Below are positions 1-64,000 of a stretch of 64,000 nt of DNA, piece after piece; position 1 is the stretch's first letter; each line of letters begins with the position of its first letter. Made by a program: the position numbers and the translations under genes. The notes below the pieces were generated by a model. That model was not told where the DNA came from. It was given only the letters and a program-made list of their open reading frames with translations, and did not search any database. The stretch is from Physcia stellaris (lineage: Eukaryota; Ascomycota; Lecanoromycetes; Caliciales; Physciaceae): the NCBI GenBank assembly GCA_018902385.1, contig JABSSW010000038.1, forward strand, positions 248,001 to 312,000, written 5' to 3'.

Positions 1-1287
1 GAACGGCAACGTGGCCGGCCCGGTTTGAGGACCGAAGAACCATATTTCGCGTTCCTGGATACAGATAAAGGACTGCTCAGACCAGATCATGCAAATGACG
101 AGCTCGGTGTCATATCACCAAACGGCGAACGTCAACCAGCGAATATCTTGCCCGTCAAAGAGCGTAAACCGGGAGAGAAGTTCCTGGGTATGACAGAATG
201 GTTTCCCACAGTCGGGGAAAGAGTCTATCACCACCTTATAGTCTTTACCATGATTAATTATCAGGATGAGCGAAACCAGACAGGACGCTTGTTGTTCTTC
301 ACATTATCCAAGAACGGCAACGGTCAGATAGAAATGAAAAAGAAGAAGATTACGGAGCTCAAGGCTCCCATTTATGCAGTTGTCCCGTATGGTCAAAGCT
401 CGTTGATATACAGCTGCGGGAACGACATTTGTCTGCACACGCTCAAACTTACTTCTACACCGCCAGAATGGTTACCGCCTGTCATCGTGCCTCTACAGTC
501 TCGAGGGGTTCATCTATCTGTTAGGGGGAACTATATTAACGTTACTACTGCTGCTGATTCATTGTCCGTGCTCAAAGTCAGTGGTGATGACCGAGCTCTG
601 AGTTTGCAATGTAGCGACGAGATTGCGCGCGACGGAATCTTCCACCTGGATCTTCCAGTTCATGACCTGGTAATAACCTCATCGAAAGCCGGCACAGTCA
701 CAGGCCTTCAACGTCCACCTCGGCGGAGGATCAGCAATTCAATGCATACCGCTTTTGTCGCCGAATTTCCTGGCTCGATCACACGTTTGCAGCGCATGAC
801 TCGGCCTTCGTGGCAGTTGAATGAGTCATTACAAGCACCAGGGGTTAGCTCTGAATCAGTGATTGCCTGCACCACCGACGGTAGCGTCTATCAGATGGAC
901 GTCCTAGAAGAGTCGTCATGGCGGCTACTGCGGGTCATTGTCAACATGGCCCAACTACATCCCCTCATTTGCCCTTATCGAGAGAAGTTTAAACCGATGA
1001 GCAATGCAAGACATGCACGACACATCGAACCGCTCACGACCAACAAGCGCTTTATGCAAGTAAATGGTGATATCTTGATTCGGCTTCTGGAGCGTGGTGG
1101 AGAAAAGCTTCTCAACGAGATTGTCAATCGTGAGCCTAATTACGGAGATGATGAAATGGTGGATCTCGACACAGTTGCCGCTCGTGCTCGTCGGTTCTGG
1201 GAGCTGGCTGAGACGGCGGGATTCAGTACGGGGGATTTTCAAAGGATTCTTCGCTGGATACGGGGATTGCTGGTGAGCGTTCTTTGA
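1..1287 (+). CDS. CPSF-A/DDB1-family protein (Mms1-like), 3' part of gene
   Basis: The reading frame is open to the first base of the window, so this is the C-terminal ~428 residues of a gene that starts upstream; the TTG at 25 is not a start. The protein looks like the end of the large beta-propeller family that includes DDB1, CPSF160 and fungal Mms1 (often labelled thermotolerance proteins): repeated short beta-strand segments (for example around 95-130 and 160-210 of the visible part) followed by a helical C-terminal tail with a conserved-looking block containing HPLICPYREKF and ending after RFWELAETAGF. Family members are adaptors of Cul4-type ubiquitin ligases or of mRNA 3'-end processing; which of these applies here is inference. 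No intron is needed in the visible part. Family assignment is from overall pattern, not from a diagnostic motif. Confidence 0.6.
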   Translation, partial: ERQRGRPGLRTEEPYFAFLDTDKGLLRPDHANDELGVISPNGERQPANILPVKERKPGEKFLGMTEWFPTVGERVYHHLIVFTMINYQDERNQTGRLLFFTLSKNGNGQIEMKKKKITELKAPIYAVVPYGQSSLIYSCGNDICLHTLKLTSTPPEWLPPVIVPLQSRGVHLSVRGNYINVTTAADSLSVLKVSGDDRALSLQCSDEIARDGIFHLDLPVHDLVITSSKAGTVTGLQRPPRRRISNSMHTAFVAEFPGSITRLQRMTRPSWQLNESLQAPGVSSESVIACTTDGSVYQMDVLEESSWRLLRVIVNMAQLHPLICPYREKFKPMSNARHARHIEPLTTNKRFMQVNGDILIRLLERGGEKLLNEIVNREPNYGDDEMVDLDTVAARARRFWELAETAGFSTGDFQRILRWIRGLLVSVL

Positions 1288-1748
1288 AGAACATATGAGG
1301 GCGGAAGTCTGAGCATAGCGACGGCCATTGGTTTATGAGTAACAATAGAGGTTACACATTTGGGAGTCATGGGGGCTTTTTCCGCTTGGAGGAGGATTTG
1401 TTCGAGATTTGATAGCTGCTTGATCTTGGTTGATGAACATCCACTGATTTCCTGTAAAGTCAAGCTTCTGACATTGGTCCGGTCATTCTCTCCCCTATTA
1501 AATTGTCACACACTCGATACCATAGCATGACTTGCAGAAGCCTGACGTGGTGTAAGTTAGCTCGCTTATATCATTTTAACGTGGTACGCGGGCAGGGTGT
1601 TTGACTCGGGTATGAATCATTCTATCTGGTGCTAACCCTAAAGCGGATTCTCGAAATTCGCCTTTTTTCACAAATGACTCAAGCTTTCCATCCTACAAAA
1701 CCAACAAACTCTCAGTCACAGCATCCTTCCCCTGCATTTCGATTCGAT
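1288..1748. other. intergenic, promoter and 5' leader of eIF5B
   Basis: No gene is supported here. It holds the 3' flank of the CPSF-A-type gene and the leader of eIF5B. In-frame codons upstream of the eIF5B ATG are open back to 1629, but they do not resemble the lysine-rich eIF5B N-terminus, so the start at 1749 is preferred. Confidence 0.6.
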
Positions 1749-4700
1749 ATGGCGCCTAAAAAGAAAGGCAACAAGAAGGCTGGTGATGACTGGGAAGCCG
1801 AGCTAGGAGAGACTGTAGACCCCATCGCTGCTGCAACCCTAGAAGCGAAAGAGGTTGAAGCGTCTAAGGCTGCTGAAGAAGATGGCGCTGCGAGTGGAGG
1901 CGGTGGCCTTCTCGCAGCATTAAAAAAGAACAAAAGCAAAAAGCAAAAAAAAGGAAAACATGTCGAGGAAGATTATCTAGAAGGTGAAGACCCACCCGCC
2001 ACAAACGGAGCCCCAGAGCCAGACGGTATCGGAGAGCTGGCCAGCAAAGCGCCTGAAGAGGCAAACGCGGACGACCTATTCGACGTCCAGGTAACCAAGA
2101 CAAAAGGCGGAAAAGGAAAACAGGATAAAGCGGAAGTCGAGGCAAAGGAAGATGGTGAACTCTCCGAAGGCGAGGGCGGCGGACTCAAAAGTAAGAAGGA
2201 GAAGGAGAAGGAGAAAAAGGAGAGAGAAAAACAGAGGAAGAAAGAACAGGTACTGATATTCTAAATCTGGCATACCTTTTGGGTACCACAGCTCACAAGA
2301 TATTTCTCGTAGGCTGCTAAGAGAAAACCAACAGCGCCAACGCCAGCCCCAAAGCCAGAGCCAGTCAAGGAAACAGTAGAGGTCAAGCCTGAACCTGCAC
2401 CAACAGCAGCACCCGAGACCGGAAAGAGTAAGAAAAAGCTACCCCCACACCTTGCAGCCCTTCAGAAACAGCAAGAAACACTACGGAAACAACAGGAAGA
2501 AGCGGCGAGGTTAGCAGCCGAGGAACAAGCTCGCATAGAAGAGGAGGAGCGCCTAGCTGCCGAGGAGGAGAAGAAAAAGGAGGAAGCTCGTTTGAGGAAG
2601 AAGGAGAAAGAAAAGGAAAAGAAAGAGCAGCTCAAGAAAGAAGGTAAACTACTCACAAAGGCTCAGAAGGAGCAGGCTCAACACAACGAAATGAAAAGGG
2701 AACAAATGCTGGCCGCTGGTGTCAAAGTAGCCGGCCTTGAGGGCCCAGCAGAGAAGAAGAAACCTGTTTACGACAGTAAGAAGAAAAAGGGACTAAAGAA
2801 GCCTGGGGATGATGCTAGGCTTGAGGAAGAAAAGGCTGCTGCTGAAGCGGAAGAAAAGAGACAAGCTGAGGAGCAAGAGCGTCTAAGGCAGGAGGAAGAG
2901 ACGAGGGCCAAGGCCGAAGCCGAAGCTGCAGCTGCAGTTGAGGAAAGCGATGGGCTCGAAGATTGGGACAAGGTTGCCGATGTAGACGACGTCAAGGATA
3001 GCTGGGATGCCAGTTCAGAGGAGGATGAGGAGGGAAAGTCAGCTGCGAAGCCAAGTCCACCCAAACCTCCAGCGCAACCGAACGGAGCCACCCAAAAGCC
3101 GTCACCTAAACAAACAGATCTCCCTAATAGAAGCACGTCAGCATCTCAAGTTAAAGCCCAAAACAAGCCGTCAGAATCAGAATCCGAATCCGATTCAGAC
3201 GAGTCCACTCCTGAAGGGCTTACAGCAGCCCAACGAGCAGCCGCACAGAAGAAAGCAGAAGCTGCAGCACGGAGACAAAAGCAACATGAGGAAGCACTGG
3301 CTGCGCGATCGAGAGACGACCTCCGCTCCCCAATTTGCTGTATCCTAGGTCACGTCGACACTGGGAAAACGAAATTGCTTGACAAAATCCGGCAAACGAA
3401 TGTCCAAGAAGGCGAAGCTGGAGGAATCACTCAACAAATTGGAGCGACATATTTCCCCGTGGACGCTTTGCAGACGAAGACTCAAGTGGTCAATGCGGAC
3501 GGCTCCTTTGAATTCAAAGTACCTGGTCTTCTAGTAATAGACACTCCAGGCCACGAGTCCTTCACAAATTTACGGTCTCGAGGATCTTCTCTTTGTAACA
3601 TCGCTATTCTCGTCGTCGATATCATGCATGGGCTGGAACCTCAAACCCTGGAGTCGATGAGACTTCTACGTGATAGGAAAACCCCTTCATTGTCGCATTG
3701 AACAAGATAGATCGTCTTTATGGCTGGAAGAGGATTGATAACAACGGGTTCCAGGAAAGTCTGGCATCTCAAAATAAGGCTGTACATAATGAATTCCGTG
3801 ATCGACTGGAGAAGACCAAGCTCGCTTTCGCCGAGAAAGGCTTCAACTCAGAACTTTACTACGAAAACAAGTCGATGGCAAAGAATGTATCACTAGTACC
3901 GACATCTGCACACACGGGAGAGGGAATCCCAGACATGCTGAAGCTGCTCGTTACATTGACACAAGAGCGCATGACAAGCAAGCTGATGTACCTGTCGGAG
4001 GTTGAATGTACGGTTCTAGAGGTGAAGGTCATTGAAGGGCTTGGAACCACCATCGACGTCATCTTATCGAACGGCGTATTGCGGGAAGGTGATACAGTAG
4101 TCTTGTGTGGGTTGAACGGAGCGATCACAACGAGGATAAGAGCATTGCTTACACCAGCGCCACTCAAAGAACTCCGGCTAAAGTCGCAGTACGTCCACAA
4201 TCACGAATGCAAAGCGTCTTTGGGAGTCAAGATCGCCGCCGAAGGCCTCGAGCACGCGATCGCCGGATCTCGTTTGCTAGTGGCAGGTCCTGAAGACGAT
4301 GTAGAAGATCTCGAAGGAGAAGTCATGTCCGATATTGAGAATCTGCGTGGCAAGGTTTCCAAGACTGAACGTGGAGTCAGTGTTCAAGCATCCACTCTAG
4401 GCTCTCTAGAAGCTCTCCTTGAATTTCTCAAACAATCCAAGATTCCCGTCGCCAACATCTCCATCGGCCCCGTCTACAAACGCGATGTGATGCAAGCAGG
4501 CATTATGCTTGAAAAAGCCAAGGAGTACGCCGTTATGCTCTGCTTTGACGTTAAAGTGGATAAGGAAGCCCAGCAGTACGCGAACGATGTTGGCGTCAAG
4601 ATATTCACGGCTGATATCATCTACCATTTGTTCGACAACTTCACAAAGCACATGGCACAGCTGGCAGAACAGAAGAAGGAAGATAGCAAGCTTCTCGCAG

Positions 4701-5157
4701 TATTCCCCTGTGTGCTAAATACTGTCGCTGTTTTCAACAAGACTGACCCCATCGTTATCGGTGTCGATGTCAAGGAAGGCAATCTCCGACTTCTTACCCC
4801 AATTGCTGCGGTGCGAAGTAACCCTGTAACGAATGTCAAGGAGATTGTCAGCCTGGGAAGAGTGTAAGTCTTCGCTATTTGCAAGTACGAGTCAGGTCTA
4901 ATATTCTTCGCAGCTCATCCATCGAAAGAGACCACAAGCAGATCAGTATCTGTAAGAAAGGCCAACCCTCTGTTGCGGTCAAAATCGAAGCTCCCAACCA
5001 ACCAATGTACGGCCGACACCTGGAGGAAAAGGACCAGCTATATTCGATGATCTCACGGCAGAGTATTGATACCCTGAAGGAATTCTACCGACCTGATGTC
5101 AGCAACGATGAGTGGATACTGATCACGAAGCTCAAGAGTTTGTTCGATGTACAATAG
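1749..5157 (+). CDS. FUN12: eukaryotic translation initiation factor 5B (eIF5B), with apparent 1-base frameshift
   Basis: GTPase that promotes 60S subunit joining at the end of translation initiation. Exons 1749-2249, 2313-4863 and 4914-5157 (introns GTACTG..TAG and GTAAGT..CAG). The start begins [10 protein letters not shown], typical of the family. The first ~480 residues are low-complexity Lys/Glu-rich; the G domain follows with G1 GHVDTGKT (near 3350), G3 DTPGHE (near 3543), G4 NKID (3701-3712) and a G5-like SAHTGEG. Domains II, III and IV follow, with the end FDVQ. The frame breaks between 3682 and 3698: the upstream frame stops at 3699-3701, while NKID and everything after lie in another frame. 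One extra C in the CCCC run 3682-3685 would restore a ~1098-residue protein, near the usual fungal length. No splice signals explain the break. A sequencing or assembly error in an essential gene is the likely cause. Confidence 0.93.
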
Positions 5158-6659
5158 ACGCATAACGACGGCGAGGAAGGGTGGGTTCATCGGAGTCAGG
5201 GAAAGGAGACGGAGTAAAGGCGAAAGGGTGGGATCTATCTCTCGTGACTCGAGTGAGCCGGTTGCGGTTGCTATCAGTGCCACATACCGAGTAGGCATGT
5301 AAAATCCATATGCAGGAGCAAGCTGTTTGGCCAGGGTATTGGTCATCTCTGTCCAGGTATCCTTCCTTCGGACATGCTATTGATTTGAGCTACCGTTGGT
5401 TACATAGCACCTGGAACAGAGACATGATCATCGCCAACAGCTCATGGTGGATCGTCACGCATGTTCACACACCACATTTGCATCGCGCAGTGGCGGGAGA
5501 GGGAAGTAGTCGGAGGAGAAGACGTAGACTGGGAAATAGAGTTCTATTTACCTGCCTTCCCTCGGATAGCAGTCCCCCTTTCGTGAGGGTCGCAGGTGTA
5601 AGCACGGCCAGGCCCAAACGAGTCATGAGCCAAAGGAGGAAAAAGAAAAGCTAGCGGGCAGATGAATCCAGCGCAACTTGCAGGAGTTAGCAGGGGGGGA
5701 GCATGTGACGGACAATTGAAGATACGGAGACCCGCACCAAAAGTCCTGATGTACGCTAAAAACAGGGGGTAATCAGGGGGGCCAGAAGTAAACACCTAAA
5801 AATGCTGTGGGGGTATGCCTGAGCTGCCAAAGGCGGGCTGCTGGGGGCAGCTGCTGCTTTTCTAACCCTAATAATTCAATAATCTTGGCACATCATTAGG
5901 ACTTTTGGTGCAGGTCTCCGTACAGCATGTACAGGACGCGATGCAGCTGCAACGGGGGACGCTGTCCGTGGATTTTCCACCGGTCGTGGTGTCAAAGCGG
6001 AAGGCAGAAATTCTAAAATTGAGCACAGCAGCATGAAGCGAGGACACGTCATTGGACAGTGCAGCAGCAGCATGCCGTTGGAGTTTTATGTCATCGTCTT
6101 GTGAAAGTGGATTAAAACACGTCTCCCTCTCCATTGATTGTGAGGTAGATAATGGTCCAGATAGTCATGGTAAAGTTGTCGTTCTAGCTTGGACACTTGA
6201 TTAGGATACATGTAATCTTATGAAGTGAACCGTGGACAGGATCTGAATATTAATGCCCTGGACACCTTAAGGTATTGGCCGTCTGTCGGGTCGTACACCA
6301 TAACCCAAATCCCTGCAGATCCAACTCTTAGCGGCTAGTGAATCGAGTAGGCCCCTTTTGACAAAGAAGAAATCTTGACTGAACTCTGGACCATCACCCC
6401 AAATCCTACATCTCACGAGGGAAACTTATCCTATCATTCCAATGCGATCCCACTTGCGGTAGCCCCTCACCATCTATACCCTCTTTTACGCTTTCACCAT
6501 CGTCGTCGATCTTCCGTGAAAATACACCGAGCTTTTTGAGCCTCCCGTCGAGCTCGCCTCAACCTACCTCGTGCCTCTTTTCTACATTTCACGCGGCAAC
6601 ACGCCTCGCTCCTGCCTTTGGAGTTGCCAGTAACCATCTCGGAGATACGATAGCACACA
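5158..6659. other. intergenic between eIF5B and septin
   Basis: About 1.5 kb without a supportable gene. It contains a 200-bp MITE-like inverted repeat (see 5725-5920). The part from about 6300 to 6659 is pyrimidine-rich and is probably the septin promoter and leader. Short ORFs on both strands have no recognisable product. Confidence 0.5.
5725..5920. mobile_element. MITE-like element with ~27-bp terminal inverted repeats and TA duplication
   Basis: The left arm at 5725-5751 starts CGGAGACC and continues through CACCAAAAGTCCT. Its reverse complement occupies 5894-5920, with two transition differences. Both ends abut the dinucleotide TA (5723-5724 and 5921-5922), as expected for Tc1/mariner-type target duplication. 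The ~140-bp interior is non-coding and includes G runs. The element is not hypermutated, unlike the large transposons in this window. A family name cannot be given from sequence alone. Confidence 0.7.
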
Positions 6660-8478
6660 ATGGAAACGCTAAACAATACCATGAATTATGCAGCAGGAGC
6701 CGTTGGGATGGGTCGTAAGTTTTTCCTCACTCTCCCTCTCAGCACGCGCACATGCATTGCAACTTTCTCCGAGGCATTGTGACTTTGGAATCATCTGCTT
6801 AACTGAGGCAAAATGGTTACAATACGAGGCTCGGAACCCGGACGTCAGGCTGAGTATAGCCTCCGCGTCGGAGACAATCCACCTGCCCGCTCAACACCGT
6901 CACAACGTGACAGATCGAATCGCTCGAATGATTTGAACACCACTGACACTTCTGCAACGAGTACAGCTGCCGTGAATGGGACCGCAAACACATCAAGAGG
7001 AGCCTCCCCAAATCCTCCCCAATCGCAAATGCCCCCGGTGCCCAACGGCAAGCCTACGTCTCCATACACTGAACGAAACAATCCAATGAGCCCCAATGCT
7101 CAGATAGCTGCTCAGACAGTCAGCTCGAAAGACCCAAAAGCGGCAGCCCAGGCAGCTAGCGATATGAGGAACGTTGTGCGAAGGAAGTTAACGGGCTACG
7201 TGGGCTTCGCAAACCTCCCTAATCAATGGCACCGCAAAAGCGTACGCAAGGGTTTCAACTTCAACGTCATGGTCGTCGGTGCGTATATCCCTGCATTATC
7301 CAAGTGATGGGATCTGACTGGAATAGGTGAATCTGGTCTCGGGAAATCCACCTTGGTCAACACTCTCTTCAATACATCCCTGTACCCACCAAAAGAGCGC
7401 AAAGGACCAAGCGTGGATATCCAACCAAAGACTGTCTCGATACAATCCATCAGCGCGGATATTGAAGAGAATGGTGTTCGTTTACGTCTCACCGTCGTAG
7501 ACACTCCAGGTTTCGGTGATTTTGTCAATAACGACGATTCTTGGAGACCTATAATCGAGAACATTGAACAGCGCTTCGACTCTTATCTTGATGCCGAGAA
7601 CAAGGTCAACCGCATGAACGTTGTGGATAACCGCGTGCATGCATGCGTCTACTTCATCCAGCCGACGGGCCATTCCCTCAAACCCCTTGATATCGAAGTC
7701 ATGCGCCGACTGCACACCAAGGTCAACTTGATTCCTGTCATTGCCAAGGCCGATACTTTGACGGACGACGAGATCAATGCGTTCAAAGCGAGGGTGAGTG
7801 CGGGAGGGGTCATGATCGAGGAAATCTGCTAACAACTCCAAGATCTTGACCGACATCCAGCATCACTCCATCCAGATCTTCGAAGGGCCCCGCTACGAGT
7901 TGGATGACGATGAGACGATCGCCGAGAATCAAGAAATCATGTCAAAGGTTCCTTTCGCCGTGGTGGGGGCCAACACTGAAGTGATTAGCCCAGAGGGTCG
8001 CCAAGTCCGTGGGCGCCGTTACCCATGGGGCGTGATCGAAGTCGACAACGAAGACCATTGCGATTTTGTCAAGTTGCGTCAAATGCTCATCCGCACTCAC
8101 ATGGAAGAATTGAAGGAGCACACCAACAATGCTCTTTATGAAAACTACCGATCCGACAAGCTGACCCAGATGGGCGTAGCACAGGATCCGTCTGTCTTCA
8201 AGGAAGTCAATCCGGCGGTCAAGCAAGAGGAGGAACGCACACTGCACGAACAGAAGCTGCAAAAGATGGAATCGGAGATGAAGATGGTCTTCCAGCAGAA
8301 AGTGGCCGAGAAGGAAAGCAAATTGAAACAAAGCGAGGAGGAGCTCTACGCCCGACACCGCGATATGAAGGACCAACTCGAAAAGCAACGTCTGGATTTG
8401 GACGAGAAGAAGGCACGCGTCGAGAGCGGGCGACCGTTGGAGGGGACGCAGAAGAAGAAGGGCTTCTCCCTTCGCTAA
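6660..8478 (+). CDS. CDC3: septin, Cdc3/AspB class
   Basis: Filament-forming GTP-binding protein of the septin scaffold at septation and polarity sites. Exons 6660-6714, 6808-7278, 7327-7793 and 7843-8478 give ~542 residues, close to yeast Cdc3. Visible motifs: polybasic stretch before the G domain (HRKSVRKGF), G1 GESGLGKST split by intron 2, G3 DTPGFGD, G4 AKAD, the septin unique element after that, and a C-terminal coiled coil (~residues 440-515) rich in Glu/Lys/Gln, ending KGFSLR. The Cdc3 class is suggested by the long Ser/Pro/Asn-rich N-terminal extension and the motif [15 protein letters not shown]. The 18-codon first exon is joined in frame by GTAAGT at 6715, but the acceptor at 6806-6807 is close to its branch-like TTAAC; an alternative start is the ATG at 6813. 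The other splice sites are unambiguous. Confidence 0.93.
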
Positions 8479-9856
8479 AGGCTGAGTCTGGACATGGGGG
8501 TGGGGCGAGGTAGGGTGCTGAGAGATCAATTTTTGCTTTACAGCGATCGATATCCCCACAGTTGTCCCTTCTTGAGGTACCCAAGGTCTGTAGAACAGGC
8601 ACGGGGTTTAATTGTTTAGCGGTCGGGGGCCGGGGGGTCAAAAAGAAGAAAGGGAATGGCAGGGTGGCCAGAGAGAGGGATTGCTTCCAGAGAACCTGTA
8701 TTCCTTATTCTGTCTTCGAGCCTCCCATTGGCCCAGAGCATGTTCTTCTACGGCTACTTGTGTAGGTATATGAATTTTGCGTTCTCAGGCTAGAGGAACC
8801 TCACTGGCGACTCATTCATCCTCTTATGAGCATTCTTTTCAACCTTTTGCGGCATGATCAAAAATCACACCGTCTACGAAGTCCCGACACCCTCTAGCGG
8901 TAGACAATCGACCCCCAAAGGCAGACTTGGTCAGGAACAGCCGGACGTTTCTCCGCCTCACGATGGGACAAAGTCAGTAGGTTTAGAAGACTTGTTGCCC
9001 AGAGCTCAATATCGACAGAGATCGTCCATTCTTCCGGATGACTGAGTACAGCATTTTCCACCACCCGTCCAAACGCAAGCAATTATCTCCATTTTGGTCG
9101 AAGGTAGAAGACTGGCGAAAGAGGAAATACTAATAATGCTGAAACGTAGGCCAAACGGCTGGCCCGTGCGAGAAGCCTGCTTAAGCGAGCATAGAACTAT
9201 CTGAAGCAGGTCTCAGGGGTTCAGGACTCGGCTCCAAAATCACGATCGTCCCAGAGTACTACTCCGTAGTCCCGTCGCGTCATTTCAATTTGTTCACAGC
9301 TGGACCTCCTTTGCATATGATTTGCATATTAATAATATCGACTGTCTTCATTAAGCTCATTTCCATGGACAGCTGAGCCACATCGCCAAAATGCCCCCAA
9401 TAAAGCCAGGCCATCCTCAATGGGCGCGTCTCCGGGTCTAATCCCACAGATAAGGCGCGCGTAAAGAGGGGTGAGATGTCATTTCTCCAGCTTGCTTTTG
9501 CCTTTTGTACTCATATTGTGACTTCCTTCTCAGCCTTGTACTTCCGGAATTCTCCTTGAGCAACTCGATTGATTAAGCTTCATTCTTTACCGTGATCAAC
9601 GTGTCCTCATTCCTACCTCTCCCTCAATTAGCCAAGACTTAGCCTATTCGCTTCCAATCCTGTCTCAGAATCCTTTACGCGGTATTTCTACCGCATCCTA
9701 TCTGTCGCAATTGTGTCTACTTCCCAGATAAAGAAGTCATCCAGTGAATACTGACCATGCCCTATGTTCGCGTCGACGAGTGAGTAGGGTCATCACTGTC
9801 GGATTCTGTCACCAATCAAGTAGTGCTTCCCACCCGAAGGACGGATCTCTAGTGAT
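8479..9856. other. intergenic between septin and PH-domain gene
   Basis: About 1.4 kb with no supportable gene. It holds the septin 3' flank and, from about 9480, a pyrimidine-rich leader for the PH-domain gene. An ATG at 9757 opens either an 8-codon upstream ORF or a short first exon of that gene (see next entry). Confidence 0.5.
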
Positions 9857-12430
9857 ATGGAGCGAGCACAGACAGCTCCTGCAACGACGGGTGGGTTCAC
9901 GCCACGGCGGGGTGTACAATTACCGCCGATTCAAACCACATTCCAAAAGCCACCTCAGCGACTTCAGAGGCCTAGACCGGTGGAGCAAGTAATTGTTGCA
10001 CGAGAATGCCAATCCATGCCACCAAGCGATCGTGCGCCGCTGGGCCGTCGAACATCAAAAGGCGGGATATTCGGATTGTTTGGGCGGAACAAATCGCAGA
10101 GATCTATGAAGCCTCCGGTGACATCATCTATAGTCGAAACTGGAGATGAGAGGGAGAAGACGAAGCGAATAATTGCTGTGGACGAAGTGGTATCGGAACC
10201 AGAAAAGGCAGACTCAGCTGTAGAAAGATCGTTATCGACCAACAATAACCATACTATTCCTGCCGTCGCGAGAACGTCGACCTCTACCAACAAACAACGA
10301 CCAGCCAAAGGTGCTGTAAGATCAAAGTCCTTCAAGAAGGAGAGCACCACATGGGATCCTCCACCTTTATTCCAGGCTTACCCACAAGCAGTCAAGCATT
10401 CATCACTTTCTGCCCCATCAATGTCTGCAGATGCCATTCTACGGCATGCTAGAACCCAAAAAAAGCATGGGGCCGATACATCAAACATGTCAACCGCTGG
10501 TGACGAATACGATTGTGATCATCAAAATACGGAGAAAAGGAGTCGAAGCGCAAACAAACGACAGAAGTCACACGATGCAATCCTTAACGGTAATTGGGTG
10601 CAGAAGATCTACGTATTGGTCACCTCAGGTTATGTGTTGCAGTATGCGGGCGACGGTACCTTTGACAGACTACCAGAAAAGATCATGGCGCTTGGCAAGG
10701 AAAGTGCTGCCTTTGCTTCCGATGTTATTCCAGGGAAACCTTGGGTTTTACAAGTTTGTCAGGAAGCTTCGGACGACGAAAATTCTCTTGCCTCACAGGG
10801 ACAGAACTTTGTGTTCAAGACCTTTCCGTTCCGAAACGAGACCAGAAGACCTGCATCAAACTTCCTGCTTGTCATTGACAGTCCGGAGGAAATGAATGAA
10901 TGGTTAGTAGCTGTGCGCAAAGAAATAGAGGCATTGGGCGGAAAGCCATACAATCCTGATGTCCATTGCCGGAGAACGTCTTCTGAAGTTAGGAGGACAT
11001 TGCGCGAAAAGCCGAGCAGGCGATTCCTCATCAAGCGAGACCCCAATCAGTTCGCAGACCGAGCTTGGGACCCAATCCCTGATCCAAAAAGTCCATCGGA
11101 CGCGGTTCCACCTGAGCCAGCGCCGAAGGACTCTGACAGAAGACCTTCTTTGAATGCGCGAAGATCTGTTGACTCCCCATCAGTTTGCAATACTACCGTC
11201 TCAATGGAGCAGGGTAATTTGGACCGTTTACGAGAAACACCTAGGATGTCTTATTCGTCGAATGCAAAAACATTGTCAACCTCTCCAGCGTCTTCGCCGA
11301 ACCAATCACCAGTCCATGCCAGGTTCCACTTTGTTGAAAATGTGAACATCGAACCATCTATTGATCGCACTACGCCCAAAGCGCAGCCAACGTCAACCCA
11401 TACTTCCTCTCCCCCTCCTGTAACACAGCGCACATCAGACGCCAGCAATCTTCGACCCACAAGCAGTTACTTCAAGGCTGGCCCGTCAGAAATTACTTCG
11501 GCGCCTCATTTCAGTGTTCCATCCTACAGCAAAAGATACTCAGTAGCGAATAATCGTATCTCAAGGATAGCTTCGCCGCCTACAATACGGAGTAGCACAA
11601 TCGAGGAGTCTGATGCACCTTCTAGCGAAGATAACGGAGACAGACAAGATAATCGGCGGACATCAACGCTGGGCGAATTGCAACCAACTTCTCGCACAAG
11701 TCCAAAGGGATCTAAATCACTCGGCAACCTGTCGGCATACTTCAAGCCTCCTCCACCACCAACCATCGCTTTTGCACCCCACGCTAGCCCTGGTGAACTT
11801 ATTTCGCCCAAAGCTGATGCTAAAGTACCAAAACGGTTCTCCTCGTTGGAGTACTCGAGAGGCATATCGCCTGTCCGAGATGGCTCCAGCGAGGCTGCAA
11901 CTCCGTCGCCACATCCACCGCCAACAACAGCCTTGCCAGCCATACCAGGAACCAGCTCAACGCTACATCCGCCCGGCTCTCATCGACACAGCATACAGCC
12001 ATTTTCGAAACCAAGTAAGCAAGCGCATAACCTTCGCCGTCCCATCAGCATGCAAGTACGCACCCGTTCTACCGTCAAAGTCCACGAAGATACCTTCGAC
12101 ATCGTCTCAAAAGCCCCCTTTCATGCTAGTACATCTACAACTTCTTCTGCCTCCTCCTTCATGCCCGAGTCCTTATCTGTGAATGGTATCTCTTCATCTG
12201 TGCCGACGCCGGCGCCACCGACTCGAAGCGCTCCGCCGCCTCCGCAACAACCTCCGATAGAGACTGCGGGAAGTCTACCTCAGATCAATCGGGTAACTCA
12301 AGAAGGCATGACCCAATTGCCAAGGCTACCTTCGATTCGGGTCTCCCAGAAAGGATTCCGAGGTTCTCTTGAAGGACCTTGGTCTACTGGGTACAGTAGT
12401 GAACGATCTCACAGCGTCAGGGCCAGTTGA
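9857..12430 (+). CDS. PH-domain protein with long disordered Ser/Pro-rich tail
   Basis: Single long reading frame of 857 residues. A pleckstrin-homology-like domain lies at about residues 245-370: it opens with NGNWVQKIYVLVTSGYVLQY, has internal strands around PWVLQV and FLLV, and ends in a helix with MNEWLVAVRKEIEALGG. PH domains bind phosphoinositides or partner proteins at membranes. Everything else is low-complexity Ser/Pro/Thr with polyproline runs (PPPPP near 630), typical of a regulatory scaffold. An upstream ATG at 9757 could be a 23-nt first exon: GTGAGT at 9780, acceptor ending at 9852, and the join would be in frame with 9857, adding eight residues. No catalytic domain is visible, so the specific role is unknown. 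Confidence 0.85.
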   Translation: MERAQTAPATTGGFTPRRGVQLPPIQTTFQKPPQRLQRPRPVEQVIVARECQSMPPSDRAPLGRRTSKGGIFGLFGRNKSQRSMKPPVTSSIVETGDEREKTKRIIAVDEVVSEPEKADSAVERSLSTNNNHTIPAVARTSTSTNKQRPAKGAVRSKSFKKESTTWDPPPLFQAYPQAVKHSSLSAPSMSADAILRHARTQKKHGADTSNMSTAGDEYDCDHQNTEKRSRSANKRQKSHDAILNGNWVQKIYVLVTSGYVLQYAGDGTFDRLPEKIMALGKESAAFASDVIPGKPWVLQVCQEASDDENSLASQGQNFVFKTFPFRNETRRPASNFLLVIDSPEEMNEWLVAVRKEIEALGGKPYNPDVHCRRTSSEVRRTLREKPSRRFLIKRDPNQFADRAWDPIPDPKSPSDAVPPEPAPKDSDRRPSLNARRSVDSPSVCNTTVSMEQGNLDRLRETPRMSYSSNAKTLSTSPASSPNQSPVHARFHFVENVNIEPSIDRTTPKAQPTSTHTSSPPPVTQRTSDASNLRPTSSYFKAGPSEITSAPHFSVPSYSKRYSVANNRISRIASPPTIRSSTIEESDAPSSEDNGDRQDNRRTSTLGELQPTSRTSPKGSKSLGNLSAYFKPPPPPTIAFAPHASPGELISPKADAKVPKRFSSLEYSRGISPVRDGSSEAATPSPHPPPTTALPAIPGTSSTLHPPGSHRHSIQPFSKPSKQAHNLRRPISMQVRTRSTVKVHEDTFDIVSKAPFHASTSTTSSASSFMPESLSVNGISSSVPTPAPPTRSAPPPPQQPPIETAGSLPQINRVTQEGMTQLPRLPSIRVSQKGFRGSLEGPWSTGYSSERSHSVRAS

Positions 12431-12925
12431 TTGTGTGGGACTCCTGTAATGGTGATCTCTTCGGCAGCTACGATGAATGCGGATTCTCTAAAATCATCTT
12501 TCTTGTATACATAGTGTAGAATATAACGAAACGAAGATATGATGGGCCTGGGATATCTAAAAAGGGAGAGGCGACGCTGGCCCTTGTGGTGGAAAGAACA
12601 TGTTGCTAGGACTTTGTATTACACTCTGGAGATGTAGTACAAGAGCTTCTTCGAAGTCGACAGCTCTACATGCATATACGAAACAACCACAATCACTCCG
12701 TATCGATCCTGGTGAGCCTGATGGGGACTCAGGGGAGCAGGATATCTCTCGGAGATAGTTTGGTTATGTCCGGATCAGCGTCAGCCCTATGGACTGCATC
12801 CCACTTCTAGCGTCAGGCAGGTCTGACCTTCCAGCTGCCGTTATTTAATCTTTTTCATGCTCGCGATCAAAACACAAAACAGTTATTAATTGACTCAAGG
12901 CAAGCTCGCGATCATTCCTTCCAAA
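12431..12925. other. intergenic, 3' flank and promoter
   Basis: No gene or repeat seen. It contains the 3' flank of the PH-domain gene and the leader of the next gene; TTATTTAATC at 12840 is AT-rich, but no specific promoter element can be assigned. Confidence 0.5.
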
Positions 12926-14072
12926 ATGCCCGACCTCAATTCCCTACCGCCTTCCCGGCCACCATCTATTTCACAATCCCGCGTTTATGGCAGCAATCAA
13001 GAACCCCTCCCTGGCCAGCCGGGCCCTTCTCCCCGAGCTTCTTCTGTTTCACTTGCTGCAGCTGCAACGATCAACGCGGGCATCCAGAACCAAGAATCTC
13101 GTCGATCATCTACAAGTTCAAACCGCAATCGCCCTCCGCAGCCGAGCCAGAGAAGGTCGAGTGTCGCAATGAATTTATCCCTCAATGACCCTGCACTCCC
13201 TGGACCCGGAGAACTTCAGACATCAGACCAGTCTCCTTCAATGACCCACGCCTTCCGTACTTCGAGTCCCCGCAGTCCCAGGGCTCCATACTCACCATCA
13301 TTCCCACAGCCACACCACCGTACGCCGAGTCTAGGGGAATTGCATCAGGAGCTAGAGCAGGAATCAGAGGCACAAGTGGTATGTCACGATATCAAAACAT
13401 ACGCGACCGATAGTTTACTCAATTGTGAGTAGAATCGACTTCTAGAGGCAATACGACAGCAGCAAATCCAACTTCAAACCGCCCAGCAGAACGCCATCTA
13501 CACTCCATCCACCAGCACCGCGGCGGTCGATGACTCGACACCCACCTCGGAGCGCTCTTTCTCTTTGCCTAATGTTCCCGGTTCGCTTCCGATGTCCGTG
13601 CACAACCCACGTCCTCGTTCCCCCATCCCGCGGGGTTCTTTTGAGCTCTCTCGCCGATCATCCCACCGTTCCAGAACACCTAGCCGCAATACATCGCCCA
13701 TGTTAAGACCCGTGTCAGCCGGACTTCAAGCACAAAGTGAGGATTGGCAACTCTCGAGTAGTGGGATGCTCAGAGGAGACTCGCAGTCTAGCAGAGATGA
13801 GGGCGCATACTATCAGGCTGAGACCCAGACGTTGACGAGGGAGAACCAGATGCTGAGAATGAGGATACGGGAATTAGGTAAATCACTCAAAGCTTTTAAG
13901 CCCTTGCATACGAAGCTGAGAACATGCAGAGCGTCAATTGCAAGAGGGCAACTCCATGTTTACGAACAGCCCAGTCACGCCGTCGAATTTGGCCGCTTCT
14001 CCCATAGACGGAGAAAGTGATGTTCAGGGGCACGGTGTTGGATTATCCGAGACGAGAGACGACAAAGACTAG
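12926..14072 (+). CDS. unrecognised Ser/Pro-rich protein with C-terminal coiled coil
   Basis: Exons 12926-13378, 13433-13877 and 13930-14072 give 346 residues. The splice sites (GTATGT..TAG and GTAAAT..CAG) keep one continuous frame across both joins. The N-terminal ~145 residues are low-complexity Ser/Pro/Gln. Around the first splice junction lies a helix with LEAIRQQQIQLQTAQQ, and near residues 285-310 a second helical heptad-like segment, TLTRENQMLRMRIREL, continues across intron 2. The tail is Ser/Asn/Asp-rich. This pattern suggests an oligomerising scaffold, but no family is recognised. The stop is only about 280 bp from the left end of the degenerate transposon at 14357. Confidence 0.75.
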
Positions 14073-14356
14073 AGAGGTGAATTGTGCAACTACTCGGCGT
14101 TCCTATGGACACGGACATACAATCTGGCACTGAGGGTTTGCTGGAGGAAGACCCTCATTGGCGGTAGAATATACCCCTCCCGGCGTGGCATTCAAAGCAT
14201 GGCGCTGGTCTTGTTGAAAAAAGCCGAACACGGCGTGCATAGCATAGCATTAAATGTCAGAAAAGCAGTATTCTTAACACAGCTTCAAGTAATTTCGTAA
14301 GATTCCTGACGAAAATGTCCAATCTAGCTCGTTTTCGGAGAACGCGGGATGTAGTA

Positions 14357-14426
14357 CCTCGGCTTGCATCTTCCCGCGCCCGTGCGAAATTCTGAAGTGC
14401 AACTTTTTTTTTTTTATCTCTGCATG
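14357..14426 (+). repeat. left terminal inverted repeat of the 14.4-18.0 kb transposon
   Basis: Begins CCTCGGCTTGCATCTTCCCG, then passes through an internal T-run into ATCTCTGCATG. It matches the reverse complement of 17938-18008 with only a few substitutions. The outer part is GC-rich and not visibly hypermutated. Confidence 0.93.
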
Positions 14427-14499
14427 AAATATCGATTAAATCGACCTTTTCGGCCTGAATAATTCACACATTCTTTTGAATTGCTCGTAAATCGTTCAA

Positions 14500-15560
14500 A
14501 TCAATGTTTCAACACGTTTTAACGATTAAACATCGTGATCGTTTCGATCGCAATTTTTCTCGTTGTTGCAAATCTCATCGTCGTGAAAAATGTTTTTTTT
14601 TCTCAACGACGTTTGCAAAAATCGCATTGAATATTATATTCATCGAAATTTGTTTATCGAAACTATACGAAACATCGAAAAATGTGAAATTTTCGTTGTC
14701 AAAAAAATTCGACGAAATTTGAAAAAATACGATCAACATATCGTTTTTCATGAACGTTTTGATTCGAAATTTTTAATCGACGCTTTCGTGATCAAAAAAT
14801 TGAAAAATTATTTTTTGAATCGATCGTGAACATATTTGAATGAAATGATAATATATTTGTTCGATGATTGAAACATTGTGTGCAACGAATTCACTATTTC
14901 GAAAATTTTAAAACATTATGATATCAACAAAAAAAAATTTCAACGAATCGCTTTGAAACGTTCTCAAATATGTCGCAACGAATACATGTTATTTTTGATG
15001 TCATTAAAAACGATCAATTATACTTTTTAAACGAAATCGCGAATAATGGAAGATATCTTATATTGCAAAAATGAATGATTTGTTTATGAAATCATTTTTC
15101 GAATCATTCGATTTGTTAAACGTTCGAAACGATTCAATTTATTTTTCGTGTACATCAAAAACGATATATTCATTTATCACATCGTTCAAAACGATTTTAA
15201 TCAAATTTTGTTTGAATGATTTTTAAAAAAATTTTTTTCTCGTTGTAATTCATTTTCAAAATCTCGATCGATTTTAATAATGAATAATGTTTCAATACAT
15301 CATCATCGTGACGTTCGAAATCTGTGCGCGAAACACGATGTTCGAATTTTTTATTTTTATTTTTTACTTTTCAAATTTCAATTTTATTGAGAAATTTTTT
15401 TCGATGTTCAAAGTTCATTTGAAACGTTATTATAACGACGTTTTTGTGAACGAAAATCAGTTCGAAACAATACTTCGTCAAGCGATTGAAACATGCAATA
15501 ATTCGAAAACGACTAGAAATCATTTTTCGCATGCAAATATTACGATTCATTAAATTGAAA
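14500..15560 (+). pseudogene. degraded DDE transposase (Tc1/mariner/IS630 type)
   Basis: Broken frames on + carry recognisable pieces in family order. There is an HTH-like segment with IRRNLKKYDQHI (about 14690-14740). Near 15265-15310 is LIMNNVSIHHHRD, matching the second catalytic block (MDN-x-S/A-x-H); its Asp codon now reads Asn. After a frame change in a T-run, FSNFNFIEKFFSMFK (about 15368-15412) matches the block usually written SPDFNPIE, with the Pro codons converted to Phe or Ser and the Asp to Asn. Together with the TA target duplication this supports Tc1/mariner. It cannot encode an active enzyme. Confidence 0.75.
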
Positions 15561-15599
15561 ATATCGATGAAAAAAAAATCATTTAAAATGACGAATAAA

Positions 15600-17930
15600 T
15601 TTATTTTTTTTGTACAACGCACGAATTTCGAATTTTTGCATGCGAATTGAATGCAATGAATAAATTTTATGTATTAAATAAATTAAAATCAATGAAATGT
15701 TCGCAAAAAAACAAAACAATTTGAATGCAAAATCATGTATTTTTTTCGATGTTTTCATTGTCGCATTACATTTTTTGATTTCAAATCGAAAATCACGAAT
15801 TCGAAATTTTTGAATCAAAATATGTTTTCGATTTTCGATTTTATTTGCATGAAAACGTAAAAAATTCAAATCAATTTTGATGTAAAACAACGTTTATTTT
15901 TTTTTATTTTTCGTTCGCAATTAGTTTTTTTATTCATTTTTTTATTTCAAATCAAAAAGCACGAATTCGAAATTTTTGAATCGATGTATGTTTCGATTTT
16001 TCGTAAATTCGATCAAACATCGTGTTTCAAAATCTTTGCGATCAAGCACAATGCATTCAAATTTTCTTTTTCATTTTGTTTCTTTATCGCATGTTTCTTG
16101 CTTTTGATGTTGTTGTATTCGTTCAAAAAAATTTTAATCTTTTCTTGTAAACGTGTTTCAAAATTTCTGAATATGTTCAAATCGTTTCAATCGTTCTTGA
16201 TAAACTTTCGTATCTGTTTCAAGATGTAAAATTCATCGTTCAATAATTCATTTACGTTTTGAAATACGTTTTGATTTTCGAAATTGCGTTCTATTTGTCA
16301 CACGATGTAATTTTTCAAAAATAATGTTTTCGTTTTGTTTTTCGAAAACTGAATCGAATTGCTTTGAAAAATTGACGACGAAAATTTTTCGATCACGTTT
16401 GATTTATTCTTGATCGTCACGAAACGAAATTCAAAAATATTCGAAAACGTGTCAAAATGAAAAAACGACGAAAAAATTGAAAAAACAAAATTATGCGATT
16501 TCGAATGATGAATTGAAACAAAATTGAAATGAAATTGTGATGAATATTGAAATTCGAATTGAAAATCGAATTGAAAAAAATAATACGATTGTTGATCGTA
16601 AAAAAAAAATAATAAAAAACACTTTTTGAAAACGACATAACGTACGAATGTTGATTTGTTTGCTGATACGATGAAAACGAAATTTGAAAAAATTGATAAA
16701 AATAATACGAATTCATTGACGTTTCAAAAGTCGATGATTGTGACGTTGATATCGTCGACGATAATGAAATAAATGCAAATTTCTCGTTGAACGTTTTTAC
16801 AATTTTTTTTTTTTTCGATCGTTGTTTGTTTTCAAAAATTTTTTTCATATCGTATAATTTGAATTGCAATTTGTTTGAAAATTTATCGACAATCGTTTTT
16901 TTCGCAACGATAATATCGTTTCATTCGTCGAATCATTCGTGATGCAAAACATAATGTTTATCGTTTTCGTCACGAAATTGTCAACAATATGATGTATCAT
17001 TTCGACATGTTTGCGAATTACATTTTCATATAAAAAGCATTTTATAATTTTCAAATTTTAATTGTTTTTTTGTTTTTTTACGAAATTTCGCTTTTTTTTG
17101 TTTGACGATGATCGAATTCGAATTTTTTTTTCGTTTTGAATTTTTTTAGCACGTAATTTGTTAACATTTTCATTCGTATCGTTGCTCAATTGCTCGTCAT
17201 CGATATCGAAAAAATGAAAAAAAACGAATCAATTTCAACAATATGACATCGCTTTTTGCTAAAAATTTTTGAAAAAAAGTGATTTCATCTTTCAATCTAT
17301 TATCGTATCGAAACACGATATTAACGATAACATTTTTTTTTGTCATGAAATCGTTGCATAGCAAATTCATGACAAACATTTCAATCGTTATCATCGTTGA
17401 ATTTTTATTTTGCAATGTTTTTGAGCAAAACATATTGCAAATTCGTCGTGCGTTCATGTTTGATCACATTTCGATTTTCGACGATTTTATTGAATCGAAA
17501 TATCGAATCTTCATTGAAATTCGAATAATTGAATGTTTTGAAAATCGCTATTTTGCTCATAATTTTGTTGTCGTTGTACGAAACTAAAATGTTTATCGTG
17601 TAAAACAACGAAAACGTCGACGATCGTTTTTCGATAACAACGAATTCAAAAAAACGAACATCGTTAATGAAAGTCGTGCTATTCGTAATCGACTCGTTGA
17701 ATATGTTGAATATTTTTTTTTTGTTTTTGATGAAATTGTTATTCGTATTTTCATTTTCATCGCGCTTTTTTTTCGACGATTTGTGTTTTTTGATCGCGTT
17801 TGCAACGATCGTTGCGATTCAATTTTCAAATGTGCGATCGTAACAATATGCTCGAGCACGTGTAATCATGATATCACGAATTAATCGATGATGATGATGA
17901 GTTATTGAAATCGAAAAAATCGATTTTATC
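15600..17930. other. unidentified interior of the transposon
   Basis: About 2.3 kb beyond the transposase and inside the inverted repeats. Longer open stretches lie mostly on the minus strand (16417-16869, 16845-17054, 17197-17457, 17593-17859), but the hypermutation has removed Pro, Gly and Trp codons and I recognise no family. It may be a second transposon gene, captured cargo, or an older nested insertion. Confidence 0.4.
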
Positions 17931-17937
17931 GATTTGA

Positions 17938-18008
17938 CATGCAGAGATAAAAAAAAAAAAAGTTGCATTTCAGATTTTCGCGCGGGCGCGGGAAGATGCA
18001 AGCCGAGG
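17938..18008 (-). repeat. right terminal inverted repeat of the 14.4-18.0 kb transposon
   Basis: Inverted copy of 14357-14426, ending GATGCAAGCCGAGG and followed by TA. The last ~45 bp keep their GC content; mutation begins just inside. Confidence 0.93.
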
Positions 18009-18226
18009 TAGCGCGTCAAGGCGTTTCCACTCAGACCGTGTCTGCGACCTCCTCAACTTCATATTCACTCTCCCAATCCTTGAAACCCCTTAAACACACT
18101 GGTTGGGCATAGACTTTGTCTCTTAATGACCATCATGACTCTCAATCTCTATTTGCAAACTGACAGTGCTGCTGTACTTGTATAACCGCGCCCTCGCGTG
18201 CCTATCTTGAGTGGATATCGAGGAAG

Positions 18227-19909
18227 ATGGAGTCAATCCCCTCCAACTTCAACTCTTCTCCGCCGGTCAAGAAGAGCCCGACTTCCCCAGCTGCATCTCG
18301 CGGTACGAAACGTCCCGCTCCATCACTTCTCCCAGCATTCGAACCTTTTCCATCCCCATCGTTACCTCGACCCGCGAAGCGTCAAGCTCGCGCGTCTCCC
18401 TCCAAATATGGCCTACGAAGTGAGAAGTATCCAACACCAATACCAACCTCTTCGACTGGCATAGCACCTTCGTCCTCGCCTCCTCTACCCCAACGATATA
18501 CGCGTCGTTCGGCCCTGCAGAGAACCAACTCAACCTTCTCCGAGCGGGCTCCCCTTTCCACCGTCCCCACAATCGAGCTGGACGAACATAGCCAGCCGAC
18601 GCTGATGGGTCGATCGAGTAATTCTTCTCACTATCAGCTGTCGACGAACAAGTTGATCTCAAGGGTCCATGTGCGAGCCACATATCTGCCGGCAAGCCCA
18701 CCTTCTTCCAAAAGAATCGTGATAGAATGTGTAGGGTGGAATGGAGTAAAAGTGCACTGTCAAGGAAGAGCATGGGAGCTTCGTAAAGGAGATAGCTTCA
18801 CGTCGGAGACAGAAGATGCAGACATAATGGTGGATGTGCACGATGCTCGCGTTTTGCTACGATGGCCGCGCCACGAACCGAAGATACATACCCCCTCCGA
18901 CTCGGAACGGTCAGAAAACTCGCCCCGGCAGGTCCTCGCTGCTACCCGGCAATCTCCTGTTCGGAGCCCACTTCGGCATCAGCATAGGCTGCAGTCACCG
19001 GTCTCGCCGTCGCCCGCTGTGCATGCGGTTCATGCCACTTCGTCTACTTTCCTTCCGTCTGACCCACCTGCCCACGCTCCCGTTCAAGTCTATGAAGATG
19101 AGCCTGCGGATGAAGAGCAGAATGCTACGCAAGGAGCAGGAGCTACACAGTCTACCTTCGTCGCCACACAGCCTCTGGGAGTGCTAGATTCTATATCTGG
19201 CTCCTTCGGCGGAGCGGGCGACTTCTCGGACGGCGACGAGGAGAACGATCCAGTCATCCACTCCTTCGGCCCCTACGGTGCTAATCTCATGCCACGCATG
19301 GAGTCTTTCACCACAGGCGACTCCCCGCAAGCTCGTCGTCCTCTGAACCCCCTCAAAGAAGCAAGCATCTCGCCTCAGCGCCAAGGGCCCCAAAAGCCAA
19401 AAGCAGAAGGAACGGAAGAAGATTCCCCCATCGTCAACCACGTCATCAACCAGCTCGCCTACTCCCGCCTCGCCTCCACTCCCTATCTACACTAATGGAC
19501 AACCTCCCCGCAGAGCTCAAAGCAGAAGGCTCTAAACACCAGTCCAAGGAGAACGACACCAGCCTGACCAAGGAGTCACTGAAATCGATCCTGAGCGGGA
19601 CGCAGTGCATCGGCAAAGTGAGCCGCGAGGGCAAGGATGCCGCGGGGAAGCAGCTCGAGAGCGAGTACTACTACATCCCGGACCTGGACACGGAGGAGAA
19701 GCGGAGGAACGCGGTCGAGGGGCTGCAGAAGCCTGGGTTGAGGGCTTGTCGGAAGATGCATAAGGTATTTCCCTCTCCCTCTCTCTCTTTCTTTCTTGCT
19801 TAATTGTCATCTTCTTTCGTCCGTCTTCGTCTGCCCAACCCTCTTAGCAAACCCTATCTCGTCATGCTAACGGTCTCTACAGCAATACTACTGGAGGAAA
19901 CCCAAATGA
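18227..19909 (+). CDS. TOS4: FHA-domain protein, Tos4-like, with apparent 1-base frameshift
   Basis: Exons 18227-19764 and 19883-19909 (GTATTT..CAG, with branch-like GCTAAC upstream of the acceptor) give ~521 residues once a frame break is bridged. An FHA domain lies at about residues 125-215: it has the core STNKLISRVHVRA (the Ser-Arg-x-His part binds phosphothreonine) and a WNG turn near GWNGVKVH. In yeast, Tos4 binds chromatin and histone deacetylases during S phase. The C-terminus CRKMHK/QYYWRKPK, joined across the intron, is a conserved-looking Tos4 tail. The frame breaks at 19481-19495: the upstream frame hits TAA at 19493 while the conserved sequence continues one frame over (LSTLMDNLPAEL). 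One extra C in the CCC run 19481-19483 repairs it. The hypermutated transposon ends only 219 bp upstream of the ATG. Confidence 0.82.
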
Positions 19910-21087
19910 ACAACGCAGTAGGGCAGAGAGGGCAGAGAGAGAGCGAGAATAACACACGACACGAAGTAGCATAGCATAGAACCCCCCTCCCCCAATTTTC
20001 TTTTCTCATTTCACAGTCAATACTCGATTGAACGAAGGCAGAGTCCCCTTCTCTCCCCCTTCAATCCTTCCATTTGTTTTCGTTTTCCTTGTTTCCAGGA
20101 TAAAGAGGTGTTGTGGTCACTGCATAGCGGGGTGTGGGCGATGAACTTTTGTATGCTCCCCATCTTTTTACTTTCTTTTTCATGCCGCGTTCTAGCAAGC
20201 ATGCTTGTTCGTTTGTTAGCTGCGGGCTAGGGTTTAGAGATATGCATATGCATGGGCGTGAACAGATAGCGGGAGAAAGAGAAGGAGAAAAAAATAGGAA
20301 GAGAGAACAAGTCCGGCGTGCAAATGGTCGAAGCTCCTCCTTTCTGAATCACGCTTCTGTTTCCTATGGGGGCTTCTTTTGTTTCGGGGAGAGGGGAATG
20401 TGAGCTACATAAGTACGAATGAGGAAGAGTTCCAATCCCCCCATGACCTTTACACTCATCTTTTCTCATCCCTACTCTACCCTCTCTTATCCCTCCTACC
20501 CAGCTCTCCCTCAACCTCGGACATCAAAGGAAAGCTATGAAACCATGCACAAAAGCCCCAGGTGAGTGACATTGACCAGTAGGCAGTAAAATAGCAATTA
20601 GCTTTTGATTTTTGATTGTTTCGCATTATTCATCCATCCTATTACACAACTCAAATCATCCAAGCTCTTCAACCCCACCTGTCCACAGTCTCGTAGCCAC
20701 AACCAGCCATGCATGCACTCAACAATTGCTACACAGAAACAAAATGCCCGCTAATGCACATCCCAAATATACATCATACGCCATCAGCCATTCTATGCAT
20801 CATCACTCCCTCCCCCTTCTCTCCTTTTGACCCCCCTTTTCACACGAAGCCGCCTCACTGCGGTCTCGCTTTACTCAACCTCGCTCTCCCCTTCTTCCCC
20901 CCTTCGCTCGGAGCGGGACTGCTCTCCCTCCCTCTTCCCTGCCCCGGCCGCGGACTCACGTTCCTAACCAGCGGCTCCCGCTGCTGCTGTCTCTGCTCCA
21001 GCTCGATGCCAGCCTCGTCCCCCGTCTGGGTGCGCATAAGCGGCATGCGTCCCAGCGGACTCCGCGCGGAGCGAATATCAGGCTGGG
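19910..21087. other. convergent intergenic region
   Basis: Lies between the ends of the Tos4-like gene (+) and the chitin synthase (-). It contains pyrimidine-rich and A-rich tracts consistent with two 3' UTRs. No gene, RNA or repeat is supported. Confidence 0.5.
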
Positions 21088-23645
21088 CTAGTGGTGAATG
21101 GGAGCGACGATCTCGACCGCGGTCGTTGTAGGGCGAGAGGGTGGATTCGGGGGCTTGGGGGTGCGGGTGCGGATGGGGGCGGGCGAGAGGTCGTAGTAGC
21201 CATCCTGCGGTAGTTCTGCGTGCAGCCCGGATGGGTGGGTAGGGAGGAAAGACGGCGAGCGGGAAGCGACGGAGCCGCGGGGAGCGTAGTCCAGGGACTC
21301 GATACTCTCGGACCAATCGCCCTTGTGGTCCGTCGTGCCGTCGTCGCTCATCTCGTAGACGTGACCGCGTTGGTGTTGGTGCTGGGGTTGCGTTTCGAAG
21401 TAGCTCCCCGCTGGCGCTGCCTGGGCTTGTTGTGCAAAGAAGTACTTTTTGCGGTCTTCGTCGCCCATGAACGACTCGACGCGGCGGGGCATGTAGACGC
21501 TGTTGGAAGCAGAGGCGGAGGTGACGAAGGAATCGAAGGAGTCGCGCGGATGGAGTGGTATGTGTGGGGCGTTCGGGTTGCGTGGCATCATATTGGGGAG
21601 GGTGAGGCCGGAGTCGTTGTTGTGCATGTACCAGCCGCCAGGGAGACGTTCCGCAGGGGCGAAGCGGCCTTCGAGATGTTCTGTGGGCTGAAGAGGGATT
21701 TGACCGATATGCTTTTCTGGGTGACGGGCTTCTGCCGCGGGCTTGAAGGTTTCGGGTACCACGTTAAGATCGTCCCCTGTAGCTTCGGCATGCTCAATGG
21801 CTTGTTGTGGTGTGGTGTGAGTATCTGCTTGGCCAGCGTCCGCACGAGGACCGCCCCAGGTACGTTGACCGGCTGTGAAGATACCGTAGACCATATAGAC
21901 CCAATTGAAGAAGGGATTGATGACGAACATGATTGGGTACAGCCAGATTTTGAATCGTCGTAGTTTTGCTCCGAAATACAACATCAGAAGCCAATTGAGT
22001 CCCAGGGAGACTGCGATAAACCCGACGGGGAGATTCTTAACCTTGTTCGAGGTGGTGATGATTGAGAGAACCATGATGAAGAAGAGTAGGGCCGTTGTTC
22101 GAATGGTGTTTTGCATGAACCTGACGATGCACAAAAGAGGATATCTTCTCCACAACCGGGCATCCGTCAACATACAAACCTCGTTTGTGATAAAACCCAA
22201 GAACCATCTTCGGCGCTGCTTGAGAAGACTTCGATACGTCTGCACCGCTTCAGTTTTGCAGAAAGCCCCGGTACAAAGCTGAATTTGGTAGCGTTCCTTG
22301 GCACCAATCATGAACAAATGGGTTAACCAGCGATCCTCCCCTAAATGGCATTTGCCGTAGTCAAAGAGATCGTCACACTGTTCTGCTTTGTCCGCAAAGT
22401 AGTATTTGGCCATCTTTCGGAAAGCAGAGAACCGTAGCATTGTAAGTGCACCAGGAAGACAAGTAACAGCCCCACATCCTGATTCCACGGAACGTTCGAA
22501 GAGCTGCCCGTGGATATATTCCATGTCCTGCAGCAGTGTAATGAGTGAGTTCTTTTCGGTCGTTGCAGTGATAATCCCAGTCATTGCCAACATATTCTGC
22601 TTGCTTCCAGGCTTGAGCTCCTGCACAACATATTAGAAGTTTGCCCTAGGATGTCGTAGTTGTGATCCCACAACGGGGATGAGGACTCCCACTTACCATC
22701 TCGTACATGAAGTTCTGGATGCACACTTTGTCCAGGATACAGTCGGAATCAATGAAAAGAATGAACAGATTATCGTTCCGCTTCAAGTACTCCGTATAAA
22801 TCTTGTCAATGAGCTTGAATGTAGACTTTTGGCAATGACGCTTTCCACCGTGAGGAAACCTCGAGACTGTAATACGTGCCATTCGGTACGTGACATCGAT
22901 ACTTTTGGGATAGCTTTCCAACGTCAAGGGCACTCCGAGCTTTTCAATCGTCTTCAAATACAGCTCGTCTTCCTGATCTCCGTCGAAAGAAAGAAAGACG
23001 TGGAGGCATGAAGGGGGATAGTCGCAGTCAACCACGGAGTCAATAGCTGTCACCAAAACATCCGGCTCTTCTTTGTAGACGGGCATTACAATGACAGTCT
23101 TCGGCGCCGATGTCTCGTCCAATACAGTCTTGATTCGCTTTGTTCGGCCCAGAGAGTTTGTGACAAGCTGGTATATACAGAATAACCACGGAATTGTAAG
23201 TAGACCCGCAAAAGACCAGAATGCGAACCACTGCATGAAGGATACCATGGTTTCAGGATAGTATTGGGTAACCCTCGACGGAAGAGGAAGAGTGACAACC
23301 ATGATCGGAAGAAAAATGAGTCTGTCACGGTGTCAGTAGACAGCCTGACCGGATTCCATGATCCTGCACTGACCTGAGCAGTGAAAAGCCAATCATCATA
23401 ACGACCGCAAGGATTCGAATGCTCCAGTGTTCGGCTTTTATGAATACTTTGATTAAGCAGTATAAGAAGGCGGCAAGCCAGAGAAACCATTCAAGGAAGG
23501 CTGCCATCATTACGGTCCCCATGATGGAGACATAGACGATCTACATCCTATCAGCAATTTGTCCTCTATTTTCCCACTATAGAGTTCTCACATCTGCCGT
23601 TGGCCACTTGTCCTTGATGGACGGAATTCCGTTGTCTCCAGGCAT
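21088..23645 (-). CDS. chitin synthase, class VI-like
   Basis: Membrane glycosyltransferase that polymerises GlcNAc from UDP-GlcNAc into chitin for the cell wall. Minus-strand exons: 23645-23592, 23540-23374, 23321-22697 and 22620-21088; ~792 residues. There are two or three N-terminal membrane segments (residues ~20-110), then a GT2 catalytic domain: VIVMPVYKEEPDVL, SFDGDQEDE, LFIDSD, GEDRWLTHL and the product-binding QRRRW (about residue 417). Several C-terminal TM segments follow, then a disordered Ser/Pro/His-rich tail of ~260 residues. There is no cytochrome-b5 or myosin part, and the length is far below classes IV, V and VII. Together with the absence of the class I-III N-terminal domain, this points to class VI (A. 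fumigatus ChsD type). Class assignment is inference; chitin synthase itself is clear. Confidence 0.9.
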
Positions 23646-24965
23646 CTTGATGGTATTGTGTTGCAAACGAAGGTCGGAGTGAAGGTTTTTGTAGGTGATC
23701 CAAAGGAACGGACAGCGACGGGCAGTCTACTGCGGGTCGCCGAGGTGAGGTGAGAAGGCCTGCTGCATTGGTACCAAGATTAGCGATAGATTTTCGCAGA
23801 GAAACGCAGAGCCAGGCATTACTCCAGGGACGAGGCTTTACCTTGATATGATATGCCCTTTGCTTCTGTGACAGAAAGGACCTAGGCCAAACAAGCACTG
23901 GTACAGTGTGTGGAGGAGAATCGAAGAGGTGAATGGTGTTGATAGGGCCTTTCGGGGGTAGAATGCTTGTGATGGGAATATGCCTATTCTTAGTGACAGT
24001 GACCAATATCCATCACAGCTTGGTCCAGAATGTGAAATGTTCCAGTCCGCGCATGCCTCGTATTTGACGCAGGACCGATGCTGTAAAACCTGAAATGGAG
24101 TGGAGCCGATGCAAGGTTGGCAGCGTAGCCGCAGAAGCGAATGAGAAATGGCTGAGGAAACACGCTGGAGCGAGTGACTGAACCAAAGAAAAACCTGGCT
24201 CACAGAGGGAGAAACCGGTCAGAGGGGAAGGAAAGAAGGTAAAGAAGGCAAGGTGGTTTTTCCCACGAGAGGTGTCGATCAGGAGTCAGTTGTCCGTCTT
24301 CTCCGTGTTGTGCAAAGGCACAGCGGCAAGTTGCAACGGTTCCTGATTATTAAGCTACACGCCTTCTCCCGTGCAGGAGCGCCAAGACTGGGCTTTGCGG
24401 CTACAGCCAGACAACCAACCAATCGTCAGCGTGCTCGCACATGCTAACGCATCTCTGACCCCTGAATCCGACGGGAGCAGTGCTAAGGTACCTTAACCCT
24501 AGAAGCGTATATCACGTGCACGGGAGTGGGTCACTTGAGTCTTCGTCGTACCTCGCAAGGCTCGCATTTCATATCCCCGATTGCCTTCTCCTGCTTGATC
24601 AAACTACCGCCCTCCCCCAGCCATGTGCAGCACTGAAATAAATGACAACTCTAATCCACCAGCTCGCTGCAGTCTGATAGCTACTTTTCCACCCTTGTTC
24701 CTGTCACTCGACTTCCCGCCGCCACTTCACCCTCGCTATCCTTCTGAGCATCCTCCCTTGATCCACAGAGGTAGTGATGCTGCTGCTAATAGTTGGGGAG
24801 TGAAGACGGCCTCGACGGCGTTTCGCTTCTGGATCTTGTGACTACCAAGAAGCAGTGACTCCCTATGAGCCTAGCTTTCGAGATGCTACTGTATCGGGTG
24901 ATGGAAGAACTTGCCAAGCATGCAAGCAAATCGTTCTCAGGTCCTGTCAGGCCCAATGGGCCGCA
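23646..24965. other. intergenic, chitin synthase promoter and NMD2 3' flank
   Basis: About 1.3 kb without a supportable gene. Upstream of the chitin synthase on the minus strand there are open frames (23566-24203), but none continues the chitin synthase N-terminus or has a recognisable product. CACGTG-like sequence occurs near 24515; its meaning is unknown. Confidence 0.45.
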
Positions 24966-27900
24966 TTAGCCAACTGTAATCTTGCTGGGTTTGTGGGAGC
25001 CTCCGCGGCCCTGGCCCCGACGGGTAGAGCCAGTTCCTCGGTCATACCAGTCCACATCGCTGAGCTGGAGCTTCCTAGCCCGATGACCACCTCGACTTGA
25101 TCCAGCCTTTTCCGCCGGTCGGGTATTGCTGTTGTTGGCCGTCGGTTGTTGAAGTGACGGATTATGCTGGTGTCTTTCGCCACCAAGACCTTGAGATGCA
25201 GATTCGTGAGCATTCATAATTTGACGGATATTGGGGTTTGGCTGAACAAAGGGGTCAAAGTAGAGATCAGTATCTATACCGCTTTGGTCCGCAGTAGAGC
25301 CTTGCAGGTCGTAGTTCAACACGAGGTTCTTGATCCGTTGCTGCTCTGCCCGTTCGGCTTCCTTTTGGGTCTTCATTGCAACAGCAAATTGTGAGTCAGA
25401 AGGCATCTCGATCGTACGAGTCTATGAGGTAGTCAGTGACGCGGCAAGATCAGAAGGGTTCCTGGGTAAGACCTACGTGTTGTCGGTTGCCTTTCTTGGT
25501 CATGAGGGAGAATGCCATGGTGTTCGGAGCCGTTGTGGTGCCCTCGTTAGGACTGTCCTCAGCATTGACCGTTGTCTCGCGTGGAGCACGGCGCATCGGC
25601 AATGGAACGTCGAACATAGGCTTCCTCTCGAATTTCCTGGACTCAACACTTTCTGTCATCATCTTCGCAAGCTCTCTGTCGAATTCAGCCTCGGCCTCTG
25701 GGTCACGCTCCTCTATTTGACGGGTAACAACAATGTCTTCGCCAAAATCCGAGTCAGGTTTGGAATCACCATTTGTCAAAGGCTGCTTCGCTGTTTAGCG
25801 CAATCTTCAAGTTACTATCGTCGGATTCTATACTTCTGCGTCAACATCCTCACTAGACGATTGTCCCTCTTCCATCTCCGGTACGGGTGGCTCGTCTTCG
25901 TCAGCATCGTCACTCGAAGAATCGCCGTCTTCTACAGCTTCGATCTCGATTGTCTTCTCTGGTTCTTGGGCCTTGTAGTGTTGGCTCACAATTTCGGCGA
26001 ATGCACGGCCAGCATCTTCAAAATTGCTGGCAAGCTTCCATTGTGGCCTTGTGAGCGCATAGGTATCTTGGATGATAAAGTCGATGTCCATAGGCAGCAG
26101 CTCTTTAGTATGTATATAGTACTGTATCGTGATCAGTAATTATGGTTCCTTGCGCAGATGCTGTCATACCTGGAAGAAGGTCAGGAAAAAGTCAAGCTTC
26201 TTCTTAGCCGATCCTCGGTCAAAGCAGACACCGCAGGTATCAAGAAGAGTGCACACTAGGCGGATTCTGAAAAAGTCATCTGGCATATCGAGAGTATTCA
26301 ACCTATCGGGTGTAGGTGTCCCATTCGCTAATGAAATTAATACAAATTTGATAGAGGTTTTAGAGGCTTACCGTGTCCAAAGCTGATGATACGGTAGAGA
26401 GCATCAAATATCACGGGCGAGTCGACCATCTTGTAATTGTACAGTTCACCCAGATACTTGACCTCCGCAAGGCGACGTTGATTGAACTTGAAGTCATTTT
26501 GCTCGAGACCGAGGGTGATTTGCTCGAGTAGATTGTCAATGCAGAGGATGACGAAACCTGGATGATAGCGGTATAGGGAACCCATCAGCACTGCCAGAAG
26601 GTGAATATTGCTGTACTTGACCTTGCCCGGCTTTGAGAAGATTTTTTCCAAGATATTGACAACCTAGCACGCAATCAGTCAAAGCGTTCTCGTAAGAAGA
26701 AGCAGTATACCTCTAGCTCTTCCCAGTGCAGCTTTCGAATCGATTTGAGAATCTTTGTGTACGTCCTCTTGTTCATGTCCAAATACACGATCTTACTGAT
26801 GAAAAGCTCGACTGGCGTCCTCTCCTTCTGTTGGATCGCCGCTCGCTCTGGAGGATTTACATAATAGATTGCATTCTCGATCAACATGCGTTCTTGCTGC
26901 CCAAGATGCTGTGCAGCCTTCTTACGCTGGAGTGTTTCTAGAAATGAAGACGCTCTAGGTGCGGTGTCCGGATTGCGTAGCAAGTATCGTCCACAAATCT
27001 CTAGCAAGTTTCCGATAATCTCAATGTTCATTCTGGAAAAGTCGTCCAAGCTGACTTTGAGACAATGAAAGATCACATGTTCAGGCACAACGCCGAATTT
27101 GGTGAGTTCTGCAAGGTAGCGAATGTTGCCAGTCCGCACCTGGCCAAGAAAGTCCTTCTGTTTTCGCCGTTGTAGACTACGAAATTCTTCATCCAAGTAA
27201 GAGACAAGTCCATGAGAAATATCTGGTAGATACTTCCCAAGCGTGGCCACCAGGCGTGAATACAGTGGCATTAAATCCGATCTACCTTTAGGAACCTCTT
27301 GTACAGCCTTGATCAAACGGTTTCGCGATGCTTTCGAATTCAGGAAACAGAAGTCAATTGCGGCTTGGTCTACCATGTCCTTGCTCTGAAGCTCGGTTAG
27401 ACGTGCGAGAAGAGCGTCAACCTGTGCACCGACTGTCTTGTTTGCAATGGCAGTAGATTGGTCATCAGTATTTGCAGTTGAGTTTGACTTGTCCAAGGAT
27501 TCCCTGATCTCACTGTTGGTTGCCGAGCTATCGACTCGTTTTCCGACTTGTTCATCTTCAGCTTTCTTCTTCCTGCCGTCCTCCAGCAAGATACCGGGTA
27601 CCCTGTCTTGGAGATCGATCAGATTTTCGTAGAATCGTCGCTCTTCTTCATCCTCCCAGATCCCAGCTCCTTCGGCCTGACCTCTCAAATACTCGCCAGT
27701 CTTTACAAGGCCGATACCTGTAGGGCCTGTGGTATCTTGAACGCTTTTTTCTTCAAGGTTCGGCATTTCCGACTCGAGTATATCACACAAGGTCTGCGCA
27801 TTAGTCATAAGCTTTTCCTGCGCTTTGAGCTGCTTTTCATGGTTGGCTTGTCTATCTTCAAAGACTTCACCGGATTTAACATAGGCCTCTGCATTACGTT

Positions 27901-29001
27901 TTGCTTGAGTGGTGATCTGTTTATGATCTCTGACAATGTGTTGCTTAACATCCTCGAGGTATCTGTTGAGTACATTTTTGAACCTTTGCTGAAGCTCCGA
28001 GCTTGCTAACGGAGGGTCATCAGCAGAAGTTGTAGAAGCGGATTCTTCATCAGTCGAGCTCAAATACCCATGCTCAGGAGCTGCAGCTGTCACTGTCCCA
28101 TTTGTTTTGACGCTTTTGCGGCCTTCTGCGGCAGAGTGGACTCCCAGCACATCCCAACCGAAGCTCTTCACAAATTGAACGATTAGTGGCAAGTTTGTGT
28201 GCTCTTTGTCATGACCGAGAAGATCCTTCAACACTTCAAGTGGGAAGGGCTCTGCGTCGAGTCCCGGAATCGACTTCGCCGCTCCTTGTCCGGGCTTGGT
28301 CTTTCCTACAGCTTCGCTAAGCTTGCTATTTGCTGGACCTGCATTCTCCTTGCCTCGACTAGTCGCATCCTCGGGTCTGACCACATCATCCAAACTTCTG
28401 AGCACTCCAACAAGCCACAATTCTGTCACGACCTTAAGTAACGCCCTCTGCCGAGCTAGACGTTCCTTTTCTTCCTTCTCCCTAGCATCTTGAGGTAGCG
28501 CCTTAAGCTGTGACTTCTCCGGCGTGCTCAGCCCACGACCCAGTAACCATCCTAAGTAGCATGTGTATTGGGAGGGGCCGAACCGTTGGTGTAGCGAGCT
28601 TACAACTTCCACTCCTGCTGCAATGTCCCCAGGCGTCTTCACCTTACAGAGACCTTCATATGTCGCCGATATGACTTCCGACAGATATTTTTGTAGTGAA
28701 AGAGAGCGTAATTCTTGCAGGAATGCAGTTGTGCTTGCAGCCGTTATCGCCGTGCGTAGTCGTTTAATGAAGGCAGTGTTTTTCTTCAGCGAGGAGTCGA
28801 GCGATCCATTTGTATTGAATACCTCTACTCGTTGAATCAACAAAAGTGCACTTCGTTGCTGCTGGATAGTTGTGCTCACCTTCACCGGCCCAGGCTCGTG
28901 TGTTGTTAGCGCGAAGCTCACCTTGAGACGTCGTTAGCCCTTCGGACAGGAATTAGGTGAGTGGGCTGATCAGGATACTTACGCTTCTTCTTGCGATCCA
29001 T
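24966..29001 (-). CDS. NMD2: nonsense-mediated mRNA decay protein Nmd2/Upf2
   Basis: Central bridge between Upf1 and Upf3 in nonsense-mediated decay. Eight minus-strand exons: 29001-28983, 28921-28880, 28824-26711, 26663-26372, 26327-26170, 26121-25834, 25785-25477 and 25421-24966; all phases agree, giving ~1225 residues. The N-terminus MDRKKKRELR then leads to LDSSLKKNTAFIKRLRT, a hallmark of Upf2. Three MIF4G-like helical regions span about residues 30-880. An acidic stretch (EDGDSSSDDADEDE) and the C-terminal Upf1-binding region with FDVPLPMRRAPRET and SLMTKKGNRQ follow. The acceptor for exon 7 (GAAG at 25786-25789) is the weakest; the others are canonical. The tail is Gly/Arg-rich. The start is 555 bp from the divergent SulP gene, so the two may share a promoter. 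Confidence 0.95.
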
Positions 29002-29556
29002 GAGAAGCACGCATGTGGAAACGCGACAGACGTCGTGGTGGCGACTAATGTCAAGGCCTCCTTGACTTCATAGGTAGTAAGTAGTTCAAGGGATGTGAAG
29101 CTTTCGGTTAGGTACTTGAGCGGCTCATGAAATAGGCTTTCGAAGCACCAAAGCGAATCATTGGTGGTCGGAAAGCCGTTGAGATAAGGTAAGAGTCACG
29201 CCACAAAGCTTCACTCTTTGATAAGTAAGGTGGGTAGCAGCTTTCCCGCTCGTCAAACGGTGTCGAAGCGAAGGCGGGCAGGTGTAATCGTGCAATCGAT
29301 AAGTTGACGCGGGACACGAGATCGACAACAGCCTGTCATGCGAGGCTAAACACACGCACCCGACCACCCATGAAATTCTTTTTTTCTTCTTCACGTGTCA
29401 GCAGGCGCATTCCGCCAGTCAGCCTTCACTTATGAGAACATGATTTTGCTTCTTCCCCCATTTCTGCGATGCGACTTCACCTTACATCTTTACCCACAAC
29501 ATTTATGATGCCACCATGAAGCCTGTATAATTTGGTGTCACGCCAATCGCTCCGCC
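29002..29556. promoter_or_regulatory. divergent intergenic region NMD2 / SulP transporter
   Basis: 555 bp between two ATGs facing away from each other. It must carry both promoters. No conserved motif can be assigned by eye; CACGTG occurs at about 29393. Confidence 0.5.
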
Positions 29557-32207
29557 ATGTCCGCCAATCCGCCGCCGTCCCGCCCTCATTCCCGCTCTCA
29601 CTCCCGCCAATCCTCATTTCATGGTCGATTTGTCAATCAACCATCCCGCCTGCGTCAATCGCACGTTGCCAGTCCTGCCGAGCCCCCGGAAGAAAGCGGG
29701 AATGTCCAAAATTCTTCAACCGATGAGTCTGGTACACTGCAGAATTCGGAAGAGAGTACAGGCACGCTTGCAAGCAAAGCGCCCACCTCTGTGCGAGATA
29801 AGGTTGTCGATGGCTATTTCAGTGTTTGGGGCCGTTCCAGCTGCAATTATTGTGGAAATGGAGAATGCGAGCATGGACTCCTGTCTCCACGGGCCTGGGA
29901 TGACCCGACCACAGAAAGGGGTAATGGCAGCTACGGAGGGAAACTCGACTCCCACGGAGGAGATACGATGCATTCCGTCTTGGGAGATGCCGTCACGGAT
30001 GGATTGATTGGTGGAAGAGTGGGGAGAGAAGATCAGGAAGATGATGGTGCGATTCAAAAGATGAGCACGACCGACTGGCTGGCACGAAAACATGGAGTGA
30101 TTCGGAGAAGAACAATGTATGTCAGCCAGGTGTTTAGAGCCAAGCTTGTTAATCAAGTTTCTGCGCTGCCTTTCAACACAAATGGCTGACATGTCATCTT
30201 CGTCAGGTATCTTACGTATTACATTCCACTCTTCCAGTGGATACATCAGTACAAGTGGTCTTACCTTCGTGGGGATCTAATCGCCGCACTAACGATGGCA
30301 TCGTTCTACCTACCAATGTCTCTCTCGTATGCAGCAAATCTTGCACACACACCGCCGATCAACGGGCTATATTCGTTCGTGTTCAATCCCATCCTTTATG
30401 CCGTCTTAGGTAGCTGTCCTCAGATGGTAGTCGGCCCAGAAGCTGCTGGCTCTCTTCTAGTTGGTCAGATCGTTCGCACTTCTATTGATCAGGGCGTTAC
30501 TGGGGACCAAGATGCTATGATGCAGGCCCGAGTAGCGGGGGTGGTAACGAGTATGGCGGGCGCAATTATCCTTATTGCCGGCATTACCCGTCTTGGGTTC
30601 TTAGACAGTGTGCTTTCTAGACCCTTCTTGAGAGGTTTTATCAGTGCTATTGGTTTTGTGATCCTGGTTGATCAACTGATCCCTGAGCTGGGCTTGAATA
30701 AGAGAGCGAAACATGCAGGCTCCGTGAGCCATGGCAGTAGCATCAGGAAATTGATCTTCTTGGGTAAAGACGTCAAGTTCGCGCATAGATTGACTGCAGG
30801 GGTGAGTTTCGGTAGCTTCGCCATTATCATGGTCTGCAGGTAATTATGATGCAACTCCCAGGATGAAGATTGATCGCTGATGAATGTTGAATTAGATCTC
30901 TCAAAAAGCGAATGCAGCCTCGATATCCATTTGTAGCCTACGTGCCCGATCGCTTTATCGTGGTTGTTCTCTCGGCAGTCTTCACCTGGAGGTTCGGATG
31001 GGACAAAAAAGGACTAGAGATCTTGGGGAACATCAAGTCGACAACAGGCTCATCCTTCAACTTCCACTGGCCTTTTTTGCCGGCCTACATGAACCATATT
31101 CAGGAAGCTATGAGCACTTCATTCCTCATTGCCCTCCTTGGCTTTTTCGAATCTTCAGTTGCTGCCAAAAGCCTGGGTGGTGGGGAAGGAAAGCACGGGC
31201 AAGGCATTCAAGGCATGACCCTAAGCGCAAATCGTGAGCTCGTGGCCCTCGGCGTCGCCAATGTTGTCGGCGGGTGTTCTATGGCTCTGCCTGCGTTCGG
31301 TGGTTATGGCAGAAGCAAGGTCAACGCATCCACCGGCGGAACCACACCCATGAGCAGCGTATTCTTGAGTCTTATCACCATTATCTGCGTACTCTTCCTA
31401 CTTCCTTACTTCCATTACTTACCCGTAAGTGATACCCAAAGTTATGTTTCAAGTGTTCAGCTAACAGCCTGACAGAAAGCTGTCTTATCGTCGATGATAT
31501 CTGTGGTAGCGTATTCACTTATCGAGGAGTGTCCTCATGATATTAAATTTTTTGTCAATATCCGCGGCTGGTCTGAACTAACCTTGATGTTCATTATCTT
31601 CGCTGCGACGGTGTTTTATTCGCTGTCCCTAGGGATTGCCATGGGCATCGGTTTATCGCTTCTCTCTGTCATTAGGCACGCTACCAAACCTAGGATCCAG
31701 ATCTTGGGCCGAGTACCAGGATCTGATGGGCAATTTGAAAATGCCGAAGATAACCCTCAAGCCTTGGAATTCATCGAAGGTTGCTTGATCGTGAAAATGC
31801 CCGAGCCATTGACCTTTGCAAACACGGGGGACCTCAAGAATCGATTGAGAAGGTTAGAGCTTTATGGTACAACAGCTGCTCATCCAGCCCTCCCACGAGT
31901 ACGAGCTGCCGAGCATAATCAAAACATCATCTTCGATGTTCACGGTGTGACGGGTCTAGATGGGTCTGGCACTCAGGTCCTTGCAGAAATCGTGGATGGA
32001 TATGTCCGCAAAGGCACTCGTGTCTTTTTCTGTAGGGTGCCAAAGACAAATAGCCCAGTATTCAAGATGTTCGAGAAGAGCGGTATTGTGGAGCGATGTG
32101 GCGGCATGAGGCATTTTGTCAAGAGCGTAGACGAAGCACTGAGAATGTCGGAGCTGGAGAGTCTGTCGGAGTTTTATCGAGATAACCCAGAAAGATCTGA
32201 TGGCTGA
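29557..32207 (+). CDS. SulP/SLC26-family anion transporter with STAS domain
   Basis: Exons 29557-30116, 30207-30839, 30896-31424 and 31476-32207 (all GT..AG) give ~817 residues. The first ~190 residues are cytosolic and Ser-rich with a small Cys cluster, CNYCGNGECEHG. About 10-12 membrane segments follow, including the SulP signatures MASFYLPMSLSYA, NGLYSFVFNPILYAVLGSC and VGPEAAGSLL. The C-terminus is a STAS domain (about residues 640-800) with IIFDVHGVTGLDGSGTQVL. The family carries sulfate, other anions or related solutes. The architecture (long N-terminal tail, STAS, no cyclic-nucleotide domain) resembles the yeast YPR003C type rather than the plasma-membrane sulfate permeases Sul1/Sul2. 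Substrate and membrane are not visible from sequence. Confidence 0.88.
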
Positions 32208-32532
32208 GGTGTCGAGGTAAATCTACTGCGAGATTCGTTGACCATTGCGTAAACGCAGTAACACTTTCAAAGACATGAATTATATCACGGTTCAGTCACA
32301 CAGGCTCTCTCAAACAACACCGTGTCATTGATGCTGCGATTTTAACACGTGCGAAGTCAATGTCATACTTAAGGTTCAAAACCCCCCCAGCAGAATCACT
32401 ACCATGTCAACCTAATCGCTCAACCCGTGCCAGAGCTACGGTAGGAAGCCTTTTTCCTAGGTTCTGAAATCCAGGTTCTGCTCTCTCTCTCAACTGCTAT
32501 TTACCCGTCTAAATACGTGTCAGTTATTGGCC
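32208..32532. other. intergenic, BTB gene promoter
   Basis: About 325 bp with no gene; it contains a run of eight C at 32383-32390 and pyrimidine-rich sequence before the ATG. Confidence 0.5.
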
Positions 32533-33237
32533 ATGGACCAGCTGGATCGATCTCCTCATCTGATTACTAAATTCCACAATTCACCTGCGATACCCCTCGT
32601 TGTCGGTGAAGGCGACGAAGAACAAATTTTATATGTCCATGAGACTCTTCTAGTCACGACCTCCGAATACTTCCGCGTGGCGCTACAAAGTAATTTCATC
32701 GAAGGACAAGAAAAGCGGTGTTCCTTCCAGGACGACAAACCTTATGCTTTCCATTGCTTAGTGCAATATCTCTACAAAGGCGATTATAACGTCACCACCG
32801 CATGGCCTGCAGCAGAAGGCGGTGAGCAGCAGTCTTGGTTTCTCCTTCACGCACATTGTTTTGCGCTTGGAAATAAATTGGTCACCTCATCATTCAAGAA
32901 ATTTGTAGTTTATCGACTTGCCGGTGTCTTACAAAACGCCGACGATCCACCTACTATGGAGACGTTACTTGCCATGGCACGGATCGTGTATGAGGGTACA
33001 CTTCCACAAGATGGCCACGCAATGAGAGATCTTCTTGCACTTTATTATGCTAGCCGTCTAGGTGGCGAGGGAGGTCATTGTGCAAAGCCCGATTCAATGT
33101 GCTGGAAACCTGTGGAGATCGAAGGTTTGATGAATAACCAGCAAACCGAATTTATTGTGGACGTTCTGAAAAGGGTTCGAGGATCGTCGAGTGTTGATGT
33201 TGGAAAATTCATGAGGCATCATTACAAAAAAGCATAA
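32533..33237 (+). CDS. BTB/POZ-domain protein
   Basis: Intronless, 234 residues; ATG 32533 (CCATGG context) is used because the frame upstream begins only with TTG. An N-terminal BTB-like fold occupies about residues 20-120: PLVVGEGDEEQILYVHETLL (strand then helix), SEYFRVALQSNFIEGQEK, and FHCLVQYLYKGDY. This matches the conserved order of BTB domains, which dimerise and often serve as Cul3 adaptors. The C-terminal half, with HAHCFALGNKL and ALYYASR, is the helical region seen in many fungal stand-alone BTB proteins. No second domain is visible. The partner and role are unknown. Confidence 0.82.
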   Translation: MDQLDRSPHLITKFHNSPAIPLVVGEGDEEQILYVHETLLVTTSEYFRVALQSNFIEGQEKRCSFQDDKPYAFHCLVQYLYKGDYNVTTAWPAAEGGEQQSWFLLHAHCFALGNKLVTSSFKKFVVYRLAGVLQNADDPPTMETLLAMARIVYEGTLPQDGHAMRDLLALYYASRLGGEGGHCAKPDSMCWKPVEIEGLMNNQQTEFIVDVLKRVRGSSSVDVGKFMRHHYKKA

Positions 33238-34014
33238 TCGACTACTACGGCAAGAAAGCGCCGACTATCCCGCAAGCCAGACGTCTTGGGAATAGTGTAA
33301 GAGACCACAAGTCAAGGAACTCACGTACTCTCATTGAAGCAAAATGCGGGCAAAGTAGACAATGGATGCATTCTCGGACAACTCCTCAGACTTTCTGTAG
33401 GTCATAGGTATGCTTGAGGATCTTGAGCTTATAGTTCAATGGTGAGCACCAGTTTTTCACCTAATGATGTATGAAATACTAAGTATTATCTCTAGGGTCA
33501 CGAGCATACATTCCCAGCTTGTCATGAGATTAGCTGTTCAAAGACCCTTGAAGCCACCTAATTTATTGATCTTGCTCATCGTACATTTCCACCATTTCAT
33601 ATGCAGTTGAGTCTCTGATGTCACAACGTAGTCACCGAACAGCATCCGCAACGATCATGCACTTACCGTCATTCCTTGTCCGATTGTGACTGTTTTCTCA
33701 AGCCGCGGCCACAGAGCAACCGACGTTACAATCCCTCAATACTGTACCAGCAACCCTGTACGAGGTGTACCCAAGGTCGAATCAATGCTCTGTTCATTAA
33801 GCCTACTGTCAAATCATTGAAAGTGTGCATGCTAGACTTTTGCATCTGTAGCTGATTACTTTTCACCTGTTGACACTTGGGGAACGCATGCCCAATTCTC
33901 TGCATTTTCAATTGTATCTCACGCAAGAATCAGAGATAACAGTAATGTGCGGCCGCCCGATAACGCGTCTATTCCGGCTATCGCCGTACTTACATGTACT
34001 TTAACACATGATTA

Positions 34015-34267
34015 GGGAGGTTTTGCAACCCGCGGCTTAACTTTTGAGGTGGTGCTTGTTAACTCTCGGGATTGTCGGAAGTAATCCGAGCTTCCTGTTT
34101 GGGCTGTCACTAAACCTGATTCGTTAATTCCGCGCGGCTTATTACCACAGGCCTGTGCTAATTAACCACAGGCCTGTGGTAAGTGCCTTTCTAATTCGTT
34201 AAAAGTGTGCTCGATCAGGAAGGCAAAAAGTTAACCCGCGATTTAACTCGCGGTTGCAAAACCTCCC
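34015..34267. mobile_element. MITE with GGGAGGTTTTGCAACC ends and TA duplication
   Basis: The perfect 16-bp end GGGAGGTTTTGCAACC at 34015 is repeated inverted at 34252-34267, with related GCGG/TTAAC sequence continuing inward in both arms. TA abuts both ends (34013-34014 and 34268-34269), so the insertion is of Tc1/mariner type. It is 253 bp long and non-coding. The centre carries the perfect 16-bp palindrome ACCACAGGCCTGTGGT (34165-34180) and, just before it, a near copy (34144-34157). It is not hypermutated and differs in sequence from the element at 5725. Confidence 0.85.
34165..34180. repeat. perfect 16-bp palindrome inside the MITE, with adjacent near copy
   Basis: ACCACAGGCCTGTGGT reads the same on both strands. 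The 14 bases at 34144-34157 repeat its first part. These may be subterminal or internal protein-binding or folding motifs of the element. Confidence 0.85.
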
Positions 34268-34412
34268 TATTGCCTTACTTGCACGTGCAGTAAAAATTTG
34301 AGCTACAAAATCGGTCTAGATTGATCTTGCGTAATCGCACCTTCCCATCTCTTTACGAGCGTTCGAGCGTGAGATGTTAAGATATCGGCATCAGCAAAGG
34401 TTAGAAAACATC

Positions 34413-36197
34413 ATGCACTTCCTATCATTCGTTATTCCTTGGACGTTATGGGTCACTTCTTTGGTCGAAGCCGCCACTGCCGAACAATCTATGCTAAGAT
34501 CTCTCGATACTGCACCAGTACTTCACTTCACCATAAGTCGACGTAATGGTGCTTTTACGGGTACAAAATCCGGAGTTGATTGGGTGGACCTTGACTACCT
34601 GGTTAAACAGTTGGATATCACAGAGTGTAGATTCAATTTGACCAAACGAGAGGTGAAAGGGAATAAGCTGGTAAGGAAGGCTAAGACAGGCGGTGCGGGA
34701 GGGAAAGAAGGTACCATGCTCATGGGCGACATCGCATTGGATGGATCTTGGTATGCTTAACGTCGCGCTCTCTTCGGTTGCCCTCGCCTTTCGACTGATC
34801 CACTATTACTGTCGTACAGGTATGCAAAGATTGGCATAGGGCAGCCACCGCAAGAAATCGAAATGGACCTCAATATGCTGGCCTCGGACTTCTACGTCGT
34901 CAAAACCTCGAGCCAGAACGGAAACGGCTATGATGACTTCTTTTCGTCCAGTATCAGTAAGTCTTTGGAGACAGATGCCTTTTCATCTACTGATAGAAGT
35001 TTTGTCACAGCAAAATCTCCAGAGCGTCCGTACCCTGCGTGCACCCTACCAAATGACCAATTCCATTTTCCGACCATCAACACCTCGGTTCCTTTATCGT
35101 TTGCTTACTGCCGACCTCAGAAGTTTACACGGAAGACTCTCGGCGCATCTGGTAGTATCCTCGGTTTAGCAGCGTCTAAGCACCTAGCTCAGACCAAGTC
35201 GGGCTCCCTAATCGCCCAGCTAGTGCAGAACCAAGTCATTGAGCGGCCTGTGTTTTCTCTGATGCTTATCAATGGGGGGGAAGGTGTTCTCAGTATTGGT
35301 GGTACAGGGGCGCCTGCTGTGGACATGGTAGTACAACAAACGAAAGACGAATTGGACCGTGTCGGCGCTTTGGAGAGGGGAGAAATTCCTCTGGCACCCG
35401 TCAAAGAAGCTGCAGTGGCCGTCCAAGAAGGTGTGCGGTTGACGAAGAGAGGCAGGGCCCACACGCAGGCCGTTGGTATCAGAGAAGCCAATTGGAGAGA
35501 TGGCTGGGACTGGAGTACGGTGCAAGGAGCAGAGGGCTGGTGGCAAATTCTGATGCAGGGTGTCTGGGTGGATGGTAGCAAAGTGCTGCAAAATCAAGCT
35601 GTGGTTGTCGACGTGTGTCCCTGACGATGAAATTTATCGGATGCGCACTTACTTACGGATTTGTTAATAGATAAACTGCCCGTTCATCCTGGCACCCCCG
35701 TTGGCTGCCAAAGCTTTCTACGCTTCCATATCCGGCTCGCATCCGCTGCCGGCACCTTACTCCAACTTTTACGTCTTCCCTTGTCTCAATCCGCCAACCC
35801 TACATTTCGAGTTTGGCACGAAGATGACCAGGTTTCCGGTTATGCGTGGCGGCCGAGGTGCCGAATTCTCAGATGTCCCTGGCGGACGTTTCAGCCTAGG
35901 GAGACTCAACAATGGGAGCGGCTACTGTGTTGGAAGCATAGTGGAAACAAGAATGGGAATCAAGGAAGAGAGAGATGAGATGATGGGTGGAACCCGCAAT
36001 GAGCTTCGAACGTCGATACAAAGGGGTGGCATGGGCGGTAACGGTATGAGAGATGTTTGGGTAATAGGAGAGGGTTTCTTCAGAGGGGTTGGTGCTGTAT
36101 TCGATGTGAGTATGGATTGACGCTTGAGCAATGGAGACCTTGCTAATATGATGCCGTATAGTTGCACGAGCAGAGGGTCGGATTTCGAACATACTAG
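34413..36197 (+). CDS. secreted pepsin-like aspartyl protease homologue with altered active-site motifs
   Basis: Exons 34413-34750, 34820-35612, 35671-36105 and 36162-36197; ~533 residues. ATG 34413 is chosen because it opens a signal peptide (MHFLSFVIPWTLWVTSLVEA); an in-frame ATG at 34374 adds 13 polar residues. The A1 fold is recognisable: YAKIGIGQPPQ before the first catalytic loop, FSLML/GEGVLSIGG in the middle, and the C-terminal AVFD/LHEQRVGF, joined across intron 3. The first catalytic motif (normally D-T/S-G) reads D129-L-N. The second, exactly at the intron-2 junction, reads D377-I-N followed by CPFILAP. Both Asp are kept, but Thr and Gly are lost in both loops. This suggests a non-catalytic or strongly modified relative. 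No reading-frame damage is seen. Confidence 0.8.
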
Positions 36198-36761
36198 AGT
36201 GTATATCTGCTGATTTGCAGTTTTCGGAGTTCCAGTCAACCCAAAGGCAGGACTTGCTGGGTATGGACAGATAGAGGATTGTTCTACGAATCCATGGGAT
36301 GGCTACATCACTTGTCGCTCTTTACCATAGAGACTGATATAGCTAGAATAATAGATGGCCTGCCTTTCTTCTCCGGTCTACGACGAGTTTCCTAGCACTT
36401 AACTTCATGATACAATGAATGAAATGAGAGTTGGACGTCTCTACTTCACAAGCCATGTACAGGTGAAGGGTAAAAGCTCAATGATAATAATGTTCTGTGA
36501 AGGAAGAAGGAGATATGAGATGAAGACGCGGCTAGACGTCATTGGCCGGCTAGAAGATCTGTGCCAAGCTAGTTTCCCTGAACGACGAAAGTCCCGATCC
36601 AGCCTCATCAGTCAAGCGAGCTTCAAACGGACACCACACTACTTTCCTCCCTCACTTTACATTCGCATCCTGTGCACGCGACAACATCTTGTCGCATCAC
36701 TGAAGCTGTCCCATCGTACCTTACTGCATCCACAACCAGTAGCGCCCTTCACAAGCAAGCA
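36198..36761. other. intergenic, promoter of Pom33-like gene
   Basis: No gene is supported. Pyrimidine-rich tracts precede the ATG at 36762. Confidence 0.5.
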
Positions 36762-37884
36762 ATGGCTCCTCCACCACCCGCATCTATGCCTCTTGGCCAG
36801 AGGATGATGCAGTTGGCTCAGACCCTGCAGTAAGCTCATGATCCGCTCTCTTACAGCGAGAACATGCATTGACACATGTTCAGGTTCGGCTGGTTCGTAG
36901 GCCACCTGACTCTCCTCTTCTGCACTCTGCGTTACGGGTTATCCTACGTCACCTTCCATTCCGCATCCCGCTGGGCCAGATTTTCATACCGAACAGCTTT
37001 TGTTTCAGCCGCCGCAACCTACGGGATTGTGGTATACAAGGCGTATCGTGCGCGTGCTCGATCTGGTAGCCGTCAGCAGGGTGGTGCATTGGCTCTTGTG
37101 GGAGATGAGAATGTGCAATACCTTGGTACGTTTAATCCGTGGCCTGATATTTCACATGCAAACGAGCTGTGCTGACGAGAACTCTTCAATGACAGCAATG
37201 GCCCTTGTGTGGCTCTTCTCACGCCAGATTCCGCTGGCCCTACTCCCCTTCACGGTCTACTCCGTCTTCCATGTCGCAACCTACACGTAAGCTCTTTCCT
37301 GCATACTCATCGCATCTCTTGAGCAGATCGGGCATATATGCTCTATCTCATGGGGGACCTTCCTATACGGAATTGATATCGCGCCTGTCCATTCCTAGCT
37401 CAAGATGCTGACTATTAGGTTTAGTCGTACGAATCTCCTTCCGACCCTGCAGCCTCCCCAGCAATCAGCTGCAACAACTTCGCCAGGAGGTCGCCCAGCT
37501 ACCAAAGCTTCTCCAATGGCCGATACCATCGGTCGTTTCGTAAAGGAATACTACGATGCTAGCATGACCCTTGTGGCCTCACTCGAGCTTTCCCTCTGGT
37601 TCCGCATCCTCTTCTCCGCCATTATCTTCACAAAGGGAAGCTGGATCCTCCTGGCGATCTATACCGTCTTCATCCGTGCCCGCTACAGTCAAAGCAGCTT
37701 TGTACAGGGTGCCGTGGGCCAGTTCACTAGACGGGTAGATGCTTTGATGGCTAACCAGTCGACACCGCCAGCAGTCAGGCAGGGATGGGAAAGCCTTAAA
37801 GGCATGTCAAGGAGAGCCGCCGATCAGACGGATATCAACCGCTTTGCTGGAGGTCAGCAGCCTGGCATGAAGAAGGCCCAGTGA
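36762..37884 (+). CDS. POM33: Pom33/TMEM33-family nuclear envelope/ER membrane protein
   Basis: Exons 36762-36829, 36884-37125, 37196-37286 and 37419-37884 (GTAAGC, GTACGT and GTAAGC donors) give ~288 residues with consistent phases. Membrane segments appear at FGWFVGHLTLLFCTLRYG, FSYRTAFVSAAATYGIVVY, AMALVWLFSRQIPLALLPF and LWFRILFSAIIFTKGSWILL, then a basic Ser/Gln-rich tail. This layout matches the fungal Pom33/Per33 (human TMEM33) family, which shapes ER tubules and helps distribute nuclear pore complexes. No odd features. The paralogue class (Pom33 or Per33) cannot be separated by eye; filamentous fungi usually have one gene. Confidence 0.85.
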
Positions 37885-39969
37885 GCCAATCGACTCGAAT
37901 CATCCTGCTGCCGGCCTCTCAATTCTCTATACCATGTGAAAATTTGGCAGACGCCGGGAACGCTTCGAAAGTGGTGGTACAACGTTCAATAGCCCGCTTG
38001 AAAGTAATACGGAAAGGCAAAATCACACAATAATGGATCGAAACGAGATAAAGCTGAAGGGTTTTCGGGACGGGTGGGCGTGCAAAAGCTCACAGGTATA
38101 CTGCAGTTTTCTCTTGGGCTCTACATACCCCGGTTGCGTGTCTGTTATTTTTTTCCCCCCAGCGACTATTCCCTTATCGTACGTGGCTTTGCAAGTGCCG
38201 CCCTACTTCTTTTCATACTTTGCGCTTGTGTAACATATTGATCAGCGATTCCATAGATTAGTGATAAAACAGGAAAATCCCTTGCAGCACGAAGCGCCAC
38301 GGATACTGATGAAGTGCAGGGAAACGGCTAACCTAAATTGAAGGTCTCTCTGCCTTTCTTTTCAGCTTTGAAAGGTGTCGAGATAGAAGGCATGGCGACG
38401 AACTGTTATCGTCACTTGAAAAATGATCAAGTCTTGTTTGCTCGAAGAGATTGTGAGTCAGGGTTCTTGATTGCATCTCAGTCCCAGCCGAAAAGCAAGC
38501 ACATCCCATCGATTTCTCATCAACTACGACGAACGACTCAGCGGCCCTCCCTCGATCATTTGTACAGCCACGAAGGACGAATCAAAACCCATCTATGTAT
38601 CATGACTGCCTTCTTTTTCCCCTCTCTTCCCCCCCGTTTTTTATTTCTTGATCCTCGCTTTCACTCCTTTTCTTTAGATCGCAGTACGTAAATCCACCCA
38701 GCGTTCCATGATGATACTCTGTCCTGCTTAACGGGAGGCAAGTCCTACGCCTCAAGCTCAGCGTTGGGGTAGCGGCACGTTGATATCGTTATTTGACGCT
38801 GGGGATCATGTCGTAGCCAAGCATACTGAAGTGGGTTAGCAGAGAAAAGGGATGTGTTTGATTTTTGCGATGTGAGATTTGGGACAGGGAATCCGGGTTT
38901 GGTGTGCGGTTCTTCGGTCCCTGGTTCTAGGGGGTTTTCGGTCGCGAGCTGAGGGTTCTGGGGTTGGGGGTTGGGATTGGGGATCGTGATCACGGGTGGG
39001 TTTTGAGGCACTTGGTTAGGGGATGGCTGCGTCCCCTGATAGATAGAGTATCCTCGGATTGACGGGCACGATCGGTTTTCTCGGAGGGATGAGTATCAGT
39101 GGGAAGCCCGTTGGCTGACAGTAGAATGCGTCATGTGCCTCCGAACCATCTCACGCGTTCGAACGTTCATATAGACTGTCGATCGGCTTGGGTACATGTA
39201 TATTTCCTATTAATCTCGATCAATCAGCGAGCTACCCTTTGGTTCGCTTTGGACATTGAACGACAGAGAAATCGGAGAGACGACATTCAAGGTTGCGAAA
39301 TGGTTTATTACGCATTGTTGGCATGATTAAAATTGTCTGAACCTGATAATAGCCCCCATGGCGAAGGTAGCCTTTCCAGCCTCATATTCTCGGAGAATTG
39401 TAGATTGACCATCACATCATAGAGGAGAGAGAATGTAAAGGCTATGGGACAGCAAGATTGAGCTGGCATCATAGACGTGTTTCGGTGGAATCTTGAGGAC
39501 CGACACATTCGCCCTGGACAGAATTGAGCGTCGAAACGAAGGGCGTAGGGATGAGAACTGGTAGCCCGTTTTGGAATAACCAGTGAGGGTGTATGAGGGA
39601 CTGAAAAGTTCCCAAGTTGCGCTACTATGCGTTTATGTGGTTTAGTGCTCAGTATCGTCCAGGGCGAGCGTCACCAGATGCATTATCCGAGCAGTGAGAG
39701 CGTATCCAACTCTGCTAACGTCGCTCTAAGGTGAACTGCACATGGAGGCTAATGAATGAGAAACCGAGGACAGTGGTCAGCAACACCATGACGCGGCAGG
39801 CTAGAACATGATTAGGAAGTTGACCTCATCGAACTAAACATTACAATGCTACAAACGCGCCGACCGGGTATCTTATGTAAAAATTATATGACAATGAGAC
39901 ACTGATACCTCCCTCTATACAGAACTCGCAATATTATGCCAACACGTAAAAATATCCAAGACATCATTA
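37885..39969. other. long intergenic region
   Basis: About 2.1 kb between the end of the Pom33-like gene (+) and the end of the four-TM gene (-). Pyrimidine tracts near 38610-38680. A Pro/Asn-rich open frame on minus (38745-39095) lacks an ATG and is not called. No RNA gene or repeat was seen. Confidence 0.45.
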
Positions 39970-40983
39970 TCAAACCGCCTGCCCAGGCGGCACGTGCGAA
40001 ATCCCATCGTCCTGACTCGCGCCATGCACCACAATATGCGGCACCGGCTGCGGTAGCTGCTCGGGGGCCGCTGAATTCGACGTCGAGTGTCCCCTCGTCT
40101 CTCCCTCGTTGGCGAGCAAGGGTTGCTGCATAGGCTGCAGCCTGCCCTCCTGCGTCATCTGATGAATTATCTCCCGAGCGATGACGGTGGCTTCTTTGGT
40201 GACTTTCTGATGCCGCCGCTGGTTCGTGTATCTGCAAGCGGAGACGAAGAGCGCGAAGTGTATCAGCCTGCCACACGGGAGATGAGATTAGTAATTTATT
40301 GTGGTTGTGGGATATAGCTGGGGGAGAACCTACACCATCAAGAACGCAATCGCGGTCGCTGCCGTTATCACTATTCCCCGCGTCTTCATCGTAGCTTTTA
40401 TAATGGCTTCCTGTGCGCAGCTATCGAAGCCTGGGCATGGCGGTGCAGGATGTTCGGGGGAGATGAGGTAGCTTGTGCCGTTGGGGTAGGAGGCGTAGTC
40501 TCCGTTACTGTAGGAATTGTAGTTGGAGTTGGCGTCGCTGGGGGAGTACCAATTATCGAGTGTGGAGATGGCTGCGATGGTAGAGAAGAAGCCAGTGACA
40601 ATGAAGCTAAGCCAAAGGACGAGGTCGCAGCCAACGTTTGCGCCTGGGTGTATGGGGTAGGAGCGGGAGATGAGGATGCAGATATTTGTCAGGCACCAGA
40701 TGAAAGAGAGGGCGAACTGTGGAGAGTCAAGAGGATTAGCTCATTGCTGAACGAGCTTGAGGTAGAGACTCACGGTGATTAGGTTCCACGGAACGAAGAC
40801 GTTTTCGTTGCCATAATAGTAGAGGCTGCCATCCTCATATGCTCCAGAAAACCCTGCTGTGGATAATGCCCATGCTGTGAGAGCTATGCCGGTGATATTA
40901 AGAAGGATAGCCAGGATGCGAAGGACGAACTTCCAGGCCCATTTGTTGTCGTCCTCGTAGATTTTGACTCGGGAGAACCCCAT
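39970..40983 (-). CDS. four-transmembrane protein (MARVEL-like topology)
   Basis: Minus exons 40983-40774, 40716-40334 and 40267-39970 (GTGAGT and GTAGGT donors) give 296 residues. Four hydrophobic segments: WKFVLRILAILLNITGIAL, FVPWNLIT/FALSFIWCL (joined across intron 1), LVLWLSFIVTGFFSTIAAI and IVITAATAIAFLMV/LIHFALFVSA (across intron 2). The loop before the last segment has Asn-x-Ser/Thr sites (PNGTSY) and Cys residues (PPCPGFDSC), suggesting an extracytoplasmic loop. The tail is Gln/Pro-rich and hydrophilic. The topology is that of fungal MARVEL-type membrane proteins; no specific function can be assigned. Confidence 0.8.
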
Positions 40984-42087
40984 CCTAGAAATCAAGAAAA
41001 AAGGATTAAGATACCGAGACAGTCAGATTATAGCGAATGACAGCGAGTACACAAGAGAACAGTATAACATCATTAAGACCCAAAGAGAAAGACAGTGGTT
41101 GTGGCTATCATCAAGGAGCTTTCCAGAGAAAGGAAAGTGAGTTCCATAACATGAGGTTCGAACACGAGGGTCCGAAAGGGGCAACAATGCCGCTAACAAA
41201 TATATCTATTAATAGCACCTATAGACTCGTATAATCAATTGCTCATGGTCAGAGTCCTGCCTACATTTTCTCACTGGGACTCAAGCATACTGAGCTTCAC
41301 AATGACAGCTCCCGAATATGAAGCTGTACATAACATGAAGAGCCTGCTTTCTGCCAAGAACAAGTCACGGAGCGAAAAGTCTGCTTGGGAGAGTTAATGT
41401 AGCCAAGCGTACCCGAATGCAAGCAAATTAAGCGCAGGGACTCCAGCGGACCAGGAAGGGATTTGTTTCGAGAGCCTGCACTTGCACGAGCCATGCCGAG
41501 CATGCTTGAAGTCGGAGATCCGGTCTGCGCCAGAATGCGGTGCTCTCATGCGCTGCACTAACGGCAGATGCTGGAGCGCCAATGAAACGACTAGAATGAC
41601 CCAAAGGACCAGAAAAGAGCCGAAGAGTGGAATCACTGGAATCTGCAAAGGCCCATGGCGAGTACCAGCAACGATATTCTTAAAGTTGTCTGGTAATGGT
41701 AGGTTGATAAGATTTGTAATTCAGGGTATATAGCATGCATCATGAACGAATATACAGCTCAAATTATATACATTAGCTCCGTCATCGCGGATGACGGAAC
41801 GAGCCAGAAGGCTCAAGGCCTGACAAAGCAAGCCAGCCGATGAAGCAGTCAGACCTATGAAGCATTCTGAAGCTCCCGGATGATTCACACAGATCATCCG
41901 TCTCTCCTCGTCTCCTAGTACCGTATTCCAGAGACGCCAAACCGCTGAATCGTAGTATTCGTTAATAGCGTGACCTTACAACATGACGTTGTACCCATAC
42001 ACCATTCCCAAACGCCAAATCCTATCCTGGGTAGTCCCTAGTTGCCTGCGCGAAGTAAAATTGTGTGAAAGCTGTGTGGTGTATCGT
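40984..42087. other. intergenic between two minus-strand membrane-protein genes
   Basis: About 1.1 kb. An open frame on minus (41394-41648) has one hydrophobic stretch but no ATG and a stop just upstream, so it is not called. Two short hairpins are present: TCCGTCATC/GATGACGGA (41779-41799) and CGGATGAT/ATCATCCG (41878-41901). Confidence 0.45.
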
Positions 42088-43560
42088 TTACTCATGCAAA
42101 GCACTTGTCATGAAATCCATTCCCATATGTCTCTCTGCCATCCCTCTTCCTGCCCTGACACTGCCAGGACTCCTTGGACTGTCGTAGGGATCCAGAGTCA
42201 CTTCGTCACTACAAGGGCTCGGGTCACTGTCGGGGCCATGCGCCCAATCTGCCACGCTCGGTCGACTACTCCGTAGAAGACCGTTCGGCATGACAAGATT
42301 GAGATCTAGGTGAGGTGGAGGTGGAGCGCGGCGACCTCGAATTTGCTGGAAGTCGGCAGTTGAGGGAAGCTCTGTATTGGTGGTGGAAGGTGAGGCGGGT
42401 GAGTTGGGATCGCGAGGTATCCCGCCCAGGCCGTCATGAGGTGGGAATCCAGGTATCTTCTCCCTAGCTGGCCGTTTAAAGGCTGCCGGATTGGTGAAGA
42501 CGTTCGGCTCGTCGTCGACGTGTCCTATGTGTTTCGTCTGGACCGGGCAATGGCGGTCAAGAGAGGGAACCCATTTCAGGCGGCCTTGACTATTCGCTCC
42601 AAAGGACGCAGATCGGGCGTACTCAGAAAAGGTCGACGATGGTCGACTGCTGTCTGTTCGCTTGGGTCTAGGGTGCTTTGCTCGAGTGGTGTAATTTGTG
42701 AAGCGGCTGATGTTGTTCTGCGATTTCGTGCGACCTTTGAGATCTCTCGCCCGTTTCTCTTCGTCGTCTTGCACGTGAAGTTGTTGCGCGCTGTTGACGG
42801 AAGAGTTGGCCAATGTCATAAGCTGATTCAGCACAGCAAATTCGAGTTTCAGCTTTATGCTGTAGACCATGGCTTTTAATGTCGCTTCGATCTCATAATT
42901 CTTCCCGTACTCCATAGTGAGTAGGACAACGTCCATGCCAATTATGACCATGTTGATCCAGATCAGCTGCATCATGACCTTCCGCGTGCGACCGTGGTAG
43001 ACCGGTCTCAGAAGCCGTATAGTCGAGTAAACATAGATACCAGAAATGATGAATTCCTGTATACAAAATGCCGTCATCTGCAGACGTTCGACGACATTGA
43101 AGACGCCGGTAAACTTCTCATGCCTGCTCGAGTTCGAGCCATAAGTGAGAACCGTTGTGGGTATATGGAAACAAAAAGCGTCAACGATAATCATAGCCAG
43201 AACGCCGCGCAAGACCTTTTGTTCCCGAACGACAAGATGCAATCTTGAATAAAGAACGACAGCCTGTCCAGTGACCATGGCATACCAGCCGATGGTGATG
43301 ATGGTGACTGACACATAATCATTCGTCGTAAGTTGGAAGAATTTTAGGAGGAAGCCGAGGGCATGCAGTATGCACCCCCAACTTGATATTAGTAATGACC
43401 AGAAGTAGAGGCCTCGATGTCGTTTAAAGGTGAGGAACACCTGAACGTTCAGCTCGAGAGCATTGTACCATGCGACTGCAGTGAAGGCAGCTATCGCCAT
43501 GAAGGTTGCCTGGTCGAATTGAATGGCAACGCCAGTCACGCCATCAGGTGTGTTTTCCAT
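42088..43560 (-). CDS. fungal seven-transmembrane-like protein (DUF7703-type)
   Basis: Intronless, 490 residues. About seven hydrophobic segments in the first ~270 residues, for example FMAIAAFTAVAWYNALEL, LYFWSLLISSWGCILHALGF, VTIITIGWYAMVTGQAVV, VLAMIIVDAFCFHIPTTVL, AFCIQEFIISGIYVY and MMQLIWINMVIIGMDVVLL. A ~210-residue cytosolic tail rich in Ser/Pro/Arg follows. The pattern (FWSLL..SWG, IQE-F-ISG-Y-Y) matches a large fungal family of integral membrane proteins that I recall as DUF7703, of unknown role and sometimes compared with GPCRs. The family name is from memory and less certain than the topology. Confidence 0.78.
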   Translation of the reverse strand: MENTPDGVTGVAIQFDQATFMAIAAFTAVAWYNALELNVQVFLTFKRHRGLYFWSLLISSWGCILHALGFLLKFFQLTTNDYVSVTIITIGWYAMVTGQAVVLYSRLHLVVREQKVLRGVLAMIIVDAFCFHIPTTVLTYGSNSSRHEKFTGVFNVVERLQMTAFCIQEFIISGIYVYSTIRLLRPVYHGRTRKVMMQLIWINMVIIGMDVVLLTMEYGKNYEIEATLKAMVYSIKLKLEFAVLNQLMTLANSSVNSAQQLHVQDDEEKRARDLKGRTKSQNNISRFTNYTTRAKHPRPKRTDSSRPSSTFSEYARSASFGANSQGRLKWVPSLDRHCPVQTKHIGHVDDEPNVFTNPAAFKRPAREKIPGFPPHDGLGGIPRDPNSPASPSTTNTELPSTADFQQIRGRRAPPPPHLDLNLVMPNGLLRSSRPSVADWAHGPDSDPSPCSDEVTLDPYDSPRSPGSVRAGRGMAERHMGMDFMTSALHE

Positions 43561-46500
43561 CTTGCCGGTGACGGGGAGCCGTGAAGGATGGTAGATGAAG
43601 AGCTATCGGCGCAAGAACTGCGTTTGTCGATACGAATTCATCGGCGTTGACCTTGACCAGATCCCTTCTCTACTTTGCCTGTGATGCTCCCAAGTTGTTC
43701 AGTCTGCTGATTTGAGGTGAAGGAAACCGAGTTGAAATGGTGGTGGCAAGAAAATGATAAGCAGCTCGGGGAAAATATCAACCAAGACGGCGCATTGAGC
43801 AGCCAACGAGAGACCCGAGGAAATCGGACAGACGGTGGTATAAAACTTGCACAGCGGCTTTGGAGAAGTGAAGAGCAGGGATGGGAACGCGTAAAGAAGA
43901 AACGGCCGTAGAAGTAGGGAACACTTGTAGGGGCCCCCTAACCCGAGATGGCCTTAAGCTGCCACACTGGCATCTGCGGGGTTGCTGACATTGGACGATC
44001 CTCAAACACTAAGCATGCAGATGCCTTCTAACGGATGCTTCTAGCTTCAGCGGTAGGGTGAACGACACCCCCATGCACTTGTGGCACACATGATCGTGCT
44101 TTAGCGCTTCCCAAAAGATGGCGAAAGACGGCGACGGCGAGGTCACCTCCACCAATCCTCTCCCTCTAGCGTCGATCCGAGAATGGAACCCTACCTTGGC
44201 CTCACTCAATTCATTGTCTGGCCCAGCCCGAGATTACGAGACGTTTGTGGCGGATTGTTATTGTGACCATGGAGGAACAAATGTCTTCGCCCGTTTTCAC
44301 TGTGCAGTAAGGATTGACCAGCATGGCGTCGCAAGTACAGTTTGCCGTTAGTATCACAATGTATATCCGCCACCCACTTTACCAGACGAATCAGAAAACC
44401 TCCCTACATCTCATTAACGCTCCAGTTCCCAGCTTTCATTGACAATGGCTAAGCCTCGCGTGATGCTGTCGCTGGATTTTGTATCCAATCATGCGTGCCT
44501 ACACACGAACGTCGGCTGAGGTCCGTAGATGCTCCCTGCCTACAGTACCTTTTCGATAGTATGGTAGCACCAGTGGTATCAAGTACCAATCACTTGATGG
44601 CTTCACCAGACATCGCTCATCTCCACGCAATAATCTTTCAGCAGCGGTCATGCCACGCCGAGGTCTGCACATGGCATTCCTCCGACCAGCTTACTCTTGG
44701 CTAGGGTCACATCGCAGCTCCGAGCAGGTCTGGTCGCTGGCCATAGGCAGATGGAGAGTGACTTGATGATGATTAGCCAAATGCAGGCTGTTTCCCGTTC
44801 GAAACTTCACGCGCGTAATTTGTCGCCGTTGGAAAATGGCCAATAGTGAACAACATTAAGGTAGCTCAAGAGCAAATCGGCGATGTCATCCCCATAGCCG
44901 CGTCATTCATTGGCGCGCCAGAGAAGTAAGCCTAGACGATGATCTCAGCCTTTTCGGATGACAAGCGGCGAGGCCCAATTCGCGCAGCGTAACCGAATAG
45001 CTGACCCATCAAAACGATCTGACAATCCGGGGTCTATGCGGCTGAGGCTGCGATTAGACCCGGGGTCACAGAAGTGCATGTCGAGCTCTACAAATGCAGT
45101 TTCAGCGGCTGGTGGATCATACGGAAATTTTATATATGCGGCACTGTGCATGCCATTCATTCAACGACAGGAGCTCCATGCTCGTCATGAGCACAGATAC
45201 TATCAATTTTCCGACTGGCGATATAACAGTCGACGCATCATAGAAAATGCGGGGAAGCTGGTCGTAGGCTCGAGCTTCAGGAGTGTGAGCAGTAATGGCT
45301 TTATAACTCTCTCTCAGCTTTCTCCGAGTAGCTCAGGAAATCTCCTATTATTGCACGTTCACTTGCGGCTCAATAAGATCGAAGATCGCGGCTGAAGGTT
45401 AGATTGTCATATCAGGAATATGCATGCAAATTGATGGCGACCCGAGTGGCGACACAAGGCGAGCTCATGTTTCGAAGCCGGTGGGTAACACTGAAGCAGA
45501 GCTTTGACATGAAGGTCTTTCCATGTCGGTAGGCTACATGTATGCTTTGATGAGGAATGGTGCCCTACTGCAAACTCTGTACATTGTGTCCGTGGTCAAT
45601 ATCATAGCTACCTCGCAGCTCCAACCTGGCAGGTTTCTTGAAAAATTTGTGAAGCAAGTTCTCCAGACTTTTTCGACTACGATCTCATAGTATGATCGGT
45701 CTATTCATGTACTGTCAAGGTAGAGGGGTATGCCAGTGTTTCCTGTGTCCTCTGTATCCAGGCCCATCAATACAGATGCAGCAAGTTCACAGGCACTGGA
45801 ACCTGTGGGAGCATGGGTGGCTCTTTTGAGCGCACGGCTCGTTCATTCTTTCTGTAACGGTCTCTGATGCGCCGTGCTGTGACGTCTCACTCTCGAGTAA
45901 GACATGTAGTACAGAAACATGGCCAAGAGGCCGTATATGCCCTACTATCTGGAACGATGGCGACAGACATTAGTAGTGCATGAGAGCTTCCAAGCTCAGT
46001 TCTCGGCGAAGTCGTTTCAAGACGGCTGAATCTCGATTAGCCGACTCAATACCAACTGTTTCCTCTCTTACCTTGTTGCTTTGTTATGAGCCTCTTGAGT
46101 GCCTCCTGCATTCATCAAAACCATTTCTCAATATACCATGAGTAAAACGATCCCACCCAGTTAATGAAGCCTTTGACAGATTCCGGTCCTTGGCGGTCAA
46201 TATGAGAGGCTAGTTTGGTGTATTTCTATTGAACAAACTTCCTGCACGCAACGTTGGCCTTCTAGATGTTCGTCAAAACAGCCTGTAGATTTCGCTGAAC
46301 TATCCTCCTTGGCGAACTCGAGATGTCGCCAAGGCTTGTGATAACATAGATGGTGTTTGACAGCCGTTAGTACAAGGTTCAACGACCCTTGATACCAGGT
46401 AGTTCACACTCTTGATCACCGTTCCGGGTCATTCTGCATCTCCTCCCTCTTTCTTTCTTCTGTTTGTCCTTCTTTTCTTCTGTTGTCGCTCTGTCAACAC

Positions 46501-46646
46501 CTCCCTCGCTCTAAACTGTGCACTGCCACCCAATTCGCTCGTCTCCATACCTGCGGCTTCGCCCCTTACGTACGGTTCCGATGCGCTCTGTTCAATCACG
46601 CAAAGTTAGATACGACATAGAAAGTGAATAAGGCCTCGTAGGATCC
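43561..46646. other. 3-kb intergenic region
   Basis: The longest gene-poor stretch of normal base composition in the window. It holds the leader of the seven-TM gene and the 3' flank of CTK2. Open frames at 44118-44351 (+) and 44958-45395 (+) have no recognisable domains and no support beyond being open; a donor-like GTAAGG at 44307 leaves a small two-exon gene possible. No repeat or RNA was seen. Confidence 0.4.
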
Positions 46647-48024
46647 TCAAACTCTTCTTCTTTCCCGCTCGACCTCCACTTCGTACTCTTCCTCTTCTTC
46701 CTTGAAGAACTCCGCTACCGCATGCTTCTCATATCTAACCCGCTCAGGATCAAGCATGAAGCGAACTGTACCATCGCGAAGCCCAGGCTTCCCATTCGAT
46801 GGCGTACCGCTGACAGGTACCACCTCTTGAGGAGACCGGATACTTTGGATTGGATCATCACGTGGCGACAGAACGGACTTCTTGTTCTTGTGTTTAGTCG
46901 CGCCATTTGTAGCTTTGACTCCGTTGGCCTTAGCATTTTTGAAGGGCGTTTCAGTGAAACGAGGAAACTCCTGTGTGGAGGCTTCCTGATTCAATGTGAT
47001 TCGAACACTTATGAACTGCTCGAGTGCATGGTCAGGACCAACAGCTGTAGAGCCTCTGTGGTGAGTATAGAGGTCAAGCAAGTCGAGCATGGTTTCTATA
47101 GTATTTTGGTTAGATTTGAAGAGTATGTGAATTTGGGTTACTGACCCATGACTTGAGGACGTGTGATCCTCCACCTTCTGTAGTCTTTACTGGCTTCGAG
47201 AGCTTCGATGTGTTTCTCATGGATCCGACCCGATAGTTCAACACAAGCTGCTGCCATTGCGGGCGTAGTCTGCTTCAGAGGTGCAAAGGTTCGGTACAAA
47301 TCGAGAGAGATGTTGTAAGCGGTCTTACCAACTGTCTCTCGATCTACACGGTAATATTTAGCTAGCTTCAGAACGAGCTTTTGTGGACTTCGATTGCGAA
47401 AGTCAAAGCCTGATGCCTCAAGCATGAGCCTCTCTAAGCCAATAATGACCTTAGAGTGACTTTCAAACATCTGTCCTAGGTATCAATAAAGAAAATTGAC
47501 TCTTTTCCGGAAGATACATACGGGGTCATCTGGGGTCACTTGTTCTGCGGGTGGAAGTTTGAGGTTGTACGCAGCGCACAGGATTTCTTTAGATTTCTTC
47601 AAGGTATCCTCAATTTTGCAAGCAGCAAAAAGTGCTGCTCCGGCTGCATCCTACGGAGGTTCAGTAAAACACGACGTTAAATTATGAGTCGCTTACGATG
47701 AAGCCATTAGTATCTGGATGAATAAGCCTGAATTTGTGGTAGTAAACAACGGCTGTATTGTACGTTCGAACTGGTCTGTGTATTTAGAAGTAAGTGTCGA
47801 GCAGGAAGGGGGGTTTGTACCGATTCTCACAGATGTAATGCTTTTCTCACGCTATCAATCCAGGCAACTCCCTGCAATCGGATACTGTCGTCTTTGGCTT
47901 CAGGTATGCCCGCAGTCCTCATGCACTTTTCAATCTGATGATCGAAAATGTAGGGTTTGGCGATCTGTATGTACGAAGGATGTGGTCCAACAGGTCCATT
48001 CTCAGTTGCGTGTGATGGAGCCAT
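46647..48024 (-). CDS. CTK2: CTD kinase cyclin-like subunit (Ctk2/Lsc1 type)
   Basis: Cyclin partner of the kinase that phosphorylates Ser2 of the RNA polymerase II CTD. Minus exons 48024-47831, 47775-47697, 47650-47522, 47470-47146 and 47095-46647; phases agree and give 391 residues. The cyclin box spans about residues 45-220: VRTYNTAVVYYHKF, DAAGAALFAACKIEDT, MLEASGFDFRNRSPQKLVLKLAKYYRV and TAYNISLDLYRTFAPLKQTTP. The last two are typical of the Ctk2/cyclin-K branch. A basic, Ser/Asn-rich tail follows and ends in an acidic then Arg-rich stretch (EEEEEYEVEVERERRRV). A 48-codon ORF on the same strand (48180-48034) ends ten bases before the ATG. The start is 361 bp from the divergent thioesterase gene. 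Confidence 0.9.
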
Positions 48025-48385
48025 ACTGAGATATCAGCGATGCAGACCAAGCCTCTCCAATATTTTGCAGATCATCAATAGAAATCCTCCGCATGCATGT
48101 TCATCTACCGATATCTTGTTCGTGGATTTTCGAACAGCAGAGTAAATTTCTTGCAAATCGACAATAGACTCGATGTTCATTGGATACTACTTTAGTAGTC
48201 ATGGAGGGCGGAAACCGACAGGGCAGGGATTAGCCGAGGCACGGAGCAAGCGCTAAATCGATGTCGTCGAGAGCTGTCAAACAACCTTCCATGTTCTCAC
48301 AGGTACTGAGGTACTTTGCTACATCCTTATAACTTGTTCATTTTTTACCTTGAGTTTGTGAGAACTCTACAGCAAAATACCGGTC
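48025..48385. promoter_or_regulatory. divergent intergenic region CTK2 / thioesterase, with upstream ORF
   Basis: 361 bp shared by two divergent genes. Toward CTK2 it contains the ORF 48180-48034. Confidence 0.6.
48034..48180 (-). other. possible upstream ORF of CTK2 (48 codons)
   Basis: Starts MNIESIVDLQ on the minus strand and ends in TGA nine bases before the CTK2 ATG (48024). If transcribed in the leader it would limit ribosome access to the main start. It is too short to compare with protein families and could be chance. Confidence 0.4.
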
Positions 48386-49396
48386 ATGGCTAAAAGCACA
48401 CTATGCCTGACTATTTTGGCACTCCTGCAGTCTTGCTCTGCCTCGTGGATGCCTCAACGATTGCTTGCTCCCATTGACTCGCTAAGGCCTGCTGGAACCT
48501 CGAATTTGCCTTTGATAATATGGCACGGTCTTGGAGACAAGTAATATCTCTAAAAGCTATTTTCAAGCTATCTTCAAGCACCACTAATTCCGTTATATAG
48601 CTACCAATCAGACGGCCTGCTCGCCATCGAGTCTGTGGTGAATGACACGATTGGCCCAACATATACCTACATCATCCACCTTGACGAGGACGCCTCCGCC
48701 GATCGTACCGCAACCTTCGTTGGCAACCTGACCACTCAGGTAGAACAAGTCTGCAACGATCTAGCCTCTCACCCTGTTCTCTCCAAAGCCCCAGCTGTCA
48801 ATGCTCTTGGGTTCTCCCAGGGCGGCCAATTCCTGCGAGCTTACGTCGAGCGCTGTAATAACCCCAAAGTCGCGAACCTGGTCACCTTTGGCAGCCAACA
48901 CAACGGCATCAGCGAGTTCCAGAACTGCGCCCCGAACGACTGGCTCTGTGATTTCTGGAGTGGCGCTCTCAAGGCGAATACCTGGGATAGTCTTGTTCAA
49001 AGCAAGCTCGTGCCAGCACAGTACTTTCGAGATCCCGAGGATCTGGAATCGTATCTTGAGAACAGCAACTTCTTGGCTGATGTCAATAATGAGCGGGAGG
49101 TCAAGAATAGCACTTACAAGGAGAACATGAAAAAGCTTGAGAACTTTGTGATGTACCTATTTGCGAACGATACGGCTGTTGTACCAAAAGAGAGCGCCTG
49201 GTTTGCTGAGGTCAATACTACCTCTGAGGAAGTTACCAAGTTGCAACATCGGACACTTTATAAAGAAGACTGGCTGGGCTTGAAGTCGCTCGACGAGGAT
49301 GGCAGACTACACTTCAAGACTATAGTCGGATCACACATGCAGTTTGGCGATGATGTCGTCCAGGACGTTGCTAAGAAGTATTTCAAATCACAATGA
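48386..49396 (+). CDS. palmitoyl-protein-thioesterase-like hydrolase
   Basis: Exons 48386-48540 and 48601-49396 (GTAATA..TAG) give 316 residues. N-terminal signal peptide MAKSTLCLTILALLQSCSAS. Alpha/beta hydrolase of the PPT1 type: the family opening PLIIWHGLGD at ~residues 42-51, nucleophile loop GFSQGGQ with Ser ~124, NLVTFGSQHNGI after it, acid Asp ~242 in FANDTAVVP, and His ~297 in VGSHMQFG. The Ser-Asp-His triad is complete and the length matches PPT1 (about 300). The enzyme removes palmitate from S-acylated proteins in the lysosome or vacuole. Several Asn-x-Ser/Thr sites fit a secretory-pathway protein. Confidence 0.9.
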
Positions 49397-50276
49397 AGAG
49401 TCTGACGGGCTCAGAGAGTTTCTCAGCTGAATGAGGCATGTCTTTGACGATTACTACTGCTGATGCATGCAACTAATGCTCGATAACACTGCTTTAGCCT
49501 CTCTGCAGATCACATCCCTGACGCGACAGTTAATATAAGCCCGAAGTATCACGGACGAATAAAACACATACACATCACCGCAACTGATGTTATACAAATA
49601 GAAGGGTTTCGATGACGCCCCAAGCCTAATAAAGGCTACCAAGAGGCAGGTAGATTGGCCCTCTTAGTCCCCAAGACTTCGACAACGTGATCATCGTTGA
49701 CCAATATGTTGACCAGAATTGCGACGGATCTATGCCAAAGATTCTAAGAATGATTAGATCCTGATCGAGTTTCGTCCTCAGCAGTGGGTCTCAAGTGTAC
49801 TGGCAAGAGTACAGTTCCCGTTCCTATAGCGAGCGTTGCGATGTTTTTCACGGTGCAGCGTCGTCGAGGCTGGTACATGGCATGGCGTCCAATTGTACAT
49901 ACGTTGTCGTTAAGCATTATACGTAACCGTTTACCCGAAATCGGAACAGGAGATCCCACACAAGTCCTTGTGCTGCCGAGATCGAGAGGAAGCATGTATA
50001 CCTTGGTCAGGATACGATCATGGATACCAGTCTATCGTTAGTGGTCGTAATCATTTACTACACACAGTACTCAGCGGAGGTAGTAGTCACAAACAACGGA
50101 CCATGCACAGGCATTCCATGCTCGCTAACAGTTTATGTATGGTTCAGGGCGTGATGCCAGTACTGGGAGCTATTTCAAGGACACTGACGGAGAACGAACA
50201 AGTACCTTAGACTCGAATACTAGACCGGGTAGCTAGGTTCCAGTTCGACGATCGAGGAATTCATTGATCTTGTCAT
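49397..50276. other. convergent intergenic region
   Basis: About 0.9 kb between the ends of the thioesterase (+) and the L1-domain gene (-). No gene or repeat is supported. Confidence 0.5.
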
Positions 50277-51612
50277 CTATTGTACCTCCGCAGTCTTACT
50301 TTTCCGCCTCTTCACCTTTACGCCTCCCTCCTCCTTGCTCTCTGAACCCCCGTTCAACTTCTCCTCCTTAACTCTAACCTCCATCTTCTGCTTCCTCAGC
50401 TTCTCCCTCTTCGCCTTCATCTCATCCCCCAAGCCCTTATCGACCTCCTCACGCTTCCTCTTCTTACCTCCCCTCTCACCCGGCCCCTCAATCTGCAACT
50501 GCTCCCCCTTCCCCTCGCCATTCACCAACGCCCTACCCGCCCCCTTCTCCTTTCGCTTCCTCCCCTTCTGACTCGCCAGTAACTTCGCCTCCTCGGCCTC
50601 CTTCGCTTCGAGGACATCATTCTCATCCACCCACAGCTCTTCGGCCAGCCAAATTGGGAGAGCCATCGTATTAGGTCCTTTGAGGTGGATGGCTTTGACG
50701 TTGCGCCAGCCGTTGGGAATGTGCTTCTCCACCATGCCGTTTACCACCGCTTCAATATTCGCGGCGACTTGCTGTGAGGAGAAGGTGCTGAGGCCTACGC
50801 GGACAGATGTTGTTGCTGCAGGGGATAAATGGATGAGAGCGCTGGTCAGTGCGCGCTCGATCTCTCGGGCGCATTGCTGTGGCGGGGCGACGGGTTTCCC
50901 ATCTTCTTTCGTGGGCTTCGCTTTCTTGACGACGGAGAAGGGGTTCGGTTTCTCCGAGGCGTCTTTCTTGGGGGTGTACGGTTCGAGGTTCACTGGGATG
51001 GGGCGCTTGGTGCCGCCTGCGTAGAAGGCCTTGCCGAGGACTGGGGGCAGCATTGTTATTATGCGTGCGTCGGCCAAGATAACCTCGTGCTCGGCCTTCA
51101 ACTGCCGTCTCGACTCGAAGCTTTTGTATTTAGTCTTCAGTTTCGAGACGCTGATCACTCTTGTTATCCGTTTCCCCAGCTCTATTGGAAAGGACGGGTG
51201 CGCGACGACGTCTTTGAAGGTCCGCTGTGGGTCGGGCACGATCAGACATATTGAAGCTTGGGGGGAGGTGTTCAGCGAGTGCGGAAGGGCGATTTTGCCG
51301 GGTTTCAGGCGCTTGTGGGAGACGATGTGTTTTTTGGTTGTGAGAACAAGCCATATCGGTTCAATTTCTTCGGGTGGGGGCGTTGAAGAAGGGGAGGAAG
51401 CTGCGAGAAGTGACTTCTTGTCTGATGAGACGGCGGCTGACTGGGCGGTGGTGTGGATGTGTGAGAGGAGTGCAGTGGAGGCTTTGAGGAGCTGCGAGCT
51501 ATTAGCTTTTGGCGGTGGAATCTGGGTAATTGAAACGTACTTGAGGATGTGATAATTGGTAAGGCGATCCGGACTCCACTTTGGTCGTCAAAGCCGTAGG
51601 TTCTGGAGCCAT
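50277..51612 (-). CDS. ribosomal L1-domain protein of ribosome biogenesis (Cic1/Utp30 family)
   Basis: Minus exons 51612-51541 and 51491-50277 (GTACGT..CAG) give 428 residues. The N-terminus reads SPYQLSHPQ joined to LLKASTALLSHI, the usual entry into the eukaryotic L1-fold family. The L1 domain runs to about residue 310, with KHIVSHKRLKPGKIALPHSL, SICLIVPDPQRTFKDVV, VISVSKLKTKYKSFESRRQL, ILADARIITMLPPVLGKAFY and IKAIHLKGPNTMALPIWL-like segments. A Lys/Glu-rich, NLS-like tail of ~110 residues follows, as in Cic1. Cic1 and Utp30 act in pre-60S and pre-40S assembly in the nucleolus; the long basic tail and length favour Cic1, but this is not decisive. Confidence 0.88.
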
Positions 51613-53267
51613 TTTGGAGACAACAAATGGTGCGACTGAGCTGTTAATGAACTTGGGACTGATGCTCGAGTGTGCTCTTGACGATTTTTGATGGCGTCTC
51701 GGTTAGGGTAAGCGAAGACACCTTGGAGTAATGATTAGGGTTAAAGGACCGATGTGGTTCCAATTGAACGAACTCCCGAGAATACTTCAACAATGCAACG
51801 TGTGATTAGATCAGTCACATTGTCAGTTCTATGTGCATTGACTCATACCTGTTTTGGGATAATAAGGAGATCCGAAAGCTCGCACCGGGAAATAAACGTC
51901 TGGCCCATTCACAGGTACTTCGTAAGAACCACAGGATGTTACAACATGTTCTTTACTTCTGCAGCAATTGAACACAGAGTCGACAAATGAGTATCTAATA
52001 TAGGAACCTTTATGGAACGGTGAGGTTGATTTATCCTATCTTTCTTCGAGCCAAAAGTGACTGATGCGTGGGTATGGCTCACATGAGAGTACTCTACGGT
52101 ATAACGCTGCGATTGCCTTCGATGCATCGTCACCTATACACTCAATTTGACAAGGTGCGGATCCATCCTTGGTACAAATAATATGAACATGCCATCGATC
52201 AGACATCATCTTCTAATCCGTTCCAAGTTGGGTAATCCCAGGTTTATCAGAGCATCTGCTAAACATTCGCACCAAGGTCATGGCACAAAAGCACTCCTTC
52301 ATGATTCTCGATACTTCACGATACTTAAAAGGTGATCCGAGAACACGATAGAGGCTCCAAGTAAGTCCACCCGACGAAAAGACCCATCCCCGTAATTCAT
52401 TCTAACCCCCCTTTTCCCGCTCATTATTTACTCCCCGAAACTCCTCGACTCAAAAATATTATCTCTCCTTTCTATCGAGACTGAATATCAAAAGAATGTT
52501 TCCAATGAAGCATTTCCTTCGAGGAATGGATGGGCGTGGATGGAAGAGACAGCCCTCAAGCAATACCTGACGTAAAACCCTGCTGGGGATTTTCGTAGGA
52601 CCTTTACCGCAGTCTGAGCTTTTCGATTGAATGGGGGAATGAGTCGTCGATGGATGATGGTCGTATCTAGGTGTTCTCAAAAGGGTTTGTATTTCGCTTA
52701 CTGAACCTCTTTCTTGATTGATCAAATTCGAGGTGTGCAACTAGTATTTGAGAGTACTATCTATGGACCACATTTTTGCTGCCGGAAATAGTACCTTAGA
52801 TTTTGGACTGGACAATATGAAGACTTTCCAATGACAATCTTGTTCTCTAACCCCGCCTCATGGGACGTGACACCGGATCGAACACAGAGCCAATGTTCCT
52901 GCATACTTGTTTGCATGGATGCTCGCAGCGGTCATCAACGCTTTTACTCATTTTCTGCTACTAGCTCGATTCGAGATTAGGCCGGCCAGCGTGAGACCTG
53001 ACTCGGATTCATGGCTCAGAGATTGAGAATACAGTTGTCTCAGTTAATCAGACCCCTGGCTAGCCTAAAAGCCAGCATTTCTCGCCAGAGTGTCTGAGCC
53101 AAAAATCGGGTAAACTCTTGTTTTGAATCTTCTCGATTGCAATATTACACAAAAACAGCACGATAAGCTGATAACTAGCGTTTTTATCGAGTATTATTGA
53201 TTTAGTTCAAAACAGTCAGAATTATCTCAGGGTTGAAACTATCGAAGTCACGCTTTACGTTCTGGCT
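51613..53267. other. intergenic, gene side of the repeat block
   Basis: About 1.65 kb of normal composition with no supportable gene. It ends at the target duplication of the LTR element; base composition changes abruptly beyond the left LTR. Confidence 0.5.
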
Positions 53268-53272
53268 CGTCA

Positions 53273-53456
53273 TGTTACGAGCATGCCTGGGATCTCGGTT
53301 GGGGCCTTATCTTATCAGCGGGAGTCCACATCGGGCTAGCGCGATCAGGGCTTGGCGCCCACAACCTACTTCTGACATTCGGTCTCCTTGTACATATTTG
53401 CTCCCTAGATCAAATATCCTCGTTATGCTACCTGTTTCCTAGGCATGCGCCTTACA
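53273..53456 (+). repeat. left LTR, nearly unmutated copy
   Basis: Keeps GC-rich blocks such as GGTTGGGGCC and GGCGCCCACAACC. It aligns along its whole length with 54991-55175; nearly all differences are C-to-T or G-to-A in the right copy. Confidence 0.95.
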
Positions 53457-54990
53457 TTATATTTGATCTCCATCGTGACGAGCGATGTAAACTTCACACT
53501 CGTTACTGTGACGATCAACGAGTAAAAAAACAAAATCGTTGTCGATTCGTGACGATTGCACACTTTCAGCACGAAATCTCACTATCAATCAGCAATGACG
53601 ATGATTCACTGTCTTTAACACAGCAAGATTTCTCGTACAGAATTAACGAGATTAACGATTACTCGATCAAATTTTGCAAAGATTGCTCGTCGAAATACGC
53701 GAATAATTAAATAAAATCGTCAAACGCTCGTAAAGATACACGAAATTAAAAAAAATCGTCAGTTGCTCGCATGAAAGCGAATATAAACAAAACTCAATCG
53801 TTCGTAAAAATACGCGAATGTTTAAAAAAAAATCGTCAGAATGTGAAATTTTTTTGAAAATGATCACGAAACATGACGTTTTCGTGAATTGAATGAAAAA
53901 TTTACATAAAACATTTTCAAATCAACGAAACGATTCAATTGCAAATTTTTTCGAAATCAATTAATCAATGAGTTTGCTTGAACGACATTTCAATCAATAA
54001 TCGATTTTCTTGTTCGTCGAAATCAGTCGACATTCAATCAATAAACGATTTTCATGCATTTTCGAATCAGTTCGTTTTCAAATGATTTTTACAATAATCA
54101 TCTTTTTGAAGCGTTGAGACATCGCTTGATAAAAAAAAAAATAAAAATCATTCACAACAATTTCACATCAAATTATCAAATCAACAAACAATCATTCAAA
54201 ATCATCAACAAAATTTTCGATTTTTAGATTTGTTACATTCTCAGCATGATCGAGAAATTTACGTTTCGTTTCGTTTCGTTTCGTCAATTTCAACGAGTCT
54301 GTTCGTTTAATGACATTCAATGAATTCGTTACAAAGATTAATGATTTTGTTTCAATGAAATTCTTAATGAATCGACTAAAACGATTTCAATATGCATGCG
54401 TTAAATTTTTTACATTTTTACGAATCAAGAAAGAAATGAATTTATTACACACGATACGAAAACAATGACATGAAAAAAAAAAAAACATCGATTCAATAAA
54501 TTTGTCACACGATCAAATCAATTCGTTTTTTTCGCAATCGTTTGTTCGTCGTCGTCAATGATTTTCTGTTTTCGAATTTGCAATCAATCAAAATCGATCG
54601 ATTAATAAAAATTCGAAAAGTTCAAATTCGAAAAATTTGAAACAATATACGTTTGCGAAATCGATATCGTTTTGTTGTTTCTGTTTCTGTTTTCGTTTTG
54701 TTTTGAAATATCGATCGTTTCATTATATTAATTTGCAAATATTTTCGCGATCAAGATTTTCAACAAGATTTTCGTTTTCGCAATTTTCGCATATATCTTT
54801 TGTTTTCGTTTTCGCATTTTTTGTTTTCGCATTTACTTTTTCACGTTTATCGCATTTGTTTTGAAATTTTTAACGTCAATCATGATCAGTCAAATATCTG
54901 AGTCATCGTCGATGATTTTTTCGCAATGTCGATCGATCAAGAAAAAGAAATAGTCGTTTCGAAACGAAACTTGAAAAAAAAAAAAAATAA
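53457..54990. other. interior of the short LTR element, hypermutated
   Basis: AT-rich, no CC or GG beyond about 53480, no recognisable coding sequence. It contains a short GTTTC repeat at 54264-54285. Confidence 0.6.
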
Positions 54991-55175
54991 TGTTACGAAC
55001 ATGTCTGAAAATCTCGATTGAAATCTTATTTTATCAACGAAAGTTCACATCGAATTAGCGCGATCAGAACTTGACGTTCACAATTTACTTCAAACATTCG
55101 ATTTTCTTGTACATATTTGCTTTTTAAATCAAATATTTTCGTTATGTTATTTGTTTTTTAGACACGCGTCTTACA
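54991..55175 (+). repeat. right LTR, hypermutated copy
   Basis: Mutated version of 53273-53456. Every CpC of the left copy (either strand) is changed; CpG and nearly all CpA sites are kept. Confidence 0.95.
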
Positions 55176-55414
55176 CGTCACGCAATTGAACGTTTAATGC
55201 GCAATGCAAATTGCGCAACAAACATTACATATTATACATTTAATTCGTTAAAACATTGTAACTTCGTATCGAATCAACAGTTTGTTCTTTTTACATTGTT
55301 AAAATTCGAAATATTCGTTACAATAATGAATTGCGCAATGTGTTTGATTTGACAATTTTTGAATTTGAAAATGTAAAAGAATGTGCGTTCACAAAACGTT
55401 CACATTGTTGCGTA

Positions 55415-55643
55415 TGTTACGAACATGTTTGACAAGTAAATTTGACAAATAGATAATTGATATGATATGTGATCGAACAACGAATTATGTTTTAATTTTA
55501 CGTTGAAATTAACGTGATTTGAAATTTGACGTCGCATATTGTTTGCAATTTCAACATTTTGTATTTATTTGTTTTTGCAAACTTATTGTTTTCGTTTAAT
55601 TAATCAATAATACGTTTATTCAAACACGACTCATGATATTACA
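55415..55643 (+). repeat. LTR-like repeat, copy A
   Basis: Starts TGTTACGAACATG and probably ends ATATTACA. It aligns with 59404-59642 and similarity continues to about 55735, so the exact 3' end is uncertain. Its first bases resemble the LTR start at 53273. Confidence 0.75.
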
Positions 55644-55904
55644 ATAAGTTTTCAATTTTTATCGCTCGTCGTGATACGCGAACGTTCAAAAATAAAATTT
55701 CAAATTGATTAAGTTTTTTTGACGAAACAAACGATTCAAAAAGTTTTGCTGATCAAACAAACGATTCAAAAATTTTTTTGACGAAACATTTGACGAAAAT
55801 CGTGAAATAACAAATCGAATTTTCACGCAATCGACGATAAAAAACGAAAATTGACACGATTAATTTTTTTTTCTTTTATCATTTTCAATTTTTCATTCTC
55901 AATT

Positions 55905-57330
55905 ATGACTCGAAATCATCACGAAACAATTCTTTTCGAATTTTCTATTTCGATGAAACAACGTTTTAAAACGTTACGTGTCAACGTGAATCGTATGTTG
56001 CATGAAATTAACGACAATTTTTTTGACGAAAATTTCGTTGATCAATTCAAACGTCGTCGATTTGTATCAACAATCGAATTTATAAAAATGAAAAATGACG
56101 AAATCATTTATTTTTTGAATATCGTCATTATCGATCAATTGAAATGATGAATCAATCATAAAATCGTCGATTTTTAAAAAAATTTGATCGATTACGAATC
56201 GATCGTGACAATTATTTGAACGTTTTGACTTAATATCAAAATTTGTACAATATTGTCAACGTCGATCGTGACGAATTGATCAATACGAATGTCGAATTAA
56301 ATGAAATTCGTCGAAAATTGAATATTTTGAAAAACGAATACGAAAAACAACGTGATTTATTTTTGATCAAACAAAAAAATTACATTTTTTTGAAAAAAAA
56401 TCACGACGTTTTGTTGATCAAAACTCGCGATCGTGCACGAAATTCTGACGTCGACGATGAAAAAAACGACGATAAAATTAACGTAATTAATTTTTTTCAA
56501 AAAAACAAACGACGTTTCAAAACACATTCAGATTTTTTTAAATTCATCGATGAAATAAAATCTATTTGACGTGTTTGAAAAACAAAAATACACGATAAAA
56601 TGACGATCAATATTGATCATTACGACACGATCATAATCGCAATCATTATCGTGATTGATTGAATTGAAAATGATATCGATGATCACATACAATCGATTCG
56701 TGATATTGATATGAATCATTTCAAAATTTGACATATGATGTTGAAATTTTTGAACATTATTTACGAAAATTTTGATTTCAAACGCAATATGCGTAATCAA
56801 TTTCGAACATTGATCATGAATATTCAAAATTTTCAATTTTTTTATTTCATTTTTTTTCGTTTTAGCAATTCAATTGATTATAACGAAATCATCAAAATCG
56901 AAAAATTGATGAACAAAATTTTTGAAATTTGAAAAAAACGATGAATGTATATTCACGTGAATTTATCACGTTCGATAAAATTCGAATCATTTTGCAACAA
57001 ATATACAATCGACAATCGAATTTTCGAAAAAAAAAAATCGCGACACGTCAACAACGTTTTGAATTGTTTCAATTCAAATCAATTTTTGTCGTTTCGATTT
57101 CGATGTTTTTTACGAAATTTGTCATTTCGATTTTTTTCGTGAAATTTACAATTCATTTTCATTTCAACGTTGAAATCAAAATTCGTGATTCGATGATCGA
57201 CAAATTAATCGTCACGAACAAATGTTTCACATGTGATGAAATCGATCACGTATGAAAAAAATGTTCGAACGTTCACAAACATCAAAAACGTCATTGACAC
57301 AAAATGCAAATGTTTTACATGAACATAATC
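55905..57330 (+). pseudogene. gag remnant with CCHC zinc knuckle
   Basis: Begins MTRNHHETILFE at 55905 and continues through several broken frames with charged helical stretches. The zinc-knuckle pattern C-x2-C-x4-H-x4-C is visible at about 57225-57270 (CFTCDEIDHV then, after a stop, KKC). Family-typical Gly positions now read Asp, as expected from G-to-A change. Confidence 0.75.
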
Positions 57331-57359
57331 AACGAATCGAACGAATTTGATTCGAAAAA

Positions 57360-57760
57360 TTGATAATTTATATCAAAAACGCGATTGATGAATGTTTAAA
57401 AATTTTTTTTATTTATCATGACGAATTGTTTGATTTTTTTGTCAAACGATTTTTAATCATCAATTGTACGTTGTCATTCAACGATAATAAACATAAATTA
57501 AAAATTTTAATAAACATTGATGCAATTGATTATGTTTTCATTGATAAAGAAATTGCGCAATTTGTATGCAACATGTTGAACATGAATTTCGTATTTTTAT
57601 TAAAATCGAAATTCATTATCGAATTCGACGATCGTCAAATTTTTCAATAATTCATGTCATTTATTTCAAATTGACAATTGATTTGCATTTCGAATTGACA
57701 ATTTTTTTGTTCATCATCGATTTGAATAATCATTCGATAATTTTAAAAAAATCGTGAATG
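57360..57760 (+). pseudogene. retropepsin-like protease remnant
   Basis: Around 57505-57560 the frame reads ILINIDAIDYVFIDKEIA, aligning with the retropepsin core whose active triad D-[ST]-G is here altered to N-I-D by G-to-A and C-to-T change. It is non-functional. Confidence 0.7.
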
Positions 57761-58091
57761 AACAAACATGAAATTATTTTGAATATAATTTACGATAAAT
57801 TGATTTTCAAATCGTTCAAATGTAATCATCATGACAATATATTTATCAAAGCAATGTAAATTCGACGTTTGAAAATTTTTGATTCAAATCGTCGATAAAA
57901 CGTATTTAATTGACGTCGCGATGTTTTTTTATCGAAAACAAATAACGCGAAACATATTGTTGCAATAAAATTTCGATATACGATTTTATTTCGTTCACAA
58001 TTTAATTTTTCAACGTTTTATGTACAAAACGAATCAAACGTATTCGATTTAAAATGTTTCGATTGTTTTATTCATTCGAAAATCGATCAAA

Positions 58092-59400
58092 ATGACAAAT
58101 CGTTCATCGTTAAATCAAATCATTCAAAAATTGATATCACAACGATTACGAAAACGACATTCGTCAAAAAAAAAATTTGAAAAAACAACGCAACAAACGT
58201 TGAAAAATCAAAAACAACAATTCGAAATTTTTTCATTTTCGAAATTGAATTTAAACGATTCGATGAATATCGCGATGATTGATGCGATTTTTTTTTGTTT
58301 ATTCGTCGATTTCAAAATCGAAAACAAAAAATGCAATGTTTTTCATTACGATCAATCAAATCGATTTCGCATTCAAAACATTGCGAACAAATTTTGAATC
58401 GTTGAAAATTGTCATCATGATCAAAAAATTTTTGAAACACGAACAAATCAAGTCGATTTTTGAACGTATAATGAAAAAAATATCGAAATATTTCAAATAT
58501 TTGTTAATAATATTCGATTTTCAAAAAACAATTGAATTGTCGTCGCATCGAATTTACGATCACAAAATCGAATTTTTAAACGATAACAATACATTGTTTC
58601 GAAATCGAATATATTTTTTGTTCGAATTCAAATTTCAAAAATTCAAAAAATATTTGAAAAATAATTTTCAAAAAAATTTCATTGTATTCAATCAAACAAC
58701 ATACGTTTCGTTCGTTTTATTTGCAATCAAATCAAATGATCAATTACGTTTGTGTGTGAATTATCGACGATTTAATCACATCACGAAACGCAATCGATAT
58801 TTCATTTTTTTGATCGAAAAAATTTTGATCAAAATGCAAAATTGCAAATATTTAATCAAATTGAATATTATATCGATTTTCAACAAATTTCGAATGAAAA
58901 AAAAAATGAAAAATTCATTATTTTCGTTATTTTCATGAAATTATACAAATATCGAATATTATTTTTCGAATTGATCAACGAATTCGCGAATTGACAACAT
59001 TACATGAACGATTTATTGTTCAATTTTTTGAACGATTTTTGTCAAATTTATTTAAATGATATTTTCATTTACAACAAATTCAAAAAAAAACACATCGTTC
59101 ACGTTCGTAAAATGTTGAAAAAATTCAAAAAAATCGAATTGCAAATGAATATTGAAAAATGCGAATTTTTCAAAAAAAATAGCATTTTTGAACGTCATAT
59201 TATCGATAAATGATTTTCGCATGAATTCGAAAAAAATAAAAATCATTGTCAATTGAAAACGTTTTACAAATTTGAAAAAATGCAAATTTTCGTGAATTTC
59301 GTCAATTTTTACAGACGATTCATTCGTGATTTTTCGAAAAAATTCGAATTTTCACTCGAATGATCAAGAAATTCGTGAATTTCGAATGAATTGTTAAATT
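58092..59400 (+). pseudogene. Ty3/gypsy reverse transcriptase remnant
   Basis: Recognisable RT blocks in order: QLRLCVNYRRFNHITKRN (about 58740-58800), KYLIKLNIISIFNKFRM (about 58848-58900), the catalytic YxDD block read as IYLNDIFIYNK (about 59047-59080), and a later segment near 59285-59330 with VNFYRRFIRDFSK. The second Asp position of the catalytic block reads Asn. Multiple in-frame stops; inactive. Confidence 0.82.
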
Positions 59401-59403
59401 CGA

Positions 59404-59642
59404 TGTTACGAACATGTTTGACAAATAAATTTGACAAATGCTTGACAGATAAGTAGTTGATATGATATAATCGAACAACGAATTATGTTTTAATTTTACG
59501 TCGAAATTAGCGTGATTTGAAACTTGACGTCGCACATTGTTTACAATTTCAACATTTTGTATTTATTTGTTTTTGCAAATTTATTGTTTTCGTTTAATTA
59601 GTCAATCAATACAGTCATACAAGCACGACTCATGATATTACA
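59404..59642 (+). repeat. LTR-like repeat, copy B
   Basis: Direct repeat of 55415-55643 with about 10 bp of length difference and scattered transitions. Flanks do not give a matching target duplication with copy A, so the two are not simply the ends of one element. Confidence 0.75.
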
Positions 59643-59960
59643 ATAAATTTTCAATCTTTATCGCTCGTCGTGATACGCGAACGTTCAAAAATAAAATCTC
59701 AAATCGATCAAGTTTTCGTGAAAAACAAACGACGAAAAAGTTTTTCGTGAAAAACAAACGACGAAAATCGTGTAATTACAAATCGAATTTACACGCAAAC
59801 GACGAAATTTTCGACGATAAAAAACGACGAAACGACGACGATTTTCTATTTTTTTCTTATTTTCTCGAGATGACTCGCAGTCATCATGAAACAACTTCAC
59901 TCAATTCATTTCGTCAAAATCTGAATATTGACGAAATACAAAAAAACGTTGAACAAATTG
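59404..59960 (+). mobile_element. Ty3/gypsy retrotransposon B, 5' end only
   Basis: LTR-like copy 59404-59642, a leader similar to that of A, and the start of a gag-like frame at 59870 (MTRSHHETTS) that is near-identical to the first residues of A's gag and then diverges. It breaks off at about 59960. Confidence 0.75.
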
Positions 59961-60786
59961 TAAGACTCGTATTAGAAATAGTATAGTTTAATGAATTATT
60001 GACATCAGAAATGTATAGCTTGAAATGTAGTATATTGATTTATTAATCGCTACAAAACAGACTACGTTTTGCAATTGCTTTTTATTCACATTCTATTTAT
60101 TCAATCGTACGAATTCGATCGATTTCGATTGACAATATGAGTTTGTTGAGTTTATCGTTGATCGAATTGTAAAATGATTGAGATTGATTTTTTTCGAAAT
60201 CATTCGAATTTCGATAATCGAATTGCTTGACGAAATGCGAATCGCATTTTCGAAAATTTTGAATTTTTATTTTTTACATACGTTTTTTTTTAAGCATCGA
60301 AATTTCTTGAGATCAACATGTTAACAAAAACTTTGACGTATTTTGTTTGTTTTGACGTGTTTTGCTTGTTTTGATTTTGCATTGACTTGAAAAATCATTA
60401 TGATCGTGATTTTCGCATTTCGAAATATTTTTGTTCGAATTCAATAATCAACTTGCGTTAAAAATCTGAGAAAACATCTTCTTGAATGATTCAAAAAAAA
60501 CATAATTTGATGAATCAATTGTTTGCTGTTTTCATGATCGAATGTTTGATTTCGTATAATTCACAATTTTCGATATGATGATTGACAACTGATTTGTTGA
60601 CAAAAAATTCTGAATTCGAACATCTTTTTATTTTTTCATTTTTTTATTTCGAATATCAATATCGATATCATGAAAAAAATGTGTAAACGCGATAAACGTT
60701 CATTAATCGCGATCGCATTGATATTCAAATTTCGAAATTTTTTTTTTATTTCATTTCACATTTTTATTCAACAATTCATCGTTCGA
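59961..60786. other. AT-rich junction region without recognisable coding sequence
   Basis: Between the end of element B and the first recognisable part of element C. The first ~120 bp (to about 60080) contain AG, CT and TA steps that are rare elsewhere in the block; the rest is like the surrounding hypermutated sequence. Confidence 0.45.
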
Positions 60787-61718
60787 TCAAATCGAACAAC
60801 AATTTCTGAAAATGTTTTTGACACGATTCAGCTTTTCATGCGTCGTAAATTCTAAACAATAAATAACACACAAAGTCTTGAAAACGAAAAGTGTGTTAAC
60901 ATGCAATAAATATTTCAATTCATTTTTTTTTTGACTTTTGATGATTTGTTTCTTTATTGACGTCAAATTTTTTCGAATTTTCGTTATGAAATTGTCGCAA
61001 AATTTTTCGAAAATGTTTGACAAACGATGCAAATTTTCAAATCGCGTTTTCATAATTTTTTCATTTCACGAGATAATAAAAATCGAATTCGCTGTAAAGT
61101 TTGTCTGAAATCTCATTTGTTTTGAAAATCTTGCTGTTTTTGATGATTTCGATTTCATAAAACTTTTTCGTGATTTTCATTTTCATGTTTTCGTCGAATT
61201 CAATATTTTCAACTTGATAAAAAAATTCAGAAAAATGTGACGTATGCGCGTTTTTTTTTTTTTTTTAAAATTGAACTTTTTCAGAAGAAAAACGTGAAAA
61301 ACGTCGTGAATGCGTCAACGTTTGAATAAATTTAAACGATAAATTTGATTTTTTATAATTTTTAAAATTTGAAATGATTCAAAAATTTTCATTTCAACTT
61401 TTTGTTTCGTTTAGTCTTGATGTTTTTATCGTTCAAATTCACGTAATTTTCGACGTTGTATGACATTGATTTCGTGCGTTCGTTCTTATACATCGTTTGT
61501 TGTTGTTGTGTCACGAATAAATTGTTTTTCAATATTCGAAATAATTCAGCTAAATGTTCAGCGTGTTTTTTTGCGAATTTGAATTTAATTTTTTTGTTTC
61601 ATGTTTTCTCGAAAAACATGCGAAATGAATATTCAAGCATAATTTCGAACGAAAAAATGTCTGTAAATGCATGTTTGCTGTTGTTGTAAACGAATTCGAT
61701 CATGAGCAACAGTTTTAT

Positions 61719-62024
61719 TCAGTCATTTTGCTCGAAATTGACGAAAGCACGAAAAAATTGTTTCATGACGTTGTTCATTCGCTCGATTTGTTCATCAATT
61801 TGAAAATGAAAAACGATTGACAATTTACGCTTGATTTTCAAAACGTAACACAATGCATCGTTGTATTTGAACGTGAAAATGAAATTTCTGTCGATGACGA
61901 TTGACGAAAAAAAATCGTGAAATCGAATGACTTCGCGAAATAAAATTTCGATCAGATTTTCTGCGAAAATCGTCTTAATTACTGATATGTAATGAATCAT
62001 TTTCGTTAAACGATTCACAATCAT
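61719..62024 (-). pseudogene. integrase core remnant
   Basis: Opens IVNRLTKMIHYISVIKT and contains SSIVIDRNFIFTFKYNDAL and HFQIDEQIERMNNVMKQF, which align with the rve core blocks (the D-R-L-T-K opening, the S-D-R-G block and the H-P-Q-T-D-G-Q block). Key Gly, Pro and Asp codons are converted. Confidence 0.85.
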
Positions 62025-62129
62025 TAAAATCGAATCGTAAATCGTTTCATTTCATGTTTTATTTGAAAAAAATTCTGTCACGAAATTCATGAAAAAATCA
62101 ATTCACTTAAATTCAAAAATCGAAAAAAA

Positions 62130-62360
62130 AAAAAATTCGTCGTATGATTTGTGTCGTGCAATTTTGTTTCGTTTGCAAACGACGCATGTTTCACAATGTT
62201 TTTTGATTTGCTGTCGCATTTCAAAAATTTCGATAAAGTTTTGATTCGATCAATAATATTTTCGACGTATCAATTTCAACGTTCGTTCGATGTCGAAATG
62301 ATCAACGAGCGAATTATCGTGATGTGCACGAATAACGTTTTCACGCAAATTTTTTGAAAT
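62130..62360 (-). pseudogene. integrase HHCC zinc-binding remnant
   Basis: On minus the frame shows RAHHDNSLVDHFDIERT followed ~30 residues later by HCETCVVCKR, i.e. the His-His-Cys-Cys set of the retroviral-type integrase N-terminal domain, with one stop between them. Confidence 0.75.
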
Positions 62361-62697
62361 GTAAACGACATCGTCGTAATACAAAAATTCATTTTTGTGT
62401 TGTCAATTGTTTGTTTCTGTTTTCGAAATAATTAATTTTCGACATATTTCAAAGACGAATTGATCTTTAACGATCAAATCACGAACGAGATTCAACAATG
62501 AAAATGTTGACTCGTCGTTATATGTCGTTTTCTTTCGTAAAACAATCTGTATTCGAACTTTATGCATTGCGCACTCAAATACAATCGTTGATTTTAACAC
62601 AAAAATTCTTCATTCTATGAATGTCACGTTTGACTTTTGTTCAATCGAATGTTTCGAATTTTTTGAATTTTTTGAATCGAATATTTTCGAAACAACG

Positions 62698-63057
62698 TTA
62701 ATTGAAATTCGATTTCGCTTTGAATTTTTGAATCAAATGTTTTCGAAAAACGCTGATTGATTCGATTGTTGAATCATCTAAATACGATCGACGTTTCATG
62801 TTATGCATCGCATTCATGAATCGTTTCATGACATGTATCGCATTCATGACTTTGATCGCATTTATTCGCATTTTTTCGAAACGTTTCGAGTTTGCGATCA
62901 ATGATTTCTGCAATTGTCTCAAGATTTGACGATTGTTTTCGACGTTTTTCTCAATAATCATCATGTGATCAAATCGTTTTGAAAATTCGTCAACAAAATT
63001 CTTGTTATCGAAACGATAATCGATTAAGAAATTATATCGATTCAATTTTGAATTCAT
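62698..63057 (-). pseudogene. RNase H tail and linker remnant
   Basis: Starts near LNRYNFLIDYRFDNKNFVDE, which matches the end of gypsy RNase H (pattern W..-Y-F-x-I-x-Y-x-x-G-x-x-N-x-x-A-D-x-L-S-R) with the conserved Gly lost, followed by a charged linker toward the integrase. Confidence 0.65.
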
Positions 63058-63559
63058 CGAATTTGACGTGACGACAATTTAATTGTGATCATAAATTGTT
63101 TCAAATTGCGATAATCAATAAAAACAAAAATTTGTTTTTTTGCGTTTTCGAAATAGTGTTTTCATTGTTTGAACGAAATCACAATAATCAGCAATTTTTT
63201 GTCATGAATTTCGTAATGACATTCGATCGAAATCAACTTGCGCGAAAATACGTAACAAAATGTCAATGATTTTCGTCGTTTTGTTGACATAAAATGATTT
63301 CAAAAATTTTGTCGAATGCGTCGATTTCGACTCGAATAACACGCTCGAAATTGAAATGACGTAAAATTGATGTTTCGATAAATGTTTTGCGAAATTGTTT
63401 GAAAATTTTCAATGTTTCGCTGATCAGAAAAATGTGAATATTCGATAATTTGTTGCGATTTCGATTCTGATTTCGTTTGCGTTTACGAATATTTTTTCGA
63501 AATTTTTATTTTTTTTTAGCATAACGATCAAAAATTCAACAATTTTACTGAAATGTTTA

Positions 63560-64000
63560 ATGAATCGTCGATAAAAATTAACGATGTCGAGAAATTGCAT
63601 GATGTCGAAAACGTTGCGAAATATTGATCACTGTTGAATAATTTCGATTTTCTTGTTTTGCATTTTCATTTTTTGAAAAAAACGACGAATTCAAGAAAAT
63701 TTATTTCGTCAACGAATCATTTGCATTTCTCAAAAACAATGTATAGTTTATTTTTTTAAAGCGATCAAGAATTCATTTGACATTGTCGACATGAATTTCG
63801 ACGTTCATCGAATAAATTATTATATCATTCAAATATACAATGACGTTAATATCGAAACGAATCGCTAAAATTTTATTGATGAAATTTTGAAACGTCGTCG
63901 AAACGTTAATGAAAAAAAAAAAAATACGTTATATTCGAAATGATCATATCGAATACGAAAAGTCGTTTTTCATTCGTTTTCATGCTTGATACGCAATCGA
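63560..64000 (-). pseudogene. reverse transcriptase remnant, partial
   Basis: On minus, the frame reads TTFQNFINKILAIRFDINV then IVYLNDIIIYS, the RT palm block with YxDD read as YLND, as in element A. Continues past the end of the window. Confidence 0.75.

Follow-up and report, generated by a model that had tools for sequence, protein, structure and literature searches.

The closest described counterpart of the mutation pattern reported here is RIP in Neurospora crassa, in which RID, with DIM-2 acting in a second pathway, changes C to T in repeats on both strands, and in which, as excerpted from PMC5496416, the order of targets is CpA>CpT>CpG>CpC. The same excerpt places CpA and CpG about level in Trichoderma reesei, followed by CpT and finally CpC (first in the DNA described below), so that RIP dinucleotide preference can vary between species. 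Signatures at CpA, CpT and CpG are reported in the excerpted part of PMC4352252, with CpT leading in Magnaporthe oryzae and in one Botrytis strain. That part also lists one or two copies of RID/Masc1-like genes in species with a CpA signature, a second accession standing under Botrytis and Sclerotinia in a table whose column is ambiguous. Elsewhere, passages describe CpA together with CpT in Anisogramma (PMC10998396), a dominant CpT in alignments of RIP-capable fungi (PMC7882544), and a leading CpA in rRNA pseudogenes (PMC5555474) and in Mycosphaerella graminicola (PMC4522978), and DIM-2 itself is described with a CpT preference in a portion of PMC13297926. CpT as a main RIP target has therefore already been reported (PMC4352252, PMC10998396 and PMC7882544, as excerpted). 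RIP-like defences share a preference for CpA according to a survey of 1,239 genomes of fungi (PMC12543289).

Several fungi resemble the present case in part. Botrytis cinerea, Sclerotinia sclerotiorum and M. oryzae likewise target C before a pyrimidine, but CpA is their other main target, and CpC has no signature among those listed in the excerpt of PMC4352252. Methyltransferase-linked C-to-T bias in transposons, of the kind proposed here, is described in the same excerpt for Microbotryum, Tuber and rust fungi; these target CpG, which in the basidiomycetes is linked to Masc2-type genes, whereas CpG is spared here. For Monilinia, a passage of PMC8959702 citing Clutterbuck 2011 reports CpC>TpT double changes, as for Botrytis and Sclerotinia; CpC is thus involved as it is here, but alongside CpA>TpA change of the classical type that was expected. 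The basidiomycete Rhizoctonia solani AG8 shares with the present case that CpC is the densest CpN class of SNPs, with a spacing of 214 bp over the whole genome (CpA 422, CpG 370, CpT 491) and 301 bp in repetitive DNA (CpA 490, CpG 583, CpT 539), but the section is headed as CpG-biased, SNPs are denser in genes than in repeats, and the densities carry no polarity or normalisation in that passage (PMC4014442). With Rhizoctonia and Monilinia as possible hints to the contrary, no CpC-led RIP is reported in the titles, abstract openings and passages of the papers listed in a literature search that covered mostly papers outside subscription.

The DNA analysed here is a 64-kb stretch of Physcia stellaris, referred to in its entirety as the window (Table 1). 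Like N. crassa, this fungus combines RID-like and DIM-2-like genes, a preference set by the 3′ neighbour, and AT-rich blocks amid normal DNA. The order of targets is CpC>CpT>>CpA, CpG, nearly the reverse of that excerpted for N. crassa (PMC5496416), and TpA/ApT falls (0.385) instead of rising. Domain searches place seven further genes or gene fragments in the window, and an Rfam scan and a bacterial-mode tRNA scan of its 64 kb found nothing.

Table 1. Features of the window, in window coordinates.
Feature	Position	Strand	Basis or remark
Left target-site duplication, CGTCA	53268..53272	.	5 bases outside left LTR
Left LTR, GC-rich, practically without mutations	53273..53456	+	Alignment, substitution count, GC-rich copy L038
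Element interior, hypermutated from ~53481 on	53457..54990	+	Final CC/GG of the window at 53470; changes against the GC-rich copy start in earnest at ~53481
Right LTR, hypermutated relative to left LTR	54991..55175	+	Alignment and substitution count
Right target-site duplication, CGTCA	55176..55180	.	5 bases outside right LTR
AT-rich block, 0 CC/GG (~330 expected from base composition)	55176..64000	.	Dinucleotide count
Second AT-rich block with this signature; a single CC/GG, at 15048, within ~3.5 kb	14455..17983	.	Dinucleotide count
Pieces of an IF-2/EF-Tu-type translation factor, which we take to be probably eIF5B	2313-4867		Domain search
Septin fragment	7816-8478		Domain search
Chitin synthase (Chitin_synth_2)	21088-22632	-	Domain search
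MIF4G-domain protein, presumed to be possibly a UPF2-type factor	26675-28933	-	Domain search
STAS-domain end, presumed to be of a possible sulfate transporter	31473-32207		Domain search
DUF7703 protein	42088-43602	-	Domain search
Palmitoyl-protein thioesterase	48554-49396		Domain search

A preliminary description of the window had claimed, from hand counts, that the two LTRs of one element align end to end and differ almost solely by C-to-T and G-to-A changes, at about 28/28 CpC and 12/25 CpT but at hardly any CpA (about 1/24) or CpG (0/20). Pairwise alignment recovered the two LTRs over 184 and 185 bp. A machine recount on both strands, in which sites were classed by 3′ neighbour and the left copy was the assumed ancestor, returned the claimed counts for CpC (28/28), CpT (12/25) and CpG (0/20), and 1/23 for CpA. 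From left to right there are 22 C>T and 19 G>A changes, the remaining differences being 1 T>A, 1 T>C and one inserted A. Fisher tests separate CpC from CpA (p = 1.5e-13), CpC from CpT (6e-6) and CpT from CpA (8e-4). Since the CGTCA on both flanks is a perfect 5-bp target duplication, both LTRs belong to one insertion and the left LTR is the partner of the right one. The left LTR is also 92-93% identical to both LTRs of a GC-rich copy elsewhere (among 40 of 72 candidates scored), and these two results together speak against its membership of another subfamily, which the preliminary description had named as a threat to its reading. Two CpC/CpT sites of the left LTR (53375 and 53383) read changed relative to the GC-rich copy L038. 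From 53471 to the window end, the last 10.5 kb, there is not one CC or GG; as mutation sets in only just inside the element, it has left the left LTR nearly intact.

The same order, CpC > CpT >> CpA, CpG, was obtained when C-to-T changes were tabulated by neighbour in further genomic copies of the element, both within 16 LTR pairs and across 15 copies. For the LTR pairs, the window's included, no ancestor was chosen and only sites reading C or T were counted; with both directions summed, changes number 136/439 at CpC, 113/735 at CpT, 4/685 at CpA and 7/519 at CpG, and transversions occupy 11 of 2855 columns. Without the window pair, the other 15 pairs give 108/411 for CpC vs 3/640 for CpA. The 15 copies were compared with one real GC-rich copy, L038. 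A column entered the count if at least 17 of 21 columns around it showed a match or a transition; sites at which the copy reads neither C nor T (70 CpC, 30 CpT, 72 CpA and 94 CpG) were excluded. The elements compared are 1.8-2.1 kb long. They come from 17 fetched loci and the window; L038 served as the reference, and neither comparison, of copies or of LTRs, includes L041 and L054, in which the element is matched only in part. Changed sites amount to 1590/3603 for CpC, 636/2930 for CpT, 151/2754 for CpA and 162/2853 for CpG, and the reverse direction, which measures background, gives 98/1874, 60/2534, 112/2775 and 126/2814, respectively. CpA (5.5% v 4.0%) and CpG (5.7% v 4.5%) are thus close to background.

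Individual copies span a wide range against L038, with CpC losses of 8% to 86%, CpG losses of 3-11% and CpA losses of 1-9%, except in the window copy, which has lost CpA at 26/168 sites (15%) and CpG at 18/181. CpA is incompletely spared in heavily hit copies. L038 and L046 are nearly unmutated though relatives exist, from which it follows that the action of the mutator is incomplete or old. The lightly mutated elements L039, L046 and L048 are flanked by CC-free stretches whose edges lie within ~20 bp of the element ends, a setting that suggests that they probably inserted after their surroundings had mutated.

DNA transposons carry the same spectrum. In a transposon recognized by Pfam DDE_1, which we take to be pogo-like, the changes from the open copy L055 to the broken copy L061 comprise 219/268 CpC, 182/283 CpT, 19/286 CpA and 17/296 CpG, beside 57 transversions in 2425 columns. 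A second DDE_1 group, read from L060 to L057, gives 41/41 CpC, 122/155 CpT, 25/299 CpA and 10/297 CpG. L056/L059, an older pair in which 73 of 1119 columns are transversions, shows noise in either direction (CpA 14/141 and 22/151, CpG 24/128 and 14/117). These six copies were drawn from ten DDE_1 loci, of which L064 overlaps L060 and L058, L062 and L063 have no full partner, and all four were left out. The preliminary description had held that a dominance of CpA-to-TpA change in other repeat families would count against it; the DNA-transposon copies show instead the same CpC-led preference.

The kind of stop codon produced points in the same direction. Where the open copy L055 has a TGG codon, the broken copy L061 has TGA in all 8 cases within the frame compared, and not one of 27 other codons (10 CAA, 9 CAG and 8 CGA) has become a stop. 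Among 150 scored of 527 RVT_1 (reverse-transcriptase) candidates, internal stops number 250 TGA, 33 TAA and 3 TAG, and 10 matches in this scored set are free of stops. An excess of TGG-to-TGA change is predicted by GG-to-GA change, whereas CpA change would give TAG and TAA; CGA-to-TGA by CpG change could also yield TGA, but CpG is spared. Two RVT_1 matches, G000:C5:1166521-1166997 and G000:C12:60312-60788, have identical scores and lie in open frames of 1024 and 1151 aa. Judged by these two long frames, the mutator may have spared some autonomous elements.

Base composition bears the imprint of the same preference over longer distances. In the long AT-rich block that begins at the right end of the element, observed/expected ratios are 0.21 for CpT, 1.28 for CpA and 3.36 for CpG; in the normal DNA at 18001-53000 CpC stands at 0.94. 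Within this block, 39 further matches at 92-97% show that 58001-60000 is repetitive over its first 1.4 kb; its last 0.6 kb matches one place at 80% together with a 48-bp piece, both statements applying to 40 of 769 candidates scored. Outside the window, 500-bp bins were taken from ~124 kb of loci picked for the window element and the methyltransferase genes, namely 17 element loci and 3 methyltransferase loci fetched from the 44-Mb, 147-contig genome. Bins with GC <33% (40 kb) have observed/expected ratios of 0.05 for CpC, 0.25 for CpT, 1.29 for CpA and 3.21 for CpG; at intermediate GC (13 kb) the four values are 0.43, 0.81, 1.13 and 1.66, and at GC >42% (71 kb) they are 0.93, 1.05, 1.07 and 0.95. 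In GC-normal DNA, which is DNA selected by its GC, CC stands at 0.93-0.95 of expectation. Decay of methylated CpG is thereby out as a cause, given CpG ratios of 3.0-3.5 in AT-rich DNA and the 7/519 of the LTR pairs.

Classic RIP indices read these AT-rich blocks as RIP-free, with the wrong sign. TpA/ApT is 0.385-0.389 in the AT-rich blocks of the window vs 0.70 in normal DNA, and (CpA+TpG)/(ApC+GpT) is 1.35-1.38 vs 1.25. Published thresholds, as excerpted, set TpA/ApT at >=0.89 in one source and combine >1.15 with <=0.75 in another (PMC7882544). The process is accordingly not RIP of the canonical CpA type: TpA/ApT is low, not raised, and CpA changed at only 4 of the 685 sites in the 16 LTR pairs. 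C:G-to-T:A changes nonetheless lie far above other changes, on both strands, which is what RIP in the broad sense comprises.

A search for RID/Dim-2-type genes, proposed in the preliminary description, found at least three open cytosine methyltransferase genes, one DIM-2-like and two RID-like; Pfam DNA_methylase matches fall in three places in the genome. The predicted proteins measure 1206-1219 aa (DIM-2-like, by the splice acceptor chosen), 934 aa (RID-like) and 513 aa (second RID-like), in frames that are open after removal of predicted introns and whose exact ends, with one splice acceptor, are our choice. Identity between the two RID-like proteins is 40% in the methyltransferase part and 34% in an N-terminal part, and each shares 26-28% identity with the DIM-2-like protein. 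The names RID-like and DIM-2-like are our own assignment, made from sequence motifs alongside this mutual similarity. For the second RID-like protein, the 45 sequences listed by a PDB search are all cytosine methyltransferases, among them DNMT1, HhaI and DNMT2; NCBIfam matched it to the general model dcm and, weakly and well under the cut-off, to PRK10458. RIP in the broad sense calls for a RID-type methyltransferase gene, and the two open RID-like genes provide it.

The spectrum CpC > CpT >> CpA, CpG is established for the families compared, an LTR element and DNA transposons, on the basis of 16 LTR pairs, 15 copies, two DNA-transposon groups, ~40 kb of AT-rich bins and 150 RVT_1 matches. The RIP-like mutator first described as preferring CpC and sparing CpA and CpG is upheld by these data in a refined form: CpT is a real second target, and CpC > CpT (CpY) is a more accurate statement of the preference than CpC alone. 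It is likely that a methyltransferase drives the changes in a process of the RIP type. Such a mutator of repeats, preferring CpC > CpT (CpY), is in our view the best explanation of the whole, and we hold it with good, though not full, confidence.

Whether CpC and CpT changes share one origin can be judged from their ratio and their strands. The common hazard ratio of CpC to CpT is ~2.7, but it runs from ~1.5 to 4.7 among the 15 copies, and this heterogeneity (chi2 41.5, 14 df, p 1.5e-4) implies that more than one process may be mixed. Two overlapping mutators, a RID-like enzyme responsible for CpC and a different one, such as a DIM-2-like enzyme, responsible for CpT, would explain such variation, and three methyltransferase genes are at hand. 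In L053 and the window copy, moreover, CpC and CpT lean to opposite strands, and the DIM-2 preference for CpT described in the excerpt of PMC13297926 would fit such a division of labour. The copies with the strongest strand bias speak for one enzyme instead: in L044, CpC is changed at 57/149 sites on the plus strand vs 8/111 on the minus strand and CpT at 28/117 vs 2/98, in L045 the figures are 109/146 vs 34/108 and 50/119 vs 4/84, and in L043, with the bias reversed for both, 20/126 vs 49/92 and 7/108 vs 16/81, so that CpC and CpT share their strand in all three. CpC strand bias reaches p < 1e-8 in these three of the 15 copies and p < 0.05 in six, the weaker cases (p 0.004-0.04) being L053, L040 and the window copy, while nine copies are without bias; over all 15, the biases of CpC and CpT are correlated (Spearman 0.57, p 0.027). 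Across all copies, changed CpT also adjoins changed CpC of the same strand, as one enzyme with a graded preference would have it: CpT is changed at 478/1303 sites where the nearest same-strand CpC is changed and at 141/1554 where it is not. For CpT beside a changed CpC, the within-copy Mantel-Haenszel odds ratio is 2.86 if the two share a strand and 1.62 if they lie on opposite strands; the controls give 1.62 and 1.05 for CpA and 1.31 and 1.17 for CpG. This pattern suits bouts of one enzyme along a strand, as in an acute enzymatic event, and we consider two separate mutators somewhat unlikely.

A slower course is the next alternative, in which a DIM-2-like non-CpG methyltransferase keeps the CpY of repeats methylated and passive deamination converts them over generations, with no RIP event at all. 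A DIM-2-like gene is present, the graded mutation levels among copies suit a clock, and according to the review passage in PMC13297926 Neurospora DIM-2 prefers CpT where the context is non-CG. Here, however, it is CpC that leads, not CpT, and both the one-strand bouts of L044, L045 and L043, which take CpC and CpT together, and sharp edges such as that at 53470-53481 point to acute events. Slow decay is, on balance, improbable. In L053, L042, L051, L047 and the window element, changed and unchanged CpC are clustered (numbers of runs far below those of 500 shuffles), forming tracts with edges inside the elements.

The flanking bases constrain the chemistry. At C followed by C, the 5′ base makes little difference in the LTR element (ACC.46, CCC.41, GCC.42, TCC.49) and a modest one in the transposon (from 42/63 at ACC to 40/45 at CCC); with A or G on the 3′ side, the rate is.03-.09 for any 5′ base (CCA.06, CCG.05). 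In a CC pair it is the first C that changes; the last C of a run does so mainly if T comes next. A rule that resides in the 3′ base points to a methyltransferase (CpN) and away from a deaminase. Deaminases, too, typically produce C-to-T hypermutation and one-strand bouts, but they and UV damage read the 5′ neighbour. With that neighbour of minor effect and the last C before A or G nearly spared, an APOBEC/AID-type cytidine deaminase, or a dipyrimidine agent such as UV, was rejected as very improbable; a search with APOBEC_N gave 0 matches, but control searches were equally silent, so that it is uninformative. That the pattern is an artefact, made by the alignment or by hand counts, which may mislead, or by a left LTR from another subfamily (it differs by 6-7% from its nearest relatives among 40 of 72 candidates scored), is hardly credible and was rejected in view of the perfect CGTCA duplication, the agreeing machine recount, and the recurrence of the pattern in 15 further LTR pairs and in DNA transposons.

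For the RIP-type, methyltransferase-based mutator, a course of events can be proposed. Repeated DNA would be recognized, repeats presumably making up all of the targets, and the putative mutator, a RID/DIM-2-type cytosine-5 methyltransferase, would act along one strand or both, probably in the sexual cycle. C would be converted to T where the next base is a pyrimidine, at CpC first and at CpT second, and CpA and CpG would be nearly left alone. One of the two RID-like genes may carry the altered preference. A single RID-like methyltransferase with changed 3′-base recognition, which would direct RIP to CpC and CpT instead of CpA, is our tentative reading of the enzyme responsible, one that is possible but that we advance with less than even confidence.

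A genome whose most heavily mutated repeats are practically free of CC yet keep their CpA and CpG contradicts the shared CpA preference concluded from the 1,239-genome survey (PMC12543289) and suggests that RIP can exchange its target base. The long-standing question of how RID chooses cytosines becomes testable in a fungus that has two RID-like genes and natural copies ranging from nearly untouched to saturated. CpC-type change breaks genes mainly through TGG to TGA, not via CAA or CAG, and indices built on TpA/ApT and CpA would miss it. If a switch in recognition by a RID-like enzyme is indeed the cause, natural RIP would cover all four dinucleotides, with the preference set by a small part of RID, and the CpC form may be running unseen in lineages that TpA-based indices class as free of RIP.
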